Shown here one piece after another: positions 1 to 64,000 of a DNA stretch of 64,000 bases. The stretch covers positions 1 through 64,000 of the forward strand of contig NZ_JACXXG010000024.1 in NCBI RefSeq assembly GCF_014764705.1, given 5' to 3'. How positions within the stretch are numbered: the stretch's first letter is position 1; each line of letters opens with the position of its first letter. This DNA is from Stutzerimonas kunmingensis (GTDB lineage: Bacteria > Pseudomonadota > Gammaproteobacteria > Pseudomonadales > Pseudomonadaceae). Below the pieces are notes generated by a model. It was not told the DNA's origin. It worked only from the letters and a program-made list of their open reading frames with translations, and did no database searches. The translations under genes and the position numbers were made by a program.

Positions 1-42
1 GATTAGGACTTGCCACTGTTCTGCGGTGCGGTGTTTTCTCAT
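1..42 (-). CDS. IS66-type accessory protein (TnpA-like), N-terminal fragment
   Basis: Only the first 14 codons are inside the window: MRKHRTAEQWQVLI on the minus strand, after a GAGG ribosome-binding motif. The R-T-A-E-Q-W start resembles the small accessory protein that precedes tnpB and the DDE transposase in IS66 elements. The call rests on this short match and on the IS66-like terminus about 85 bases upstream, so it is tentative. Confidence 0.45.
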   Translation of the reverse strand, partial: MRKHRTAEQWQVLI

Positions 43-127
43 GGAAATAACCTCGCGTTGTTGAATGCGAGGTCACTCTAGGGCGGAAGTCAGCGGGATG
101 GCAGGATGTCTTGGAATGAACGCTTAC
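1..127 (-). mobile_element. IS66-family insertion sequence, one end only (rest lies outside the window)
   Basis: Read on the minus strand, this stretch begins at base 127 with GTAAGCGTTCA, the GTAAGCG type of terminus used by IS66-family elements. About 85 bases further in, an open reading frame starts (ATG at 42) in the position of the first IS66 accessory gene. A 7-bp inverted repeat (ACCTCGC at 50-56, GCGAGGT at 67-73) lies in the leader. Only one end is visible, so the 8-bp target duplication typical of the family cannot be tested. The element abuts the sensor-kinase gene and appears to have removed its start. Confidence 0.6.
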
Positions 128-155
128 ACTGCGTCACCTTTCGCTGACCGCCCGA

Positions 156-1502
156 ATGAGTGTCATGTTCATGTCTGTGGTGGTTGTAGTTCTCACCATA
201 GCTGGGCTGAGCTTCAATTTGCTTAGCCAGCATCACTTCGAAGTGTTGGATCGGCAGGCCTTGGTGGAGAAGCTCGAATCGACCAAGAAAATTTTCAATA
301 ACGTACGCAGCAGCGCAAACCTTGCTGAGGAGCTACCGCAGTTGCGAGCTCTGCTAGGTGCCCATCATGATTTAGCGGCGACCATCTTGAGCGAAGATGG
401 CAGAGTGCTCTTTTCTGATCCCAAGACAGTCGACGTCCCGGAAAGCTATAGGGACGCAGAACAGCAGAATATGTGGGAATGGAAATATGCCGGCCGCCTG
501 TATAGAGGATTGACTGCCCGAATCTCGGTAGCAGACCAGCCCGAACCACTTACAGCACTGTTGATTCTTGATGTCACTAACCACGCGCATTTCTTTCAGA
601 CTTTGCAGCGTTGGTTCGGCGTTGGATTAAGCGTCAGCGCTCTAATTAGTGCTGCGCTTGGCTGGATGGTAGTTAGAAGCGGTCTCAGGCCTCTGAGGCA
701 AGTTACCCATCTCGCCGCATCGATGTCAGCAAGGTCGTTGCAGGAACGAATGCCGCTTGAACCGATACCGCTTGAGTTACAGCAATTGGTTCTGTCCTTC
801 AATGCGATGTTAGGTCGCTTGGAAGATGCCTTTGTTCGGCTTTCCAATTTCTCGGCGGACATTGCTCATGAACTGCGAACCCCTGTTAGCAACCTCATGA
901 CCCACACCGAGGTGGTGCTGACCAAAAAGCGGAATATTGATGCTTATGAGGAGAATCTTTACTCCAATCTAGAGGAGTTGAAGCGTATGTCACGCATTAT
1001 TGACGACATGCTCTTTTTGGCCAAATCCGACAACGGCTTGATTATTCCCGAACAAGCGTCTATCGAACTAGCTGATGTCGTTGCTAAACTGCTTGCGTAT
1101 TACCACTTAGTGGCTGACGAACGCGATATCCGTCTCTCAGTCTCAGGCGCAGGAAATGTGCTGGGAGATAAATTAATGATTGATAGAGCGGTCTCCAATT
1201 TGTTATCCAACGCGCTGCGTTACACCCCGGTAGGGGAAACTATTTCTGTAACGATTCACGAGGCGGAAAGAACGGTAACCCTCAGCGTCGAGAATCCCGG
1301 AGGGACGATCGAGCCCGAGCACCTGGACAAGCTCTTTTATCGCTTCTATCGGGTCGATCCTGCCCGGCGCGAGGGTAGTCCAAGCAACGCTGGCCTCGGC
1401 TTGGCTATTACCAGATCTATTGTTGAGGCCCATAAAGGCAGAATCTGGTGCACCTCATTAGACGGCGTGACGGGCTTTCACATGGAATTTCCCCGCCAAT
1501 AA
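156..1502 (+). CDS. Heavy-metal (copper) sensor histidine kinase, CusS/CopS type, 5' end lost to an IS
   Basis: This is an inner-membrane two-component kinase that should sense periplasmic metal and phosphorylate a CopR/CusR regulator. From the ATG at 156 it has 448 residues: a first membrane segment (about 4-22), a periplasmic domain, a second membrane segment (about 152-172), HAMP, the phospho-acceptor His238 in AHELRTP, an N box (SNLLSNALRY) and a G box (GLGLAI). Upstream of ATG156 the codons still read L-R-H-L-S-L-T-A-R in frame, a typical kinase N terminus, until the IS end at base 127. The native start codon has therefore been removed. No strong ribosome-binding site precedes ATG156 and no partner regulator is visible, so function is uncertain. 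Confidence 0.85.
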   Translation: MSVMFMSVVVVVLTIAGLSFNLLSQHHFEVLDRQALVEKLESTKKIFNNVRSSANLAEELPQLRALLGAHHDLAATILSEDGRVLFSDPKTVDVPESYRDAEQQNMWEWKYAGRLYRGLTARISVADQPEPLTALLILDVTNHAHFFQTLQRWFGVGLSVSALISAALGWMVVRSGLRPLRQVTHLAASMSARSLQERMPLEPIPLELQQLVLSFNAMLGRLEDAFVRLSNFSADIAHELRTPVSNLMTHTEVVLTKKRNIDAYEENLYSNLEELKRMSRIIDDMLFLAKSDNGLIIPEQASIELADVVAKLLAYYHLVADERDIRLSVSGAGNVLGDKLMIDRAVSNLLSNALRYTPVGETISVTIHEAERTVTLSVENPGGTIEPEHLDKLFYRFYRVDPARREGSPSNAGLGLAITRSIVEAHKGRIWCTSLDGVTGFHMEFPRQ

Positions 1503-1561
1503 TAAAATATCGAATAAAGGTAAATATTTTAAAATCAGCCGCATAGCGATCATAAGGGACC

Positions 1562-1576
1562 TTACACGATTGTAAT
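1562..1576. promoter_or_regulatory. CopR/CusR-box-like palindrome upstream of the copper-storage gene
   Basis: TTACA-CGAT-TGTAAT is a near-perfect inverted repeat lying 112 bases before the csp start codon. It resembles the TGACA-N4-TGTNAT box described, as I recall it, for Pseudomonas CopR. This would place the storage protein under the same copper-responsive two-component control as the neighbouring kinase. The palindrome is visible; the regulator assignment is inferred. Confidence 0.45.
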
Positions 1577-1687
1577 GTTAACCATTGGAACGGACGAACT
1601 CTGAATATGTCGGATTTATGAGCTGCTAGAGGATCACCTCAGGCCAGCTCAAGACTATACGCTAAAATACGAACTTTGGAGGAAGTC

Positions 1688-2017
1688 ATGACTGAAACAA
1701 TGTTCAATAGCTGCATTCAAGCTTGTTCTAACTGCGCTCTAGTTTGCGAAGCATGCGCATCTGCCTGTTTACTTGAAGACGACGTACAAACGATGGCCCG
1801 TTGCATTGAGCTCGACAGAGATTGTGCTGACATATGTGCTCTGGCAGCCAGACTCATGAGTCGCCAGAGCGAGTTGGCTAAAGAGTTCTGTGCATTGTGT
1901 GCAAAAATTTGCCGAGCCTGCGGTGAAGAGTGTGCCAAGCATCAGATGGATCACTGCCAAGAGTGCGCGAAAGCCTGTATGAAGTGCGCTGAGGAATGTG
2001 AACGTATGGCTGTATAA
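1688..2017 (+). CDS. csp: Cysteine-rich four-helix-bundle copper-storage protein (Csp/DUF326 family)
   Basis: The 109-residue protein contains 19 cysteines, mostly in C-x2-C and C-x3-C spacings along amphipathic helices (such as SCIQAC, VCEACASAC, CALCAKICRAC). This is the hallmark of Csp four-helix bundles, which line their core with thiols and store many Cu(I) ions. There is no signal peptide, so it should be the cytosolic Csp3 type. The start is ATG 1688 with a GGAGGA ribosome-binding site at 1678-1683; a TTG four codons upstream overlaps that site and is rejected. With the upstream sensor kinase it forms a copper-handling module. A strong inverted repeat follows at 2028. Confidence 0.85.
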   Translation: MTETMFNSCIQACSNCALVCEACASACLLEDDVQTMARCIELDRDCADICALAARLMSRQSELAKEFCALCAKICRACGEECAKHQMDHCQECAKACMKCAEECERMAV

Positions 2018-2027
2018 CCAGCAAGCC

Positions 2028-2079
2028 GCTTTCCTGCCAAGATGGTATCTTATGGACTTGGTAGGAAAGCGCTTTTATT
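2028..2079 (+). terminator. Probable terminator after csp
   Basis: GCTTTCCTGCCAAG (2028-2041) pairs with CTTGGTAGGAAAGC (2057-2070) with one mismatch around a 15-base loop, followed by GCTTTTATT. The arrangement fits intrinsic termination of the csp transcript. The remaining bases to 2236 are AT-rich and show no gene. Confidence 0.6.
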
Positions 2080-2236
2080 CAGTGGCAGGACACCTACGCT
2101 CTACCCACTGAAATGACGCCTTGGCTTCTATTGTTACTCTTGTGCAAAAAAAAGAATGCCATTTGAAAAATCAGTCATAAGCCAATCGTAACGATCATAC
2201 AATTGGCTTATATCGTATTAATTCCCTTATAAATAA

Positions 2237-2536
2237 TTAACCGTTATTGATGCCAACTGGCGCGCTACGGAACTCCACTGAGTGGACAACTCCATCAGGA
2301 GTACGAATTTTGATTTCGTATGGCTGCGCACGATAGCTTGGCCAGCCTAGAATACTATCTTCGCCCATTGGCGTCACACTTAGTACATCACCGCTTTCAA
2401 GAAGAACCTTTAAAGCCTGTCTACCCTCGACTGCAGCATAGTCATGCTGCATCGTTGAGTTTCTATCAACCTCAGCCATTGCGAAGGAGGAACTTACGGC
2501 TATGCCAACAGCAAGAACTGCCGCAAATTTTTTCAT
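2237..2536 (-). CDS. Small exported protein of unknown function (possibly DUF2790-like)
   Basis: A 99-residue protein starts at ATG 2536 after an AGAGGTG ribosome-binding site; the longer in-frame version from 2593 lacks one. Residues 1-21 form a clear signal peptide (MKK, hydrophobic core, then AMA before E), so it should be periplasmic. The mature part ends in a segment that looks beta-rich (YEIKIRTPDGVVHSVEFR). Small periplasmic DUF2790 proteins near metal-response genes of Pseudomonas have a similar size and layout, but the sequence match is weak. It lies in the copper island, convergent with csp. I do not assign a function. Confidence 0.6.
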   Translation of the reverse strand: MKKFAAVLAVGIAVSSSFAMAEVDRNSTMQHDYAAVEGRQALKVLLESGDVLSVTPMGEDSILGWPSYRAQPYEIKIRTPDGVVHSVEFRSAPVGINNG

Positions 2537-3278
2537 CGTTAACACCTCTTGGTCATTGATGTTGGATAGTTTAAAGGTGTCAACCTTACACAAAGCTGAG
2601 TCTTATATTACATTAATGCTAAGCGGAGCTTACGTGTGATGTGCTCTTAACCTCATCACTTGCACTGAAAAACAGCAGAAATTTTTGTTCGATGGCCGCT
2701 GCTCGTGGTCTTCAAATTCCGGCAGCAAGAAGCGGATACTCGAACAAGGCGTAGTTCCCCCAAGCGCAACAGAATCTCAAGACAACACTAGCATTTATGC
2801 CGTGAGCCAATTTATTCTAGATAATTTCTCCTAGATTAATCAGATGTAATACCGTCTGTGGCCGGCCATGACATCTGGATGCAAAAAGCACATGCATCCG
2901 ACCGCGTAGCGGTAATTGCTGTGGAGAACCGCGTCCGGTTGAATGGCACAGGCTCTGAAAAAGCGCGCGGCGTCGGTGAGTGAACATATTGCAAATTACT
3001 TTAATCCAACGGAAGCGTTACAGGCTTCACTCAGCGCGTTTTTTTCAGGTGCTCTCAGCTACAGACTTATTCCGATAGTACGCAGTGCCTCCCAGGACTT
3101 GGTTGAAACCAGGTGGTCCCTGCCAATTCCTTGGTAAACCGGTGGACTTAAGCAGAGTTTCTGCGTCCACTCCATTTCTCTCAAAGTCCTCTAGGTCCCA
3201 CTCGAAAAAGCTAACAAGGGCTTGAAAAACAGTATTCGGAACACTGGAAACCATACCCATGCTTAGCCCATAAACGGA
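2537..3278. other. AT-rich island segment without a convincing gene
   Basis: This stretch is visibly richer in A and T than the neighbouring core genome. It contains the promoter region of the small exported protein, with a TTGACA on the minus strand near 2573-2578. It also has a short hairpin (GGATGC and GCATCC around 2876-2899). One 64-codon frame on the plus strand (2943-3137) and one 87-codon frame on the minus strand (3045-3308) are open. Neither has a recognisable family or a good start signal. The minus frame contains VDAETLLKSTGLP, vaguely like the N-terminal region of some AraC-type regulators, and may be a gene remnant. Confidence 0.4.
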
Positions 3279-3303
3279 AAACCCCTGTAGATACAGGGGT
3301 TTA
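3279..3303. repeat. Perfect hairpin next to the transposon end (possible bidirectional terminator)
   Basis: AAACCCCTGTA (3279-3289) and TACAGGGGTTT (3292-3302) form an 11-bp perfect stem with a two-base loop. A-tracts and T-tracts flank it on both sides, so it could stop transcription in either direction. It lies just inside the Tn7-like end, where it would insulate island cargo from glmS transcription. Confidence 0.55.
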
Positions 3304-3307
3304 GGCA

Positions 3308-3371
3308 TTGTGTCAGACTTTAATAGCTTGTGTCAGACTTTATTATATTGTGTCAATCTTTATTCCGTGCA
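3308..3371. mobile_element. Tn7-like transposon end with three tandem TnsB-type repeats at attTn7
   Basis: Three direct repeats of exactly 20 bp start at 3308, 3328 and 3348. Their common core is TTGTGTCARWCTTTA followed by WT. Read from glmS into the island they become AATAAAG-type motifs resembling the TnsB sites of the Tn7 right end. The last base of the glmS stop codon is 3399, so the canonical insertion centre 25 bp downstream is 3374. An element ending at 3371, with target bases 3372-3376 (GCCAG), fits that rule. The inferred terminus is TGCACGG instead of the usual TGT. Family and position knowledge come from Tn7; the exact boundary is inferred. Confidence 0.6.
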
Positions 3372-3398
3372 GCCAGCTGCGTTTGGCGCAGTTTCCGG

Positions 3399-5249
3399 TC
3401 ATTCCACCGTTACTGACTTGGCCAGATTGCGCGGCTGGTCGACGTCCGTCCCGCGCAATACGGCGACGTAGTAGGAAAGCAGTTGCAGCGGCAGGGTGTA
3501 GAGGATCGGTGCGAGCACGTCGTGGATATGCGGCATGCTGACGATGAAGGTGCCCTCTCCGTTCTCGATGCCGGCCTCGCGATCGGCAAAGACAATCAGC
3601 TCACCGCCGCGGGCGCGCACTTCCTGCAGGTTGGACTTGAGCTTTTCTAACAGCTCGTTGTTTGGTGCCACAGTGACCACCGGCATGTCCGCGTCCACCA
3701 GTGCTAGCGGGCCGTGCTTCAGCTCCCCCGCCGGATAGGCTTCGGCGTGGATATAGGAGATTTCCTTGAGCTTGAGCGCGCCTTCCATCGCCACCGGATA
3801 TTGCGCGCCGCGACCCAGAAACAGCGTGTGATGCTTCTCGGCGAAGTGCTCGGAAATCTTCTCCACCGTAGCATCCATCGCCAGCGCCTCGCCCAGGCGG
3901 GTCGGCAGCCGGCGCAACTCGTCGACCAGTTCGGCCTCCAGCGCAGGGGAAAGCGTGCCCCGGACCTGGCCCAGCGACAGCGTCAGCAACAGCAGACCAA
4001 CCAGCTGGGTGGTGAAGGCCTTGGTCGAAGCCACGCCGATTTCCGGGCCGGCCTGGGTGAGCAGGGTCAGGTCCGACTCGCGCACCAGCGAACTGATGCC
4101 GACGTTGCAGATCGCCAGGCTCGCCAGATAGCGACCTTCCTGCTCGGTGCGCGCCTTGGCGTTACGCAGCGCTGCCAGCGAATCTGCCGTCTCGCCGGAC
4201 TGGGAGATAGTGACGAACAGGGTGTCCGGCTGCACCACCACCTTGCGGTAGCGAAATTCGCTGGCAACCTCGACCTGACAGGGTATGCCGGCCAGTTCCT
4301 CCAGCCAGTAACGCGCGACCATGCCGGCGTGATAGCTGGTGCCACAGGCGACGATCTGCACATTGCGCACTTTGGCGAACAGCTCGGCGGCTTGCGGTCC
4401 GAACGCCTGCACCAAGACCTGATGATCGCCTAGCCGGCCTTCCAGAGTGCGCTGCACCACCTTCGGCTGCTCGTGAATCTCCTTGAGCATGAAGTGGCGG
4501 TACTCGCCCTTGTCCGCCGCCTCGGCGCCTTCGTGATACTGCACGGCCTCGCGCTGCACCGGCTGGCCGTCGACATCCCAGATCTGCACCGCATCGCGGC
4601 GGATTTCGGCGATGTCGCCCTCTTCCAGATACATGAAACGGTCGGTGACCTGACGCAGCGCCAGCTGGTCCGAGGCGAGGAAGTTTTCGCCCAGGCCCAG
4701 ACCGATCACCAGCGGGCTGCCGCTGCGCGCGGCGAGCAGGCGATCCGGCTGCCGCGCACTGATCACCGCCAGTCCGTAGGCGCCATGCAGTTCCTTGACT
4801 GCCGCCTTCAGCGCAGCGGTGAGGTCGCCGAGCGAATCGAGCTTGTGGTGCAGCAGGTGCACGATGACTTCGGTGTCGGTATCCGAGACGAATACGTAAC
4901 CCATCTCCTTGAGCTGAGCCCGCAGCGCCTCGTGGTTCTCGATGATGCCGTTGTGCACCACGGCCAGATCATCACCGGAGAAATGCGGATGGGCATTGCG
5001 CTCGCAGGGCGCGCCATGGGTTGCCCAGCGGGTATGCGCAATGCCCAGGCGGCCGGCCAGCTGCGTGTGTTGCTGAGCCTGCTCCAGTTCGGCGACCTTG
5101 CCATTACGGCGCAGACGCTCGAGTGTGCCGTTCTCGTCCAGCACGGCAACGCCGGCACTGTCATAGCCACGGTATTCCAGGCGCTTGAGGCCCTCGAGAA
5201 GGATCGCGGTGATGTTGCGTTCGGCGACGGCGCCAACGATGCCACACAT
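3399..5249 (-). CDS. glmS: Glutamine--fructose-6-phosphate aminotransferase (isomerizing)
   Basis: GlmS makes glucosamine-6-phosphate from fructose-6-phosphate and glutamine, the first committed step to peptidoglycan and LPS amino sugars. The 616-residue protein starts MCGIVGA, so Cys2 is the N-terminal nucleophile of the glutaminase domain. The C-terminal half has two SIS domains (ACGTSYH near 305; [18 protein letters not shown] near 480) and ends in SVTVE, the conserved tail whose DNA is the TnsD recognition site of attTn7. It lies two bases downstream of glmR and in line with glmU. Its 3' flank is occupied by the Tn7-like end. Confidence 0.98.
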
Positions 5250-5251
5250 GC

Positions 5252-6034
5252 TCAGGTCTCCAGATTGGTTTCGACGGCCACGCAGATCAGTTTGACGCCG
5301 CGGGCCAGGATGCTGCTGCGCGCCTCGTCGCTGAGGCGCTCATCGGTAATCAGGGTGTGCACGCTGCTCCAGGGCAGCTCAAGATTGGGGATGCGCCGAC
5401 CGAACTTGTCGGCCTCGGCGAGCACGATGACTTCCCGCGCGACGTCGGCCATCACTCGGGACAACCCTAGCAGTTCGTTGAAGGTGGTGGTGCCCCGCTC
5501 CAGATCGATGCCATCGGCACCGATGAACAGTTGGTCAAAGTCATAGGAGCGCAGCACCTGCTCGGCGACCTGGCCCTGAAAGGACTCCGAATGCGGGTCC
5601 CAGGTGCCGCCGGTCATCAGCAGCACCGGCTCATGCTCCAGCTCGCGCAGCGCATTGACCACGTTCAGCGAATTGGTCATCACCACCAGCCCGTGCTTGT
5701 GGCCGAGCTGAGGAATCATCGCCGCCGTGGTGGTGCCGCTGTCGATGATGATCCGCGCGTGCTCACGGATGCAGCCAACCGCAGCACGGGCGATCGCCTG
5801 CTTCCAGGGCGAAACGGGCTGCACGCTGTCGCCGATCAGCTCCTGAGGCAGCGGAACCGCACCGCCGTAGCGGCGCAGCAGCAGGCCATTTTTCTCCAGC
5901 GCAGCGAGGTCCTTGCGGATGGTGACTTCCGAGGTTTCGAAGCGCCGCGACAGCTCGTCCACACTGACCTCGCCGAGCTCGTTGAGCAAGGCGAGGATCG
6001 CGTGGCGACGTTGTGGAGTGTTGCGCTTCGACAT
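5252..6034 (-). CDS. glmR: DeoR-family transcriptional regulator between glmU and glmS
   Basis: The 260-residue protein has an N-terminal winged helix ([24 protein letters not shown], around residues 20-43) and a DeoR C-terminal sugar-phosphate sensor domain with the typical DSGTTT motif. P. aeruginosa carries a DeoR regulator named GlmR at this position, and control of amino-sugar synthesis is the likely job. I start it at ATG 6034 ([14 protein letters not shown]); the open frame upstream to 6307 is arginine/serine-rich noise running into glmU. The stop lies two bases before glmS, so the two are probably co-transcribed. A palindromic operator lies immediately upstream of the start. Confidence 0.92.
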
Positions 6035-6040
6035 AGATAT

Positions 6041-6075
6041 GTTTCGATTCGAAAGATAACGGCTCGAATCAAAAC
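6041..6075. promoter_or_regulatory. Palindromic operator upstream of glmR
   Basis: GTTTCGATTCGA (6041-6052) and TCGAATCAAAAC (6064-6075) are inverted repeats with one mismatch over 12 bases, separated by 11 bases. They sit 7 bases upstream of the glmR start codon. The left arm is part of a second, smaller palindrome (TTTCGATTCGAAA). This size and position suit a DeoR-family operator, so autoregulation of glmR-glmS is inferred. Confidence 0.55.
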
Positions 6076-6164
6076 ATAAGTGCTTACGGGCTGCAAGCTG
6101 CTGGCGATCCGGCGTCACCCACCAACAGTGGGAAGCAGGCCGGCATCCCGCGCCGAACGCGGAT

Positions 6165-7526
6165 CTACGACTGCTTCTTCGGTCGCTGCCAGCCTTCGAT
6201 ATTGCGCTGGCGACCGCGGCCGAGGCCCAGGGTATGGGCCGGCACGTCCTCGGTGATCGTCGAACCGGCGCCGGTCGTTGCGCCATCACCGAGATGCAGC
6301 GGTGCAACCAGCGAACTGTTGGAGCCGATGAAAACGTCCTCGCCCATCACCGTCCTGAATTTGTTGGCGCCATCGTAGTTGCAAGTGATGGTACCGGCAC
6401 CGATGTTAGTCCGCGCGCCGATCTCGGCGTCACCGAGGTAGCTGAGATGCCCGGCCTTGGCGCCATCACCGAGGGTCGCGTTCTTCAGCTCGACGAAGTT
6501 GCCGACATGCGCCTTGGCGCCGAGCACGCTGCCTGGACGCAGCCGCGCGAACGGGCCGCAATCGGCACTCTCGCCGACTACCGCACCCTCAAGATGGGAG
6601 TTGGCCTTGACGATCGCACCGCGACGCAACGTGCTGTCCTTGATCACGCAGTTCGGTCCGATCTGCACATCGTCCTCGATGGTCACCATGCCTTCGAGAA
6701 TGACATTGACGTCGATCAGCACGTCTCGCCCGACCTCTACCTCGCCACGCAGATCGAAACGTGCCGGGTCGCGCAGCGTCACGCCCCGGGCCATCAAACG
6801 ACGAGCGGCACGCTGCTGGTAATGGCGTTCCAGCTCGGCCAGCTGGATACGGTCGTTGGCACCTTGCACTTCCATAGCGTCCAGCGGCTGCTCGGTGGCC
6901 ACGCGCAGGCCGTCGGCCACAGCCATGGCGATGACGTCAGTCAGGTAGTACTCGCCCTGGGCATTGCTGTTGGACAGGCGACCCAGCCATTCGCCGATAC
7001 GGCTGCCCGGTACGGCGAGAATCCCGGTATTGCCCTCGCGGATCGCCTTCTGCTCGTCGCTGGCATCCTTGTGCTCGACGATAGCCTGCACTTCGCCGCG
7101 CGCGTCGCGGACGATGCGTCCATAGCCGGTTGGGTCGTCCAGCTTCACCGTCAGCAGCGCGAGTTGCTCCGGCCCTACCTTCTGCAACAGGCGCTGCAGG
7201 GTGTCGGCTTCGATCAGTGGTACGTCACCGTAAAGGATCAGCACGCGCTCGGCCGACAGATTCGGCAACGCCTGGGCTACAGCATGGCCGGTACCCAGCT
7301 GCTCGGCCTGAACGACGAAGGCGAGATCATCGCCGGCCAGTCGCTGGCGCACCTGCTCGGCACCGTGGCCAATAACCACCTGGATGCTTTTCGGCTGCAA
7401 TGCACGCGCGGTGTCGATCACGTGCCCGAGCATGGATTTTCCGGCGACCGGATGCAGAATCTTGGGCAGCGCCGAACGCATGCGCGTGCCCTGGCCAGCG
7501 GCGAGAATGACGATATCGAGAGACAT
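6165..7526 (-). CDS. glmU: Bifunctional UDP-GlcNAc pyrophosphorylase / glucosamine-1-phosphate acetyltransferase
   Basis: GlmU acetylates glucosamine-1-phosphate and then couples it to UTP, giving UDP-GlcNAc for peptidoglycan and LPS. The 453-residue length is standard. The N-terminal uridyltransferase domain carries LAAGQGTRM (residues 8-16). The C-terminal half (from about 230) shows the hexapeptide repeats of a left-handed beta helix and the acetyltransferase segment with [10 protein letters not shown]. It lies upstream of glmR-glmS, so the flanking glm genes provide its substrate pathway. It is separated from atpC by a terminator. Confidence 0.98.
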
Positions 7527-7602
7527 GAAGCGATTCCTGAGCGGTATCGGCCCGTCAGCTCACCCGTACGTCAGAGTGCAGCTGGTATAAGCGCCGACAA
7601 AT

Positions 7603-7636
7603 GGCAGAAAAAGAAAAAGGGTAGCCAAGGCTACCC
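7603..7636 (-). terminator. Rho-independent terminator of the atp operon
   Basis: On the minus strand GGGTAGCC and GGCTACCC (7619-7626 with 7629-7636) form an 8-bp stem. It is followed by a long T-rich tract (the A-rich run at about 7607-7618 on the plus strand). It sits between the atpC stop and the glmU start and ends the ATP synthase transcript. Confidence 0.85.
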
Positions 7637-7668
7637 TTTTACTCGTGCGCGATGAAGTCGCTTGCCGA

Positions 7669-8097
7669 TCAGTGTCGGCCGTACTTCTTGCGCATTGCCT
7701 CGATGGTTCGCAGCTGGGCTGCGGCCTCGGCCAGGCGAGCGGCGGCGGAGCCGTAATCGAACTCCGCGCCCTTCTCGTGCAGGGCCTTCTCGGCAGCTTT
7801 GACGGCAGCCTGAGCGGCAGCTTCGTCGATGTCCTTGGCGCGCGTAGCGGTATCGGCGAGAACCTTCACCATGTTCGGCTGCACTTCGATGAAGCCGCCG
7901 GAGATGTAGAAGATCTCCTCGTCACCACCCTGCTTGATCACTCGAACCGGACCCGGCTTGAGATCAGTCAGCAGCGGCGCGTGACCCGGCAGAACGCCGA
8001 TGTCACCCAGGTTGCCGTGGGCGACGACCATTTCCACCAGCCCCGAGAACAGCTCTTCTTCCGCACTGACGATGTCGCAATGCACTGTCATAGCCAT
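7669..8097 (-). CDS. atpC: F1 ATP synthase subunit epsilon
   Basis: This is the rotor subunit of the F1 central stalk, which couples rotation to catalysis and can inhibit ATP hydrolysis. The 142-residue protein has the N-terminal beta sandwich (GHAPLLT) and a C-terminal two-helix region rich in Ala, Lys and Glu. I choose ATG 8097 ([13 protein letters not shown]), as in E. coli MAMTYHLDVVSAE. The GAGG ribosome-binding site is 7 bases before it but only one base before the alternative ATG at 8103. It is the last gene of the atp operon. Confidence 0.96.
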
Positions 8098-8171
8098 GTT
8101 CATGCCTCGGTAATCAGCCTGACCAGCAGCTGCCGGTCAGGCTGGTTGGCGCCCGCGAACGGGCGCGCCAG

Positions 8172-9578
<1,407 letters not shown>

Positions 9579-10445
9579 TTAAACCGCGGCAGCGCCGCCG
9601 ACGATTTCCGAAATTTCCTGAGTGATCGCAGCCTGACGGGCCTTGTTGTAGACCAGTTGCAGGTCGCCGATCAGCTCACCGGCGTTGTCGGTTGCGTTCT
9701 TCATGGCAATCATCCGCGCGGCCTGTTCGGCTGCGCCGTTCTCAACCACCGCCTGATAGGCCTGGGACTCGATGAACCGTACCAGCAGAGCATCCAGCAG
9801 CTGCTGGGCGTCCGGCTCGTAGAGGTAGTCCCACTGACCTTTCTTGACCGGCTCGGCGTTCTCGTCTGCGGCCAGCGGCAGCAGTTGGTCGACCGTGGGC
9901 TTCTGGGTCATGGTGTTGATGAACTTGTTGGATACCAGGTACAAGCGATCGATACGGCCATTGTGGAAGCCGTCGAGCATGACCTTGACGCTGCCGATCA
10001 GATCATTGATCGACGGCTCTTCGCCGAGGTTGCCGATCGCTGCGACGACGTTGCCGCCGAAGCTGCGGAAGAAGCTCGCGCCTTTGTTGCCGATCACGCA
10101 GAGGTCGACTTCGACCTTCTGATCGTGCCACTCCTTCATGTTCTTGATCAGGACCTTGAACAGGTTGATGTTCAGGCCACCGCAAAGACCACGATCGGTC
10201 GACACGACGATGTAGCCGACACGCTTGACCGGACGCTCTACCATGAACGGATGACGGTATTCCGGGTTGGCAAAGGCCAGATGGCCGATTACCTGCCGGA
10301 TCCGCTCCGCATAAGGGCGGCTGGCAGCCATGCGCATCTGTGCCTTGCGCATCTTGCTGACCGCCACCTTTTCCATGGCGCTGGTGATCTTCTGCGTGCT
10401 TTTGATGCTCGCAATCTTGCTGCGAATCTCTTTTGCGCCTGCCAT
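9579..10445 (-). CDS. atpG: F1 ATP synthase subunit gamma
   Basis: This is the central rotor shaft that turns inside the alpha3beta3 hexamer. The 288-residue protein begins [20 protein letters not shown] and ends in an Ala-rich helix with [17 protein letters not shown]. Both are the conserved N- and C-terminal coiled coil of gamma. The middle Rossmann-like domain includes [11 protein letters not shown]. Length and position between atpA and atpD are standard. Confidence 0.98.
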
Positions 10446-10495
10446 TTGACACCTATCGGGTTAGCAGGCGGGAGCCTCACGGCTCCCGCTGCGGC

Positions 10496-12040
10496 TTACC
10501 AGCTTTGAGTGGCCTTGAACTTCTCGATACCGGCCTTCAGGCCTGCGTCGATTTCGTCATTGAAGTCACCCTTCACGTTGATCTTCGCCATCAGATCGGC
10601 GAACTCGCGGTTGAAGAAGGCGATCAGGGCCTGCTCGAAGGCGCCAACCTTGGCCACTTCCACGTCCGTCAGGAAACCGCGCTCGGCGGCGTACAGGGAC
10701 AGGGACATGTCGGCGATGGACATCGGCGCGTACTGCTTCTGCTTCATCAGCTCGGTAACACGCTGACCATGCTCCAGCTGCTTGCGGGTCGCTTCGTCGA
10801 GATCGGAAGCGAACTGCGCGAACGCAGCCAGTTCACGGTACTGAGCCAGAGCGGTACGGATACCACCGGACAGCTTCTTGACGATCTTGGTCTGAGCAGC
10901 ACCACCAACACGGGATACCGAGATACCGGCGTTGACGGCCGGACGGATACCTGCGTTGAACATGGCCGATTCCAGGAAGATCTGACCGTCGGTGATGGAA
11001 ATCACGTTGGTCGGAACGAACGCGGAAACGTCGCCCGCCTGGGTTTCGATGATCGGCAGAGCGGTCAGCGAGCCGGTCTTGCCAGTTACGGCACCGTTGG
11101 TGAACTTCTCGACATACTCTTCGGAAACGCGCGACGCACGCTCCAGCAGACGGCTGTGGAGATAGAACACGTCGCCCGGATAGGCTTCACGTCCCGGCGG
11201 ACGACGCAGCAGCAGGGATATCTGGCGGTACGCCACAGCCTGCTTGGACAGATCGTCATACACGATCAGCGCGTCTTCACCGCGGTCGCGGAAGTACTCG
11301 CCCATGGTGCAACCAGCGTAAGGCGCCAGGTACTGCAGGGCAGCGGATTCGGAAGCGGACGCAGCAACAACGATGGTGTTGTGCAGCGCGCCGTGCTCTT
11401 CCAGCTTGCGAACCACGTTGGCGATGGTCGACTGCTTCTGACCGATGGCTACGTAGACACAGCGGATGCCGCTGTTCTTCTGGTTGATGATGGCGTCGAT
11501 GGCCAGGGCGGTCTTGCCGATCTGACGGTCGCCGATGATCAGCTCACGCTGGCCACGGCCTACCGGGATCATGGCGTCGACCGACTTGTAACCGGTCTGC
11601 ACCGGCTGGTCGACGGACTTACGCCAGATCACGCCCGGCGCAACCTTCTCGACTGCGTCAGTTGCCTGAGCGTTGATCGGGCCTTTGCCATCAATCGGGT
11701 TACCCAGTGCGTCGACAACGCGGCCCAGCAGTTCCGGACCAACCGGAACCTCAAGGATGCGGCCGGTGCACTTGGCGCTCATGCCTTCGGTCAGGCCCAG
11801 GTAGTTACCCAGAACCACGGCACCTACGGAGTCCTGCTCCAGGTTCAGTGCCATACCAAAGATGCCGCCAGGGAACTCGATCATTTCGCCGTACATGACG
11901 TCGGCCAGACCGTAGATACGTACGATACCGTCAGAAACGCTGACGACGGTGCCCTCATTACGGGCTTGAGCAGCGACATTCGATTTCTCAATGCGCTGCT
12001 TGATGATTTCACTAATCTCGGAAGGATTCAGTTGCTGCAT
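10496..12040 (-). CDS. atpA: F1 ATP synthase subunit alpha
   Basis: This is the non-catalytic nucleotide-binding subunit of the F1 hexamer and supplies the arginine finger. The 514-residue protein has Walker A GDRQIGKT (170-177), Walker B LIVYDDLS and the signature [14 protein letters not shown] near residues 365-380. The short N-terminal helix [17 protein letters not shown] binds the delta subunit. It lies between atpH and atpG with short gaps. Confidence 0.98.
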
Positions 12041-12055
12041 GCCATGACCCTCAAA

Positions 12056-12592
12056 TCAGGATTTCAACGATTCGGCCAACTGGCTCAGTTTGCCGCGGAC
12101 CGAACCGTCGACAACCACATCACCGGCGCGAATCAACACGCCGCCGATCAGCGCAGGATTCACGGCCTGCTGGAGGTTGACGGTGCGATCTAGCCGCTTC
12201 GACAGGGCGGCAGCCAAAGTTTGGAGTTGCTCGTTGCTGAGCTCGAAGGCGGTTTCAACTTCTGCCTCGAGCGTTTTCTCGGCTTGCGCCTTGATGTCCT
12301 CGTACAGCTCCCACACGGTCGGCAGTACCGACAGGCGATCGTTCTCGCCAAGGGTCTGGACGTAGTTGCGGAAAGCTTCGTCGGCGTCGTCACCGAGTAG
12401 ACGCACCAGCCCCTGGACCTTGCTTTCGCTGGTCAGGCGGGGGTCGTTCAGCAACGCTGCGACTTCTGGGACTTCAACAGCGATGGCGGCCAGGTTCAGC
12501 ATTTTCGACCAGGACTCGGTCGTTCCTGCGGCGCTGGCAAACTCGAAAGCGGCTTTCGCGTAAGGCCGAGCAAGCGTCTGGGTATTGATCAT
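12056..12592 (-). CDS. atpH: F1 ATP synthase subunit delta
   Basis: Delta joins the F1 head to the peripheral stalk. The 178-residue protein has the characteristic start TLARPYAKAAFEFA and the C-terminal motif NPALIGGVLIRAGDVVVDGSVRGKL, both OSCP/delta signatures. It lies between atpF and atpA, as in other proteobacterial atp operons, with only a dozen or so bases on each side. Confidence 0.97.
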   Translation of the reverse strand: MINTQTLARPYAKAAFEFASAAGTTESWSKMLNLAAIAVEVPEVAALLNDPRLTSESKVQGLVRLLGDDADEAFRNYVQTLGENDRLSVLPTVWELYEDIKAQAEKTLEAEVETAFELSNEQLQTLAAALSKRLDRTVNLQQAVNPALIGGVLIRAGDVVVDGSVRGKLSQLAESLKS

Positions 12593-12604
12593 CGCTTGCC
12601 TCGC

Positions 12605-13075
12605 TTAGAGTTGGGAGGCCAGTTTTTCGACCAGCTCGTTGTGCACCTTGGCGTCCACCTGGGACTCCAGGATCTTCTCTGCACCGGCGACGGCAAGAGC
12701 CGCTACCTGATTGCGCAGTTGGTCCCTGGCACGGTTCACTTCCTGTTCGATCTCGGCGCGGGCGCCGGCGACCAGTCGCTCGCCTTCGACACGTGCCTGC
12801 TGCTTGGCTTCCTCGATGATCGCATTGGCGTGCTTGTTCGCCTGCTCGATGATCTGGGCTGCCTGCTCCTTGGTCTCGCGGAGGGTGTTGGACACCTTGT
12901 CCTGAGCCAGTTTCAGGTCTTGCTGCGCACGGCCTGCCGCATCCAGTCCTTCAGCGATCTTCTTCTGGCGCGCTGCCATGGCTGCCGTGATTGGCGGCCA
13001 GACGAGCTTCATGCAGAACCAGACGAAGATAGCGAAGGCGAGCGTTTGACCGAACAGCGTCAAGTTAATGTTCAC
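12605..13075 (-). CDS. atpF: Fo ATP synthase subunit b
   Basis: Subunit b forms the dimeric peripheral stalk. The 156-residue protein has one N-terminal membrane segment (about 5-25, [26 protein letters not shown]) followed by a long charged coiled coil rich in Ala, Glu, Lys and Gln. It starts with GTG (13075) after a GAGGTAA ribosome-binding site. It lies between atpE and atpH. Confidence 0.97.
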
Positions 13076-13167
13076 AGCGATTTACCTCGTGCTATCTCGT
13101 TCAACGCGGGAGTCATTCCACGGCGACGGGGCTCGCCCGGCGAACCCCATCTCAAACCGGAAAGTGA

Positions 13168-13410
<243 letters not shown>

Positions 13411-13452
13411 CTAAGGGGGGTTAAGGTTTTTCGGTTAAAGCGTTAGCGGTTT

Positions 13453-14720
<1,268 letters not shown>

Positions 14721-14781
14721 CTGAATTCCATCGCTGTAGCAGGCCGCGTAAATAATTGTCCGCAGTCAAAAAAGCGCGGCG

Positions 14782-14810
14782 AGTATAGGAGCAGGCCAGC
14801 CAGGGTTCAA
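14782..14810 (-). promoter_or_regulatory. Sigma-70 promoter of the atp operon
   Basis: On the minus strand TTGAAC (14810-14805) and TATACT (14787-14782) are separated by exactly 17 bases, close to the sigma-70 consensus. The element reads into atpI and lies in the gap after the parB stop at 14854. No other promoter of this quality is visible for the nine-gene atp operon. Confidence 0.7.
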
Positions 14811-14853
14811 CTCTCCGGTAGTATTTTCCGACCGGCACTACAAACAATTTGTA

Positions 14854-15726
14854 TCAGCGGATGTGGGCCAATACACCCTGCAGTTCATCCAGCGAACTGT
14901 AGCGGATCACAAGCTGCCCTTTGCCCCTCTGTCCGTGCTTGATCTGCACCGGAGAGCCCAGGCGTTCCGCCAGGCGCTGCTCCAGACGGCTGATGTCCGG
15001 GTCGACCTTGACTTCGGCTTTCGGTGTTTCCTTGCTGCTCAACCACTGACGCACCAGGGCTTCGGTCTGGCGCACGGTCAGCCCACGTGCGACAACGTGC
15101 CGCGCGCCTTCGACCTGCTGTTCCGCCGGCAGACCTAGCAATGCTCGCGCGTGGCCCATCTCCAGGTCACCGTGTGACAGCAGCGTCTTGATCTCTTCCG
15201 GCAGCGCAATCAGGCGCAGCAAATTGCTTATCGAGACACGCGACTTGCCTACCGCGTCGGCAACTTGCTGCTGGGTCAGCTGGAACTCCTGTTGCAAGCG
15301 CTGCAGTGCGACGGCTTCTTCGATCGGATTCAGGTCTTCGCGCTGGATGTTCTCGATCAGCGCCATGGCAATGGCCGCCTCGTCCGGCACTTCGCGAACC
15401 AGCGCCGGCACCTTCTCCAACCCGGCCTGCTGGCTGGCGCGCCAGCGACGTTCACCGGCGATGATCTCGAAACGGCCACCGCTGACGGGACGCACCACGA
15501 TCGGCTGCATCACGCCGTGGTTCTTGATCGACTGGGCCAGCTCCTCCAGGGCCTGCGGGTCCATATCGCGGCGCGGCTGGTACTTGCCGCGCTGGATCAG
15601 GTCCAGCGGCAGGTGCTGGAGTTCACGGGTATCGACCTTCGCAGCCTCTTCCTGCATTGCCGAAACGCTGGCGCCGCCGAGCAGGGCGTCGAGTCCACGG
15701 CCTAGGCCTCTTTTCTTGGTCGCCAT
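14854..15726 (-). CDS. parB: Chromosome-partitioning protein ParB
   Basis: ParB binds parS sites near the origin, spreads as a CTP-dependent clamp and recruits ParA and SMC. The 290-residue protein has the N-terminal ParA-stimulating start MATKKRGLGRGLDALLGG, the CTP-binding GERRWRA box (91-97), a helix-turn-helix DNA-binding core (about 130-190) and a C-terminal dimerisation domain. It follows parA by 9 bases. Two matching parS sites lie about 11 kb away inside recF. Confidence 0.97.
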   Translation of the reverse strand: MATKKRGLGRGLDALLGGASVSAMQEEAAKVDTRELQHLPLDLIQRGKYQPRRDMDPQALEELAQSIKNHGVMQPIVVRPVSGGRFEIIAGERRWRASQQAGLEKVPALVREVPDEAAIAMALIENIQREDLNPIEEAVALQRLQQEFQLTQQQVADAVGKSRVSISNLLRLIALPEEIKTLLSHGDLEMGHARALLGLPAEQQVEGARHVVARGLTVRQTEALVRQWLSSKETPKAEVKVDPDISRLEQRLAERLGSPVQIKHGQRGKGQLVIRYSSLDELQGVLAHIR

Positions 15727-15735
15727 GAGTAGTCC

Positions 15736-16524
15736 TTATGCGGGGGCGCCACGCGCCGACTGGCGCTGGCGTCGCGACAGTTCACCGGCCAGGGCCAGAT
15801 AGGCCAGAGCGCCCTTGGATTGCTTGTCGTAGACCAGCGCCGGCATGCCGTGGCTGGGGGCCTCGGCGAGCCGGACGTTGCGCGGGATAACGGTGTCGTA
15901 GAGTTTGTCGCCGAAATGCGCCTTGAGCTGTTCGGATACATCGTTGGTCAGACTGCTGCGCGGGTCGTACATGGTGCGCAGCAGGCCTTCGATCTTCAGG
16001 CTGGGGTTGAGCGCCTGGCCGATACGCTGGATCGAATTGACCAGATCGGTAAGCCCTTCGAGCGCGTAATACTCGCACTGCATGGGAATGATGACGCCGT
16101 CCGACGCAGCCAGCGCGTTGATGGTCAGCATCGACAGCGACGGCGGGCAATCGATGAGGATGTAGTCGTAGTTCTCCCGCACCGGTGCCAGTGCTTCACG
16201 CAGGCGTTTTTCCTTGGCCGGCAGATTCAGCAGGGCCACTTCCGCCGCGGTCAGGTCGCGATTGGCCGGCAGCAACTGATAGCCGCCATGCTCGGAGAAC
16301 TGCATGGCATCCACCAGGCTGCATTCGCCGATCAGTACGTCGTAGATCGAGTACTCCAGTCCGAGCTTGTCCACACCGCTACCAGTGGTGGCGTTGCCCT
16401 GGGGGTCGAGATCGATCAGCAACACGCGGCGACGCGTGGCAACCAGCGAAGCCGCAAGGTTGATGCAGGTGGTGGTCTTGGCGACACCGCCCTTCTGGTT
16501 GGCAATGGCGAAAACTTTAGCCAT
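15736..16524 (-). CDS. parA: Chromosome-partitioning ATPase ParA (Soj type)
   Basis: ParA binds the nucleoid as an ATP dimer and moves ParB-parS complexes apart. The 262-residue protein has the deviant Walker A KGGVAKTT (11-18), Walker A' LLIDLDPQGNATTGSG and Walker B YILIDCPPSL. There is no N-terminal helix-turn-helix, so it is the small chromosomal type. It lies in the rsmG-parA-parB order usual for Pseudomonas. Confidence 0.97.
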   Translation of the reverse strand: MAKVFAIANQKGGVAKTTTCINLAASLVATRRRVLLIDLDPQGNATTGSGVDKLGLEYSIYDVLIGECSLVDAMQFSEHGGYQLLPANRDLTAAEVALLNLPAKEKRLREALAPVRENYDYILIDCPPSLSMLTINALAASDGVIIPMQCEYYALEGLTDLVNSIQRIGQALNPSLKIEGLLRTMYDPRSSLTNDVSEQLKAHFGDKLYDTVIPRNVRLAEAPSHGMPALVYDKQSKGALAYLALAGELSRRQRQSARGAPA

Positions 16525-16542
16525 GGTCAGTGTCTGTCCGGG

Positions 16543-17190
16543 TCATGAAGTGCGGCGCAGTATCAGCAGATGGCGCTGGCCTTGGCAACCGGGAACCTTG
16601 AGTACGTGACAGGCATCGAGGCGGAAGTCGGCGGGCAGCCGTTGCAGTTCGTCGTCCGGCTGCACGCCCTTCATCGCCAACCAGCGCGTCTGAGTATTGC
16701 CCAGATGCCGCGTCCAGCTGGCGAAGTCCTCAAGGGAACTGAAGGCGCGCGAGGTGATGCCGTCGAAGGCTTCCGCCGGCTGGAACTGCTCGACGCGGCT
16801 GTGCACGACCTCGAGGTTGGCCAGTTTCAGCTCCAGCTTCACCTGCGTCAGGAATCGCGTCTTTTTCCCATTGGAGTCCAGCAGCGTGAAGCTGCGATCA
16901 GGAAACATGATCGCCAGCGGCACGCCAGGCATGCCACCACCGCTGCCGACGTCCAGCCAGGTCTGTCCGGACTCGGCAACGAAGGACACCACGCTCAGGC
17001 TGTCGAGCAGGTGTCGCGAAACCATTTCGTCGGGATCGCGCACCGCGGTGAGGTTGTAGGCCTTGTTCCACTTGATCAGCAGTGCCAGGTAGGCCAGCAA
17101 CTGCTGCTGTTGCCCTTCACTCAGCTCGACGCCGAGCGCCTGGGCGCCGCGCACGAGTTCGGCGGCATGGGATTCGCTGACCAGACTCAT
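16543..17190 (-). CDS. rsmG: 16S rRNA (guanine527-N7)-methyltransferase
   Basis: RsmG methylates G527 of 16S rRNA using SAM. The 215-residue protein has the SAM-binding loop [14 protein letters not shown] (79-92) and the [12 protein letters not shown] segment near residue 45 typical of GidB/RsmG. Its ATG shares one base with the mnmG stop (TGATG), so it is translationally coupled to mnmG. Confidence 0.97.
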
Positions 17191-19082
17191 CAGGCGCTCT
17201 GCTCCAGCTGCTGGCCGGCATTGCGCTTCTTCAGATGAATCATCAGCAGCGACACCGCAGCGGGCGTGACTCCCGGAATACGCGAGGCCTGCCCGAGCGT
17301 CTCAGGCCTTGCCTGACCGAGCTTGTGCTGAATCTCCTTCGACAAGCCCGGAATCGTTGTGTAGTCGAGATTCTCCGGCAAGGCGATGTTTTCGCTGGCA
17401 CGCAGTCGTTCGATCTCGTCCTGCTGCCGTTCGATGTAGCCGGCGTACTTGGTCTTAATCTCGACCTGCTCGGCGACCTGAGGATCCTGCGCACCGTCAC
17501 CGGTCAGTTCGATCAGGCTCTGGTAATCGATTTCCGGACGGGCCAGCAGATTGAGCAGGTTGTACTCGCGAGCCAGCGGGCTGCCGAAACGCTCGGCGAT
17601 GGCATCGCCCTGTGGTGTGCCGGGACGAACCCAGCAACTCTTCAGGCGCTGCTCCTCGAGCTCGATACCTTCGCGCTTGGCGCAGAACGCAGCCCAGCGG
17701 GCATCGTCCACCAGACCCAGTTCGCGGCCCTTCTCGGTCAGACGAAGATCGGCATTGTCCTCACGCAGGATCAGCCGGTATTCGGCACGCGAGGTGAACA
17801 TCCGATAGGGCTCCTGGGTACCGAGGGTGATCAGGTCATCGACCAGCACGCCTAGGTAGGCCTCATCGCGACGCGGACACCAGCTGTCCTTGCCCTGCGC
17901 CCGCAGCGCAGCGTTGGCTCCGGCGAGCAGTCCCTGGGCACCAGCTTCTTCGTAACCGGTGGTGCCATTGATCTGGCCGGCGAAGAATAGCCCGCCGATC
18001 ACCTTGGTCTCCAGGCTGTACTTGAGATCACGTGGGTCGAAGTAGTCGTACTCGATGGCATAGCCCGGCCGTACGATGTGGGCGTTCTCCATGCCACGGA
18101 TGCTCTGCACGATCTGCAGCTGCACATCGAACGGCAACGAGGTGGAGATGCCGTTGGGATACAGCTCATGAGTGGTCAGGCCTTCGGGCTCGAGGAAAAC
18201 CTGATGGCTGTCCTTGTCGGCAAAACGATGGATCTTGTCTTCGATCGACGGGCAGTAGCGCGGCCCGACGCCTTCGATCACGCCGGAATACATCGGCGAA
18301 CGATCGAGGTTGGCGGCAATGATTTCGTGCGTTCGCGCGTTGGTGTGAGTGATCCAGCAGCTGACCTGCGGCGGGTGTTGCTCACGATTGCCCATGAACG
18401 ACATCACCGGCAGCGGTGTGTCGCCCGGTTGCTCGGTCATAAGAGAAAAATCCACCGAACGACCATCGATACGTGGCGGCGTACCGGTCTTCAGCCGACC
18501 GACGCGCAGCGGCAACTCGCGCAGCCGGTGAGCCAAAGCGATCGAAGGCGGATCGCCTGCGCGCCCGCCTGAATAGTTCTGCAGGCCAATGTGGATAAGT
18601 CCACCGAGGAAGGTCCCGGTGGTCAGCACCACGGAATCCGCGAGGAAACGCAGGCCCATCTGGGTCACGACACCCCGGACCTGATCCTGCTCGACGATGA
18701 GGTCGTCCGCCGCCTGTTGAAATATCCACAGGTTCGGCTGGTTTTCCAGAGTGTCACGAATAGCAGCTTTGTAGAGCACGCGGTCAGCTTGCGCTCGGGT
18801 GGCTCGAACGGCTGGCCCCTTGCGGCTGTTGAGCACGCGAAACTGGATGCCGCCCTTGTCGGTGGCCATCGCCATGGCCCCACCCAACGCATCGATTTCC
18901 TTGACCAGATGACTCTTGCCGATGCCACCGATGGCTGGGTTGCAGCTCATCTGGCCAAGGGTTTCCACATTGTGGCTGAGCAGCAGGGTCTTCACGCCCA
19001 TGCGTGCCGCTGCAAGCGCAGCCTCGGTGCCGGCATGGCCGCCGCCGATAACGATCACGTCAAAACGGGAAGGGAAGTCCAC
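17190..19082 (-). CDS. mnmG: tRNA uridine-5-carboxymethylaminomethyl modification enzyme MnmG
   Basis: With MnmE, MnmG installs the cmnm5/nm5 group on U34 of several tRNAs, using FAD and methylene-THF. The 630-residue protein has the FAD-binding [10 protein letters not shown] near residue 13, [22 protein letters not shown], and a C-terminal helical domain for MnmE contact. I choose the second of two adjacent GTG codons (19082, [15 protein letters not shown]); the GAGG site is correctly spaced for it. Upstream lies a DnaA-box-rich region. Confidence 0.97.
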
Positions 19083-19568
19083 CACGCACCTCGTGCCTGT
19101 TCAGATGGGAATTCGGGAAGCCGCGAAGTATAGGGATTTAGCCAGTGCTAAAGAAGGGCTCTGAGCAAAAAATGACCAACCATCTGGCGGAGGCGAGTCG
19201 GTGGATAAACATTAGAAATAGAAAAGAAATATATAAGAAGCTTATTTATGTGTTTATAAATGGTGAAGCTCATTTCTGTGGATAACCACGTGGAGCCCTC
19301 TGCAGGCCTTTCTTGTGGCGAAGGATAAACCTGTGCTGCGGCTGGGCGCTGACGGTGTGAATACCGTCAGCATCCTGTGGATTAAAGTTAATCTTATGCA
19401 CAGAGGGGTTTTTCACCAGCTTACGCCATGACTTTTCTACTGCCCTTAGGCAGCCTTTTCCACAGGGCTCATGGCGGGAATTTTCGGCAGCCGAATGCCA
19501 TCTCCACGAATTTTCAGCGTAGCGTTGTGCATGAAAGGGGGGCGGGCGTGGTTAGCGCCCGTGCAGTG
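19083..19568. other. DnaA-box-rich, AT-rich intergenic region (second origin-like element)
   Basis: Between mnmG and mnmE lies an AT-rich stretch (19209-19262) containing AAAAGAAATATATAAG. It is followed by DnaA-box-like 9-mers: GGTGGATAA (19200-19208), a perfect TGTGGATAA (19277-19285), TGTGGATTA (19376-19384), TTATGCACA (19394-19402) and TTTTCCACA (19456-19464). The order of the AT run, the CTGTGGATA box, the GGATTAAA block and the CTGCCCTNAGG block is the same as in the rpmH-dnaA region. A GACGGT/ACCGTC hairpin lies near 19351-19369. Earlier work on Pseudomonas reported origin activity in this neighbourhood, as I recall. No gene is seen here. Confidence 0.6.
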
Positions 19569-20936
19569 TCATTTGCCGATGCAGAAGCTCGAGAAAATTC
19601 GCCCGAGCAGGTCGTCTGAGCTGAACGCGCCTGTGATCTCACCGAGTGCCTGTTGTGCCAGGCGCAGATCCTCTGCCAGCAGCTCACCGGCGCCGGCCAG
19701 CGTCAGTTGGGCATGGCCATGCTCCAGGTACTGGTCAGCCAGACGCAGTGCGTCCAGATGGCGACGTCGGGCGCTGAAGCTGCTTTCAGCGGTCTGCTCG
19801 TAGCCCATGCACTGCTTGAGGTGTTCGCGCAACAACTCGATACCTTCGCCGGATCGTGCGCACAGGCTCAGGGTTGCCTGTCCGTTGTCGTCGAAGCGAA
19901 TCGAGATCGGCTCACCGCTCAGGTCAGCCTTGTTCCGAATCAGCGTCACCCGGTTCGGCGCAGGGTTGGATTCGAGAAACTCCGGCCAAAGGGCTAGTGG
20001 GTCCTGCGCCTCAGGCGCACTGGCATCGACCATCAGGAGTACCCTGTCCGCTTCGCCGATGGCGCTGAGCGCGCGCTGCACACCGATCCGCTCGACCTGA
20101 TCTTCGGTATCGCGTAGGCCCGCGGTATCGACGACATGCAGCGGCATGCCGTCGATCAGGATGTGTTCGCGCAGGACATCGCGGGTGGTGCCGGCAATAT
20201 CGGTGACAATGGCGGCCTCACGGCCCGCCAGTGCGTTGAGCAGACTGGACTTGCCAGCGTTGGGGCGCCCTGCGATCACCACGGTCATTCCGTCGCGCAG
20301 CAAGGCGCCCTGCCCGGCTTCGCGCAGCACTGTGGATAACTCGGCTTTCACGGCATCCAATTGTGCCAGGACATGCCCATCGGCGAGGAAGTCGATCTCT
20401 TCTTCGGGAAAATCGATCGCCGCTTCGACATAGATACGCAGCTGAATCAGTCTTTCGGTCAACTGATGCACGCGGCGAGAGAATTCGCCCTGTAGCGAAC
20501 GCACCGCATTGCGCGCGGCCTGCGCCGAACTCGCTTCGATAAGGTCGGCGATCGCCTCGGCCTGGGCCAGATCGAGCTTGTCGTTAAGGAATGCGCGTTC
20601 ACTGAATTCGCCTGGCCGAGCCAGACGAACGCCGAGCTCGACGCAGCGTTGCAGCAGCATATCCATGACAACCGGGCCGCCATGCCCCTGCAGTTCGAGT
20701 ACGTCCTCACCGGTGAACGAATGCGGTCCCGGAAAGAACAGTAGCAGGCCTTCGTCGATCACCTCGCCGTCGTCTGCGTGAAATGCACCGTAATGTGCGT
20801 GGCGCGGCGTTGGCTCACGGCCGGTCAGGGTAATGGCGATAGCCTTGGACCGTGGCCCTGATACCCGAACGATGCCTACTCCTCCGCGCCCCGGCGCGGT
20901 AGCGACGGCGGCAATGGTGTCGCGAACTGGATTCAT
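19569..20936 (-). CDS. mnmE: tRNA modification GTPase MnmE
   Basis: MnmE is the GTPase partner of MnmG in U34 tRNA modification. The 455-residue protein has the N-terminal tetrahydrofolate-binding domain, an inserted Ras-like G domain with G1 GRPNAGKS (223-230), G3 [13 protein letters not shown] and NKAD (G4). It ends in the catalytic C-terminal tetrad CIGK (452-455). It lies downstream of yidC. Confidence 0.98.
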
Positions 20937-20964
20937 GCGGCCTCCTTTCTGGACGGCAGATAGC

Positions 20965-20990
20965 AGAACGCCCCAATCAAGGGGCGTTCT
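20965..20990 (-). terminator. Hairpin between yidC and mnmE
   Basis: AGAACGCCCC (20965-20974) and GGGGCGTTCT (20981-20990) form a perfect 10-bp stem with a six-base loop in the 72-bp gap between yidC and mnmE. No T-tract follows on the minus strand, so it may be an attenuator, a pausing site or a transcript-processing stem instead of a full terminator. Confidence 0.5.
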
Positions 20991-21008
20991 GCATTGGCGG
21001 TTGAGGCG

Positions 21009-22679
21009 TCAGGCGGGCTTCGCCGCGGCCTCGATCTTGCGAGTAATGTACCACTGCTGGGCGATGGACAGGACGTTGTTGACCACCCAGTACAGCACCA
21101 GACCGGCAGGGAACCAGAGGAAGAAGAAGGTGAAGATCACCGGCAGCAGCTTCATCACTCGCGCCTGCATCGGATCCGGCGGCGTCGGGTTCAGCTGCTG
21201 CTGGATGAACATGGTCACGCCCATGATGATCGGCAGGATGAAGAACGGGTCTTTGATCGAAAGGTCGGTGATCCAGAACATCCAGGGCGCCTGGCGCATC
21301 TCGACGCTTTCCAGCAGGACCCAGTACAGGGCCAGGAATACCGGCATCTGCACCAGGATCGGCAGGCAGCCGCCCAGCGGATTGATCTTTTCCTTCTTGT
21401 ACAGCTCCATCATCGCCTGGGACATCTTCTGGCGGTCGTCGCCATGCTGTTCCTTCAGCGCCTGCATTTTCGGCGACACCGCACGCATGCGCGCCATCGA
21501 CCGGTAGCTGGCCGCGGAGAGCGGGAAGAAGGCGAGCTTGATGACGATGGTCAGAACGATGATCGACCAGCCCCAGTTGCCCAGCAGAGCGTGGATGTTT
21601 TCCAGCAGCCAGAAGATCGGCTGAGCGATGAACCAGAGGATGCCGTAGTCGACGGTCAGACGCAGACCGGGGGACAGTTCTTCCAGCTTGTCCTGGCTCT
21701 TCGGGCCGGCATACAGCGTGGCGCCTGTCTCGCCCTGCGCGCCGGCAGGTACGGTAACGGCGGGGCCGGTGAAGCCGATGATGTAGTTGCCCTGGCTATC
21801 CTTGCGCGTCTGCACCTGGTTGGTATCGCCCGGCTGAGGAATCCAGGCGGTGACGAAATAATGTTGCAGCCAGGCGATCCAGCCACCCTGCACGCTTTCA
21901 CGCAGGTTGCTTTCATCCATGTCGCCCATGGAGACCTTACGATACGGCTCGTCCTTGGTCCACAGCGCAGCGCCAAGGTAGGTAGCGGTGCCAGTGGCAG
22001 TGCTTGAGGAGGGATCGCCGCTGTTGTCGCGCTTGAGCTGACCGAACAGGTAACCGGTCCAGGGTTGACCGCTCTGGTTGTCGATCAGGTAGTTCACCTT
22101 CAGCGCATAATTACCGCGCTCGAGGGTGAAACGCTTGATGTAGTTGACGCCATCAGCATTGTATTTCAGATCGACGACCACCTGATCCTGACCTTCGGCC
22201 AGTTGGTACTCGCTTTTCTCACTGCTGTACTGAGGACGCCCGCTGGCCTTGTCCGGGCCGTCGCCGATCAGGCCGCTTTGTGCTTCATAGACTCGCTCGC
22301 CACTACGCTCGAACAGTTGGAACGGCACATCGGGACGATCCTGACGACGCGGGTACTGCGGCAGATGCAGTTCGACGATGTCGCCACCGCGCGGATCGAT
22401 CGCCACGTCAAGCACGTCGCTGCGCACACGAATCAGCTGGCTGCTTGGCGCGTTAGCCGGCAGGGCGCTGGCCTGTTGCTGGCCGGCAACCGCGGGCACA
22501 TCGCCAGCGGTGCCTTCGCTGTTGGCGGCGGGGCTATCCGGAAGAGCCGGTACGCCCGGCTGGCTTTGCGCGGTTTCGGTCGGCAGGGCTGCCTGACCGT
22601 AGTCCTGATTCCATTGAAGAACCATCAGGTAGGCAACGACTGCTAGAGCGACGAGCAGTATCGAGCGTTTGATATCCAT
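21009..22679 (-). CDS. yidC: Membrane protein insertase YidC
   Basis: YidC inserts and folds inner-membrane proteins, alone or with SecYEG. Its classical client is Fo subunit c, whose gene is in this window. The 556-residue protein has an N-terminal membrane anchor (about 7-23), a large periplasmic beta domain (about 60-350) and five C-terminal helices starting near 355. GWSIIVLTIVIKLAFFPLS and NPLGGCLPILVQMPVFLALYW are visible there. It follows yidD by two bases. Confidence 0.98.
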   Translation of the reverse strand: MDIKRSILLVALAVVAYLMVLQWNQDYGQAALPTETAQSQPGVPALPDSPAANSEGTAGDVPAVAGQQQASALPANAPSSQLIRVRSDVLDVAIDPRGGDIVELHLPQYPRRQDRPDVPFQLFERSGERVYEAQSGLIGDGPDKASGRPQYSSEKSEYQLAEGQDQVVVDLKYNADGVNYIKRFTLERGNYALKVNYLIDNQSGQPWTGYLFGQLKRDNSGDPSSSTATGTATYLGAALWTKDEPYRKVSMGDMDESNLRESVQGGWIAWLQHYFVTAWIPQPGDTNQVQTRKDSQGNYIIGFTGPAVTVPAGAQGETGATLYAGPKSQDKLEELSPGLRLTVDYGILWFIAQPIFWLLENIHALLGNWGWSIIVLTIVIKLAFFPLSAASYRSMARMRAVSPKMQALKEQHGDDRQKMSQAMMELYKKEKINPLGGCLPILVQMPVFLALYWVLLESVEMRQAPWMFWITDLSIKDPFFILPIIMGVTMFIQQQLNPTPPDPMQARVMKLLPVIFTFFFLWFPAGLVLYWVVNNVLSIAQQWYITRKIEAAAKPA

Positions 22680-22681
22680 GG

Positions 22682-22927
22682 TTACTCGGCCATCGGAGAT
22701 GAATTGGAAGTGTTATGAGAAGGCACGGGATCGTAGCCACCGGGATTCCACGGATGGCAGCGCCCCAACCTGCGCAGGCTCAGCCAGCCGCCACGCAACA
22801 GGCCATGAGTTTCGATGGCCTCGAGTGCATAGCAGGAGCAGCTTGGATAGAAACGGCAGTGACTGGCCATCATCGGACTGATGGCGTACTGGTAGACCCT
22901 GATCGAAGCGATGGCCAATTTACGCAT
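22682..22927 (-). CDS. yidD: Membrane protein insertion efficiency factor YidD
   Basis: YidD is a small membrane-associated protein that assists YidC-dependent insertion. The 81-residue protein shows the family core [31 protein letters not shown], with conserved cysteines and the RFYPSCS motif, and [14 protein letters not shown] near the C terminus. It overlaps the rnpA end by 8 bases and precedes yidC by 2. Confidence 0.95.
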
Positions 22928-23315
22928 GGGTGCTGTTGGCGGCTCCAGGTTCGACGGAGGTCTTGGATGGGCTGCGTGACAGTCGCTTCCAGAGCTTGGC
23001 GAATTGCTTCGCCAGTTCGGGATTGTCCAGATCAGCCAATCCCTTGCGGGCGATGATCACGATGTCCCAGCCCACCAGATCCAATTGGTGATGGCGGAAG
23101 GTCTCACGTATCTGCCGCTTGATGCGGTTACGTTCGACCGAGAGCTTGACGCTTTTCTTGCCGATCACCAGGCCAAGGCGGGGGTGTTGCAGATCGTTCT
23201 CGCGTGCCAACAGCAGGACATTCCTGCCAGGCACCTTACCGGAAGGGGAGTCGAAGACTGCCTTGAATTGGCGGGGAGTCAGCAGACGCTTTTCCCGGCC
23301 GAAGCCCCGACTCAC
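22920..23315 (-). CDS. rnpA: Ribonuclease P protein component
   Basis: RnpA is the protein cofactor of RNase P, which matures tRNA 5' ends. The 131-residue protein has the RNR signature ([10 protein letters not shown], residues 62-71) and the basic N-terminal fold. It starts with GTG at 23315 after an AGGTA site, 14 bases after the rpmH stop. The C-terminal tail beyond about 115 is Ser/Pro-rich and probably disordered. Confidence 0.97.
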
Positions 23316-23329
23316 TACCTGTTCCGATA

Positions 23330-23464
23330 TCAGACGGTTAGACGCTTACGGCCTTTGGCGCGACGACGCGACAGAACCTGACGACCGTTCTTGGTGGCCA
23401 TACGTGCACGGAAACCGTGAGTACGAGCGCGCTTGATGGTGCTGGGCTGGAAAGTGCGTTTCAT
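23330..23464 (-). CDS. rpmH: 50S ribosomal protein L34
   Basis: The 44-codon gene encodes [20 protein letters not shown], continues in the Arg/Lys-rich [20 protein letters not shown] and ends TV, an exact L34 pattern. It was read directly from the minus strand. It is the first gene of the rpmH-rnpA-yidD-yidC operon and borders oriC. Confidence 0.97.
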
Positions 23465-23523
23465 GGTGCGTTTACCTGGTGATCCATTGCGGGCCGGAAT
23501 GGCCCCCTTTTAAGAGACCGGCG

Positions 23524-23552
23524 ATTGTAGAGAAGCTATCGAGCCAGGTCAA
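23524..23552 (-). promoter_or_regulatory. Sigma-70 promoter of rpmH
   Basis: On the minus strand TTGACC (23552-23547) and TACAAT (23529-23524) are separated by 17 bases, about 60 bases upstream of the rpmH start. It is a strong match to the sigma-70 consensus, as expected for a ribosomal protein operon. Confidence 0.75.
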
Positions 23553-23573
23553 TTTCCAACCAGCCCTGCATGG

Positions 23574-23920
23574 ATGAAAAAATATAAGAGGAAAAGAAAT
23601 ATAAGCTCTTAAGATGTAATGCTTATATATGTGCAGCACCTTTTCTGTGGATAGATGGCTACAGACCTTAGGGGACGGGCACTCCCGCGAATGCAAACCT
23701 GGTGCGAAAGCGGTGCTCACCCCGTGCAGAGGCTCTGCGCAAGCTGGGGATTAAAACGCAAGATATCCACAGGCGGTGTTAGTCAGTGCTTTTGAACAGG
23801 CTTGACCACTGCCCTCAGGGGTATTTATCAACAGAGTTGGCGACAATGCTTTTCCATGCGTTGAGTGGTTGACCAGACCTAGGGTATTCCGTCCTGCGCT
23901 TCAGGTTTGTTGTGGATAAC
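23574..23920. other. oriC: Chromosomal replication origin oriC
   Basis: The rpmH-dnaA gap is the known oriC site in Pseudomonas. It contains an AT-rich unwinding candidate (about 23574-23635, with AAAAGAAATATAAG) and four DnaA-box matches: TGTGGATAG (23646-23654), ATATCCACA (23763-23771), TTATCAACA (23825-23833) and a perfect TGTGGATAA (23911-23919). Gene direction diverges here, with core genes reading leftward on one side and dnaA rightward on the other. The exact functional borders cannot be set by eye. Confidence 0.85.
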
Positions 23921-23941
23921 CTGAGGGCGCGCCGTTACAAT
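23911..23941 (+). promoter_or_regulatory. dnaA promoter overlapped by a DnaA box
   Basis: TACAAT at 23936-23941 is a likely -10, with TGGATA 17 bases upstream (23913-23918) as a weak -35. That -35 lies inside the perfect DnaA box TGTGGATAA at 23911-23919, which suggests repression of dnaA by its own product, as known in E. coli. Confidence 0.5.
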
Positions 23942-23980
23942 GGCCGCCGTCTTACCTCGACTGAGTCGATAGGAGCTTCC

Positions 23981-25426
23981 GTGTCGGTGGAACTTTGGCA
24001 GCAGTGTGTTGAGCTTTTGCGCGATGAACTGCCTGCTCAGCAATTCAACACATGGATTCGTCCACTACAGGTGGAAGGCGATGGTGATGAGCTGCGCGTC
24101 TATGCGCCCAATCGCTTCGTGCTTGACTGGGTCAACGAAAAGTACCTTTCCCGATTGTTGGAGCTGCTGTCGGAGCGTTCAAGCGGAATCGCTCCGGCGC
24201 TTTCTCTCCTTATAGGCAGTAAACGGACGTCATCCGCCGCTCTTCCTTCGGCTGCTGCTGCACGTGCTCAGCCACAGCCAATGGCAGTAAGCGCGCCTGC
24301 GCCGGCCATGCAGGCGCCACGCTTCGAGCCGTTGTCGGCTGACACCAGTGAACCCGAGCAGCCGCGTGTCGAGCGTACCGTGCAGGTCGAGGGTGGGCTC
24401 AAGCACACCAGCTACCTGAACCGGACCTTTACCTTCGAAAATTTCGTCGAGGGAAAGTCCAACCAGTTGGCGCGAGCCGCTGCCTGGCAGGTTGCCGACA
24501 ATCCCAAGCATGGCTACAACCCGCTTTTTCTGTACGGCGGTGTTGGCCTGGGTAAGACTCACCTGATGCATGCAGTGGGTAATCACCTGCTGAAGAAGAA
24601 CCCCAACGCCAAAGTGGTTTACCTGCACTCCGAGCGCTTCGTGGCCGATATGGTCAAGGCGCTGCAGCTCAATGCCATCAACGAGTTCAAGCGCTTCTAT
24701 CGCTCGGTCGATGCGCTGCTGATCGACGATATCCAGTTCTTCGCCAAAAAAGAGCGTTCGCAAGAAGAGTTCTTTCACACCTTCAACGCGCTGCTCGAAG
24801 GTGGCCAGCAGGTCATCCTCACCAGTGACCGCTATCCCAAGGAAATCGACGGCCTTGAGGAACGTCTGAAATCGCGTTTTGGCTGGGGTCTGACCGTTGC
24901 CGTCGAGCCGCCCGAGCTTGAGACTCGTGTAGCGATCCTGATGAAGAAGGCGGACCAGGCGAAGGTGGACCTGCCCCACGACGCGGCTTTCTTCATTGCC
25001 CAGCGGATCCGTTCGAACGTCCGTGAACTCGAAGGAGCGCTGAAGCGGGTCATCGCCCATGCTCACTTCATGGGGCGCGATATCACGATCGAACTGATTC
25101 GCGAATCGCTGAAGGACTTGCTGGCGTTGCAGGATAAACTGGTCAGCGTCGACAATATCCAGCGCACCGTGGCCGAATACTACAAGATCAAGATATCCGA
25201 CTTGCTCTCGAAGCGGCGATCGCGATCGGTCGCCCGACCGCGGCAGGTGGCCATGGCCCTGTCCAAGGAGCTGACCAACCACAGCCTCCCGGAGATCGGC
25301 GACGCGTTCGGTGGGCGGGATCACACCACGGTTCTGCATGCTTGCCGTAAGATCGCCGAACTACGGGAAACTGACGCGGATATACGTGAAGATTACAAAA
25401 ATTTGCTGCGAACTTTGACAACCTGA
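23981..25426 (+). CDS. dnaA: Chromosomal replication initiator protein DnaA
   Basis: DnaA binds DnaA boxes at oriC, unwinds the origin and loads DnaB. The 481-residue protein has the N-terminal oligomerisation domain (1-75), a Pro/Ala-rich linker (about 82-135), the AAA+ domain with Walker A GGVGLGKT (186-193) and Walker B LLIDDIQF, and the C-terminal helix-turn-helix with [11 protein letters not shown]. The start is GTG 23981, preceded by AGGAG; the longer frame from 23912 runs through promoter sequence. dnaN follows by 33 bases. Confidence 0.98.
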
Positions 25427-25459
25427 GTGCGACCTAATCTATAGGCAAGGGACCAGACC

Positions 25460-26563
25460 ATGCATTTCTCCATTCAGCGCGAAGCCCTGTTGAAACCCCT
25501 GCAGCTGGTTGCTGGCGTCGTTGAGCGCCGTCAGACCTTGCCGGTGCTGTCCAACGTACTGCTTGTGGTGCAAGGACAGCAATTGTCGCTGACCGGTACC
25601 GATCTCGAAGTCGAACTGGTCGGCCGTGTTGCCCTTGAAGAGGCCGCCGAGCCAGGCGAGATCACCGTTCCGGCGCGCAAACTCATGGACATTTGCAAGA
25701 GCCTGCCGAGCGATGCGCTGATCAATATCCGTCTCGATGATCAGAAGGTTGTTATCAAGTCCGGGCGCAGCCGCTTTACCCTTTCAACTTTGCCGGCCAA
25801 TGACTTCCCTACGGTTGAAGAAGGCCCAGGTTCGCTTTCCTTCACCGTCGAACAGGGCAAGCTGCGCAAGCTGATCGAGCGCAGCAGCTTTGCCATGGCG
25901 CAGCAGGACGTTCGCTACTACCTCAACGGTATGCTCATCGAAGTTTCAAGCGGAATGCTGCGCGCGGTAGCGACGGACGGCCACCGCCTGGCGATGTGCT
26001 CGATGCAGGCGGGGATCGAGCAACCCGATCGGCATCAGGTCATCGTGCCGCGTAAGGGTATCCTCGAGCTCGCGCGGCTGCTCAACGATCAGGACGCCGA
26101 GGTCAGCATCGTTCTGGGCCAGCACCATATTCGCGCCACCACTGGCGAGTTCACCTTCACCTCCAAGCTGGTGGACGGCAAGTTCCCGGACTATGAGCGC
26201 GTGCTGCCGCGTGGTGGCGACAAGCTTGTGGTGGGAGATCGTCAGTTGCTGCGTGAAGCATTCAGTCGCACGGCGATTCTCTCCAACGAAAAGTACCGCG
26301 GCATTCGTCTGCAGTTGGAAAGTGGGCTGTTGAAGATTCAGGCGAACAACCCCGAACAGGAAGAAGCTGAGGAAGAGGTTGCGGTCGACTACAACGGCAG
26401 TTCGTTGGAGATCGGTTTCAACGTCAGCTATCTGCTGGATGTGCTGGGCGTGATGACCACCGAACAGGTGCGTCTGATCCTGTCTGACGCGAACAGCAGT
26501 GCTCTGGTTCAGGAGTTCGATAACGACGATTCCGCATATGTCGTGATGCCGATGCGTCTGTAA
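25460..26563 (+). CDS. dnaN: DNA polymerase III sliding clamp (beta subunit)
   Basis: DnaN forms the ring-shaped dimer that tethers polymerase III to DNA. The 367-residue length is normal, with three clamp folds. It begins MHFSIQREALLKPLQ and ends DSAYVVMPMRL, the standard beta-clamp C terminus that borders the client-binding cleft. It sits between dnaA and recF. Confidence 0.98.
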   Translation: MHFSIQREALLKPLQLVAGVVERRQTLPVLSNVLLVVQGQQLSLTGTDLEVELVGRVALEEAAEPGEITVPARKLMDICKSLPSDALINIRLDDQKVVIKSGRSRFTLSTLPANDFPTVEEGPGSLSFTVEQGKLRKLIERSSFAMAQQDVRYYLNGMLIEVSSGMLRAVATDGHRLAMCSMQAGIEQPDRHQVIVPRKGILELARLLNDQDAEVSIVLGQHHIRATTGEFTFTSKLVDGKFPDYERVLPRGGDKLVVGDRQLLREAFSRTAILSNEKYRGIRLQLESGLLKIQANNPEQEEAEEEVAVDYNGSSLEIGFNVSYLLDVLGVMTTEQVRLILSDANSSALVQEFDNDDSAYVVMPMRL

Positions 26564-26572
26564 ACCAGCTTC

Positions 26573-30096
<3,524 letters not shown>

Positions 30097-30130
30097 TCCG
30101 CCGCCGTTCCAGACCAAGGCAACAAAACAG

Positions 30131-30164
30131 AACCCCGACTCATAAGGTCGGGGTTTTTTGTTTT
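30131..30164 (+). terminator. Rho-independent terminator after gyrB
   Basis: AACCCCGAC (30131-30139) pairs with GTCGGGGTT (30147-30155) around a 7-base loop and is followed by TTTTTTGTTTT. It ends the dnaA-dnaN-recF-gyrB transcript. Confidence 0.9.
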
Positions 30165-30168
30165 AGGG

Positions 30169-30205
30169 ATAGGCTGTCTAAATCGAACTGACTGTTTTAA
30201 TCAAT
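30169..30205 (+). promoter_or_regulatory. OxyR-like four-half-site box upstream of ahpF
   Basis: ATAG, AAAT, ACTG and CAAT start at 30169, 30180, 30191 and 30202, keeping the 11-base spacing of the OxyR pattern ATAG-N7-CTAT-N7-ATAG-N7-CTAT and matching 11 of its 16 positions. It lies about 100 bases before ahpF, a classical OxyR target. The spacing is seen directly; regulation is inferred. Confidence 0.45.
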
Positions 30206-30302
30206 TTCGAAATAGTCCCTTTCCGGCGTAAGGTTGCTTCATTCGAGATTCATCACCTTACCGAGCCCTCCGGGCCACCATAGTTTACGAGGACAGTTGC
30301 CA

Positions 30303-31865
30303 ATGTTGGACACCAATCTCAAGACCCAGTTGAAAGCCTACCTGGAGAAGGTCACCCAGCCCTTCGAGATCGTCGCGTCCCTCGATGACGGCGAGAAATC
30401 CCGGGAAATGCTGAGCCTGCTGCAGGACATCGCCGGCCTCAGCGACAAGATCACCCTCAAGACCGATGGCAACGATGCACGCAAGCCGTCGTTCTCGCTC
30501 AACCGCATCGGCGGCAACATCAGCCTGCGTTTTGCCGGCATCCCCATGGGCCACGAATTCACCTCGCTGGTGCTGGCCCTGCTGCAGGTCGGCGGCCACC
30601 CGTCGAAGACGGCGGCGGAGGTGATCGAGCAGATCAAGGCGCTGGATGGCGACTACAGCTTCGAAACCTACTTCTCGCTGTCCTGCCAGAACTGCCCGGA
30701 CGTGGTCCAGGCGCTGAACCTGATGGCCGTGCTGAACCCGAACATCAAGCACGTCGCCATCGACGGCGCGCTGTTCCAGGACGAAGTCGAAGCCCGTCAG
30801 ATCATGTCGGTGCCGAGCATCTACCTCAACGGCGAGCTGTTCACCCAGGGCCGCATGAGCGAGGAGGAGATCCTCGCCAAGCTCGATACCGGCTCCAGCG
30901 CCCGTGACGCCGAGAAGCTCAAGGCCAAGGACGCCTTCGACGTGCTGGTGGTCGGCGGCGGTCCGGCCGGCGCCGCAGCGGCCATCTACGCGGCGCGCAA
31001 AGGCATCCGCACCGGTGTCGCGGCCGAGCGCTTCGGCGGTCAGGTGCTCGACACCATGGCCATCGAGAACTTCATCTCGGTGAAGGAAACCGAAGGCCCG
31101 AAACTGGCCCGCGCGCTGGAAGAGCACGTGCGCGAGTACGACGTCGACATCATGAACCTGCAGCGCGCCAGTCAGCTGATCCCGGCCGGCGACGACGGCC
31201 TGCATCGTGTGCAGTTCGAGAATGGCGGCGAGCTCAAGGCCAAGACCCTGATCCTCGCCACCGGCGCGCGCTGGCGCGAAATGAACGTGCCCGGCGAGCA
31301 GGAATACCGCGGCCGTGGTGTCGCCTACTGCCCGCACTGCGACGGCCCGCTGTTCAAGGGCAAGCGCGTGGCGGTGATCGGCGGCGGCAACTCCGGTGTC
31401 GAGGCGGCCATCGACCTGGCCGGCATCGTCGCCCACGTGACTCTGCTCGAGTTCGGCGAAGAGCTGCGGGCCGACGCCGTGCTGCAGCGCAAGCTCAACA
31501 GCCTGCCCAACGTCCGCGTGCTGAAGATGGCGCAGACCACCGAGGTCCAGGGCGACGGCCAGAAGGTCACCGGCCTGGTCTACAAGGACCGCACCAGCGA
31601 CGAGCTGCACAACGTCGAGCTGGAAGGCATCTTCGTGCAGATCGGCCTGCTGCCCAACAGCGAGTGGCTCAAGGGCGCCCTGGAGCTGTCGCGCTTCGGC
31701 GAGATCATCGTTGATGCCAAGGGCCAGACCAGCATTCCCGGTGTGTTCGCCGCCGGCGACGTGACCACGGTGCCGTACAAGCAGATCGTGATCGCCGTCG
31801 GCGAAGGCGCCAAGGCCTCGCTGAGCGCCTTCGATCACCTGATCCGGTCGTCCGCGCCGGCCTGA
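30303..31865 (+). CDS. ahpF: Alkyl hydroperoxide reductase subunit F
   Basis: AhpF passes electrons from NADH through FAD and two disulfides to the peroxidase AhpC. The 520-residue protein has an N-terminal thioredoxin-like tandem with Cys128-x2-Cys131 (SCQNCPDV), an FAD-binding [10 protein letters not shown] near 218, the redox-active Cys343-x2-Cys346 (YCPHCDG) and an NAD-binding [11 protein letters not shown] start at ATG 30303 ([10 protein letters not shown]); the open frame upstream from 30234 is leader. Codon use is strongly GC-biased, like a highly expressed gene. No ahpC is present in this window. A terminator follows. Confidence 0.97.
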
Positions 31866-31884
31866 ATCGAAGCGCAATAAAGAA

Positions 31885-31915
31885 GGGGAGCAGCCGCGAG
31901 GTTGCTCCCCTTTTT
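31885..31915. terminator. Terminator shared by ahpF and the convergent diguanylate cyclase
   Basis: GGGGAGCA (31885-31892) pairs with TGCTCCCC (31903-31910) and is followed by TTTTT on the plus strand. On the minus strand the stem is followed by a T-rich stretch (CTTCTTTATT), so it can serve both converging genes. Confidence 0.8.
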
Positions 31916-31931
31916 CATTGCGTGCCGTTTG

Positions 31932-33311
31932 CTAGGCGAGCGTCGGACTGTGAAGCACGCAGCGATTGCGCCCTTCGTGTTTTGCCTGATACAGCGCCTG
32001 ATCGGCTTGTTGCAGCAGACGTTCGTAATCCGGATGGCCGTCATGCACTGCCATACCGATGCTGACGGTGACCTGCAGAACTGCTCCATTGGATAGACGG
32101 AACTGCTCACGGGCGATGCGCTCGCGCAACTTCTCTGCCGCGGCAAACGCCTTGTTGGCATCTATGTCCACTAGTACCAGCAGGAACTCTTCGCCGCCCA
32201 GGCGGAACGCATAGTCGCCACCGCGGGTGTTGCTGGCCAGCAGCGCACCGACCTGCTGCAGAATCTGGTCACCGCCGTCATGGCCATGGGTGTCGTTGAT
32301 GCGCTTGAAGTGGTCGACATCGATGGCGAGCACGCCGAAGGTGTTGTTCGACTGGCGCGCGTAAAGCACTTCCTTGGCCATCACCACCGGCAGGAACTTG
32401 CGGTTGAGTAGCCGCGTCAGCACGTCTCGGCCGGCCTCCAGGTCGTTGGCCTGTTCGAACAGGCTGTCGAGCAAAAACTTGATCGAGCGGGTCTGTTCGC
32501 GGATCTGATGCAGCTTGCCCAGCCGCGCACTGGCGTCCTGCAGCCCGCCAATGGCTTTGAGCTCCTGATCGATGCGCTCGATATAGTCGAGGATACTGGC
32601 GCTTTCCGGCGAACCCTGGAACGCGTGGGAGGCCTTGTGGCGGAACCACAGGCCGAACTCGGAACCCGCCAGTTGCGGCAGCGCGCCGGTCAGGTTGCCG
32701 ATCGCCAGGTCGAACATCAGCTGATTCTCCCAATCGAGCAGTGCCGCGCGCTGTCGCTCTTTTTCGACGCCGATGTTCTGCGAGACGGAGAACAGCCGAT
32801 AGGCCTCCTCGGCGCGGGAGTTGCGATCGTGAGACTGGGAATAGGCGAAGCAGATGATCTCCACCGCCAGGTCGATCAGGTCGGAACCCATGCGTGCCGC
32901 TTTGCGTCGCACTGGCTCGGCGAGATCGCGCTGTTCCAGCAACTGGCGCAGGCGGCCCTTGAGCGAGCGGGAGCCGCGCAGCACCAGGCTGACCGGAATC
33001 TCGATGCGGGCGTGGATGTCGCCGACCTTGCGCTGCAGGTCTATGACGGCGTCGAGGTCGCTATGGGCCGTCGACGAACATACCGTGACGATCCACTTCT
33101 GCATCGATTTGCCGAGGCGGTTCTTCACCTGATCGTGGGACAGGAAGCTGGCCGAATGGGGATCGGCAAGCATCTGGGAATAGAAATGCTCGGCCAGCTC
33201 GGCGCTCTTTTCTTCGGCAACGGCCTGCAGTGCGATAGCCGCTTCGGCAGGATAGCCGTCCAGCAGGCGCAGCCATTCGGCGACCAGCTGGTGGTTGGGT
33301 ATTTGCTGCAT
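31932..33311 (-). CDS. Globin-coupled diguanylate cyclase (DosC-like oxygen sensor)
   Basis: The 459-residue protein joins an N-terminal heme-globin sensor to a C-terminal GGDEF domain that makes c-di-GMP. In the globin part, His100 (GDIHARIEIP) matches the proximal heme ligand of DosC and Tyr44 (EHFYSQM) the distal ligand. A helical linker spans about 160-290. The cyclase domain has GGEEF (372-376) and an inhibitory I-site RGGD (363-366) exactly five residues before it, so product inhibition is likely. No EAL domain is present. It converges on ahpF, which puts oxygen sensing next to peroxide defence. Confidence 0.9.
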   Translation of the reverse strand: MQQIPNHQLVAEWLRLLDGYPAEAAIALQAVAEEKSAELAEHFYSQMLADPHSASFLSHDQVKNRLGKSMQKWIVTVCSSTAHSDLDAVIDLQRKVGDIHARIEIPVSLVLRGSRSLKGRLRQLLEQRDLAEPVRRKAARMGSDLIDLAVEIICFAYSQSHDRNSRAEEAYRLFSVSQNIGVEKERQRAALLDWENQLMFDLAIGNLTGALPQLAGSEFGLWFRHKASHAFQGSPESASILDYIERIDQELKAIGGLQDASARLGKLHQIREQTRSIKFLLDSLFEQANDLEAGRDVLTRLLNRKFLPVVMAKEVLYARQSNNTFGVLAIDVDHFKRINDTHGHDGGDQILQQVGALLASNTRGGDYAFRLGGEEFLLVLVDIDANKAFAAAEKLRERIAREQFRLSNGAVLQVTVSIGMAVHDGHPDYERLLQQADQALYQAKHEGRNRCVLHSPTLA

Positions 33312-33363
33312 AGGGGACTCGTGAAGCTGAGGCGCGCGTCCCTGCCCTGCCTCAGCGTAGTGA

Positions 33364-34113
33364 TCAGAGGGTCGGGCGACCCTGAGCTTCGAGCTGGCTG
33401 ACTTGCGCGTTGATCCAATCTTCGGCGCGTTGATTGAGCTCGGCGATGGCCCGCGGGCTTTCGCTGTCGGCGAACATGGCCGGGCCGATCACCACCTGGA
33501 TAGTGCCGGGACGCTTGCCCCAACCGGCCTTCGGCCAGAACATGCCGGCGTTGTGCGCGATGGGAAGCACTGGCAGACCGGCGTTGACTGCCAGGGCCGC
33601 GCCGCTGCGGGAGAACTTGCCCTGCTCACCCACTGGTACGCGGGTGCCTTCCGGGAATATCAGCACCCAGGCGCCCTGCTCCAGACGCTCGTGACCCTGC
33701 TTGGCGACCTGGCGCAGCGCCGCCTTGGGGTTGTCGCGATCAATGGCGATCGGCTTGAGCAGCATGATCGCCCAGCCGAAGAACGGCACCCGCAACAACT
33801 CACGCTTGAGCACCTGAGTCAGCGGCTCGAAATAGGCCGAGAGAAAGAAGGTTTCCCAGGTGCTCTGGTGCTTGGCCAGGATCACGCAGGGACGCGCCGG
33901 CACATTCTCCGCGCCATGCACCTCGTAGCGCAGGCCAACCAGCGTCTTGCCCAACCACACGGCGCAGCGACACCAGTTCTGTACCACGAAGCGATAGCGC
34001 GCGCGGAACGCCATGAACGGGGCGAACACCAGGCTCACCAGGCACCAGGCGAACGCGGTGAACGCCAGCATGAAGTAGAACAGGGCGATACGAACGGGTA
34101 ACAGGAGGCTCAT
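33364..34113 (-). CDS. plsC: 1-acyl-sn-glycerol-3-phosphate acyltransferase (PlsC-like)
   Basis: The protein transfers an acyl chain to lysophosphatidate or a related lysolipid at the inner membrane. The 249 residues include an N-terminal membrane helix (about 8-32), the catalytic H-x4-acid motif HQSTWE (82-87, with Glu instead of the more common Asp) and the substrate motif FPEGTR (153-158). It overlaps gmhB by four bases. The order glyQ-glyS-gmhB-plsC next to the gyrB region is standard in Pseudomonas, where several PlsC paralogues exist, so exact substrate is uncertain. Confidence 0.92.
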   Translation of the reverse strand: MSLLLPVRIALFYFMLAFTAFAWCLVSLVFAPFMAFRARYRFVVQNWCRCAVWLGKTLVGLRYEVHGAENVPARPCVILAKHQSTWETFFLSAYFEPLTQVLKRELLRVPFFGWAIMLLKPIAIDRDNPKAALRQVAKQGHERLEQGAWVLIFPEGTRVPVGEQGKFSRSGAALAVNAGLPVLPIAHNAGMFWPKAGWGKRPGTIQVVIGPAMFADSESPRAIAELNQRAEDWINAQVSQLEAQGRPTL

Positions 34114-34652
34114 CGAGAACTCTCGAGTAGATGATCGACAACAGCGGCAAGGTCATCGAAGACCCGAGTGCCCGGCGGCAGAGTACCCTCCAGGGTGCGC
34201 AGGCCTTTGCCGGTCCTGACCAGATAAGGCACGCCGCCGAGCAGCATGCCGGCGTGTAGATCGCGGTGACTGTCGCCTACCACCGGTACGCCCTTCAGGT
34301 CCGCCAGGCCGAAATGCTCGGCGATGCTGCGGAACATTCCAGGCTTCGGCTTGCGGCAGTTGCAGCCGTCGTCCGGGCCGTGCGGGCAGTGCACGATCAG
34401 GTCGATACGTCCGCCCTGCTCCATCACCAGCTGCTGCATCTTGAAATGCATGTCACCGAGGGTGCTGAGGTCGAACTTGCCGCGCGCGACACCGGACTGG
34501 TTGGTGGCAACCGCCACCGTCCAGCCGGCTTTGCACAGCCGCGCGATGGCTTCCAGCGACCCGGGAATGGGGATCCACTCCTCCAGCGACTTCACGTACT
34601 CGTCGGAGTCCTCGTTGATTACCCCATCGCGGTCCAGCACGATCAGCTTCAC
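34110..34652 (-). CDS. gmhB: D-glycero-beta-D-manno-heptose 1,7-bisphosphate 7-phosphatase
   Basis: GmhB removes the 7-phosphate in ADP-heptose synthesis for the LPS inner core. This HAD-family protein has the nucleophile motif LDRDGVINED (Asp7 with acid/base Asp9), ATNQSGVARG, and a zinc-binding loop C88-x-H90-x5-C96-x-C98. I use GTG 34652, giving a protein that starts at (M)KLIVLDRDG, 5 bases after the glyS stop. A TTG at 34688 with an AGAGGA site inside glyS would add 12 residues and cannot be excluded. Confidence 0.9.
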   Translation of the reverse strand: MKLIVLDRDGVINEDSDEYVKSLEEWIPIPGSLEAIARLCKAGWTVAVATNQSGVARGKFDLSTLGDMHFKMQQLVMEQGGRIDLIVHCPHGPDDGCNCRKPKPGMFRSIAEHFGLADLKGVPVVGDSHRDLHAGMLLGGVPYLVRTGKGLRTLEGTLPPGTRVFDDLAAVVDHLLESSR

Positions 34653-34656
34653 GGGC

Positions 34657-36711
34657 TTAGCCAAGTGCGGAAATATCGGCAACGCCAAGGAACAGTCCTC
34701 TCAGCCGGGCCAGCAAGGCATAACGATTGGCACGTACCGAAGCGTCTTCGGCATTTACCAGCACCGCCTCGAAGAAGGCATCCACCGGGCCACGCAGGTG
34801 CGCCAAACGCTCCAGCGCCTCGCGGTACTGACGCGCGGCGGCCAACGGTTGTACCGCCTGCTCGGCCTGCTGAATCGCCGAGTACAGCGAGAACTCGGTG
34901 GCGTTGTCGAACCAGCGTGGCTCTACCGCTTCCGGCAGCTTCGCATCGAACTTGCTCAGCAGGTTGGAGACACGCTTGTTGGCGGCAGCCAGGGACGCCG
35001 CTTCCGGCAATGTGCGGAACGCCTGCACGGCCTGCACGCGCTGGTCGAAGTCCAGCGCCGAACCAGGCTGCACGGCACGCACCGAGAGGTAGGCAGCGAC
35101 GTCGACGCCTTCGTCCTCGTAGCGCGCACGCAGGCGATCGAAGATGAACTCCAGGACCTGATCGGCGAGGCCGGCCGACTTGACCTGCGTACCGAACTGG
35201 TCGATGGCGAAGTTCACTGCCTCGACCAGATTCAGGTCCAGCTGCTTCTCGATGAGGATGCGCAGCACGCCAAGGGCGGCGCGGCGCAGGGCGTAGGGGT
35301 CCTTGGAGCCGGTCGGCAGCATGCCGATGCCGAAGATCCCGACCAGGGTGTCGAGCTTGTCGGCCACGGCTACGGCCGCGCCGGTGAGCGTGCTTGGCAA
35401 CTCGCCGCCGGCACCGCGCGGCATGTACTGCTCGTTCAGCGCCAGCGCCACATCTTCTGGCTCGCCGTCGTTGAGCGCGTAGTAGTAACCGGCAACGCCC
35501 TGCATTTCCGGAAACTCGCCAACCATCTCGGTGGCCAGGTCGCACTTACAGAGCAGGCCGGCGCGCGCGGCGCGCTGCTTGTCGCCGCCGGTACGCTCGG
35601 CGATCAGCCCGGCCAGGCGCGAGACGCGCTCGGCCTTGTCGTACACGGTGCCGAGCTGGGCCTGGAATACCACGTTTTTCAGGCGTTCGTTGAAGCTGTC
35701 GAGCTTCTGCTTCTTGTCCTGCTTGAAGAAGAACTCGGCGTCGGTCAGGCGCGGGCGTACGACTTTCTCGTTGCCGGAAACGATCTGCGCCGGGTCCTTC
35801 GATTCGATGTTCGCGACGGTGATGAAGCGCGGCAGCAGCCTGCCGTTGGCGTCCAGCAGGCAGAAGTACTTCTGGTTGTCCTGCATGGTGGTGATCAGCG
35901 CTTCCTGCGGCACTTCGAGGAAGCGTTCCTCGAACGAGCAGACCAGCGGCACCGGCCACTCGACCAGCGCGGTCACTTCATCGAGCAGCGCCGGCGGCAC
36001 GATGGCCGTACCGTTCTGCTCGGCAGCCAGCTGCTCGACGCGCTTGGCGATCAGCTCGCGGCGCTCGACGAAGTCGGCGATCACATGGGCGCCACGCAGG
36101 TCTTCCAGATAGCTGGAAGGCTTGAAAATATGCACCTGGCCCGGGCTGTGGAATCGGTGGCCGCGGGATTCGCGCCCGGCATGCTGGGCGAGGATCTCGC
36201 AATCGATCACCTGCTCGCCGAAGAGCATCACCAGCCACTGGGTCGGACGGACGAATTCTTCCTTGCGTGCGGCCCAGCGCATGCGCTTCGGGATCGGCAG
36301 ATCGTTCAGCGAGGCCTCGACGATGCCTGGCAGCAGCTGGGTGGCCGGCTGGCCCTCGATGGTACGGCTGAACTTGAGCTTCGGCCCGCTGCGATCGATC
36401 TCGGCAAGGTCGACGCCACACTTGCGGGCAAAGCCCAGGGCAGCCTGAGTCGGCTCACCGTCGGCGTCGAAGGCGGCCTGCATCGGCGGGCCGTCGAGGT
36501 TGATGCTGCGATCAGGCTGCTGAGTCGCCAGCTGCTCGACCAGCACCGCCAGGCGGCGCGGCGCGGCGTAGGCCTGGGCTTTCACGAAGTCCAGGCCGGC
36601 GTCCTTCAGGCCCTTCTCGATACCGGCGCAGAAAGCTTCGGCCAGCTTGGCGAGCGCCTTCGGTGGCAGTTCTTCGGTACCCAGTTCGACGAGAAAATCC
36701 AGTGCACTCAT
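34657..36711 (-). CDS. glyS: Glycine--tRNA ligase beta subunit
   Basis: This is the beta subunit of the bacterial alpha2beta2 glycyl-tRNA synthetase, which binds tRNA-Gly. The 684-residue protein begins [20 protein letters not shown], the family signature, and contains [20 protein letters not shown] and an HD-like region with [15 protein letters not shown]. It overlaps glyQ by four bases (ATGA). Very long open frames on the opposite strand are compositional shadows. Confidence 0.98.
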
Positions 36712-37655
36712 TCTGCAGCCTCCAGCTTGGCCAGCACTTCGTCACGCAGTTCGGGGGTGGCCATGGGGAAGCCGAGTTTGGCGCGGGCCAGCAGGTAGCT
36801 CTGGGCGATCGAGCGGGCCAGGCTGCGCACGCGCAGGATGTACTGTTGGCGCGCGGTGACCGAAATGGCACGGCGGGCATCGAGCAGGTTGAAGGTGTGC
36901 GAGGCCTTGACCACCATCTCGTAGGCCGGCAGCGGCAGTTCGGCAGCCATCAGACGATTGGCCTCGCTCTCGTAGAAATCGAAGAGTTCGAACAGCTTCG
37001 GCACGTTGGCGTGCTCGAAGTTGTAGGTCGACTGCTCCACCTCGTTCTGGTGGAACACATCGCCGTAGGTCACGGTGCCGAACGGACCATCGGCCCAGAT
37101 CAGGTCGTAGACCGAGTCGACGCCCTGTAGGTACATGGCCAGGCGCTCGAGACCGTAGGTGATCTCGCCGGTGACCGGATAGCACTCGACGCCGCCGACC
37201 TGCTGGAAGTAGGTGAACTGAGTGACTTCCATGCCGTTGAGCCAGACTTCCCAGCCCAGGCCCCAAGCACCGAGGGTCGGCGATTCCCAGTTGTCCTCGA
37301 CGAAGCGTACGTCGTGCACCGAGGTGTCGACGCCGATGCGGCGCAGCGACTCCAGGTACAGGTCCTGGATGTTGTCCGGGTTGGGCTTGAGCACCACCTG
37401 GAATTGATAATAGTGCTGCAGGCGGTTGGGGTTCTCGCCGTAGCGGCCATCGGCGGGGCGGCGCGAAGGCTGAACATAGGCGGCGTTCCAGGTCTCGGGA
37501 CCAATGGCGCGCAGGAAGGTGGCGGTGTGGAATGTACCGGCGCCCATTTCCATGTCATAGGGCTGCAGGACCACGCAACCCTGCTCGGCCCAGTAGCTTT
37601 GCAGGGCGAGGATCAGGTCTTGGAAGGTGCGCACGGCAGGCGTAGTCTGGCTCAA
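36708..37655 (-). CDS. glyQ: Glycine--tRNA ligase alpha subunit
   Basis: This is the catalytic alpha subunit that activates glycine with ATP. The 315-residue protein reads [18 protein letters not shown] at its start and has the class II motifs [25 protein letters not shown] and [13 protein letters not shown]. The start is TTG 37655 with an AGGTG ribosome-binding site five bases before it, not the ATG-like start at 37769, which lies in the divergent promoter region. It is transcribed away from tag. Confidence 0.97.
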
Positions 37656-37762
37656 AATTTCACCTGTGCTGGGCTTCGACAGAAAGCCTCGAAGTATACC
37701 CCCCGCATGGTCGCGCTTGCGATGGTTTCGGCCATCGGACGAGGCCTGCGCAAGGAGACCAC

Positions 37763-38335
37763 ATGCCACGTTGCGCCTGGTGCGGCACGGACCCGCTGTA
37801 CATCGACTACCACGATCGCGAATGGGGCGTACCGGCCCGCGATCCGCAGGTACTGTTCGAATTCCTCTTGCTCGAAGCCTTTCAGGCCGGGCTCTCCTGG
37901 ATCACCGTGTTGCGCAAGCGCGAGCGCTACCGGCAGGTGCTGTTCGGTTTCGATGCCGAACGCCTGGCGCGCATGAGCGATGCCGAGATCGACGAGCGCA
38001 TGCTGGACCCCGGCATCATCCGCAACCGTCTCAAGCTCAAGGCGGCGCGGCAGAATGCCCGCGCCTGGTTGCAGCTGGAGGATCCGGTGGGTTTCGTCTG
38101 GTCGTTCGTCGGCGGCGAGCCGAAGACCAACCGCTTCGAGCGCATCGATCAGGCGCCTGCGGTCTCCCCCGAGGCCGAGGCGATGAGCCGCGCGCTTAAG
38201 AAGGCTGGCTTCAGCTTCGTCGGCCCGACCATCTGCTACGCCTACATGCAGGCCTGCGGCATGGTCATGGACCACCTGACCGATTGCGAGCGCCACGCCG
38301 AGCTGGCCGGGATGCTTGAAACACTGCACGCCTGA
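37763..38335 (+). CDS. tag: DNA-3-methyladenine glycosylase I
   Basis: Tag excises 3-methyladenine from alkylated DNA. The 190-residue protein has the family start [22 protein letters not shown], with the Cys pair and the Tyr/Trp recognition pocket, [11 protein letters not shown], and a C-terminal C-x-H pair (DCERHAEL) that completes a zinc site with the N-terminal cysteines. It is divergent from glyQ, an arrangement conserved in Pseudomonas. Confidence 0.96.
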
Positions 38336-38427
38336 GCTGCCAGGATGTGTGTCGTTGCCGCCGCTGCGCCTGAAAGCTGGCGACGGTTGCAGGTAGACTA
38401 GGCAACCTGAAAATTTCGGAGTGCGGT

Positions 38428-39315
38428 GTGGAAAAGCTCAAAGGTGCCATCGTCGTCGGCTCCCTGCGACTGTTCGCTCGACTGCCCTGGCGCATGGTCC
38501 AGGGCCTGGGCTCGATGATCGGCTGGCTGATGTGGAAGCTGCCGAACCGCTCGCGGGACGTCGCGCGAATCAACCTACACAAGTGCTTCCCCGAGCTGAG
38601 CCCGGCGGAACTCGACGCCCTGCTCGGCCGCACCCTGCGTGAAACCGGCATGACCTTCACCGAAAGCGCCTGCGCCTGGATCTGGCCGGCGGAAAAGACC
38701 CTGAAACTGGTCCGCGAAGTCGAAGGCCTGGACGTGCTGCAAGCGGCGCTGGCCTCGGGCAAGGGCGTGGTCGGCATCACCAGTCACCTGGGCAATTGGG
38801 AAGTGCTCAATCATTTCTACTGCGCGCAATGCAAGCCGATCATCTTCTACCGACCGCCGAAACTGAAGGCGGTGGACGATCTGCTGCGGCAGCAGCGTGT
38901 GCAGCTGGGCAATCGCGTCGCGCCCTCGACCAGGGAAGGCATTCTCAGCGTCATCAAGGAGGTTCGGCGTGGTGGTGCGGTCGGTATTCCGGCGGACCCC
39001 GAGCCGAGCGAAGGCAGTGGCATCTTCGTGCCCTTCTTCGCCACCCAGGCGCTGACCAGCAAGTTCGTGCCCGGCATGCTCGCCGGTGGCAAGGCGGTTG
39101 GGGTGTTCCTTCATGCGTTGCGTCTGGAGGACGGTTCGGGCTACAAGGTCGTCCTCGAGGCCGCGCCCGAAGGGATGTACAGCGAAGATGCGGAAACTGG
39201 CGTAGCGGCGATGAGCGCAATGATCGAGAAGTATGTGCGCGCCTATCCCAGCCAGTACATGTGGACCATGAAGCGCTTCAAGAAACGCCCCGCCGGCGAG
39301 AAGCGCTGGTACTGA
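38428..39315 (+). CDS. lpxL: Lipid A biosynthesis lauroyl-type acyltransferase (LpxL/HtrB family)
   Basis: The enzyme adds a secondary acyl chain to lipid A at the inner membrane. The 295-residue protein has one N-terminal hydrophobic segment (about 8-36), the catalytic H120-x4-E125 motif (SHLGNWE) and the IPADPEPSEGSGIFVPFF region. It starts with GTG 38428 after GGAG. Pseudomonas usually has two paralogues, so acyl-chain and position specificity are not set here. Confidence 0.93.
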   Translation: MEKLKGAIVVGSLRLFARLPWRMVQGLGSMIGWLMWKLPNRSRDVARINLHKCFPELSPAELDALLGRTLRETGMTFTESACAWIWPAEKTLKLVREVEGLDVLQAALASGKGVVGITSHLGNWEVLNHFYCAQCKPIIFYRPPKLKAVDDLLRQQRVQLGNRVAPSTREGILSVIKEVRRGGAVGIPADPEPSEGSGIFVPFFATQALTSKFVPGMLAGGKAVGVFLHALRLEDGSGYKVVLEAAPEGMYSEDAETGVAAMSAMIEKYVRAYPSQYMWTMKRFKKRPAGEKRWY

Positions 39316-39348
39316 TCAGGCTCAAACAACAACAACAGGGACGAGCGC

Positions 39349-39615
39349 ATGCAAAACCAGAGACAGCATCCGCGTACCAACATGAAGTGCCGCATCCGCA
39401 TTGCGCATCCGGCCTTTGGCGAGGTCTTCGCGCAGACCCGTGATCTATCCGATGGCGGCGTCTACGTCCGGCATCCGGAGCTGGTGGTGCTGCATCCCGG
39501 CGACGAGGTGACCGGCCAGGTCCAGGACCTGCCGATTCCGGCGCCGGAACTGCGAATGGTGGTGATGCGGGTGGATGCCGAAGGGGTCGGCCTGCAGTTC
39601 GTGCACGAAACCTGA
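39349..39615 (+). CDS. PilZ-domain c-di-GMP-binding protein
   Basis: This stand-alone 88-residue PilZ domain has both c-di-GMP motifs: R5-x3-R9 (RQHPR) and D-x-S-x-x-G (DLSDGGVYV, residues 32-40). It is a likely effector that changes a partner on c-di-GMP binding. It follows lpxL closely and could share its transcript. A globin-coupled diguanylate cyclase is encoded about 6 kb away, but no direct link is shown. Confidence 0.9.
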   Translation: MQNQRQHPRTNMKCRIRIAHPAFGEVFAQTRDLSDGGVYVRHPELVVLHPGDEVTGQVQDLPIPAPELRMVVMRVDAEGVGLQFVHET

Positions 39616-39637
39616 CCGCTGGCCGCGGCGCGCCGGT

Positions 39638-39955
39638 TCAGTCGGGCGTCAGCCGGTCGAGCCGGCGCAGGAATACGGTCATTTCCTTTTCCGCCTGCTT
39701 GTCGCCCTGGGCGTTCGCCGCGGCGATTCCGCGCTCCCACGCCTGATGGGCGCCGGGCTTGTCGCCGTCGGCCTGCAGCGCCTTGCCCAGCAGTTTCCAC
39801 GCAGCGGAGTATTTCGGATCGAGTTCGACGCAGCGGCGCAGGTGCTCTGCCGCCCGCCCCGGCTGCCCGGCATCCATGTAGCCCTTGCCGAGGCCGAAAC
39901 GCAGCATCGGATTGTCCATGCCTTGGGAAAGCATCTTTTCCAGCGATTCGAGCAT
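39638..39955 (-). CDS. Small TPR-repeat protein
   Basis: The 105-residue protein has two to three tetratricopeptide repeats (FGLGKGYMDAGQPGRAAEHLRRCVELDP around 20-47, then AAWKLLGKALQADGDKPGAHQAWERGI around 51-77). It has no signal peptide, so it is a cytosolic protein-interaction scaffold. The partner is unknown. It converges on the PilZ gene with a 22-base gap. The 145 bases upstream to ehuA hold no visible gene. Confidence 0.8.
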   Translation of the reverse strand: MLESLEKMLSQGMDNPMLRFGLGKGYMDAGQPGRAAEHLRRCVELDPKYSAAWKLLGKALQADGDKPGAHQAWERGIAAANAQGDKQAEKEMTVFLRRLDRLTPD

Positions 39956-40100
39956 CTTGAAGACCTTTTCGGTGCAGCGCTCCGGGGCGTTTCCTCACTT
40001 TAGTGCATCGCCGCCGCCGGGCAATAGCGGCAGCATACGCCATTGGTCTTAGCTGCTGCGGGGCTTTCGCCGTCTTCGTGTGGGCTGGGTCGCAAGCGGC

Positions 40101-40937
40101 TCAGTGGGCCTCGTTGACCGCGCTGAGAAACTCCCGGGTGCGTTCCTCGCGCGGGTTGTTGAACAGCTCGTCCGGGCTGCCCTGCTCGTGAATCCGACCC
40201 TGGTGGAAGAAGCACACGCGATCGGCGAACTCACGGGCAAAGCCCATCTGGTGGGTCACCATCAGCATCGTCAGGTTGTGCGCCTCGCCGAGGCGGCGGA
40301 TGACGTTGAGCACTTCGCCGCAGAGCTCCGGGTCCAGCGCCGAGGTCACTTCGTCGAACAGCATCACCTTCGGCCGCATCGCCAGTGCGCGGGCAATCGC
40401 CACGCGCTGTTGCTGACCGCCGGAGAGTTGCGCCGGGAAGTGCTCCAGCTTGTCCTCCAGGCCGACCATGGCCAGCAGCTCCTCTGCCCGCTCGCGGGCC
40501 TCGCGCTTGCTCAGCCCGAGCACCTGTACCGGCGCTTCCATGACGTTCTGCAACGCGTTCATGTGCGGGAACAGGTTGAAGCTCTGGAACACCATGCCGA
40601 CCTTGCCACGCACACGTCGCAGGTGACGGGCATTGGCCGGGACCAACTGGCCGCTGGCGTCGGGCATGTGCGTCAGCGGCTCGCCGTCGACCTCAATCAC
40701 GCCCTCGTCAATGCCTTCCAGGGTCATCAGCACCCGCAACAGGGTGGATTTGCCCGAGCCGCTGGGGCCGATGATCGCGACCTTCTCGCCTTCCTCGATC
40801 TGCAGGTCGAGCCCGTCGAGCACGGTCAGTTCACCGTAGCGCTTGGTCACGCCGGCGAAGCGCACCAAAGGTTGCGCCTGCTCCGGCTGTTGCGGCGTCG
40901 GGTTCAGGGTGTCCGTGGACTGCATCGGCGTATTCAT
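40101..40937 (-). CDS. ehuA: Ectoine/hydroxyectoine-type ABC importer, ATP-binding protein
   Basis: This ATPase powers a polar amino acid family importer. The 278-residue protein has Walker A GPSGSGKST (57-65), signature LSGGQQQRVAIARAL, Walker B VMLFDEVTSALDPE and a switch histidine (VTHQMGFA). The start is ATG 40937 (MNTPMQSTDT), overlapping ehuD by four bases. The open frame upstream to 41237 is noise inside ehuD. It is the last gene of ehuBCDA. The Ehu name rests on the binding protein. Confidence 0.88.
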   Translation of the reverse strand: MNTPMQSTDTLNPTPQQPEQAQPLVRFAGVTKRYGELTVLDGLDLQIEEGEKVAIIGPSGSGKSTLLRVLMTLEGIDEGVIEVDGEPLTHMPDASGQLVPANARHLRRVRGKVGMVFQSFNLFPHMNALQNVMEAPVQVLGLSKREARERAEELLAMVGLEDKLEHFPAQLSGGQQQRVAIARALAMRPKVMLFDEVTSALDPELCGEVLNVIRRLGEAHNLTMLMVTHQMGFAREFADRVCFFHQGRIHEQGSPDELFNNPREERTREFLSAVNEAH

Positions 40938-41593
40938 CGGGCCAGCTCCATGCGGTTTTCCAGACGGCGCACGCACCAGGCGAGGCCGAGGCTGAGAATG
41001 AGAAAGAACAGGCCGACCATGGTGATCGGCTCCAGATAGCGGAAACTCTCGGAGCCGATGTTCTTGGCCCGCTGCATGATTTCCACCACGGTGATCGCCG
41101 ACAGCACTGGCGTGTCCTTGAGGATCGAGATCAGGTAGTTGCCCAGCGCCGGCAGCACCGGACGCAGCGCTTGCGGCAGGATCACGTCGCGGTAGGCCGT
41201 CCAGGGCTTCATGTTCAGCGCGGTGACGGCTTCCCATTGCGAACGGGGTACCGCGTCCAGGCCGGCGCGGTACACCTCGGCGGTGTAGCAGGCGTAGTGC
41301 AGGGCGATACCGATGATGCCCGCCTGCATCGCGCTGAGGTTGAGGCCGTAGTTGGGGAACACGTAGAAAAGGAAGTACACCTGAATCAGCAGCGGTGTGC
41401 TGCGGATGAACTCGATCAGCCCGGTGATCGGCCAGGATAGCCAGCGCAGGCGGCTGCGGCGGCCAATGGCGAGGAACAAACCTAGCACCACGGCAATGGC
41501 GAAACCGGCCAGGGCGATGCCGATGGTGGTCAGCGAGGCATCCAGCAGGCGCGGCAGGATCTCGCGGGCGAACTGCCAGTCGAAGAAATTCAT
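40934..41593 (-). CDS. ehuD: Ectoine/hydroxyectoine-type ABC importer, permease EhuD
   Basis: This is one of two inner-membrane permeases of the importer. The 219-residue protein has about five membrane helices and the EAA loop EAVTALNMKPWTAYRDVILPQALRPVLPAL that contacts the ATPase. It overlaps both ehuC and ehuA by four bases, so the three are translationally coupled. Confidence 0.85.
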   Translation of the reverse strand: MNFFDWQFAREILPRLLDASLTTIGIALAGFAIAVVLGLFLAIGRRSRLRWLSWPITGLIEFIRSTPLLIQVYFLFYVFPNYGLNLSAMQAGIIGIALHYACYTAEVYRAGLDAVPRSQWEAVTALNMKPWTAYRDVILPQALRPVLPALGNYLISILKDTPVLSAITVVEIMQRAKNIGSESFRYLEPITMVGLFFLILSLGLAWCVRRLENRMELAR

Positions 41594-42249
41594 GACAGGC
41601 CTCCGCGCATCCGCCCGCGGGCCAGCCGGCGTTCCAGCTGGCGCATGCCGAAGTTGATCGCCTGGGCCAGGACGAAGTAGATCACCAGCGCCAGGCCGAA
41701 GATCTCCATGGTCATCAGCGTCGCCTGATCCAGCTGGCGGGCGCGGAAGGCCAGATCCGACAGGGTGATCAGCGACACCAGCGAAGTGTTCTTCAGCAAC
41801 TCGATCAGCAGGTTGGTGCCGGGCGGAATTGCCGCGAGCAACGCCTGCGGCAGGATGATTCGGCGCATGCGTGTCAGCGGCGTCATGTTCAGCGCCTGAC
41901 AGGCTTCGTGCTGGCCCTGGTGTACCGAGCGGATCGCGCCGCGCAGCACCTCGGCCCCATAGGCGCCGATGTTCAGGCCCAGGCCGACCACGGCCACGGC
42001 GAAGGCACTCATTTCGACATTGAACGGTGGCATCGGCAGCACGAAGTACAGCCAGAACAGCTGCACCAGCAGCGACGAGCCGCGGAAGACCTCGATATAG
42101 GTGATGGCCAGCCAGCGCAATGGCGCCACTGGCGAAAGCCGCGCCAGCGCGGCGATCAGCGCGCAGGCGATGGCCAGCAGTGAGCCGAAGAAAGTCACCT
42201 TCACGGTGACCCAGGCACCCTGCAGCAGCAGAGGAAGCAGTTCGATCAT
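41590..42249 (-). CDS. ehuC: Ectoine/hydroxyectoine-type ABC importer, permease EhuC
   Basis: This is the second permease of the HisM type. The 219-residue protein has five membrane helices and the EAA loop EACQALNMTPLTRMRRIILPQALLAAIPP. I start at ATG 42249 (MIELLPLLLQGAWVTVK); the open frame from 42294 adds a charged stretch unlike the family. The 120-base gap to ehuB holds GC-rich inverted repeats (GGCGGC/GCCGCC around 42336-42359), perhaps a transcript-stabilising stem. Confidence 0.85.
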   Translation of the reverse strand: MIELLPLLLQGAWVTVKVTFFGSLLAIACALIAALARLSPVAPLRWLAITYIEVFRGSSLLVQLFWLYFVLPMPPFNVEMSAFAVAVVGLGLNIGAYGAEVLRGAIRSVHQGQHEACQALNMTPLTRMRRIILPQALLAAIPPGTNLLIELLKNTSLVSLITLSDLAFRARQLDQATLMTMEIFGLALVIYFVLAQAINFGMRQLERRLARGRMRGGLS

Positions 42250-42369
42250 GATGGCGCTATCCGGTTTTCCGGAGCGCTGAGCGAGGCTGCGCAAACAGCG
42301 GCGCAGCCTTGGTCAGCGTTCACAGGCGGGACAGCGGTCGGCGGCGCCAACCAGCCGCCCCGACGGGCT

Positions 42370-43227
42370 TCAGGCGCCGCAGAGCTCGGCGGCAGTCTTG
42401 TCGGTGATGTTGGAGCGATCAAAGCCGAATGGCTCGATGGTCTTCAGATGCTCCTCGCTGCCCAGCCACTGCTTCAGCTCGGCATTGACCGCGTCACGCA
42501 GCGCCTTGTCCTGCGGACGGAAGGCCAGCGCGCCGTAACCGGCACGGGCTGGATCGTCCTTGAAGTCGGCGATGGCCTCGACATCGTCACCGGCCTTGTC
42601 CGCCAGCCCCTTCATGGTCAGCTGGGTACCGATGGCGGCATCGGCGCGACCACCGCGCACGGCCTGCAGCTGCGAGGTGGTATCCGGGACCTGCAGAATC
42701 TGCGAATCCTTGATGCCGGCCTTGCGCGCATAACCGAGGTTCACCGTGCCGGACATGATGGCGATCTTCACGTCTGGGTTGTTGGCGATGTCTTCGTAGC
42801 TGCGCAGGTTCTTCGGGTTGCCTTCGGCCACCAGCAGGGTGTCGAGCAGGCGGTAGTGCGGATCGGTGAACAGCACCTGCTTGCAGCGTTCAGGGGTGAT
42901 GTACATGCCCGCTGCGATGAGGTCGAAGCGCCCGGCGCGCAGACCGGGGATCAGCGAGCCCCACTCGGTGAGTACCGGTTTGATGGTGTCAATCTGCATG
43001 CGCTCGAACACCTTGCGCACGATCTCTGGCGATTCGCCGGTGACGCTGCCGTCGAGCGCGGTATAGGCGAAGGGGGTTTCATTGGCGTAGCCGATGCGGA
43101 CGCTGCTGCTGTCCTTGATGTCTTCCAGGGTATCGGCCTGGGTCAGGCTGGCGAAACCGATGCTGGCCAGGGCGGCGCAGCCGATCAGCAGCCGGCGGGA
43201 GCGTGTCGGGATGGTGCTGTTCCTCAT
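42370..43227 (-). CDS. ehuB: Ectoine/hydroxyectoine-binding periplasmic protein EhuB
   Basis: This solute-binding protein delivers ligand to EhuCD. The 285 residues include a signal peptide cleaved after about Ala31 (SLTQA-DTLED). The mature part matches what I recall of EhuB closely: VRIGYANETPFAYTALDG, VTGESPEIVRKV, EWGSLIPGLRAGRFDLIAAGMYITPERC and the GNPKNLRSYEDIA block. EhuB binds ectoine and hydroxyectoine, used here as osmoprotectants or nutrients. No ectoine-catabolism genes or GntR/AsnC regulator adjoin the operon. Confidence 0.88.
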   Translation of the reverse strand: MRNSTIPTRSRRLLIGCAALASIGFASLTQADTLEDIKDSSSVRIGYANETPFAYTALDGSVTGESPEIVRKVFERMQIDTIKPVLTEWGSLIPGLRAGRFDLIAAGMYITPERCKQVLFTDPHYRLLDTLLVAEGNPKNLRSYEDIANNPDVKIAIMSGTVNLGYARKAGIKDSQILQVPDTTSQLQAVRGGRADAAIGTQLTMKGLADKAGDDVEAIADFKDDPARAGYGALAFRPQDKALRDAVNAELKQWLGSEEHLKTIEPFGFDRSNITDKTAAELCGA

Positions 43228-43518
43228 GGAGTTTCTCCTGTTCCTTGTAGAGACCCGAGGAATCGGATCGTTATTTGTCTAGGAGGGGCAATTGCTCGAG
43301 CTCATTTAGGGACTCTTCTGACGACGAATGGTGCGGTGAAACCGAGCGACGATAGCTTGGCTCAATCGTCAGGCCGCACAGGCGGCAAGCCAGGAGGGTA
43401 CAAAAGCTGGCCATAAAATGGAAATCGGAGGGCATCGGGATCGAATGGAGGCGATCGGTGGGAATGCTGTCTATTTCCGCTGATCGGGCCGGCAGTCGTG
43501 GGTAATTGAAAAAACGAA
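43228..43518. other. Intergenic region upstream of ehuB
   Basis: The region holds the leader of ehuB (a CAGGAG ribosome-binding site just before its ATG) and no supported gene. A short inverted repeat, GACGAT (43348-43353) and ATCGTC (43365-43370), is present. Open frames here have no family resemblance. I see no confident promoter. Confidence 0.4.
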
Positions 43519-43542
43519 ACGGCCCGCCGAGTGGCGGGCCGT
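43508..43542 (-). terminator. Rho-independent terminator after trkA
   Basis: On the minus strand ACGGCCCGCC (43542-43533) pairs with GGCGGGCCGT (43528-43519) around a four-base loop and is followed by TTCGTTTTTT. It lies about 20 bases after the trkA stop and ends the def-fmt-rsmB-trkA transcript. Confidence 0.88.
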
Positions 43543-43562
43543 CCATGCAGCCGCAATGATCG

Positions 43563-44936
43563 CTAGAAGAAGGTCAGGCCGGCCTGGAACAGGCGCTCAA
43601 CGTCGCGAATATGCTTCTTGTCGACGAGGAACAGGATGACGTGATCGCCGGACTCGATCCGTGTGTCGTCATGGGCGATCAGCACCTGGTCGTCGCGAAT
43701 CACCGCGCCGATGGTGGTACCCGGGGGCAGCGCGATCTGCTCGATGGGGCGCCCGATCACCTTGCTCGAACGCGGATCACCATGGGCGATCACCTCGATG
43801 GCTTCGGCCGCGCCACGGCGCAGCGAGTGGGCGCTGACGATGTCGCCGCGGCGTACGTGGGTCAGCAGGGTACCGATGGTGGCGAGCTGCGGGCTGATGG
43901 CGATGTCGATCTCGCCACCCTGAACCAGATCGACGTAGGCCGGGTTGTTGATGATGCACATCACCTTGCGCGCGCCCAGCCGCTTGGCCAGCAGCGACGA
44001 CATGATGTTGGCCTCGTCGTCGTTGGTCAGCGCGAGGAACACGTCCGCCTCGCTGATGTTCTCCTCGACCAGCAGGTCGCGGTCGGAAGCGCTGCCCTGC
44101 AGGATGATCGTGCTGTCCAGCGTGTCCGACAGGTAGCGACAGCGCGCCGGGTTCATCTCGATGATCTTCACCTGGTAACGGCTCTCGATCGCTTCGGCCA
44201 GCCGCTCGCCGATGTGGCCACCACCGGCGATGACGATGCGCTTGTAGTTCTCGTCGAGCCGGCGCATTTCGCTCATCACCGCACGGATATGGCCCCTGGC
44301 GGCGATGAAGAACACCTCGTCATCGGCCTCGATCACCGTGTCGCCACGGGGCAGGATGGCCTGGTTGCGACGGAAGATGGCGGCCACGCGGGTATCGACG
44401 TTGGGCATGTGGCGGCGCAGTTGGCGCAGCTCCTGGCCGACCAGTGGCCCACCGTAGTAGGCGCGCACTGCCACCAGCTGCGCCTTTCCTTCGGCGAAGT
44501 CGATCACCTGCAGCGAGCCGGGATGTTCGATCAGGCGCTTGATGTAGTTGGTGACCACCTGTTCCGGGCTGATCAGCACGTCGACCGGGATCGCCTCGTT
44601 GGCGAACAGACCGGAGCGCACCAGGTAGGCCGCTTCGCGCACGCGGGCGATCTTGGTCGGCGTATGGAACAGGGTGTAGGCGACCTGGCAGGCGACCATG
44701 TTGGTCTCGTCGCTGTTGGTCACCGCCACCAGCATGTCGGCGTCGTCGGCCCCAGCCTGGCGCAGCACCGTGGGGAACGAGCCGCGGCCCTGGATGGTGC
44801 GGATGTCCAGGCGATCACCGAGATCGCGCAGGCGGTCGCCGTCGGTGTCGACCACGGTGATGTCGTTGGCTTCGCTGGCGAGGTGTTCGGCGAGGGTACC
44901 GCCGACCTGGCCGGCGCCGAGAATGATGATCTTCAC
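43563..44936 (-). CDS. trkA: Trk potassium uptake system, regulatory protein TrkA
   Basis: TrkA is the cytosolic NAD-binding regulator that gates the TrkH/TrkG potassium channel. The 457-residue protein is a tandem duplication of RCK units: the first Rossmann loop GAGQVGG (7-13) and a second [14 protein letters not shown] near 235, each followed by a TrkA-C domain. It lies downstream of rsmB; the channel subunit is not in this window. Confidence 0.97.
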
Positions 44937-45011
44937 GCGATCACTCCTGAAAGGCGGATGTTTGCCGCCGCTTCCATGTTGGGCCCGCGCGCACTGCGCC
45001 GGGGTTTCGAC

Positions 45012-46334
45012 TCACCCACTGACACCACGTGGCTGCGCCGCGATCTTGATCAGCTTGGCATAGTAGAAGCCGTCGTGGCCGCTCTCCTGCGGCAGCAGCT
45101 GGCGACCATGCGGCTGCTGCAGGCCGAAGCCGCCCGGGAGGTCCAATTCGCGCGCGCCGGGCGTGCGTTCGAGGAAGGCGCCGATCACCTCGCGGTTCTC
45201 GGTCGGCAGCACCGAGCAGGTGGCATAGAGCAGGATGCCGCCGACGTCGAGGGTCGGCCACAGCGCATCGAGCATCTCGCCCTGCAGCGCGGCAAGGGGG
45301 GCGATGTCATCGGCCTGGCGCGTCAGCTTGATGTCCGGATGGCGGCGGATCACGCCGGTGGCCGAACAGGGTGCGTCGAGCAGGATGCGCTGGAACGGCT
45401 TGCCATCCCACCAGCGCTCGGTGGCACGGGCGTCGTCGGCGACCAGTGCGGCGTTGAGCTGCAGGCGCTCGAGGTTTTCCCGAACGCGCACCAATCGCTT
45501 GGGTTCCAGATCCAGCGCAATCAGCCCGGCCAATTGCGGCTCGCGTTCGAGCAGGTGACAGGTCTTGCCACCCGGTGCGCAACAGGCGTCCAGCACGCGT
45601 TGGCCCGGCGCCAGGTCGAGCAGCGAGGCGGCCAGCTGTGCGGCTTCATCCTGCACGCTGACCCGCCCTTCGGCAAAGCCCGGCAGCTGATGTACGTCGC
45701 ACGGCGCAACCAGGCGAATGCCGTTCTCACTGAACTCGCACGGATGGGCGTCGATTCCAGCGGCCTGCAACTCAGCCAGATAGGCGTCGCGGCTGACCTG
45801 GCGGCGATTGACCCGCAACATCATCGGCGGATGGGCATTATTGGCCGCGCAGATGGCTTCCCAATGTTCGGGCCAATGCGCCTTGAGCGCCTTCTGCAGC
45901 CAGCGCGGATGGGCAACGCGAATCACCGGGTCGTGTTCCAGCTCCGCTAGCATCGCTTCGCCCTCACGCTGGGCGCGGCGCAGCACGGCGTTGAGCAGGC
46001 CCTTGGCCCAGGGCTTCTTCAGCTTGTCGACGCAGCCGACGGTTTCGCCGATGGCGGCATGGGCCGGGATGCGGGTATGGAACAGCTGATACAGACCGAC
46101 CAGCAGAAGGGCTTCGACATCGCGATCGGCAGCCTTGAATGGCTTCTGCAGCAGCTTGTCGGCCAAACCTACCAGGCGCGGATGCCAGCGCGCGGTGCCG
46201 AAGGCCAGGTCCTGGGTCAGGCCGCGGTCGCGCGCGTCCACCTTGCCGAGTACCTCGGGCAGGCTGCTGCCCAGCGAGGCCTTGCCCGAGAGCACGACAC
46301 TCAGCGCACGGGCTGCGGCCAGGCGCGGGTTCAT
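45012..46334 (-). CDS. rsmB: 16S rRNA (cytosine967-C5)-methyltransferase
   Basis: RsmB methylates C967 of 16S rRNA. The 440-residue protein has an N-terminal NusB-like RNA-binding domain (about 1-140) and a Rossmann methyltransferase domain with the SAM loop [10 protein letters not shown] (249-258) and the two cysteines of the m5C family: PCSATG (Cys323) and TCS (Cys373). Its ATG overlaps the fmt stop. Confidence 0.97.
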
Positions 46335-47275
46335 TGACCGAGCACCAGGCCAGGAGCGAACTGCTCGCGGCGGCTGTTGTACAGGTCGCCGAAGCCAAGC
46401 GACTTGCCGCCGGGCAGTTGCAGACGAGTCAGCGACAATGCGCCTTCACCGCAGGCAACGGTCAGCCCTTCCTTGCTCGCTTCGAGAATGCGTCCGGGCT
46501 CGCCCTGGCCTTCGCCGAGGCGTGCCGCGTGAATCTTCAGCGTTTCGCCACTCAGCGTGCTGTGGCAGATCGGCCAGGGGTTGAAGGCACGGATCAGCCG
46601 CTCCAGCTCGACGGCCGGGCGAGTCCAGTCGATGCGCGCCTCGTCCTTGCTCAGCTTGTGCGCATAGGTGGCGAGGCTATCGTCCTGCACATCCCCTGTC
46701 AGCGCGCCGTCGGCCAGGGCGTCGATCGCCTGCACCACCGCCTGCGCGCCGAGAATGGCGAGACGGTCGTGCAGCGTGCCGCCGGTGTCGTCGTCAGTGA
46801 TCGGCGTGCTGACCTTGAGCAGCATCGGACCGGTGTCCAGGCCCGCTTCCATCTGCATCACGGTGACGCCGGATTCGCTGTCACCGGCTTCGATCGCACG
46901 TTGGATCGGCGCGGCACCACGCCAGCGCGGCAACAGCGAGGCATGGCTGTTGATGCAGCCCAGGCGCGGCAGGTCGAGCACCGCCTGCGGCAGGATCAGG
47001 CCGTACGCGACCACCACCATCAGGTCCGCCTGCAGGTCCGCCAATTCCGTCTGCGCCGCCGGGTCACGCAGCGTCTGCGGCTGGAATACCGGAATGTCGT
47101 GCTGCACGGCGAGCTGCTTGACCGGGCTGGGCATCAGCTTCTGGCCGCGGCCTGCGGGGCGATCCGGCTGGGTGTAGACGGCAACGATCGATTTGCCTGC
47201 GTCGAGCAGGGCTTGCAGATGCTGAGCGGCGAATTCCGGGGTGCCGGCGAAAACGATGCGCAAGGGCTGGGTCAT
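46331..47275 (-). CDS. fmt: Methionyl-tRNA formyltransferase
   Basis: Fmt formylates initiator Met-tRNA using 10-formyl-THF. The 314-residue protein has [14 protein letters not shown] at the start, the catalytic [20 protein letters not shown] (Asn and His) near 105-125 and a C-terminal OB-fold. It is partnered by def just upstream, which removes the same formyl group later; a terminator-like hairpin separates them. Confidence 0.98.
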
Positions 47276-47290
47276 GAGGGCTCGCTAACA

Positions 47291-47313
47291 AAAAAGGCTT
47301 GCGTAGCAAGCCT
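47291..47313 (-). terminator. Intrinsic terminator between def and fmt
   Basis: On the minus strand AGGCTTGC (47313-47306) and GCAAGCCT (47302-47295) pair around TAC and are followed by TTTTTTG. It sits in the 55-base gap after def and before fmt, so it should reduce def read-through into fmt-rsmB-trkA. Confidence 0.75.
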
Positions 47314-47330
47314 TCGGGATTCGGGAATGA

Positions 47331-47837
47331 TCAAGCCTGCTGGCGATGGATCTTTTCCAGCTTCTTCTTGATCCGGTCGCGCTTGAGGCTGGAGAGATAG
47401 TCGACAAACAGTTTGCCGTTGAGGTGATCGCATTCGTGCTGGATGCACACCGCGAGCAGGCCTTCGGCGACCATCTCGTAGGGTTTGCCGTCACGATCCA
47501 GCGCCTTGATCCGCACTTTCTGCGGACGGTCGACGTTCTCGTAGAAGCCCGGTACCGACAGGCAGCCTTCCTGGTACTGGTCCATCTCGTCGGTCAGCGA
47601 TTCGAATTCGGGATTGATGAAGACTCGCGGTTCGGAGCGGTCCTCGGACAGGTCCATCACCACCACGCGCTTGTGCACATTGACCTGCGTCGCGGCCAGG
47701 CCGATGCCCGGAGCCTCGTACATGGTCTCGAACATGTCGTCGATCAGCTGACGGATCTCGTCATCGACCACATCCACCGGTTTGGCGATGGTGCGCAGCC
47801 GCGGATCGGGAAATTCAAGGATGTTCAGAATGGCCAT
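47331..47837 (-). CDS. def: Peptide deformylase
   Basis: Def removes the N-formyl group from new proteins, using a bound divalent metal. The 168-residue protein has the three motifs GIGLAATQ (44-51), EGCLSVPG (Cys92 as metal ligand) and QHECDHLNG (His134, catalytic Glu135, His138). It is divergent from the LysM gene. Confidence 0.98.
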
Positions 47838-47985
47838 ATGCGTTTGTGATGCACTTATGGAATAAAGTCAAAAGCCGCTGCTAAGATGCCGAGCAGCATG
47901 GAAAACGGCTTAATGCCGCGATCCAAAAGGGTTCCGCGGCGCTAGGGCGCTTTACGTGAAGGCACATAATAAAGGGATTCACCAC

Positions 47986-49011
47986 ATGAGGAAATCACTA
48001 CTCGCCCTGCTGCTGGTGGCCGTCGGCGGGCTCGCCCAGGCCGCGGTGCAGCTCAAGGACAACCATCCGGAGCGTTATACGGTGGTGAAGGGCGACACAC
48101 TCTGGGACATTTCCGGCCGCTTCCTCCGCGAGCCGTGGAAATGGCCGGAGCTGTGGCATGCCAACCCGCAGATTGCCAACCCTCATCTGATCTATCCCGG
48201 TGATACCCTGAGCCTGGTCTACGTCGACGGCCAGCCGCGTCTTGTGCTCGACCGCGGCGCCTCGCGCGGCACCATCAAACTGTCGCCGACCGTTCGCACC
48301 ACGCCGATGGCCGAAGCCATCCCGACCATTCCGCTGGAAGCGATCAACAGCTTCCTGCTGAGCAACCGCATCATCGACACCGCTGAGCAGTTCCAGGGTG
48401 CGCCCTACATCGTCGCCGGCAACGCCGAGCGGGTGGTCAGCGGCGCGGGCGACCGCATCTACGGCCGCGGGAGCTTCGAAGAAGACATGCCGGCGTACGG
48501 CATCTTCCGCCAGGGCAAGACCTACGTCGATCCGGAAACCGGCGAATTTCTCGGTATCAACGCCGATGACATCGGCACCGTGGACATCGTCGAAGTCGAA
48601 GGCGATATCGCCACCATGCACCTGACCCGTACCACCCAGGAAGCCCGCATCGGCGATCGTCTGTTCGCCAGCGAGGAGCGTGCGGTCAACTCGACGTTCA
48701 TGCCCAGCTCGCCTGAGACGGAGGTGGACGGTGTGATTCTCGATGTACCGCGCGGCGTTACCCAGATCGGCCAGTTTGACGTGGTCACCCTGAACAAGGG
48801 CGCTCGCGACGGTCTGAAGGACGGCAACGTGCTGGCGGTCTACAAGACCGGCGAAACCGTACGTGACCGCGTGACGGGTGAGAACGTGAAGATTCCGGAC
48901 GAGCGTTCCGGCCTGCTGATGGTGTTCCGCACCTACGACAAGCTCAGCTACGGCCTGATACTGCAGGCCACCCGCTCACTGGCGGTGAGCGACAAGGTCC
49001 GTAACCCCTGA
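47986..49011 (+). CDS. LysM-domain exported protein
   Basis: The 341-residue protein has a signal peptide (about 1-19, MRKSLLALLLVAVGGLAQA) and a LysM peptidoglycan-binding domain right after it (RYTVVKGDTLWDISGRFLREP through YPGDTL, about 29-72). A long C-terminal region of unknown fold follows. The start is ATG 47986 with AAGGGA upstream. This gene is conserved between def and dprA in Pseudomonas. It may act in the cell wall; no enzyme motif is seen. Confidence 0.88.
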   Translation: MRKSLLALLLVAVGGLAQAAVQLKDNHPERYTVVKGDTLWDISGRFLREPWKWPELWHANPQIANPHLIYPGDTLSLVYVDGQPRLVLDRGASRGTIKLSPTVRTTPMAEAIPTIPLEAINSFLLSNRIIDTAEQFQGAPYIVAGNAERVVSGAGDRIYGRGSFEEDMPAYGIFRQGKTYVDPETGEFLGINADDIGTVDIVEVEGDIATMHLTRTTQEARIGDRLFASEERAVNSTFMPSSPETEVDGVILDVPRGVTQIGQFDVVTLNKGARDGLKDGNVLAVYKTGETVRDRVTGENVKIPDERSGLLMVFRTYDKLSYGLILQATRSLAVSDKVRNP

Positions 49012-49019
49012 AACAAGAG

Positions 49020-49044
49020 AGCCCCGCGAATGCGGGGCTTTTTC
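49020..49044 (+). terminator. Rho-independent terminator after the LysM gene
   Basis: GCCCCGC (49021-49027) and GCGGGGC (49032-49038) form a stem with a GAAT tetraloop, followed by TTTTT. Confidence 0.85.
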
Positions 49045-49055
49045 ATGCTGCGACA

Positions 49056-49075
49056 GCACCGCACGGATGCGGTGC
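49056..49075 (+). repeat. Second hairpin in the dprA leader
   Basis: GCACCGCA and TGCGGTGC form a perfect 8-bp stem around CGGA, 22 bases before the dprA start. It may shape access to the AAGGAG ribosome-binding site; nothing else supports a regulatory role. Confidence 0.4.
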
Positions 49076-49097
49076 AAAGAGACAAGGAGTGTTCACC

Positions 49098-50195
49098 ATG
49101 CCTGCCATTTCCCCTGCCGAGCTGGAAGCCCGGCTGCGTCTGCATCTATTGCCCGAACTCGGCCCAAGCCGCCTGCGCAAGTTGCTGAGCGCCTTTCCCG
49201 ATGCCTCGTCGGCGTTGAGCGCGCCGGCCAGTGCCTGGCGGTCGCTGGGATTGCCGGCCAGTTGTGCCGAGCCACGACGCAGCGCCGACATCCGCGAGCG
49301 TGCCAGTGCCACCCTTGCCTGGCTGGAGCAGCCGGACCGGCATCTGCTCTGCTGGGACGACCCGAACTACCCCGCCTTGCTGGCTGAACTGCCGGATGCA
49401 CCACCGCTACTGTTCATTTCCGGCGATCCCGGCTTGCTCGAGCGACCGCAGCTGGCGATGGTCGGCAGCCGCCGCGCCTCGCGCAATGGTCTGGACAATG
49501 CCCGCGCCTTCTCCCGCAGCCTGGCCGGTGCCGGCTTCGTCATCACCAGTGGACTGGCGCTGGGCATTGATGGCGCGGCTCATCAGGGCGCGCTGGACGC
49601 CGGCGGCAAGACCGTCGCGGTGCTCGGTACCGGTCTCGAACGGCTGTATCCGCAGCGTCACGTCGGCCTCGCCCAGCAGATCGTCGACGGAGGCGGTGCG
49701 CTGGTGTCCGAGCTGCCACTGGATTGCCCACCGCAGGCGAGCAACTTTCCGCGGCGCAATCGCATCATCAGTGGCCTGTCGCTGGGCGTGCTGGTGGTCG
49801 AGGCAAGCCCGTCGAGCGGTTCGCTGATCACCGCGCGACTCGCTGCCGAGCAGGGCTGCGAGGTCTACGCGATCCCCGGTTCGATCCATCATCCCGGCGC
49901 CCGAGGCTGCCATCAGCTGATTCGCCAGGGCGCGGCGCTGGTGGAGTCGGTCGAGGATGTGCTCGAGGCCCTGCGTGGCTGGCAGCGCGTCGACTTGCCC
50001 GACGGCGAAGGCCCGGCGCCGAAGCAGTCGGACAACCCCCTGCTACGCGAACTGCTGGCCGCGCCGCGCAGCAGTGAAGCACTGGCCATGGCGCTCGATC
50101 AGCCGCTGGGGCAGGTGCTGGCGCAGCTGACCGAACTGGAAGTCGACGGGCTGGTGGCCTGCGACAACGGATTCTGGACGGTGATCTCGCGCTAG
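49098..50195 (+). CDS. dprA: DNA-processing protein DprA
   Basis: DprA binds incoming single-stranded DNA and loads RecA during natural transformation, a trait known in P. stutzeri. The 365-residue protein has an N-terminal SAM-like helical part, the Rossmann core with [31 protein letters not shown] and [12 protein letters not shown], and a C-terminal winged-helix-like segment. The start is ATG 49098, eight bases after AAGGAG. It is followed by tsaC in the usual Pseudomonas order. Confidence 0.95.
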
Positions 50196-50371
50196 GCGGA
50201 GCTGAGTCGCACAGCAGATCTGTCGTGCGCCTGCCGATCCACACCCTGTTGTTTGCGCGCTCGAAATGCGGAGTGTCTGTTGCAGGCTGTTGCGAATCGG
50301 CCGCCCAGCCCCCTGCTCGACGGCAGATGCCTTGGGTAAACTGCCGGCTTTTCAGTCAGGCAGAGGTCGGC

Positions 50372-50929
50372 ATGATCGGCGATTGGCGTGTGCAGCAAGT
50401 GGCGCGGGTGGTTCGCGCCGGCGGAGTGATCGCCTACCCGACCGAAGCGGTCTGGGGCGTGGGTTGCGACCCATGGGACGAAGAGGCGGTGCTGCGTCTG
50501 CTGGCGCTCAAGGAGCGGCCGGTGGAGAAGGGCCTGATCCTGATCGCCGACAGCATCGAGCAGTTCGACTTCCTGCTGGACGATGTGCCCGAGCGCTGGC
50601 TCGACCGCCTGGCTGCTACCTGGCCGGGGCCGAATACCTGGTTGGTGCCGCATCGCGGTCGCTTGCCGGAGTGGATCACCGGGCGGCACGACAGCGTCGC
50701 ACTGCGGGTGACCGACCATCCACTGGCCACGCGGCTGTGTGCGTTGACCGGCCCGCTGGTCTCGACGTCCGCCAACCCTGCCGGCCGTCCAGCAGCGCGC
50801 TCGCGGCTGCGGGTCGAGCAGTATTTCCCGCGTCAGCTCGATGCCGTGTTCGCCGGTCCGCTGGGTGGGCGACGTAACCCCAGTGTCATTCGCGATCTGC
50901 GCACGGGTGATGTGATTCGTCCGGCCTGA
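50372..50929 (+). CDS. tsaC: Threonylcarbamoyl-AMP synthase
   Basis: TsaC makes threonylcarbamoyl-AMP for the t6A37 modification of ANN-decoding tRNAs. The 185-residue YrdC-fold protein has [32 protein letters not shown] and VSTSANPAG, the family signature. I start at ATG 50372 ([10 protein letters not shown]) after AGAGGT; the open frame from 50225 crosses the intergenic region. Confidence 0.95.
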
Positions 50930-53032
<2,103 letters not shown>

Positions 53033-53073
53033 CCTTCGACTGCTATCTGCACCCACACCGCAAGGATTCACCC

Positions 53074-53886
53074 ATGGACCGCTACGGCGTCTTCGGCAAC
53101 CCCATCGGCCACAGCAAATCACCGCAGATTCACGCCCTGTTCGCCGCGCAGACCGGCCATGCGCTTTGCTACGAGGCACTGCTGGCGCCGCTGGACGACT
53201 TTCCGGGGTTCGCCCGTACATTTTTCCGGGACGGCCAGGGCGCCAACGTCACCGTGCCGTTTAAGGAACAGGCCTATGGGATGGCCGATCAACTCACCGA
53301 GCGCGCCCGCCGTGCCGGCGCGGTGAATACCCTGAAGAAGCTTGAAGACGGGCGCCTGCTCGGTGACAACACCGACGGTACCGGGCTGGTGAGCGATCTG
53401 CTGAACGCCGGTGTATCGCTGGCGGGCCAGCGCATTTTGCTGCTCGGCGCTGGCGGGGCCGTGCGTGGCGTACTCGAGCCGTTGCTGGCGCAAAAGCCCG
53501 CGGCGCTGATCATCGCCAACCGCACGCCGAGCAAGGCCGAACAGCTGGTGCAGGAATTCGCCGAACTGGGGCCGCTGTCCGCCAGCACCTTCGCCGATCT
53601 TGCCGAACCGGTTGACCTGATCATCAATGGCACCTCGGCCAGCCTCGGCGGCGAACTGCCACCGCTGGCCGATAGCCTGATCCGGCCAGGTCAGAGCTTC
53701 TGCTACGACATGATGTACGCCGCCAGGCCCACGGCGTTCTGCCAGTGGGCGGCAGCGCTGGATGCGGACACCCGCGACGGGCTCGGCATGCTGGTGGAGC
53801 AGGCGGCGGAGGCGTTTGAACTGTGGCGCGGCGTACGCCCGGACACGGCGCCGGTGCTCGCCGAACTGCGTCGGCAGCTAAGCTAA
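53074..53886 (+). CDS. aroE: Shikimate dehydrogenase (NADP+)
   Basis: AroE reduces 3-dehydroshikimate in the shikimate pathway. The 270-residue protein has the substrate site NPIGHSKSP (9-17), catalytic Lys64 in NVTVPFKE and Asp101 in NTDGTG, and the NADP loop GAGGAV (125-130). The stop codons of aroE and the convergent downstream gene overlap by four bases. Confidence 0.97.
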
Positions 53887-54494
53887 CCGCTGAAGTGAAT
53901 GCGCTGATGAATGTGCTGGGGGTTTTCCAGTTCATCGACGATGCCGGCGGCGATGCGTTGCAATTCCCGATAGGGATTGGCGTCACCCTTGCCAGCCGCT
54001 TCGGCCAGCGCCTCGATGGTTAGCTGGTTACCGGCTGACGGCGCGTCTACCAGCGTCCAGCGCAGCGGATGGCTGACCAGTCGTTGCAGTGCAGCCTCGA
54101 CCTCTGGCTGCAGCTCGATCGCCGGGAAATCGGCAACCAGCAGCAGGCGCTCGACCTTGGCGCGCTCCAGACCGAGCAACAGCGCCTCCACCGCCTGGTA
54201 GAAATCGCGCTGGGGCGACTCTCCGGTAACCGTATCGGCGCCCGGCAGACGCGGCGTCTGAAACAGACAGACCACCGCATCCATCCCGGCCACGCTCTCG
54301 CTGACGCTCACTGCATCGAACGGATCGCCCGGCTTGGTCCGCAGACCTGGCCGGGCGGCTATCGAATTGAGGTCGTCGAGCAATGCCACGGCCTCATGCT
54401 GGCGGCTGAGCAGCTCCACCAGCAGCGCGCTGCCAAGGTCGTCGTGAGCGCCGTAAAGGGCGAACTTCAGCCGTGGCGTTTCGGCATTGAGCAT
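53883..54494 (-). CDS. Atypical NAD(P)-binding Rossmann-fold protein of unknown function
   Basis: The 203-residue protein has an N-terminal Rossmann-like pattern ([29 protein letters not shown], residues 11-39) with a divergent G-x2-x-D-x-L-G loop. It looks like the NAD(P)H-binding/NmrA-like group, but no catalytic Tyr-x3-Lys is evident. It is convergent with aroE and 12 bases downstream of a DUF883 gene, with which it may be co-transcribed. I do not assign a reaction. Confidence 0.7.
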
Positions 54495-54506
54495 GACGGC
54501 TGCCGA

Positions 54507-54815
54507 TCAGCGACGGGTTATCAGATAGCCGATCACGGCAAAGGCGCCCGCGGCCAGAGCCAGGGTACCCAGCGGATGCTCCTTGGCGCATTCGCGCGCA
54601 GCACGGCTGGCTTCGCGAGTGCGCCGGGAGATATCGGCATAGTGCTCATCCCAGTCGTTGTCGTGCCAGAGTGACTCGGCACGCGAACGCAGTGCGCTGA
54701 GGCGCTTGCGTGAGTCGTGGGCGGCATCGTGCTTGAGCTCATCGAGCGCGCGCATCAGGCTGTCGATCTCGTGCTGGACTTCTTCGCGGGTGGTGGCTTT
54801 GCTGAAACGGGACAT
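54507..54815 (-). CDS. DUF883 (ElaB/YqjD-type) membrane-anchored protein
   Basis: The 102-residue protein is helical and charged (residues 1-75) with a C-terminal membrane anchor (about 82-99, LGTLALAAGAFAVIGYLI) that ends in TRR. This is the ElaB/YqjD layout, in which related proteins tether ribosomes to the membrane in stationary phase. The family is recognised from E-H-P-L-G-T-L-A-L-A-A-G. Role here is inferred from the family. Confidence 0.87.
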   Translation of the reverse strand: MSRFSKATTREEVQHEIDSLMRALDELKHDAAHDSRKRLSALRSRAESLWHDNDWDEHYADISRRTREASRAARECAKEHPLGTLALAAGAFAVIGYLITRR

Positions 54816-54978
54816 GGTGGGACCTCCCCTCGGTAAGTGTGGTTGTTTGACTCCGAAAACAGGCAGAGGTGCGGCCCGATCTGCAGTGCAACGCCGGCCG
54901 GATCGTTACGCGGCCGCTCTGGCGCTGCTCTTCCGACGAACCGCTCATCGGAAAGAGGCGAGTCTGCGGGCGATTCCC

Positions 54979-54984
54979 TATACT
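54979..54984 (+). promoter_or_regulatory. Possible -10 element of the PBP7-type gene
   Basis: TATACT lies 65 bases upstream of the proposed GTG start. No good -35 is visible 17 bases upstream, so it is only a candidate. Confidence 0.3.
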
Positions 54985-55048
54985 GGCGAAACGTCTACCA
55001 CGTCGCATTCAGCGCATTTCGCCCTTCCATCGCGGGGAAACACCCATC

Positions 55049-55987
55049 GTGAACTTTCGTCGTACCCTCGCCAGTCTGCTGTTCGCCTGCCTGGCCTCGT
55101 TGCCGGCCATCCATGCCCAGGCCGCCAAGCCGGCCGTACAGGAACTCGCCTCCGGCAGCGCCCTGCTGGTCGATCTGAAGACTAATGAAGTGCTCTACTC
55201 CAGCAATCCGGACATGGTGGTGCCGATCGCCTCGGTGACCAAACTGATGACCGCCATGGTCGTACTGGACGCCAAGCTGCCGCTGGATCAGGCGCTGCCG
55301 GTGACCATCCGCGATGCCAGGGAGATGCAGGGCGTGTTCTCCCGCGTGCGTATCGGCAGCGAGATCAGCCGCCGCGAGATGCTGCTGCTGACCCTGATGT
55401 CTTCTGAGAACCGCGCCGCCGCGAGCCTCGCCCACCACTATCCGGGTGGCTACTCGGCCTTCATCCAGGCGATGAACGCCAAGGCGCGGGCGCTGGGCAT
55501 GACCCGCACACACTATGTCGAGCCCACCGGGCTGTCCGAACGCAATGTCTCCAGTGCCAATGACCTGGTCAAGCTGATCCGCGCCAGCCGCCAGTACACG
55601 CTGATACAGCAGTTCAGCACCACCGACGAGAAGACCGTCGCCTTCCGCAAACCCAACTACACCCTCGGCTTTCGCAACACCAACGCCCTGGTGCGCAAGA
55701 ACAACTGGGACATCCAGTTGAGCAAGACCGGTTTCACCAATGCCGCCGGGCATTGCCTGGTGATGAGCACCACCATGAAACAGCGGCCGGTGGCCTTCGT
55801 GGTGCTCGATGCGTTCGGCAAGTACACCCATATGGCCGATGCCAACCGCCTCAAGAAGTGGCTGGAAACCGGCACCGTGACCCCGGTACCCGCCGCCGCG
55901 CTGGCCTACAAGCAGCAGAAGCAGGCCCAGCGCCAGCTGGCCGGCCAACCGGCGGACGCTGCCCAAGCGCTGCTGAAAACCCGCTGA
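55049..55987 (+). CDS. pbpG: D-alanyl-D-alanine endopeptidase (PBP7 type)
   Basis: This is a periplasmic penicillin-binding protein that cuts D-Ala-mDAP crosslinks in peptidoglycan. The 312-residue protein has a signal peptide (about 1-26, ending IHAQA) and the three SxxK-peptidase motifs: S62-V-T-K65, S119-E-N121 and K226-T-G228. It lacks the extra C-terminal domain of DacA/DacC, which fits PbpG. The start is GTG 55049; the frame upstream lacks signal-peptide character. A GC-rich inverted repeat (GTTCGCTGCG and CGCAGCGAAC, about 55997-56030) follows. Confidence 0.92.
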
Positions 55988-56141
55988 GGTCTGCCGTTCG
56001 CTGCGTGACGATGGCGTCGCGCAGCGAACCTGACCGGCAGGCCTGACGATCAGCGAACATTCTTGAGTTTGCTCAACTCTTTTTGCTGAGAGTCGTTCCT
56101 ATCATGAACGCCATTCGCACCCGCGCCTGATCGGATCGCCG

Positions 56142-56534
56142 ATGACACGCCGCCGCCTTCCCGCCTGGCTCGCCAGCCTGGCCCTGCTGATCCATCTGCT
56201 GAGCATGCCGCTGTCGGGCCTGTTGCCGGCGGAGAGCAAGCGGCTGCTCGGCTGGAGCGGCCATTGCCCGTTGATGCAGGCACAGCTGCAGCAGTCGCAC
56301 GCACTGCACGGGTCGGCGGAGCATGGCGAGCATGAACCGGCAACCCATGGCGGGATGCCGCCGTGCTGCTGCTGCGCCGGCTCGATGGGCCTGGCAGCGC
56401 TGCCCGGCGCCGCACCGCTGCTACCGCAGGAAATTCGTGGCGGCCCGGTCCTCGCTGTCGAAGCAGGCGCCCATCGGCCGTCGCCACGGCAACAATGGCC
56501 GGCCCTCAATCCTCGCGCCTCCCCCCTCGCCTGA
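56142..56534 (+). CDS. DUF2946 family protein
   Basis: The 130-residue protein has an N-terminal hydrophobic segment (about 8-30, LPAWLASLALLIHLLSMPLSGLL), a CP motif, a His-rich stretch (HALHGSAEHGEHEPATHGG), a Cys cluster CCCCAG and the ending PRQQWPALNPRASPLA typical of DUF2946. His and Cys suggest metal binding at the envelope. It sits directly upstream of a TonB receptor and a PepSY protein, a common arrangement, so a role in metal uptake or handling is inferred. Confidence 0.75.
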   Translation: MTRRRLPAWLASLALLIHLLSMPLSGLLPAESKRLLGWSGHCPLMQAQLQQSHALHGSAEHGEHEPATHGGMPPCCCCAGSMGLAALPGAAPLLPQEIRGGPVLAVEAGAHRPSPRQQWPALNPRASPLA

Positions 56535-56654
56535 CGCCGCTGGCGTCACCCTTCGTTGCTTCGCCTGAACTGTCTGCACCGACCACGGTGGTGCTGGCGT
56601 TTGCCTGCGGCCATTCGCCGTACGGCCCTGTCTGTTGCACAAGGAACATGCGAG

Positions 56655-58703
56655 ATGCTCGACCATCCTGCGCACCCGTCGCGGCGCCCTGCGCTGCCTC
56701 GTCTTGTTATTGCGGCCCTGGCTGCTGCTTATCTGCCGGCAAGCCTTGCCGATACCGCCGCCTCCGCGCTGTCGCTGGGCAGCAGCACCGTCACCGCCAC
56801 CCAGTCTGGTGGTGGCTTGCCGACCAGCAGCGTGATCAGCTCGGTCGACCTGCTCGGCGGCGACATTCTCGAACAGCAGCCGGTGCTCTACAGCTGGGAG
56901 CTGTTTCGTCGCACGCCGGGGGTGATGCTCACCGAATTCGGCCAGGGCACCAGCTCCGGCAAGCTGTCCTTTCGTGGCTTCAATGGCGAGGGTGAGGTCA
57001 ACGCGGTCAAGCTGCTGATCGACGGCATCCCGAGCAACAGCAACGACGGCAACATGCCCTATCTGGACATTCTGTTCCCGTTGGAAATCGACGGCATCGA
57101 GGTGGTGCGCGGCACCAACGACCCGCGCTACGGCCTGTACAACATCGCCGGCAACGTCGCCGTGCAGTCGCGCATCGGCGGCGATTACGGCAAGGCGCGG
57201 CTGCGCTACGGCAGCTACGACACCCAGGAGCTGCAGCTGGCCAAGGGCATCGAATCCGGCAACTGGACGCAGAACTACTTCATCGGTCAGCAGAACAGCG
57301 ATGGCTACCGCGACCATGCCGGCAGCGAGCGCACCAGCCTGTCTGGCAAATGGTTCTACACGCCGGACGCCGGCAACTGGCGCCTGGGTCTGATCGCCCG
57401 GCATTACGAGGCCGAAGCGGACGAGCCGGGTTACCTGTTCCGCGAGGACGCACGGCACTCGCCCCGTCAGTCCTACGCGCTGTCATCCAGCGACATGGGC
57501 GAGCGGCGCATGAATCAGCTCAGCCTGCATCTGGACAGCCAGCTGGCCAGCGATCTCAGCTGGGCGACCAAGGTCTGGCTCAACACCCTGGACGACGACC
57601 GCTGGGTGCGTTTCTCGCAATCGGCGCCACAGCAGCGGCGTACCAGCGAGGAAAAGCACTACGGCGCGCGCACCTCGCTGACCTATCGCCCGGACGTGTC
57701 CTGGCTGCATGACCTGGCCATCGAAGGCGGGCTCGACACCGAGCAGCAGCGCAACCGCAGCGAGCGCTACACCACCGTCGAGCGCCAGGTGGTGACCCAG
57801 ACCCGCGACCAGCGCTTCGACTACGACAGCTACGGCGCCTACCTGCAGGCGGTGATCCAGCCGGTGAAATCGCTGAAGATCATCCCGGCATTTCGCGTCG
57901 ACCGCATTCGGGGTGACTTCACCGACGAGCTGAGTGGCAACGATTACGCGATCAACGACTACGGCAGCATCGAGCAGCCGAAGATCAGCCTGATCTACAC
58001 CCCCATCGAGCAGCTGAGCCTGTATGGCAACTGGGGGCGGACCTTCCAGATCGGTACCGGCGCGGCCGCCTACAAGGTGCCGCCGCGCACCAGCGATCTC
58101 TCGCCGTCGATCAATGACGGCTGGGAAACCGGCATCAAGTTCAGCCCGGTGCACTGGCTCGACGGCCGCGTCGCCTACTGGGAGCAGGTCGCCACGGACG
58201 AGGTGCGGCGCCGGCTCAACGATCCCAGTGGCGAATCGGAAAACCTCGGGCAGACCCGTCGCTGGGGCTACGACGCCCAGCTCAACCTCTACCCTGCCAG
58301 CGCTCTGAATCTGTGGCTGGCGCACTCCTGGCAGTTCTCCGAGATCGAAAAGGCCGACCTTAGCCTGCCGGCCAGCCAGGGCCAGGAGATCGATCATGTG
58401 CCGCAGCGGCTGTACTCGGCCGGCAGCACCTACCAGGCGACGCCGGACCTGCAGCTCAGCGCCTGGCTCAACGGCCAGACCGACTACTACCTCGAACGCG
58501 AGAACACCCAGGGCAAGTACGGCGGCTACGTACTATTCAACCTGGGCGCCAGCTACCAGCTGACCGAGCAGCTGGCCGTCGACCTGCAGCTGAAGAACCT
58601 CACCGACCGCTACTACGAGTACGTCTGGTACGACGGCGCCGAGACACTGCATGCGCCGGGTGATGGCCGCGCGCTGTATGCGGCCGTGACCCTGGACTTC
58701 TGA
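56655..58703 (+). CDS. TonB-dependent outer-membrane receptor
   Basis: The 682-residue protein should import a metal chelate across the outer membrane. A signal peptide (about 1-33, ending ASLADTA) is followed by a plug domain (PTSSVISSVDLLGGDILEQQP, LSFRGFNGEGEVNAVKLLIDGIPSN, IEVVRGTNDPRYGLYNIAGN) and a 22-strand barrel ending in a terminal Phe (AVTLDF). The start is ATG 56655; the frame from 56556 is upstream noise. It is five bases from a PepSY-TM gene. The ligand is unknown; iron or another metal is likely. Confidence 0.9.
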   Translation: MLDHPAHPSRRPALPRLVIAALAAAYLPASLADTAASALSLGSSTVTATQSGGGLPTSSVISSVDLLGGDILEQQPVLYSWELFRRTPGVMLTEFGQGTSSGKLSFRGFNGEGEVNAVKLLIDGIPSNSNDGNMPYLDILFPLEIDGIEVVRGTNDPRYGLYNIAGNVAVQSRIGGDYGKARLRYGSYDTQELQLAKGIESGNWTQNYFIGQQNSDGYRDHAGSERTSLSGKWFYTPDAGNWRLGLIARHYEAEADEPGYLFREDARHSPRQSYALSSSDMGERRMNQLSLHLDSQLASDLSWATKVWLNTLDDDRWVRFSQSAPQQRRTSEEKHYGARTSLTYRPDVSWLHDLAIEGGLDTEQQRNRSERYTTVERQVVTQTRDQRFDYDSYGAYLQAVIQPVKSLKIIPAFRVDRIRGDFTDELSGNDYAINDYGSIEQPKISLIYTPIEQLSLYGNWGRTFQIGTGAAAYKVPPRTSDLSPSINDGWETGIKFSPVHWLDGRVAYWEQVATDEVRRRLNDPSGESENLGQTRRWGYDAQLNLYPASALNLWLAHSWQFSEIEKADLSLPASQGQEIDHVPQRLYSAGSTYQATPDLQLSAWLNGQTDYYLERENTQGKYGGYVLFNLGASYQLTEQLAVDLQLKNLTDRYYEYVWYDGAETLHAPGDGRALYAAVTLDF

Positions 58704-58708
58704 CCGGC

Positions 58709-60265
58709 ATGAAACGCTATCTGTACCTCGCACACCGCTGGCTGGGCATCGGGCTCGGTCTGTTCGTCCTGCTCTGGATCGTCAGCGGCGTGGTGATGCT
58801 CTTCGTCGGCTACCCCAAGCTGACGCCAGAGGAGCACCTTTCACGCCTGCAGCCGCTAAGTGCCGATTGCTGCATCGCGCCGCGTGCCGCGCTTGCCGCC
58901 AGTGGCGATCCGCGCACCCCGCTCAGCCTGCGCCTGACCGGTGCCGGCGGCTCGCCGCGCTACCTGCTGGACTACGGCGACGGGCCGCTGCTGGCGGTCG
59001 ATGCACGCAGCGGCCGGCGGATCGAGCACATTGGCGCTGCCGAGGCACTAGCCAGTGCGCGGCAGTTCGCGGACGGTGCCGAGGTGCGCTTGCTCGATCG
59101 GGTCGAGGAGGATGCCTGGACGCGCAACCATGCCCTGGCCCGCGAGCGACCGCTGTATCGCTTGCAGGCGGACGATGCCGAAGGTCGGCTGCTCTACGTC
59201 TCCAGCCACAGCGGGCTGGTGGTGCGCGATGCCAGCGCCCACGAGCGGGCCTGGAACCTGCTGGGCGCCTGGCTGCACTGGCTCTATCCGTTGCGCGAGG
59301 TGATGCCGAAGGCCGCCTGGTCGCCGCTGCTGGTCTATGGCGCCCTGCTCGGCGCGGTGCTGGTGCTGCTGGGCATGCTGATCGGCCTGCTGCGCTGGCG
59401 CTTCACCGGGCGCTACCGCAACGGATCGCACTCGCCCTACCCGGCTGGCGCCAGCCGTGTGCACCACGTCGGCGGTCTGCTGGTCGGCGTCGTGCTGCTG
59501 GTCTGGCTGGTCAGCGGCATGCTGTCGATGGAGCCCTGGGGGTTGTTCGAGAAACGCTCGACCATCGATGCCGCCGCGCTAAGAAACGCACCGCTGAACG
59601 CTGGGGCGGTCAAGACTGACCTTGCCTCTGCGCTGGCCCGATTCCGCGCGGCTGGTTTCGAAGCGGTGGAACTGCAGTGGCATATGCTCGGCGATCAGCC
59701 CTATCTGCTCGGCCTCGATGCCAGGGGCGAGACGCGCATTCTGCCCGCCGCATCCGCCGGGCCGGCGCAGGAACACCTTGAGCGCGCGGTACTGGAGCGC
59801 CAGGTCCGCGAGGCCTGGCCGGAGCAGTCGCTGCGCTTCGAATGGCTGGAACAGGAAGATTTCCACTACTACGCCCGCAGCGAACCGAGCCTCTACAGCC
59901 ATCTACCGCGACGGCTGCCGCTGCTGCGGGTGCGTTTCGACGATCCGGCCGCAACCTGGCTGCATCTCGACCCTTACAGCGGCACCGTCATCGAGCAGCT
60001 GGACCAGCGCCGGCGTGCCGTGCGCTGGGTGTTCAAGCTGCTGCACAGCTGGGATTGGCTGCCCTTGCTGCAACGGCCGCGGATGCGTGACGGCCTGCTG
60101 CTGGCGTTCAGCGCCGGCATGCTGGCGATCGCCATCAGTGGCGTGCTGTTGGGCTGGCGTCGCCTGCGTGGTCGGCCACGGCGCGTCAGGCCACGGGCCG
60201 CGCCGGATGCCCGGCCGTCGCGGCTGGCCGGGACAACTTCGGCGGACGATTCGATGCAACGATGA
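58709..60265 (+). CDS. PepSY-associated transmembrane protein
   Basis: The 518-residue inner-membrane protein has helices at about 12-35, 207-232, 252-272 and 471-492, with PepSY-like periplasmic parts between them. Proteins of this type often accompany TonB receptors and may reduce or release imported ferric chelates. It starts with MKRYLYLAHRWLGIGLGLFVLLWIVSGVVM, the family's N-terminal signature (HRWLG), and has a second HHVGGLLVGVVLLVWLVSGML. The Arg-rich C-terminal tail is cytosolic. It is co-oriented with the receptor and the DUF2946 gene. Confidence 0.87.
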   Translation: MKRYLYLAHRWLGIGLGLFVLLWIVSGVVMLFVGYPKLTPEEHLSRLQPLSADCCIAPRAALAASGDPRTPLSLRLTGAGGSPRYLLDYGDGPLLAVDARSGRRIEHIGAAEALASARQFADGAEVRLLDRVEEDAWTRNHALARERPLYRLQADDAEGRLLYVSSHSGLVVRDASAHERAWNLLGAWLHWLYPLREVMPKAAWSPLLVYGALLGAVLVLLGMLIGLLRWRFTGRYRNGSHSPYPAGASRVHHVGGLLVGVVLLVWLVSGMLSMEPWGLFEKRSTIDAAALRNAPLNAGAVKTDLASALARFRAAGFEAVELQWHMLGDQPYLLGLDARGETRILPAASAGPAQEHLERAVLERQVREAWPEQSLRFEWLEQEDFHYYARSEPSLYSHLPRRLPLLRVRFDDPAATWLHLDPYSGTVIEQLDQRRRAVRWVFKLLHSWDWLPLLQRPRMRDGLLLAFSAGMLAIAISGVLLGWRRLRGRPRRVRPRAAPDARPSRLAGTTSADDSMQR

Positions 60266-60322
60266 CGGAGCACCTGACTCAAACGACTACATTTCCCTTA
60301 GCACAGCGGGAACCGACGTCGA

Positions 60323-62392
60323 ATGAGCACCCCAGACGATAGCTATATCCAGTGGCTGGTGGACCAGTCCATGTTGCACGCGGCGCGCGAGCGGTCGCGC
60401 CTCTATGCCGGCCAGGCGCGGCTCTGGCAGCGGCCCTACGCCCAGGCGCGGCCGCGCGATGCCAGCGCCATCGGCTCGGTGTGGTTCACCGCCTACCCGG
60501 CAGCCATCATCACCCCCGAGGGCGGTACGGTGCTCGAAGCGCTGGGTGACGATCGCCTGTGGAGCGCGCTCTCCGAGCTGGGTGTGCAGGGCATCCACAA
60601 TGGCCCGATGAAGCGCTCTGGTGGTTTGAGCGGACGCGAGTTCACGCCGACCATCGACGGCAACTTCGACCGCATCAGCTTCGATATCGACCCGAAGCTG
60701 GGCACCGAAGAGCAGATGCTGCAGCTTAGCCGGGTCGCCGCCGCGCACAACGCCATCGTCATCGACGACATCGTCCCGGCGCACACCGGCAAGGGCGCCG
60801 ACTTCCGCCTCGCGGAAATGGCCTACGGCGACTACCCGGGGCTGTACCACATGGTGGAGATCCGCGAGGAGGACTGGGAACTGCTGCCCGAGGTGCCGCC
60901 GGGACGCGATTCGGTCAATCTCGAACCGCCGGTCGTTGATCGCCTGCATGAAAAGCACTACATCGTCGGCCAGTTGCAGCGGGTGATCTTCTTCGAGCCC
61001 GGCATCAAGGACACCGACTGGAGCGCCACCGGGGAAGTCACCGGGGTCGACGGCAAGGTCAGGCGCTGGGTCTACCTGCACTATTTCAAGGAAGGTCAGC
61101 CGTCGCTGAACTGGCTCGATCCGACGTTCGCCGCCCAGCAGCTGATCATTGGCGATGCCCTGCATGCCATTGATGTGGCCGGCGCCCGCATGCTGCGCCT
61201 GGATGCCAACGGCTTCCTCGGCGTCGAGCGGCGTGCCGAGGGCACCGCCTGGTCCGAAGGCCACCCGCTGTCGGTCACCGGCAACCAGCTGCTCGCCGGC
61301 GCGATCCGCAAGGCCGGGGGCTTCAGCTTCCAGGAACTGAACCTGACCATCGACGACATCGCCGCCATGTCCCACGGCGGTGCCGACCTGTCCTACGACT
61401 TCATCACCCGTCCGGCCTATCACCACGCGCTGGTGACCGGCGACACCGAGTTCCTGCGCATGATGCTGCGCGAGGTGCACGCCTTCGGCATCGACCCGGC
61501 CTCGCTGATCCATGCACTGCAGAACCACGACGAGCTGACCCTGGAACTGGTGCATTTCTGGACGCTGCACGCCTACGACCACTACCACTACAAGGGCCAG
61601 ACGCTGCCCGGCGGACACCTGCGCGAGCTGATCCGTGAGGAGCTGTACGAACGGCTGACCGGCGAGCATGCGCCCTACAACCTCAAGTTCGTCACCAACG
61701 GCGTGGCCTGCACCACCGCCAGCGTGATCGCGGCGGCGCTGAATATCCGCGATCTGGACGCCATCGGCCCGGCTGAAGTGGAGCAGATCCAGCGCCTGCA
61801 TATCCTGCTGGTGATGTTCAATGCCATGCAGCCCGGCGTGTTCGCCCTCTCCGGCTGGGATCTGGTCGGCGCCCTGCCGCTGGCGCCCGAGCAGGTCGAG
61901 CACCTGATGGGCGACGGCGATACCCGTTGGATCAACCGCGGCGGCTATGACCTGGCGGACCTGGCACCGGAGGCATCGACGTCCGCCGAAGGCTTGCCGA
62001 AAGCCCGCGCCTTGTATGGCAGCCTGGCCGAGCAGCTGCAGAGCACCGGTTCCTTCGCCTGCCAGCTCAAGCGCATCCTCAGCGTGCGCCAGGCCTACGA
62101 CATTGCCGCGAGCAAGCAGATCCTGATTCCCGATGTGCAGGCGCCGGGGTTGCTGATCATGGTTCACGAGCTGCCGGCCGGCAAAGGCGTGCAGATCACC
62201 GCGCTGAACTTCAGCGCCGAGACCATCAGCGAAACCGTCTGCCTGCCCGGCGTGGCGCCCGGCCCGGTGGTGGACATCATCCACGAGCGCGTTGAAGGTG
62301 ACCTCACCGAGAACTGCGAGCTGACCTTCAACCTCGACCCTTACGAAGGCCTGGCCCTGCGGGTGGTGAGCGCGGCATCGCCGGTGATCTGA
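60323..62392 (+). CDS. treS: GH13 trehalose synthase-like enzyme (maltose alpha-D-glucosyltransferase)
   Basis: The 689-residue protein is a GH13 (alpha-amylase superfamily) enzyme. Its motifs are DDIVPAH (148-154), R-L-D294-A-N (nucleophile Asp294), F-Q-E338 (acid/base candidate) and NHDE (401-404). Length and sequence agree with the trehalose synthase I recall from P. stutzeri CJ38, which interconverts maltose and trehalose. It is unlike the classical TreS that begins with a YEVHVRAF segment. Trehalose is an osmoprotectant, and ehuBCDA, another solute-stress system, lies in the same window. Substrate is inferred. Confidence 0.75.
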
Positions 62393-62403
62393 AGGCCCTC
62401 TTC

Positions 62404-62450
62404 GCGAGCCCCGGGCGCACAGCTATAGTGCGCACCGGCCCGGGGCTCGC
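62404..62450. repeat. 13-bp perfect inverted repeat enclosing a -10-like TATAGT
   Basis: GCGAGCCCCGGGC (62404-62416) and GCCCGGGGCTCGC (62438-62450) are perfect inverted repeats. Inside them lies a smaller palindrome (GCGCAC-AGCTATA-GTGCGC) containing TATAGT at 62424-62429, a good -10. The structure may terminate the treS transcript, or act as an operator over the promoter of the next gene. It starts 12 bases after the treS stop. Confidence 0.6.
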
Positions 62451-62471
62451 CCTCGCCTTCGAGGACTTCGC

Positions 62472-63077
62472 GTGTCGTTCACCCCGCTTCTTCGCCGCCT
62501 TTCCCTGCTGCTCGCCTGCATGGCGTGGGTCGGCGCTCCGGCTCTGGCACAGACGGCCTGCCCGCCCGGCCAGCAGCCGATCTGCCTGAGCGGCAGCTGC
62601 CTCTGCGTGCCCGGCTCGGCAAGCGACACCCAAGCCGTTTACGACCGTGTGCAGCGCATGGCCGCGCTGGCGCTGCAGAACTGGATTCAGCAATCGCGGG
62701 ATCGTCTGATGGCCGGCGGCGTCGAGCCGATGCCGCTGTATATCCGTTCGCAGCTCGAACCCTTCTTCGATCTCGCGGTGCTGGAAAGCGCGCACTACCG
62801 CGTCGGCGACGAAGTGGCGCTGAATGCCGGCAACACCCTGCTGCGCAATCCGGACGTCAACGCCGTGACCCTGATCGACGTCATCGTCTTCCGCCACGCC
62901 AGCGATGCGCAGGACAACGTCGCGCTCTGGGCCCATGAGCTCAAGCACGTCGAACAGTATCTGGATTGGGGCGTCGCCGAGTTCGCCCGACGCTATACGC
63001 TGGACCACCGCGCCGTGGAACAGCCGGCCTATGCGCTGGAAATCGAGGTGGAAAAGGCGCTGGATGCGCCACGCTGA
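62472..63077 (+). CDS. Exported HExxH-motif protein (DUF4157-like)
   Basis: The 201-residue protein has a signal peptide (about 1-27, ending ALAQ), a Cys-rich segment after it (CPPGQQPICLSGSCLC, residues 30-45), and HELKH (155-159), an HExxH zinc-peptidase motif in the context WAHELKHVEQYLDWG. This resembles the DUF4157 domain, often a putative protease or toxin-associated domain. The start is GTG 62472 after GAGGA. No immunity protein or secretion partner is obvious. Activity is inferred only from the motif. Confidence 0.75.
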   Translation: MSFTPLLRRLSLLLACMAWVGAPALAQTACPPGQQPICLSGSCLCVPGSASDTQAVYDRVQRMAALALQNWIQQSRDRLMAGGVEPMPLYIRSQLEPFFDLAVLESAHYRVGDEVALNAGNTLLRNPDVNAVTLIDVIVFRHASDAQDNVALWAHELKHVEQYLDWGVAEFARRYTLDHRAVEQPAYALEIEVEKALDAPR

Positions 63078-63183
63078 GCGATGCGCTCGCGCCGTGTCGG
63101 ATGAGCGGCTCCCGGTTTCAGCGGATCGGATCGGCCGCGGCGCAGTCACATGCCAGACAGATACCGCCAACAGGAGCCGAGCC

Positions 63184-63369
63184 ATGAGTGTGACCGTGAC
63201 CAAGCTCGAAGGCGACGACATTCCCGAGCATCTGCGCCACCCGGATATCGCCATGGTCTATCGAGTCACCGATGCCGATGGCAACAGCCGCTACCTGACC
63301 GACGACGTCGAAGCCGCGCAGCTGGCGGTCAATATCAGTGACCGCCAGCAGCTAAAGCCCGACGCCTGA
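63184..63369 (+). CDS. Small conserved-looking protein of unknown function (61 residues)
   Basis: The protein starts at ATG 63184 with AGGAG seven bases upstream and ends TGA at 63369. It is acidic and soluble, with a compact beta-alpha pattern (HPDIAMVYRVTDADGNSRYLTDDVEAAQLAVNI) and no signal peptide. I do not recognise a named family. It is convergent with pgm, with a gap of 16 bases. Confidence 0.65.
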   Translation: MSVTVTKLEGDDIPEHLRHPDIAMVYRVTDADGNSRYLTDDVEAAQLAVNISDRQQLKPDA

Positions 63370-63385
63370 CGCCGGGCATTGGTCC

Positions 63386-64000
<615 letters not shown>

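Follow-up and report, generated by a model that had tools for sequence, protein, structure and literature searches.

Tn7 inserts with its right end nearest glmS, has the termini TGT...ACA, and carries transposase-binding sites that are close-packed at the right end and spaced at the left. As described in an excerpt of PMC2918618, its insertion point lies ~20 bp downstream of glmS, a 5-bp duplication is left there, and TnsABC plus TnsD are required. Excerpts of Faure et al. 2023 (PMC10293859) report tandem dual tniQ-tnsD genes in Tn7-like transposons at 1,048 loci, and Tn6411 of Pseudomonas aeruginosa is presented in part of PMC11232968 as a Tn7-like element at glmS with 20-bp TnsB sites and end losses in some copies. 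Tn7-like elements with a truncated tnsD are on record in a portion of PMC7500258, while the corresponding portion of PMC8649781 adds nothing on stacked or decayed copies; a full-text literature search returned no paper on a Tn7-like genomic island at glmS in stutzeri.

The window analysed here is the opening 64 kb of C31, one of the 113 contigs in which a Stutzerimonas kunmingensis genome was assembled. It very probably holds the right end and adjoining cargo of a stranded Tn7-like transposon downstream of glmS, with the tns block deleted and two insertion sequences inside the element. The family shares with canonical Tn7 an insertion ~20 bp downstream of glmS, the 5-bp duplication, TnsABC plus TnsD, and the contrast between close-packed right-end and spaced left-end sites, but differs in its termini (TGG...CCA instead of TGT...ACA), in having two TnsD/TniQ proteins and, in this genome, in the absence of its own tns genes. 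Two tandem TniQ/TnsD genes, as in the dual tniQ-tnsD transposons in the excerpts of Faure et al. 2023, are found in the intact relatives of the element. Set beside the window by its published description, seen in part, Tn6411 is likewise a Tn7-like element at glmS in Pseudomonas with 20-bp TnsB sites; it differs in its TnsABCDE set and antibiotic-resistance cargo.

Pieces of this family are also found on plasmids. Window positions 3030-3420 match 21 plasmid records (19 Pseudomonas, 2 Stenotrophomonas), one of which has a whole tns block and one a TnsA beside the end. Plasmid 2 of P. aeruginosa RW109 (LT969521.1, 91678-103549) carries the same order of tnsA, tnsB, tnsC, a 554-aa TniQ/TnsD and TnsD2, with TnsA, TnsB and TnsC 85%, 86% and 94% identical to those of genome G052, a relative with an intact block; it matches the window at the right end (86% over 107 bp) and in the tnsD2 tail (81% DNA identity). 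It differs in being on a plasmid and in having kept a transposition block, whose annotation shows further transposase genes interspersed, whereas the copy in the window has lost its own. Tandem tniQ/tnsD genes and Tn7-like elements at glmS are known, and what is new is this decayed, non-autonomous member. It offers an exact natural record of a Tn7-like island becoming fixed, with boundaries at the level of single bases, and in related genomes this target is occupied by copies of the element that are intact, partly decayed or stripped of their machinery.

A transposon right end beside glmS

The end lies next to an ORF that, judging from its sequence, we take to be glmS, and comprises the following features.

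3261..3375, no strand: right (glmS-proximal) transposon end, terminus at 3375, reading 5'-TGGCTGCACGGAATAAAG inward on the minus strand
3309..3325, plus strand: inner TnsB-type site (predicted binding)
3329..3345, plus strand: middle TnsB-type site (predicted binding)
3349..3365, plus strand: outer TnsB-type site (predicted binding)
3376..3380, no strand: target-site duplication GCTGC, glmS side; its second copy, beside the left end, is absent in this genome
3399..5249, minus strand: ORF presumed to be glmS, its 3' end the attTn7 target

An earlier note on this DNA, made from the single sequence, had described three tandem repeats with an exact 20-bp period starting at 3308, 3328 and 3348, and had read them as a Tn7-like end at attTn7. 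The repeats are present (3308-3327, 3328-3347 and 3348-3367, at spacings of 20 and 20), and comparison with same-genus glmS loci supports that reading. The site pattern, with up to two mismatches allowed, matches six places in the whole 4.86-Mb genome: the three in the window, C11:654, C11:777 and one on contig C41; the reversed pattern, searched genome-wide in the same way as a control, matches none. By this pattern the genome has a single right end. The right end consists of three close-packed sites and the left end of three spaced ones (C11:654 and C11:777 from the pattern search, and ~709 read directly), an arrangement also seen in the left end of G027, so that each end bears several predicted TnsB-binding sites and the two ends carry them in opposite orientation, as is expected of a Tn7-like element. 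That the repeats arose by chance, or form a local regulatory array with no link to a transposon, is vanishingly improbable, given the empty control and the tns sequence that adjoins them in all 9 of the other same-genus genomes with the exact site; comparison with these relatives refutes it. The sites at 3309-3365, with their 20-bp period, make up the end of a Tn7-like transposon that faces glmS, its right end. The earlier note would have abandoned its reading had the repeats occurred downstream of glmS without any island; no such case was seen, the nine relatives all having tns sequence there.

The exact boundary comes from comparing insertions. The 3' part of glmS (window 3377-3900) is matched in 56/56 same-genus genomes, and in 7 of the 30 same-genus glmS loci that were fetched the right end stands directly beside it (this genome, G027, G054, G005, G011, G030 and G041; coordinates make G022 an eighth genome with sites beside glmS). 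All seven loci diverge immediately past CCA (3373-3375 here), that is, after ...GTGCAGCCA or ...GTGAAGCCA, so that 3375 is the terminus, with 5'-TGGCTGCACGG as its inward reading, and GCTGC at 3376-3380 is the duplication. The duplication is centred 21 bp from the glmS stop codon, as in an attTn7 insertion with the right end proximal. The earlier note was therefore right to place the end at attTn7, but the terminus that it gave, TGCACGG, and its 5-bp duplication, GCCAG, were off by a few bases: a terminus guessed from one sequence may miss by several bases, and it is the comparison of insertions that settles the boundary. A regular expression for the empty site matched one (L051) of the four loci tried, and L059 and L065 were compared by eye.

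Transposition genes in relatives and their loss here

At least one exact site occurs in 10 of the 56 same-genus genomes, and in 9 of these 10 tnsA or a fragment of it adjoins this end (tblastn), the exception being the genome studied here. A complete example, in G027 (C1:4713635 to 4755271), is 41,637 bp long with TGG...CCA termini and ACACG on both sides; its left end reads 5'-TGGATGCCC, with the opening sequence TGGATGCCCAGAATATAG, and its right end reads TGGCTGCACGGAATAAAG inward. Both this right end and that of G052 are identical to window 3261..3375 (115/115 bp). In the genome studied here, the first 27 bp of the left and right ends agree at 21 positions, a level that 0 of 20,000 shuffles reach.

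In intact relatives the right end is followed by tnsA, tnsB, tnsC, tnsD1, tnsD2 and cargo, in that order, with tnsA adjoining the glmS-proximal end (tblastn). The block of G052 encodes a TnsA of 284 aa, a TnsB of 722, a TnsC of 486, a TniQ/TnsD of 554 aa and a second TnsD of 558 aa; Pfam recognises TnsA, TnsB and the TnsC AAA+ regulator (PF08722; PF09299 Mu-transpos_C; PF05621/PF13401 TniB/AAA), as well as two TniQ/TnsD target selectors (PF06527, PF15978). Both ends in G052 are flanked by ACACG. In G030, ATTAC lies beside the right end, and its complement GTAAT comes directly after a left end that stands on a different contig (by eye), although that left end finishes in CTA rather than CCA (by eye). 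A 5-bp target duplication is thus found in G027, G052 and G030 (by eye), and in the genome studied here as the glmS-side copy only. G054 has CACGC after CCA on the right and ACACG on the left, which would make an exact duplication only with the loss of one base, and for the elements of G011 and G041 a search of 57-58 kb with a strict motif found no left end with a matching duplication.

The G027 element shares 99.9% identity with the 3,132 bp of window 128-3259 and 100% with 3261-3375, and between these two stretches the window is missing the transposition genes.

3045..3263, minus strand: C-terminal remnant of tnsD2 (residues 487-558 of 558, ~72 codons)
3259..3261, no strand: deletion junction, where a single additional T (3260) stands between 3259 and 3261

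The block absent between the junction points measures 8,051 bp by comparison with G052 and 10,701 bp by comparison with G027, whose tnsD1 carries an insertion; it contains tnsA, tnsB, tnsC, tnsD1 and most of tnsD2. The remnant is 97.2% identical to the TnsD2 of G052 over 72 residues (tblastn), and at the DNA level its region matches the tnsD-type gene on plasmid LT969521. An 87-aa ORF called to 3308 runs from the remnant into the transposon end and has no Pfam match. With one extra base and no bases evidently shared with the lost ends (by eye), the junction looks like the product of illegitimate joining. The earlier note had seen no sign of the expected tnsA start inside the end, and had offered decay, mobilisation in trans or a family with a different gene order as reasons; tnsABC and tnsD1 are absent here. 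Decay is borne out, whereas the order of the intact relatives, with tnsA beside the right end and tnsBC, tnsD1, tnsD2 and cargo after it, leaves no need for a different family order.

An autonomous Tn7-like transposon has its own tnsABC, which the element in this genome lacks. The sole match to TnsA (PF08722) in the genome is on C41, where a distant tnsA-tnsB-tnsC-tniQ set (L002:253-5251) lies beside restriction/methylase-type genes (by eye), with an inverted repeat upstream of its tnsA. This set was rejected as the machinery of the element: the five G052 Tns proteins had no tblastn match in C41:1-20000 at 1e-5, and there are no right-end-like sites beside its tnsA (by eye). A search of the genome for TnsB, run without a positive control, returned nothing. 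Since the only PF08722 match belongs to the distant C41 set and the TnsB search came back empty, we call the element non-autonomous, with no cognate transposase found in the genome; on these sequence comparisons, its movement would need TnsABC(D) supplied in trans.

Cargo, insertion sequences and the probable partner left end

The part of the element that adjoins the lost block carries the following.

1..127, no strand: one end of an insertion sequence, with the duplication ACTGCGTC at 128-135; it splits the element across contigs
156..1502, plus strand: CusS-like metal sensor histidine kinase (Pfam PF21085 CusS, HisKA, HATPase_c, HAMP)
1676..2017, plus strand: cysteine-rich DUF326 protein (Pfam PF03860), presumably copper-storage-like
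2237..2593, minus strand: small protein without a Pfam match, its start resembling a signal peptide by eye

An Rfam search of window 1-6000 came back empty. The insertion sequence at 1-127, which we take to be IS66-like from its GTAAGCG end and 8-bp duplication, hits the start of the kinase gene, and the listed ORF starts downstream of the start that G027 suggests (by eye). Tips of one kind of insertion sequence stand at the ends of C11, C74, C67 and the window, with the 8-bp duplications ACGAAATT and ACTGCGTC, so that the element appears to have been split in the assembly by two copies. A cluster of three copies of the same tip lies at the far (right) end of C31 (L122:15660-16158).

The remaining pieces can be placed on the G027 element. 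C11:127-803 is identical to its positions 677-1 and is the probable partner left end; C74:127-7447 corresponds to 668-7998, C47:1-754 to 9017-8264, C67 (reversed) to 12235-18062 (96.5%) and 18202-27697 (98.8%), and the window from 128 onward to 27690-30821 and 41523-41637. These stretches of C11, C74, C47, C67 and the window together cover ~27.2 of the 30.8 kb that the element has outside its tns block, in a contig order that is itself inferred; element positions 7999-8263, 9018-12234 and 18063-18201 found no place on the contig sequence read (20.0 of 32.0 kb for C47). A loss of 27 kb of cargo was considered and rejected, most of it being on C74, C47 and C67. Parts of the cargo are matched a second time, less closely, at other places in the genome, for instance at 75% on C47 and at 71% on C70.

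On C11 a hybrid-kinase gene, a truncated host gene, breaks off midway at the left end, which is flanked by TGTTG; the complement of GCTGC is absent beside it, since the terminus stands directly against the truncated kinase. Of the partner end and second duplication that the earlier note had asked for, then, the genome supplies the end but not the duplication (expected there as GCCAG, and as GCTGC on the boundary found here), and the pairing of the two ends rests on their similarity to G027 and on contig mapping. The same kinase reads on into a receiver-like domain in G007 (by eye), the closest relative by glmS (97%), and the part missing here has weak matches in the own genome, the best being 72% over 116 bp. 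G027, G052 and G054 have ~1 kb between this kinase and the left end, with the same order and orientation of the two. This flank is most simply read as a deletion that stops exactly at the left terminus, which would explain the absent left copy of GCTGC.

Alternative histories and a second element

On the reading that we prefer, the element would have inserted ~20 bp downstream of glmS, presumably targeted by one of its two TnsD-type selectors, by a cut-and-paste mechanism with 5-bp duplication like that of Tn7, TnsB binding the three close-packed right-end and three spaced left-end sites as its Tn7 counterpart does. The intact form would have carried tnsA-tnsB-tnsC-tnsD1-tnsD2 just inside the right end, followed by cargo including the metal-sensing kinase and the DUF326 protein. 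A deletion with a non-homologous joint would have removed tnsABC, tnsD1 and most of tnsD2 in this genome, two insertion sequences would have entered the element, and host DNA beside the left end would have gone missing up to the exact left terminus, leaving both ends to persist without a cognate transposase and the element stranded.

The left flank is where this account can be challenged. The window's right end and the C11 left end could stem from two insertions of one family, or to one element torn apart by a larger rearrangement, as the left end abuts mid-kinase with flank TGTTG in place of the glmS-side duplication, and the same left end at a non-glmS flank in four other genomes indicates that the family occupies other sites. 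In G007, moreover, the kinase (C1:141214) lies ~167 kb from glmS (the contig taken as circular) and is inverted with respect to the rest of the relatives compared, pointing to an inversion of the chromosome with one breakpoint close to attTn7; for this lineage that makes a simple local deletion less than certain, and a larger rearrangement at its left flank is possible. Nevertheless, the genome has only one right end by site pattern, its sequences match the missing part of the kinase only weakly, and the kinase's place ~1 kb from the left end in G027, G052 and G054 makes a local deletion the simpler explanation, even though the arrangement here is unproven; we accordingly give two insertions or a torn element little credence. 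An inversion between insertion sequences was also tried as the source of the kinase-adjoining left end and set aside, G007 alone among the genomes compared having the kinase both far away and inverted.

It is similarly improbable that the element reached glmS in trans, as a non-autonomous passenger that had already lost its transposase. Such a passenger would account for both ends and ~27.2 of 30.8 kb of non-tns sequence being common to G027 with no tns block between them, but G007 has the same right end and, after it, the same GCTGC; beside that end a tnsA fragment covering residues 1-203 matches its G052 counterpart at 99.5% identity. From this the lineage seems to have had a tns-bearing copy at this site, a comparison that dates the deletion relative to the insertion only indirectly.

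In G007 (L083:8450 to L085:12620), moreover, the interval from this right end to glmS is taken up by a second Tn7-like element, distinct from the first, with a TnsA ~51% identical to that of the first. The junctions run from the right end through GCTGC to a second element ending ...AAAACCA, then GCTGC and glmS, and the tnsA beside this end is cut at residue 203. G052 (L119:16847 onward, with L116 on the glmS side) has the same junctions with ACACG for GCTGC: this right end, then ACACG, then the left end of the second element. Its layout is rearranged or misassembled, the pieces being on two contigs and the left end of the first element on the glmS contig. One speculative and rather unlikely interpretation is that TnsB-type sites left at attTn7 keep it closed to the same family (target immunity) and open to other Tn7-like families, which would fit G007, where a different element lies between right end and glmS, and the matching junction of G052. 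If this were true, decayed copies would persist not just as metal-resistance islands but also in the role of immunity tags.

The left end recurs away from glmS. The same 677-bp left end lies at an identical non-glmS flank in G032, G051, G019 and G021 (L110, L112, L114 and L115), which share at least 11.4 kb (including 400 bp of flank) at 98.7-99.97% identity; tblastn of the fetched loci found no tns gene at these copies, and no right end lies within the 11-18 kb examined. Within the left-end block, an 86-bp stretch (L009:560-645) recurs at ~80-87% identity, at a number of positions, in G027, G007, G032, G052 and the genome studied here, and may be a piece of another repeat.
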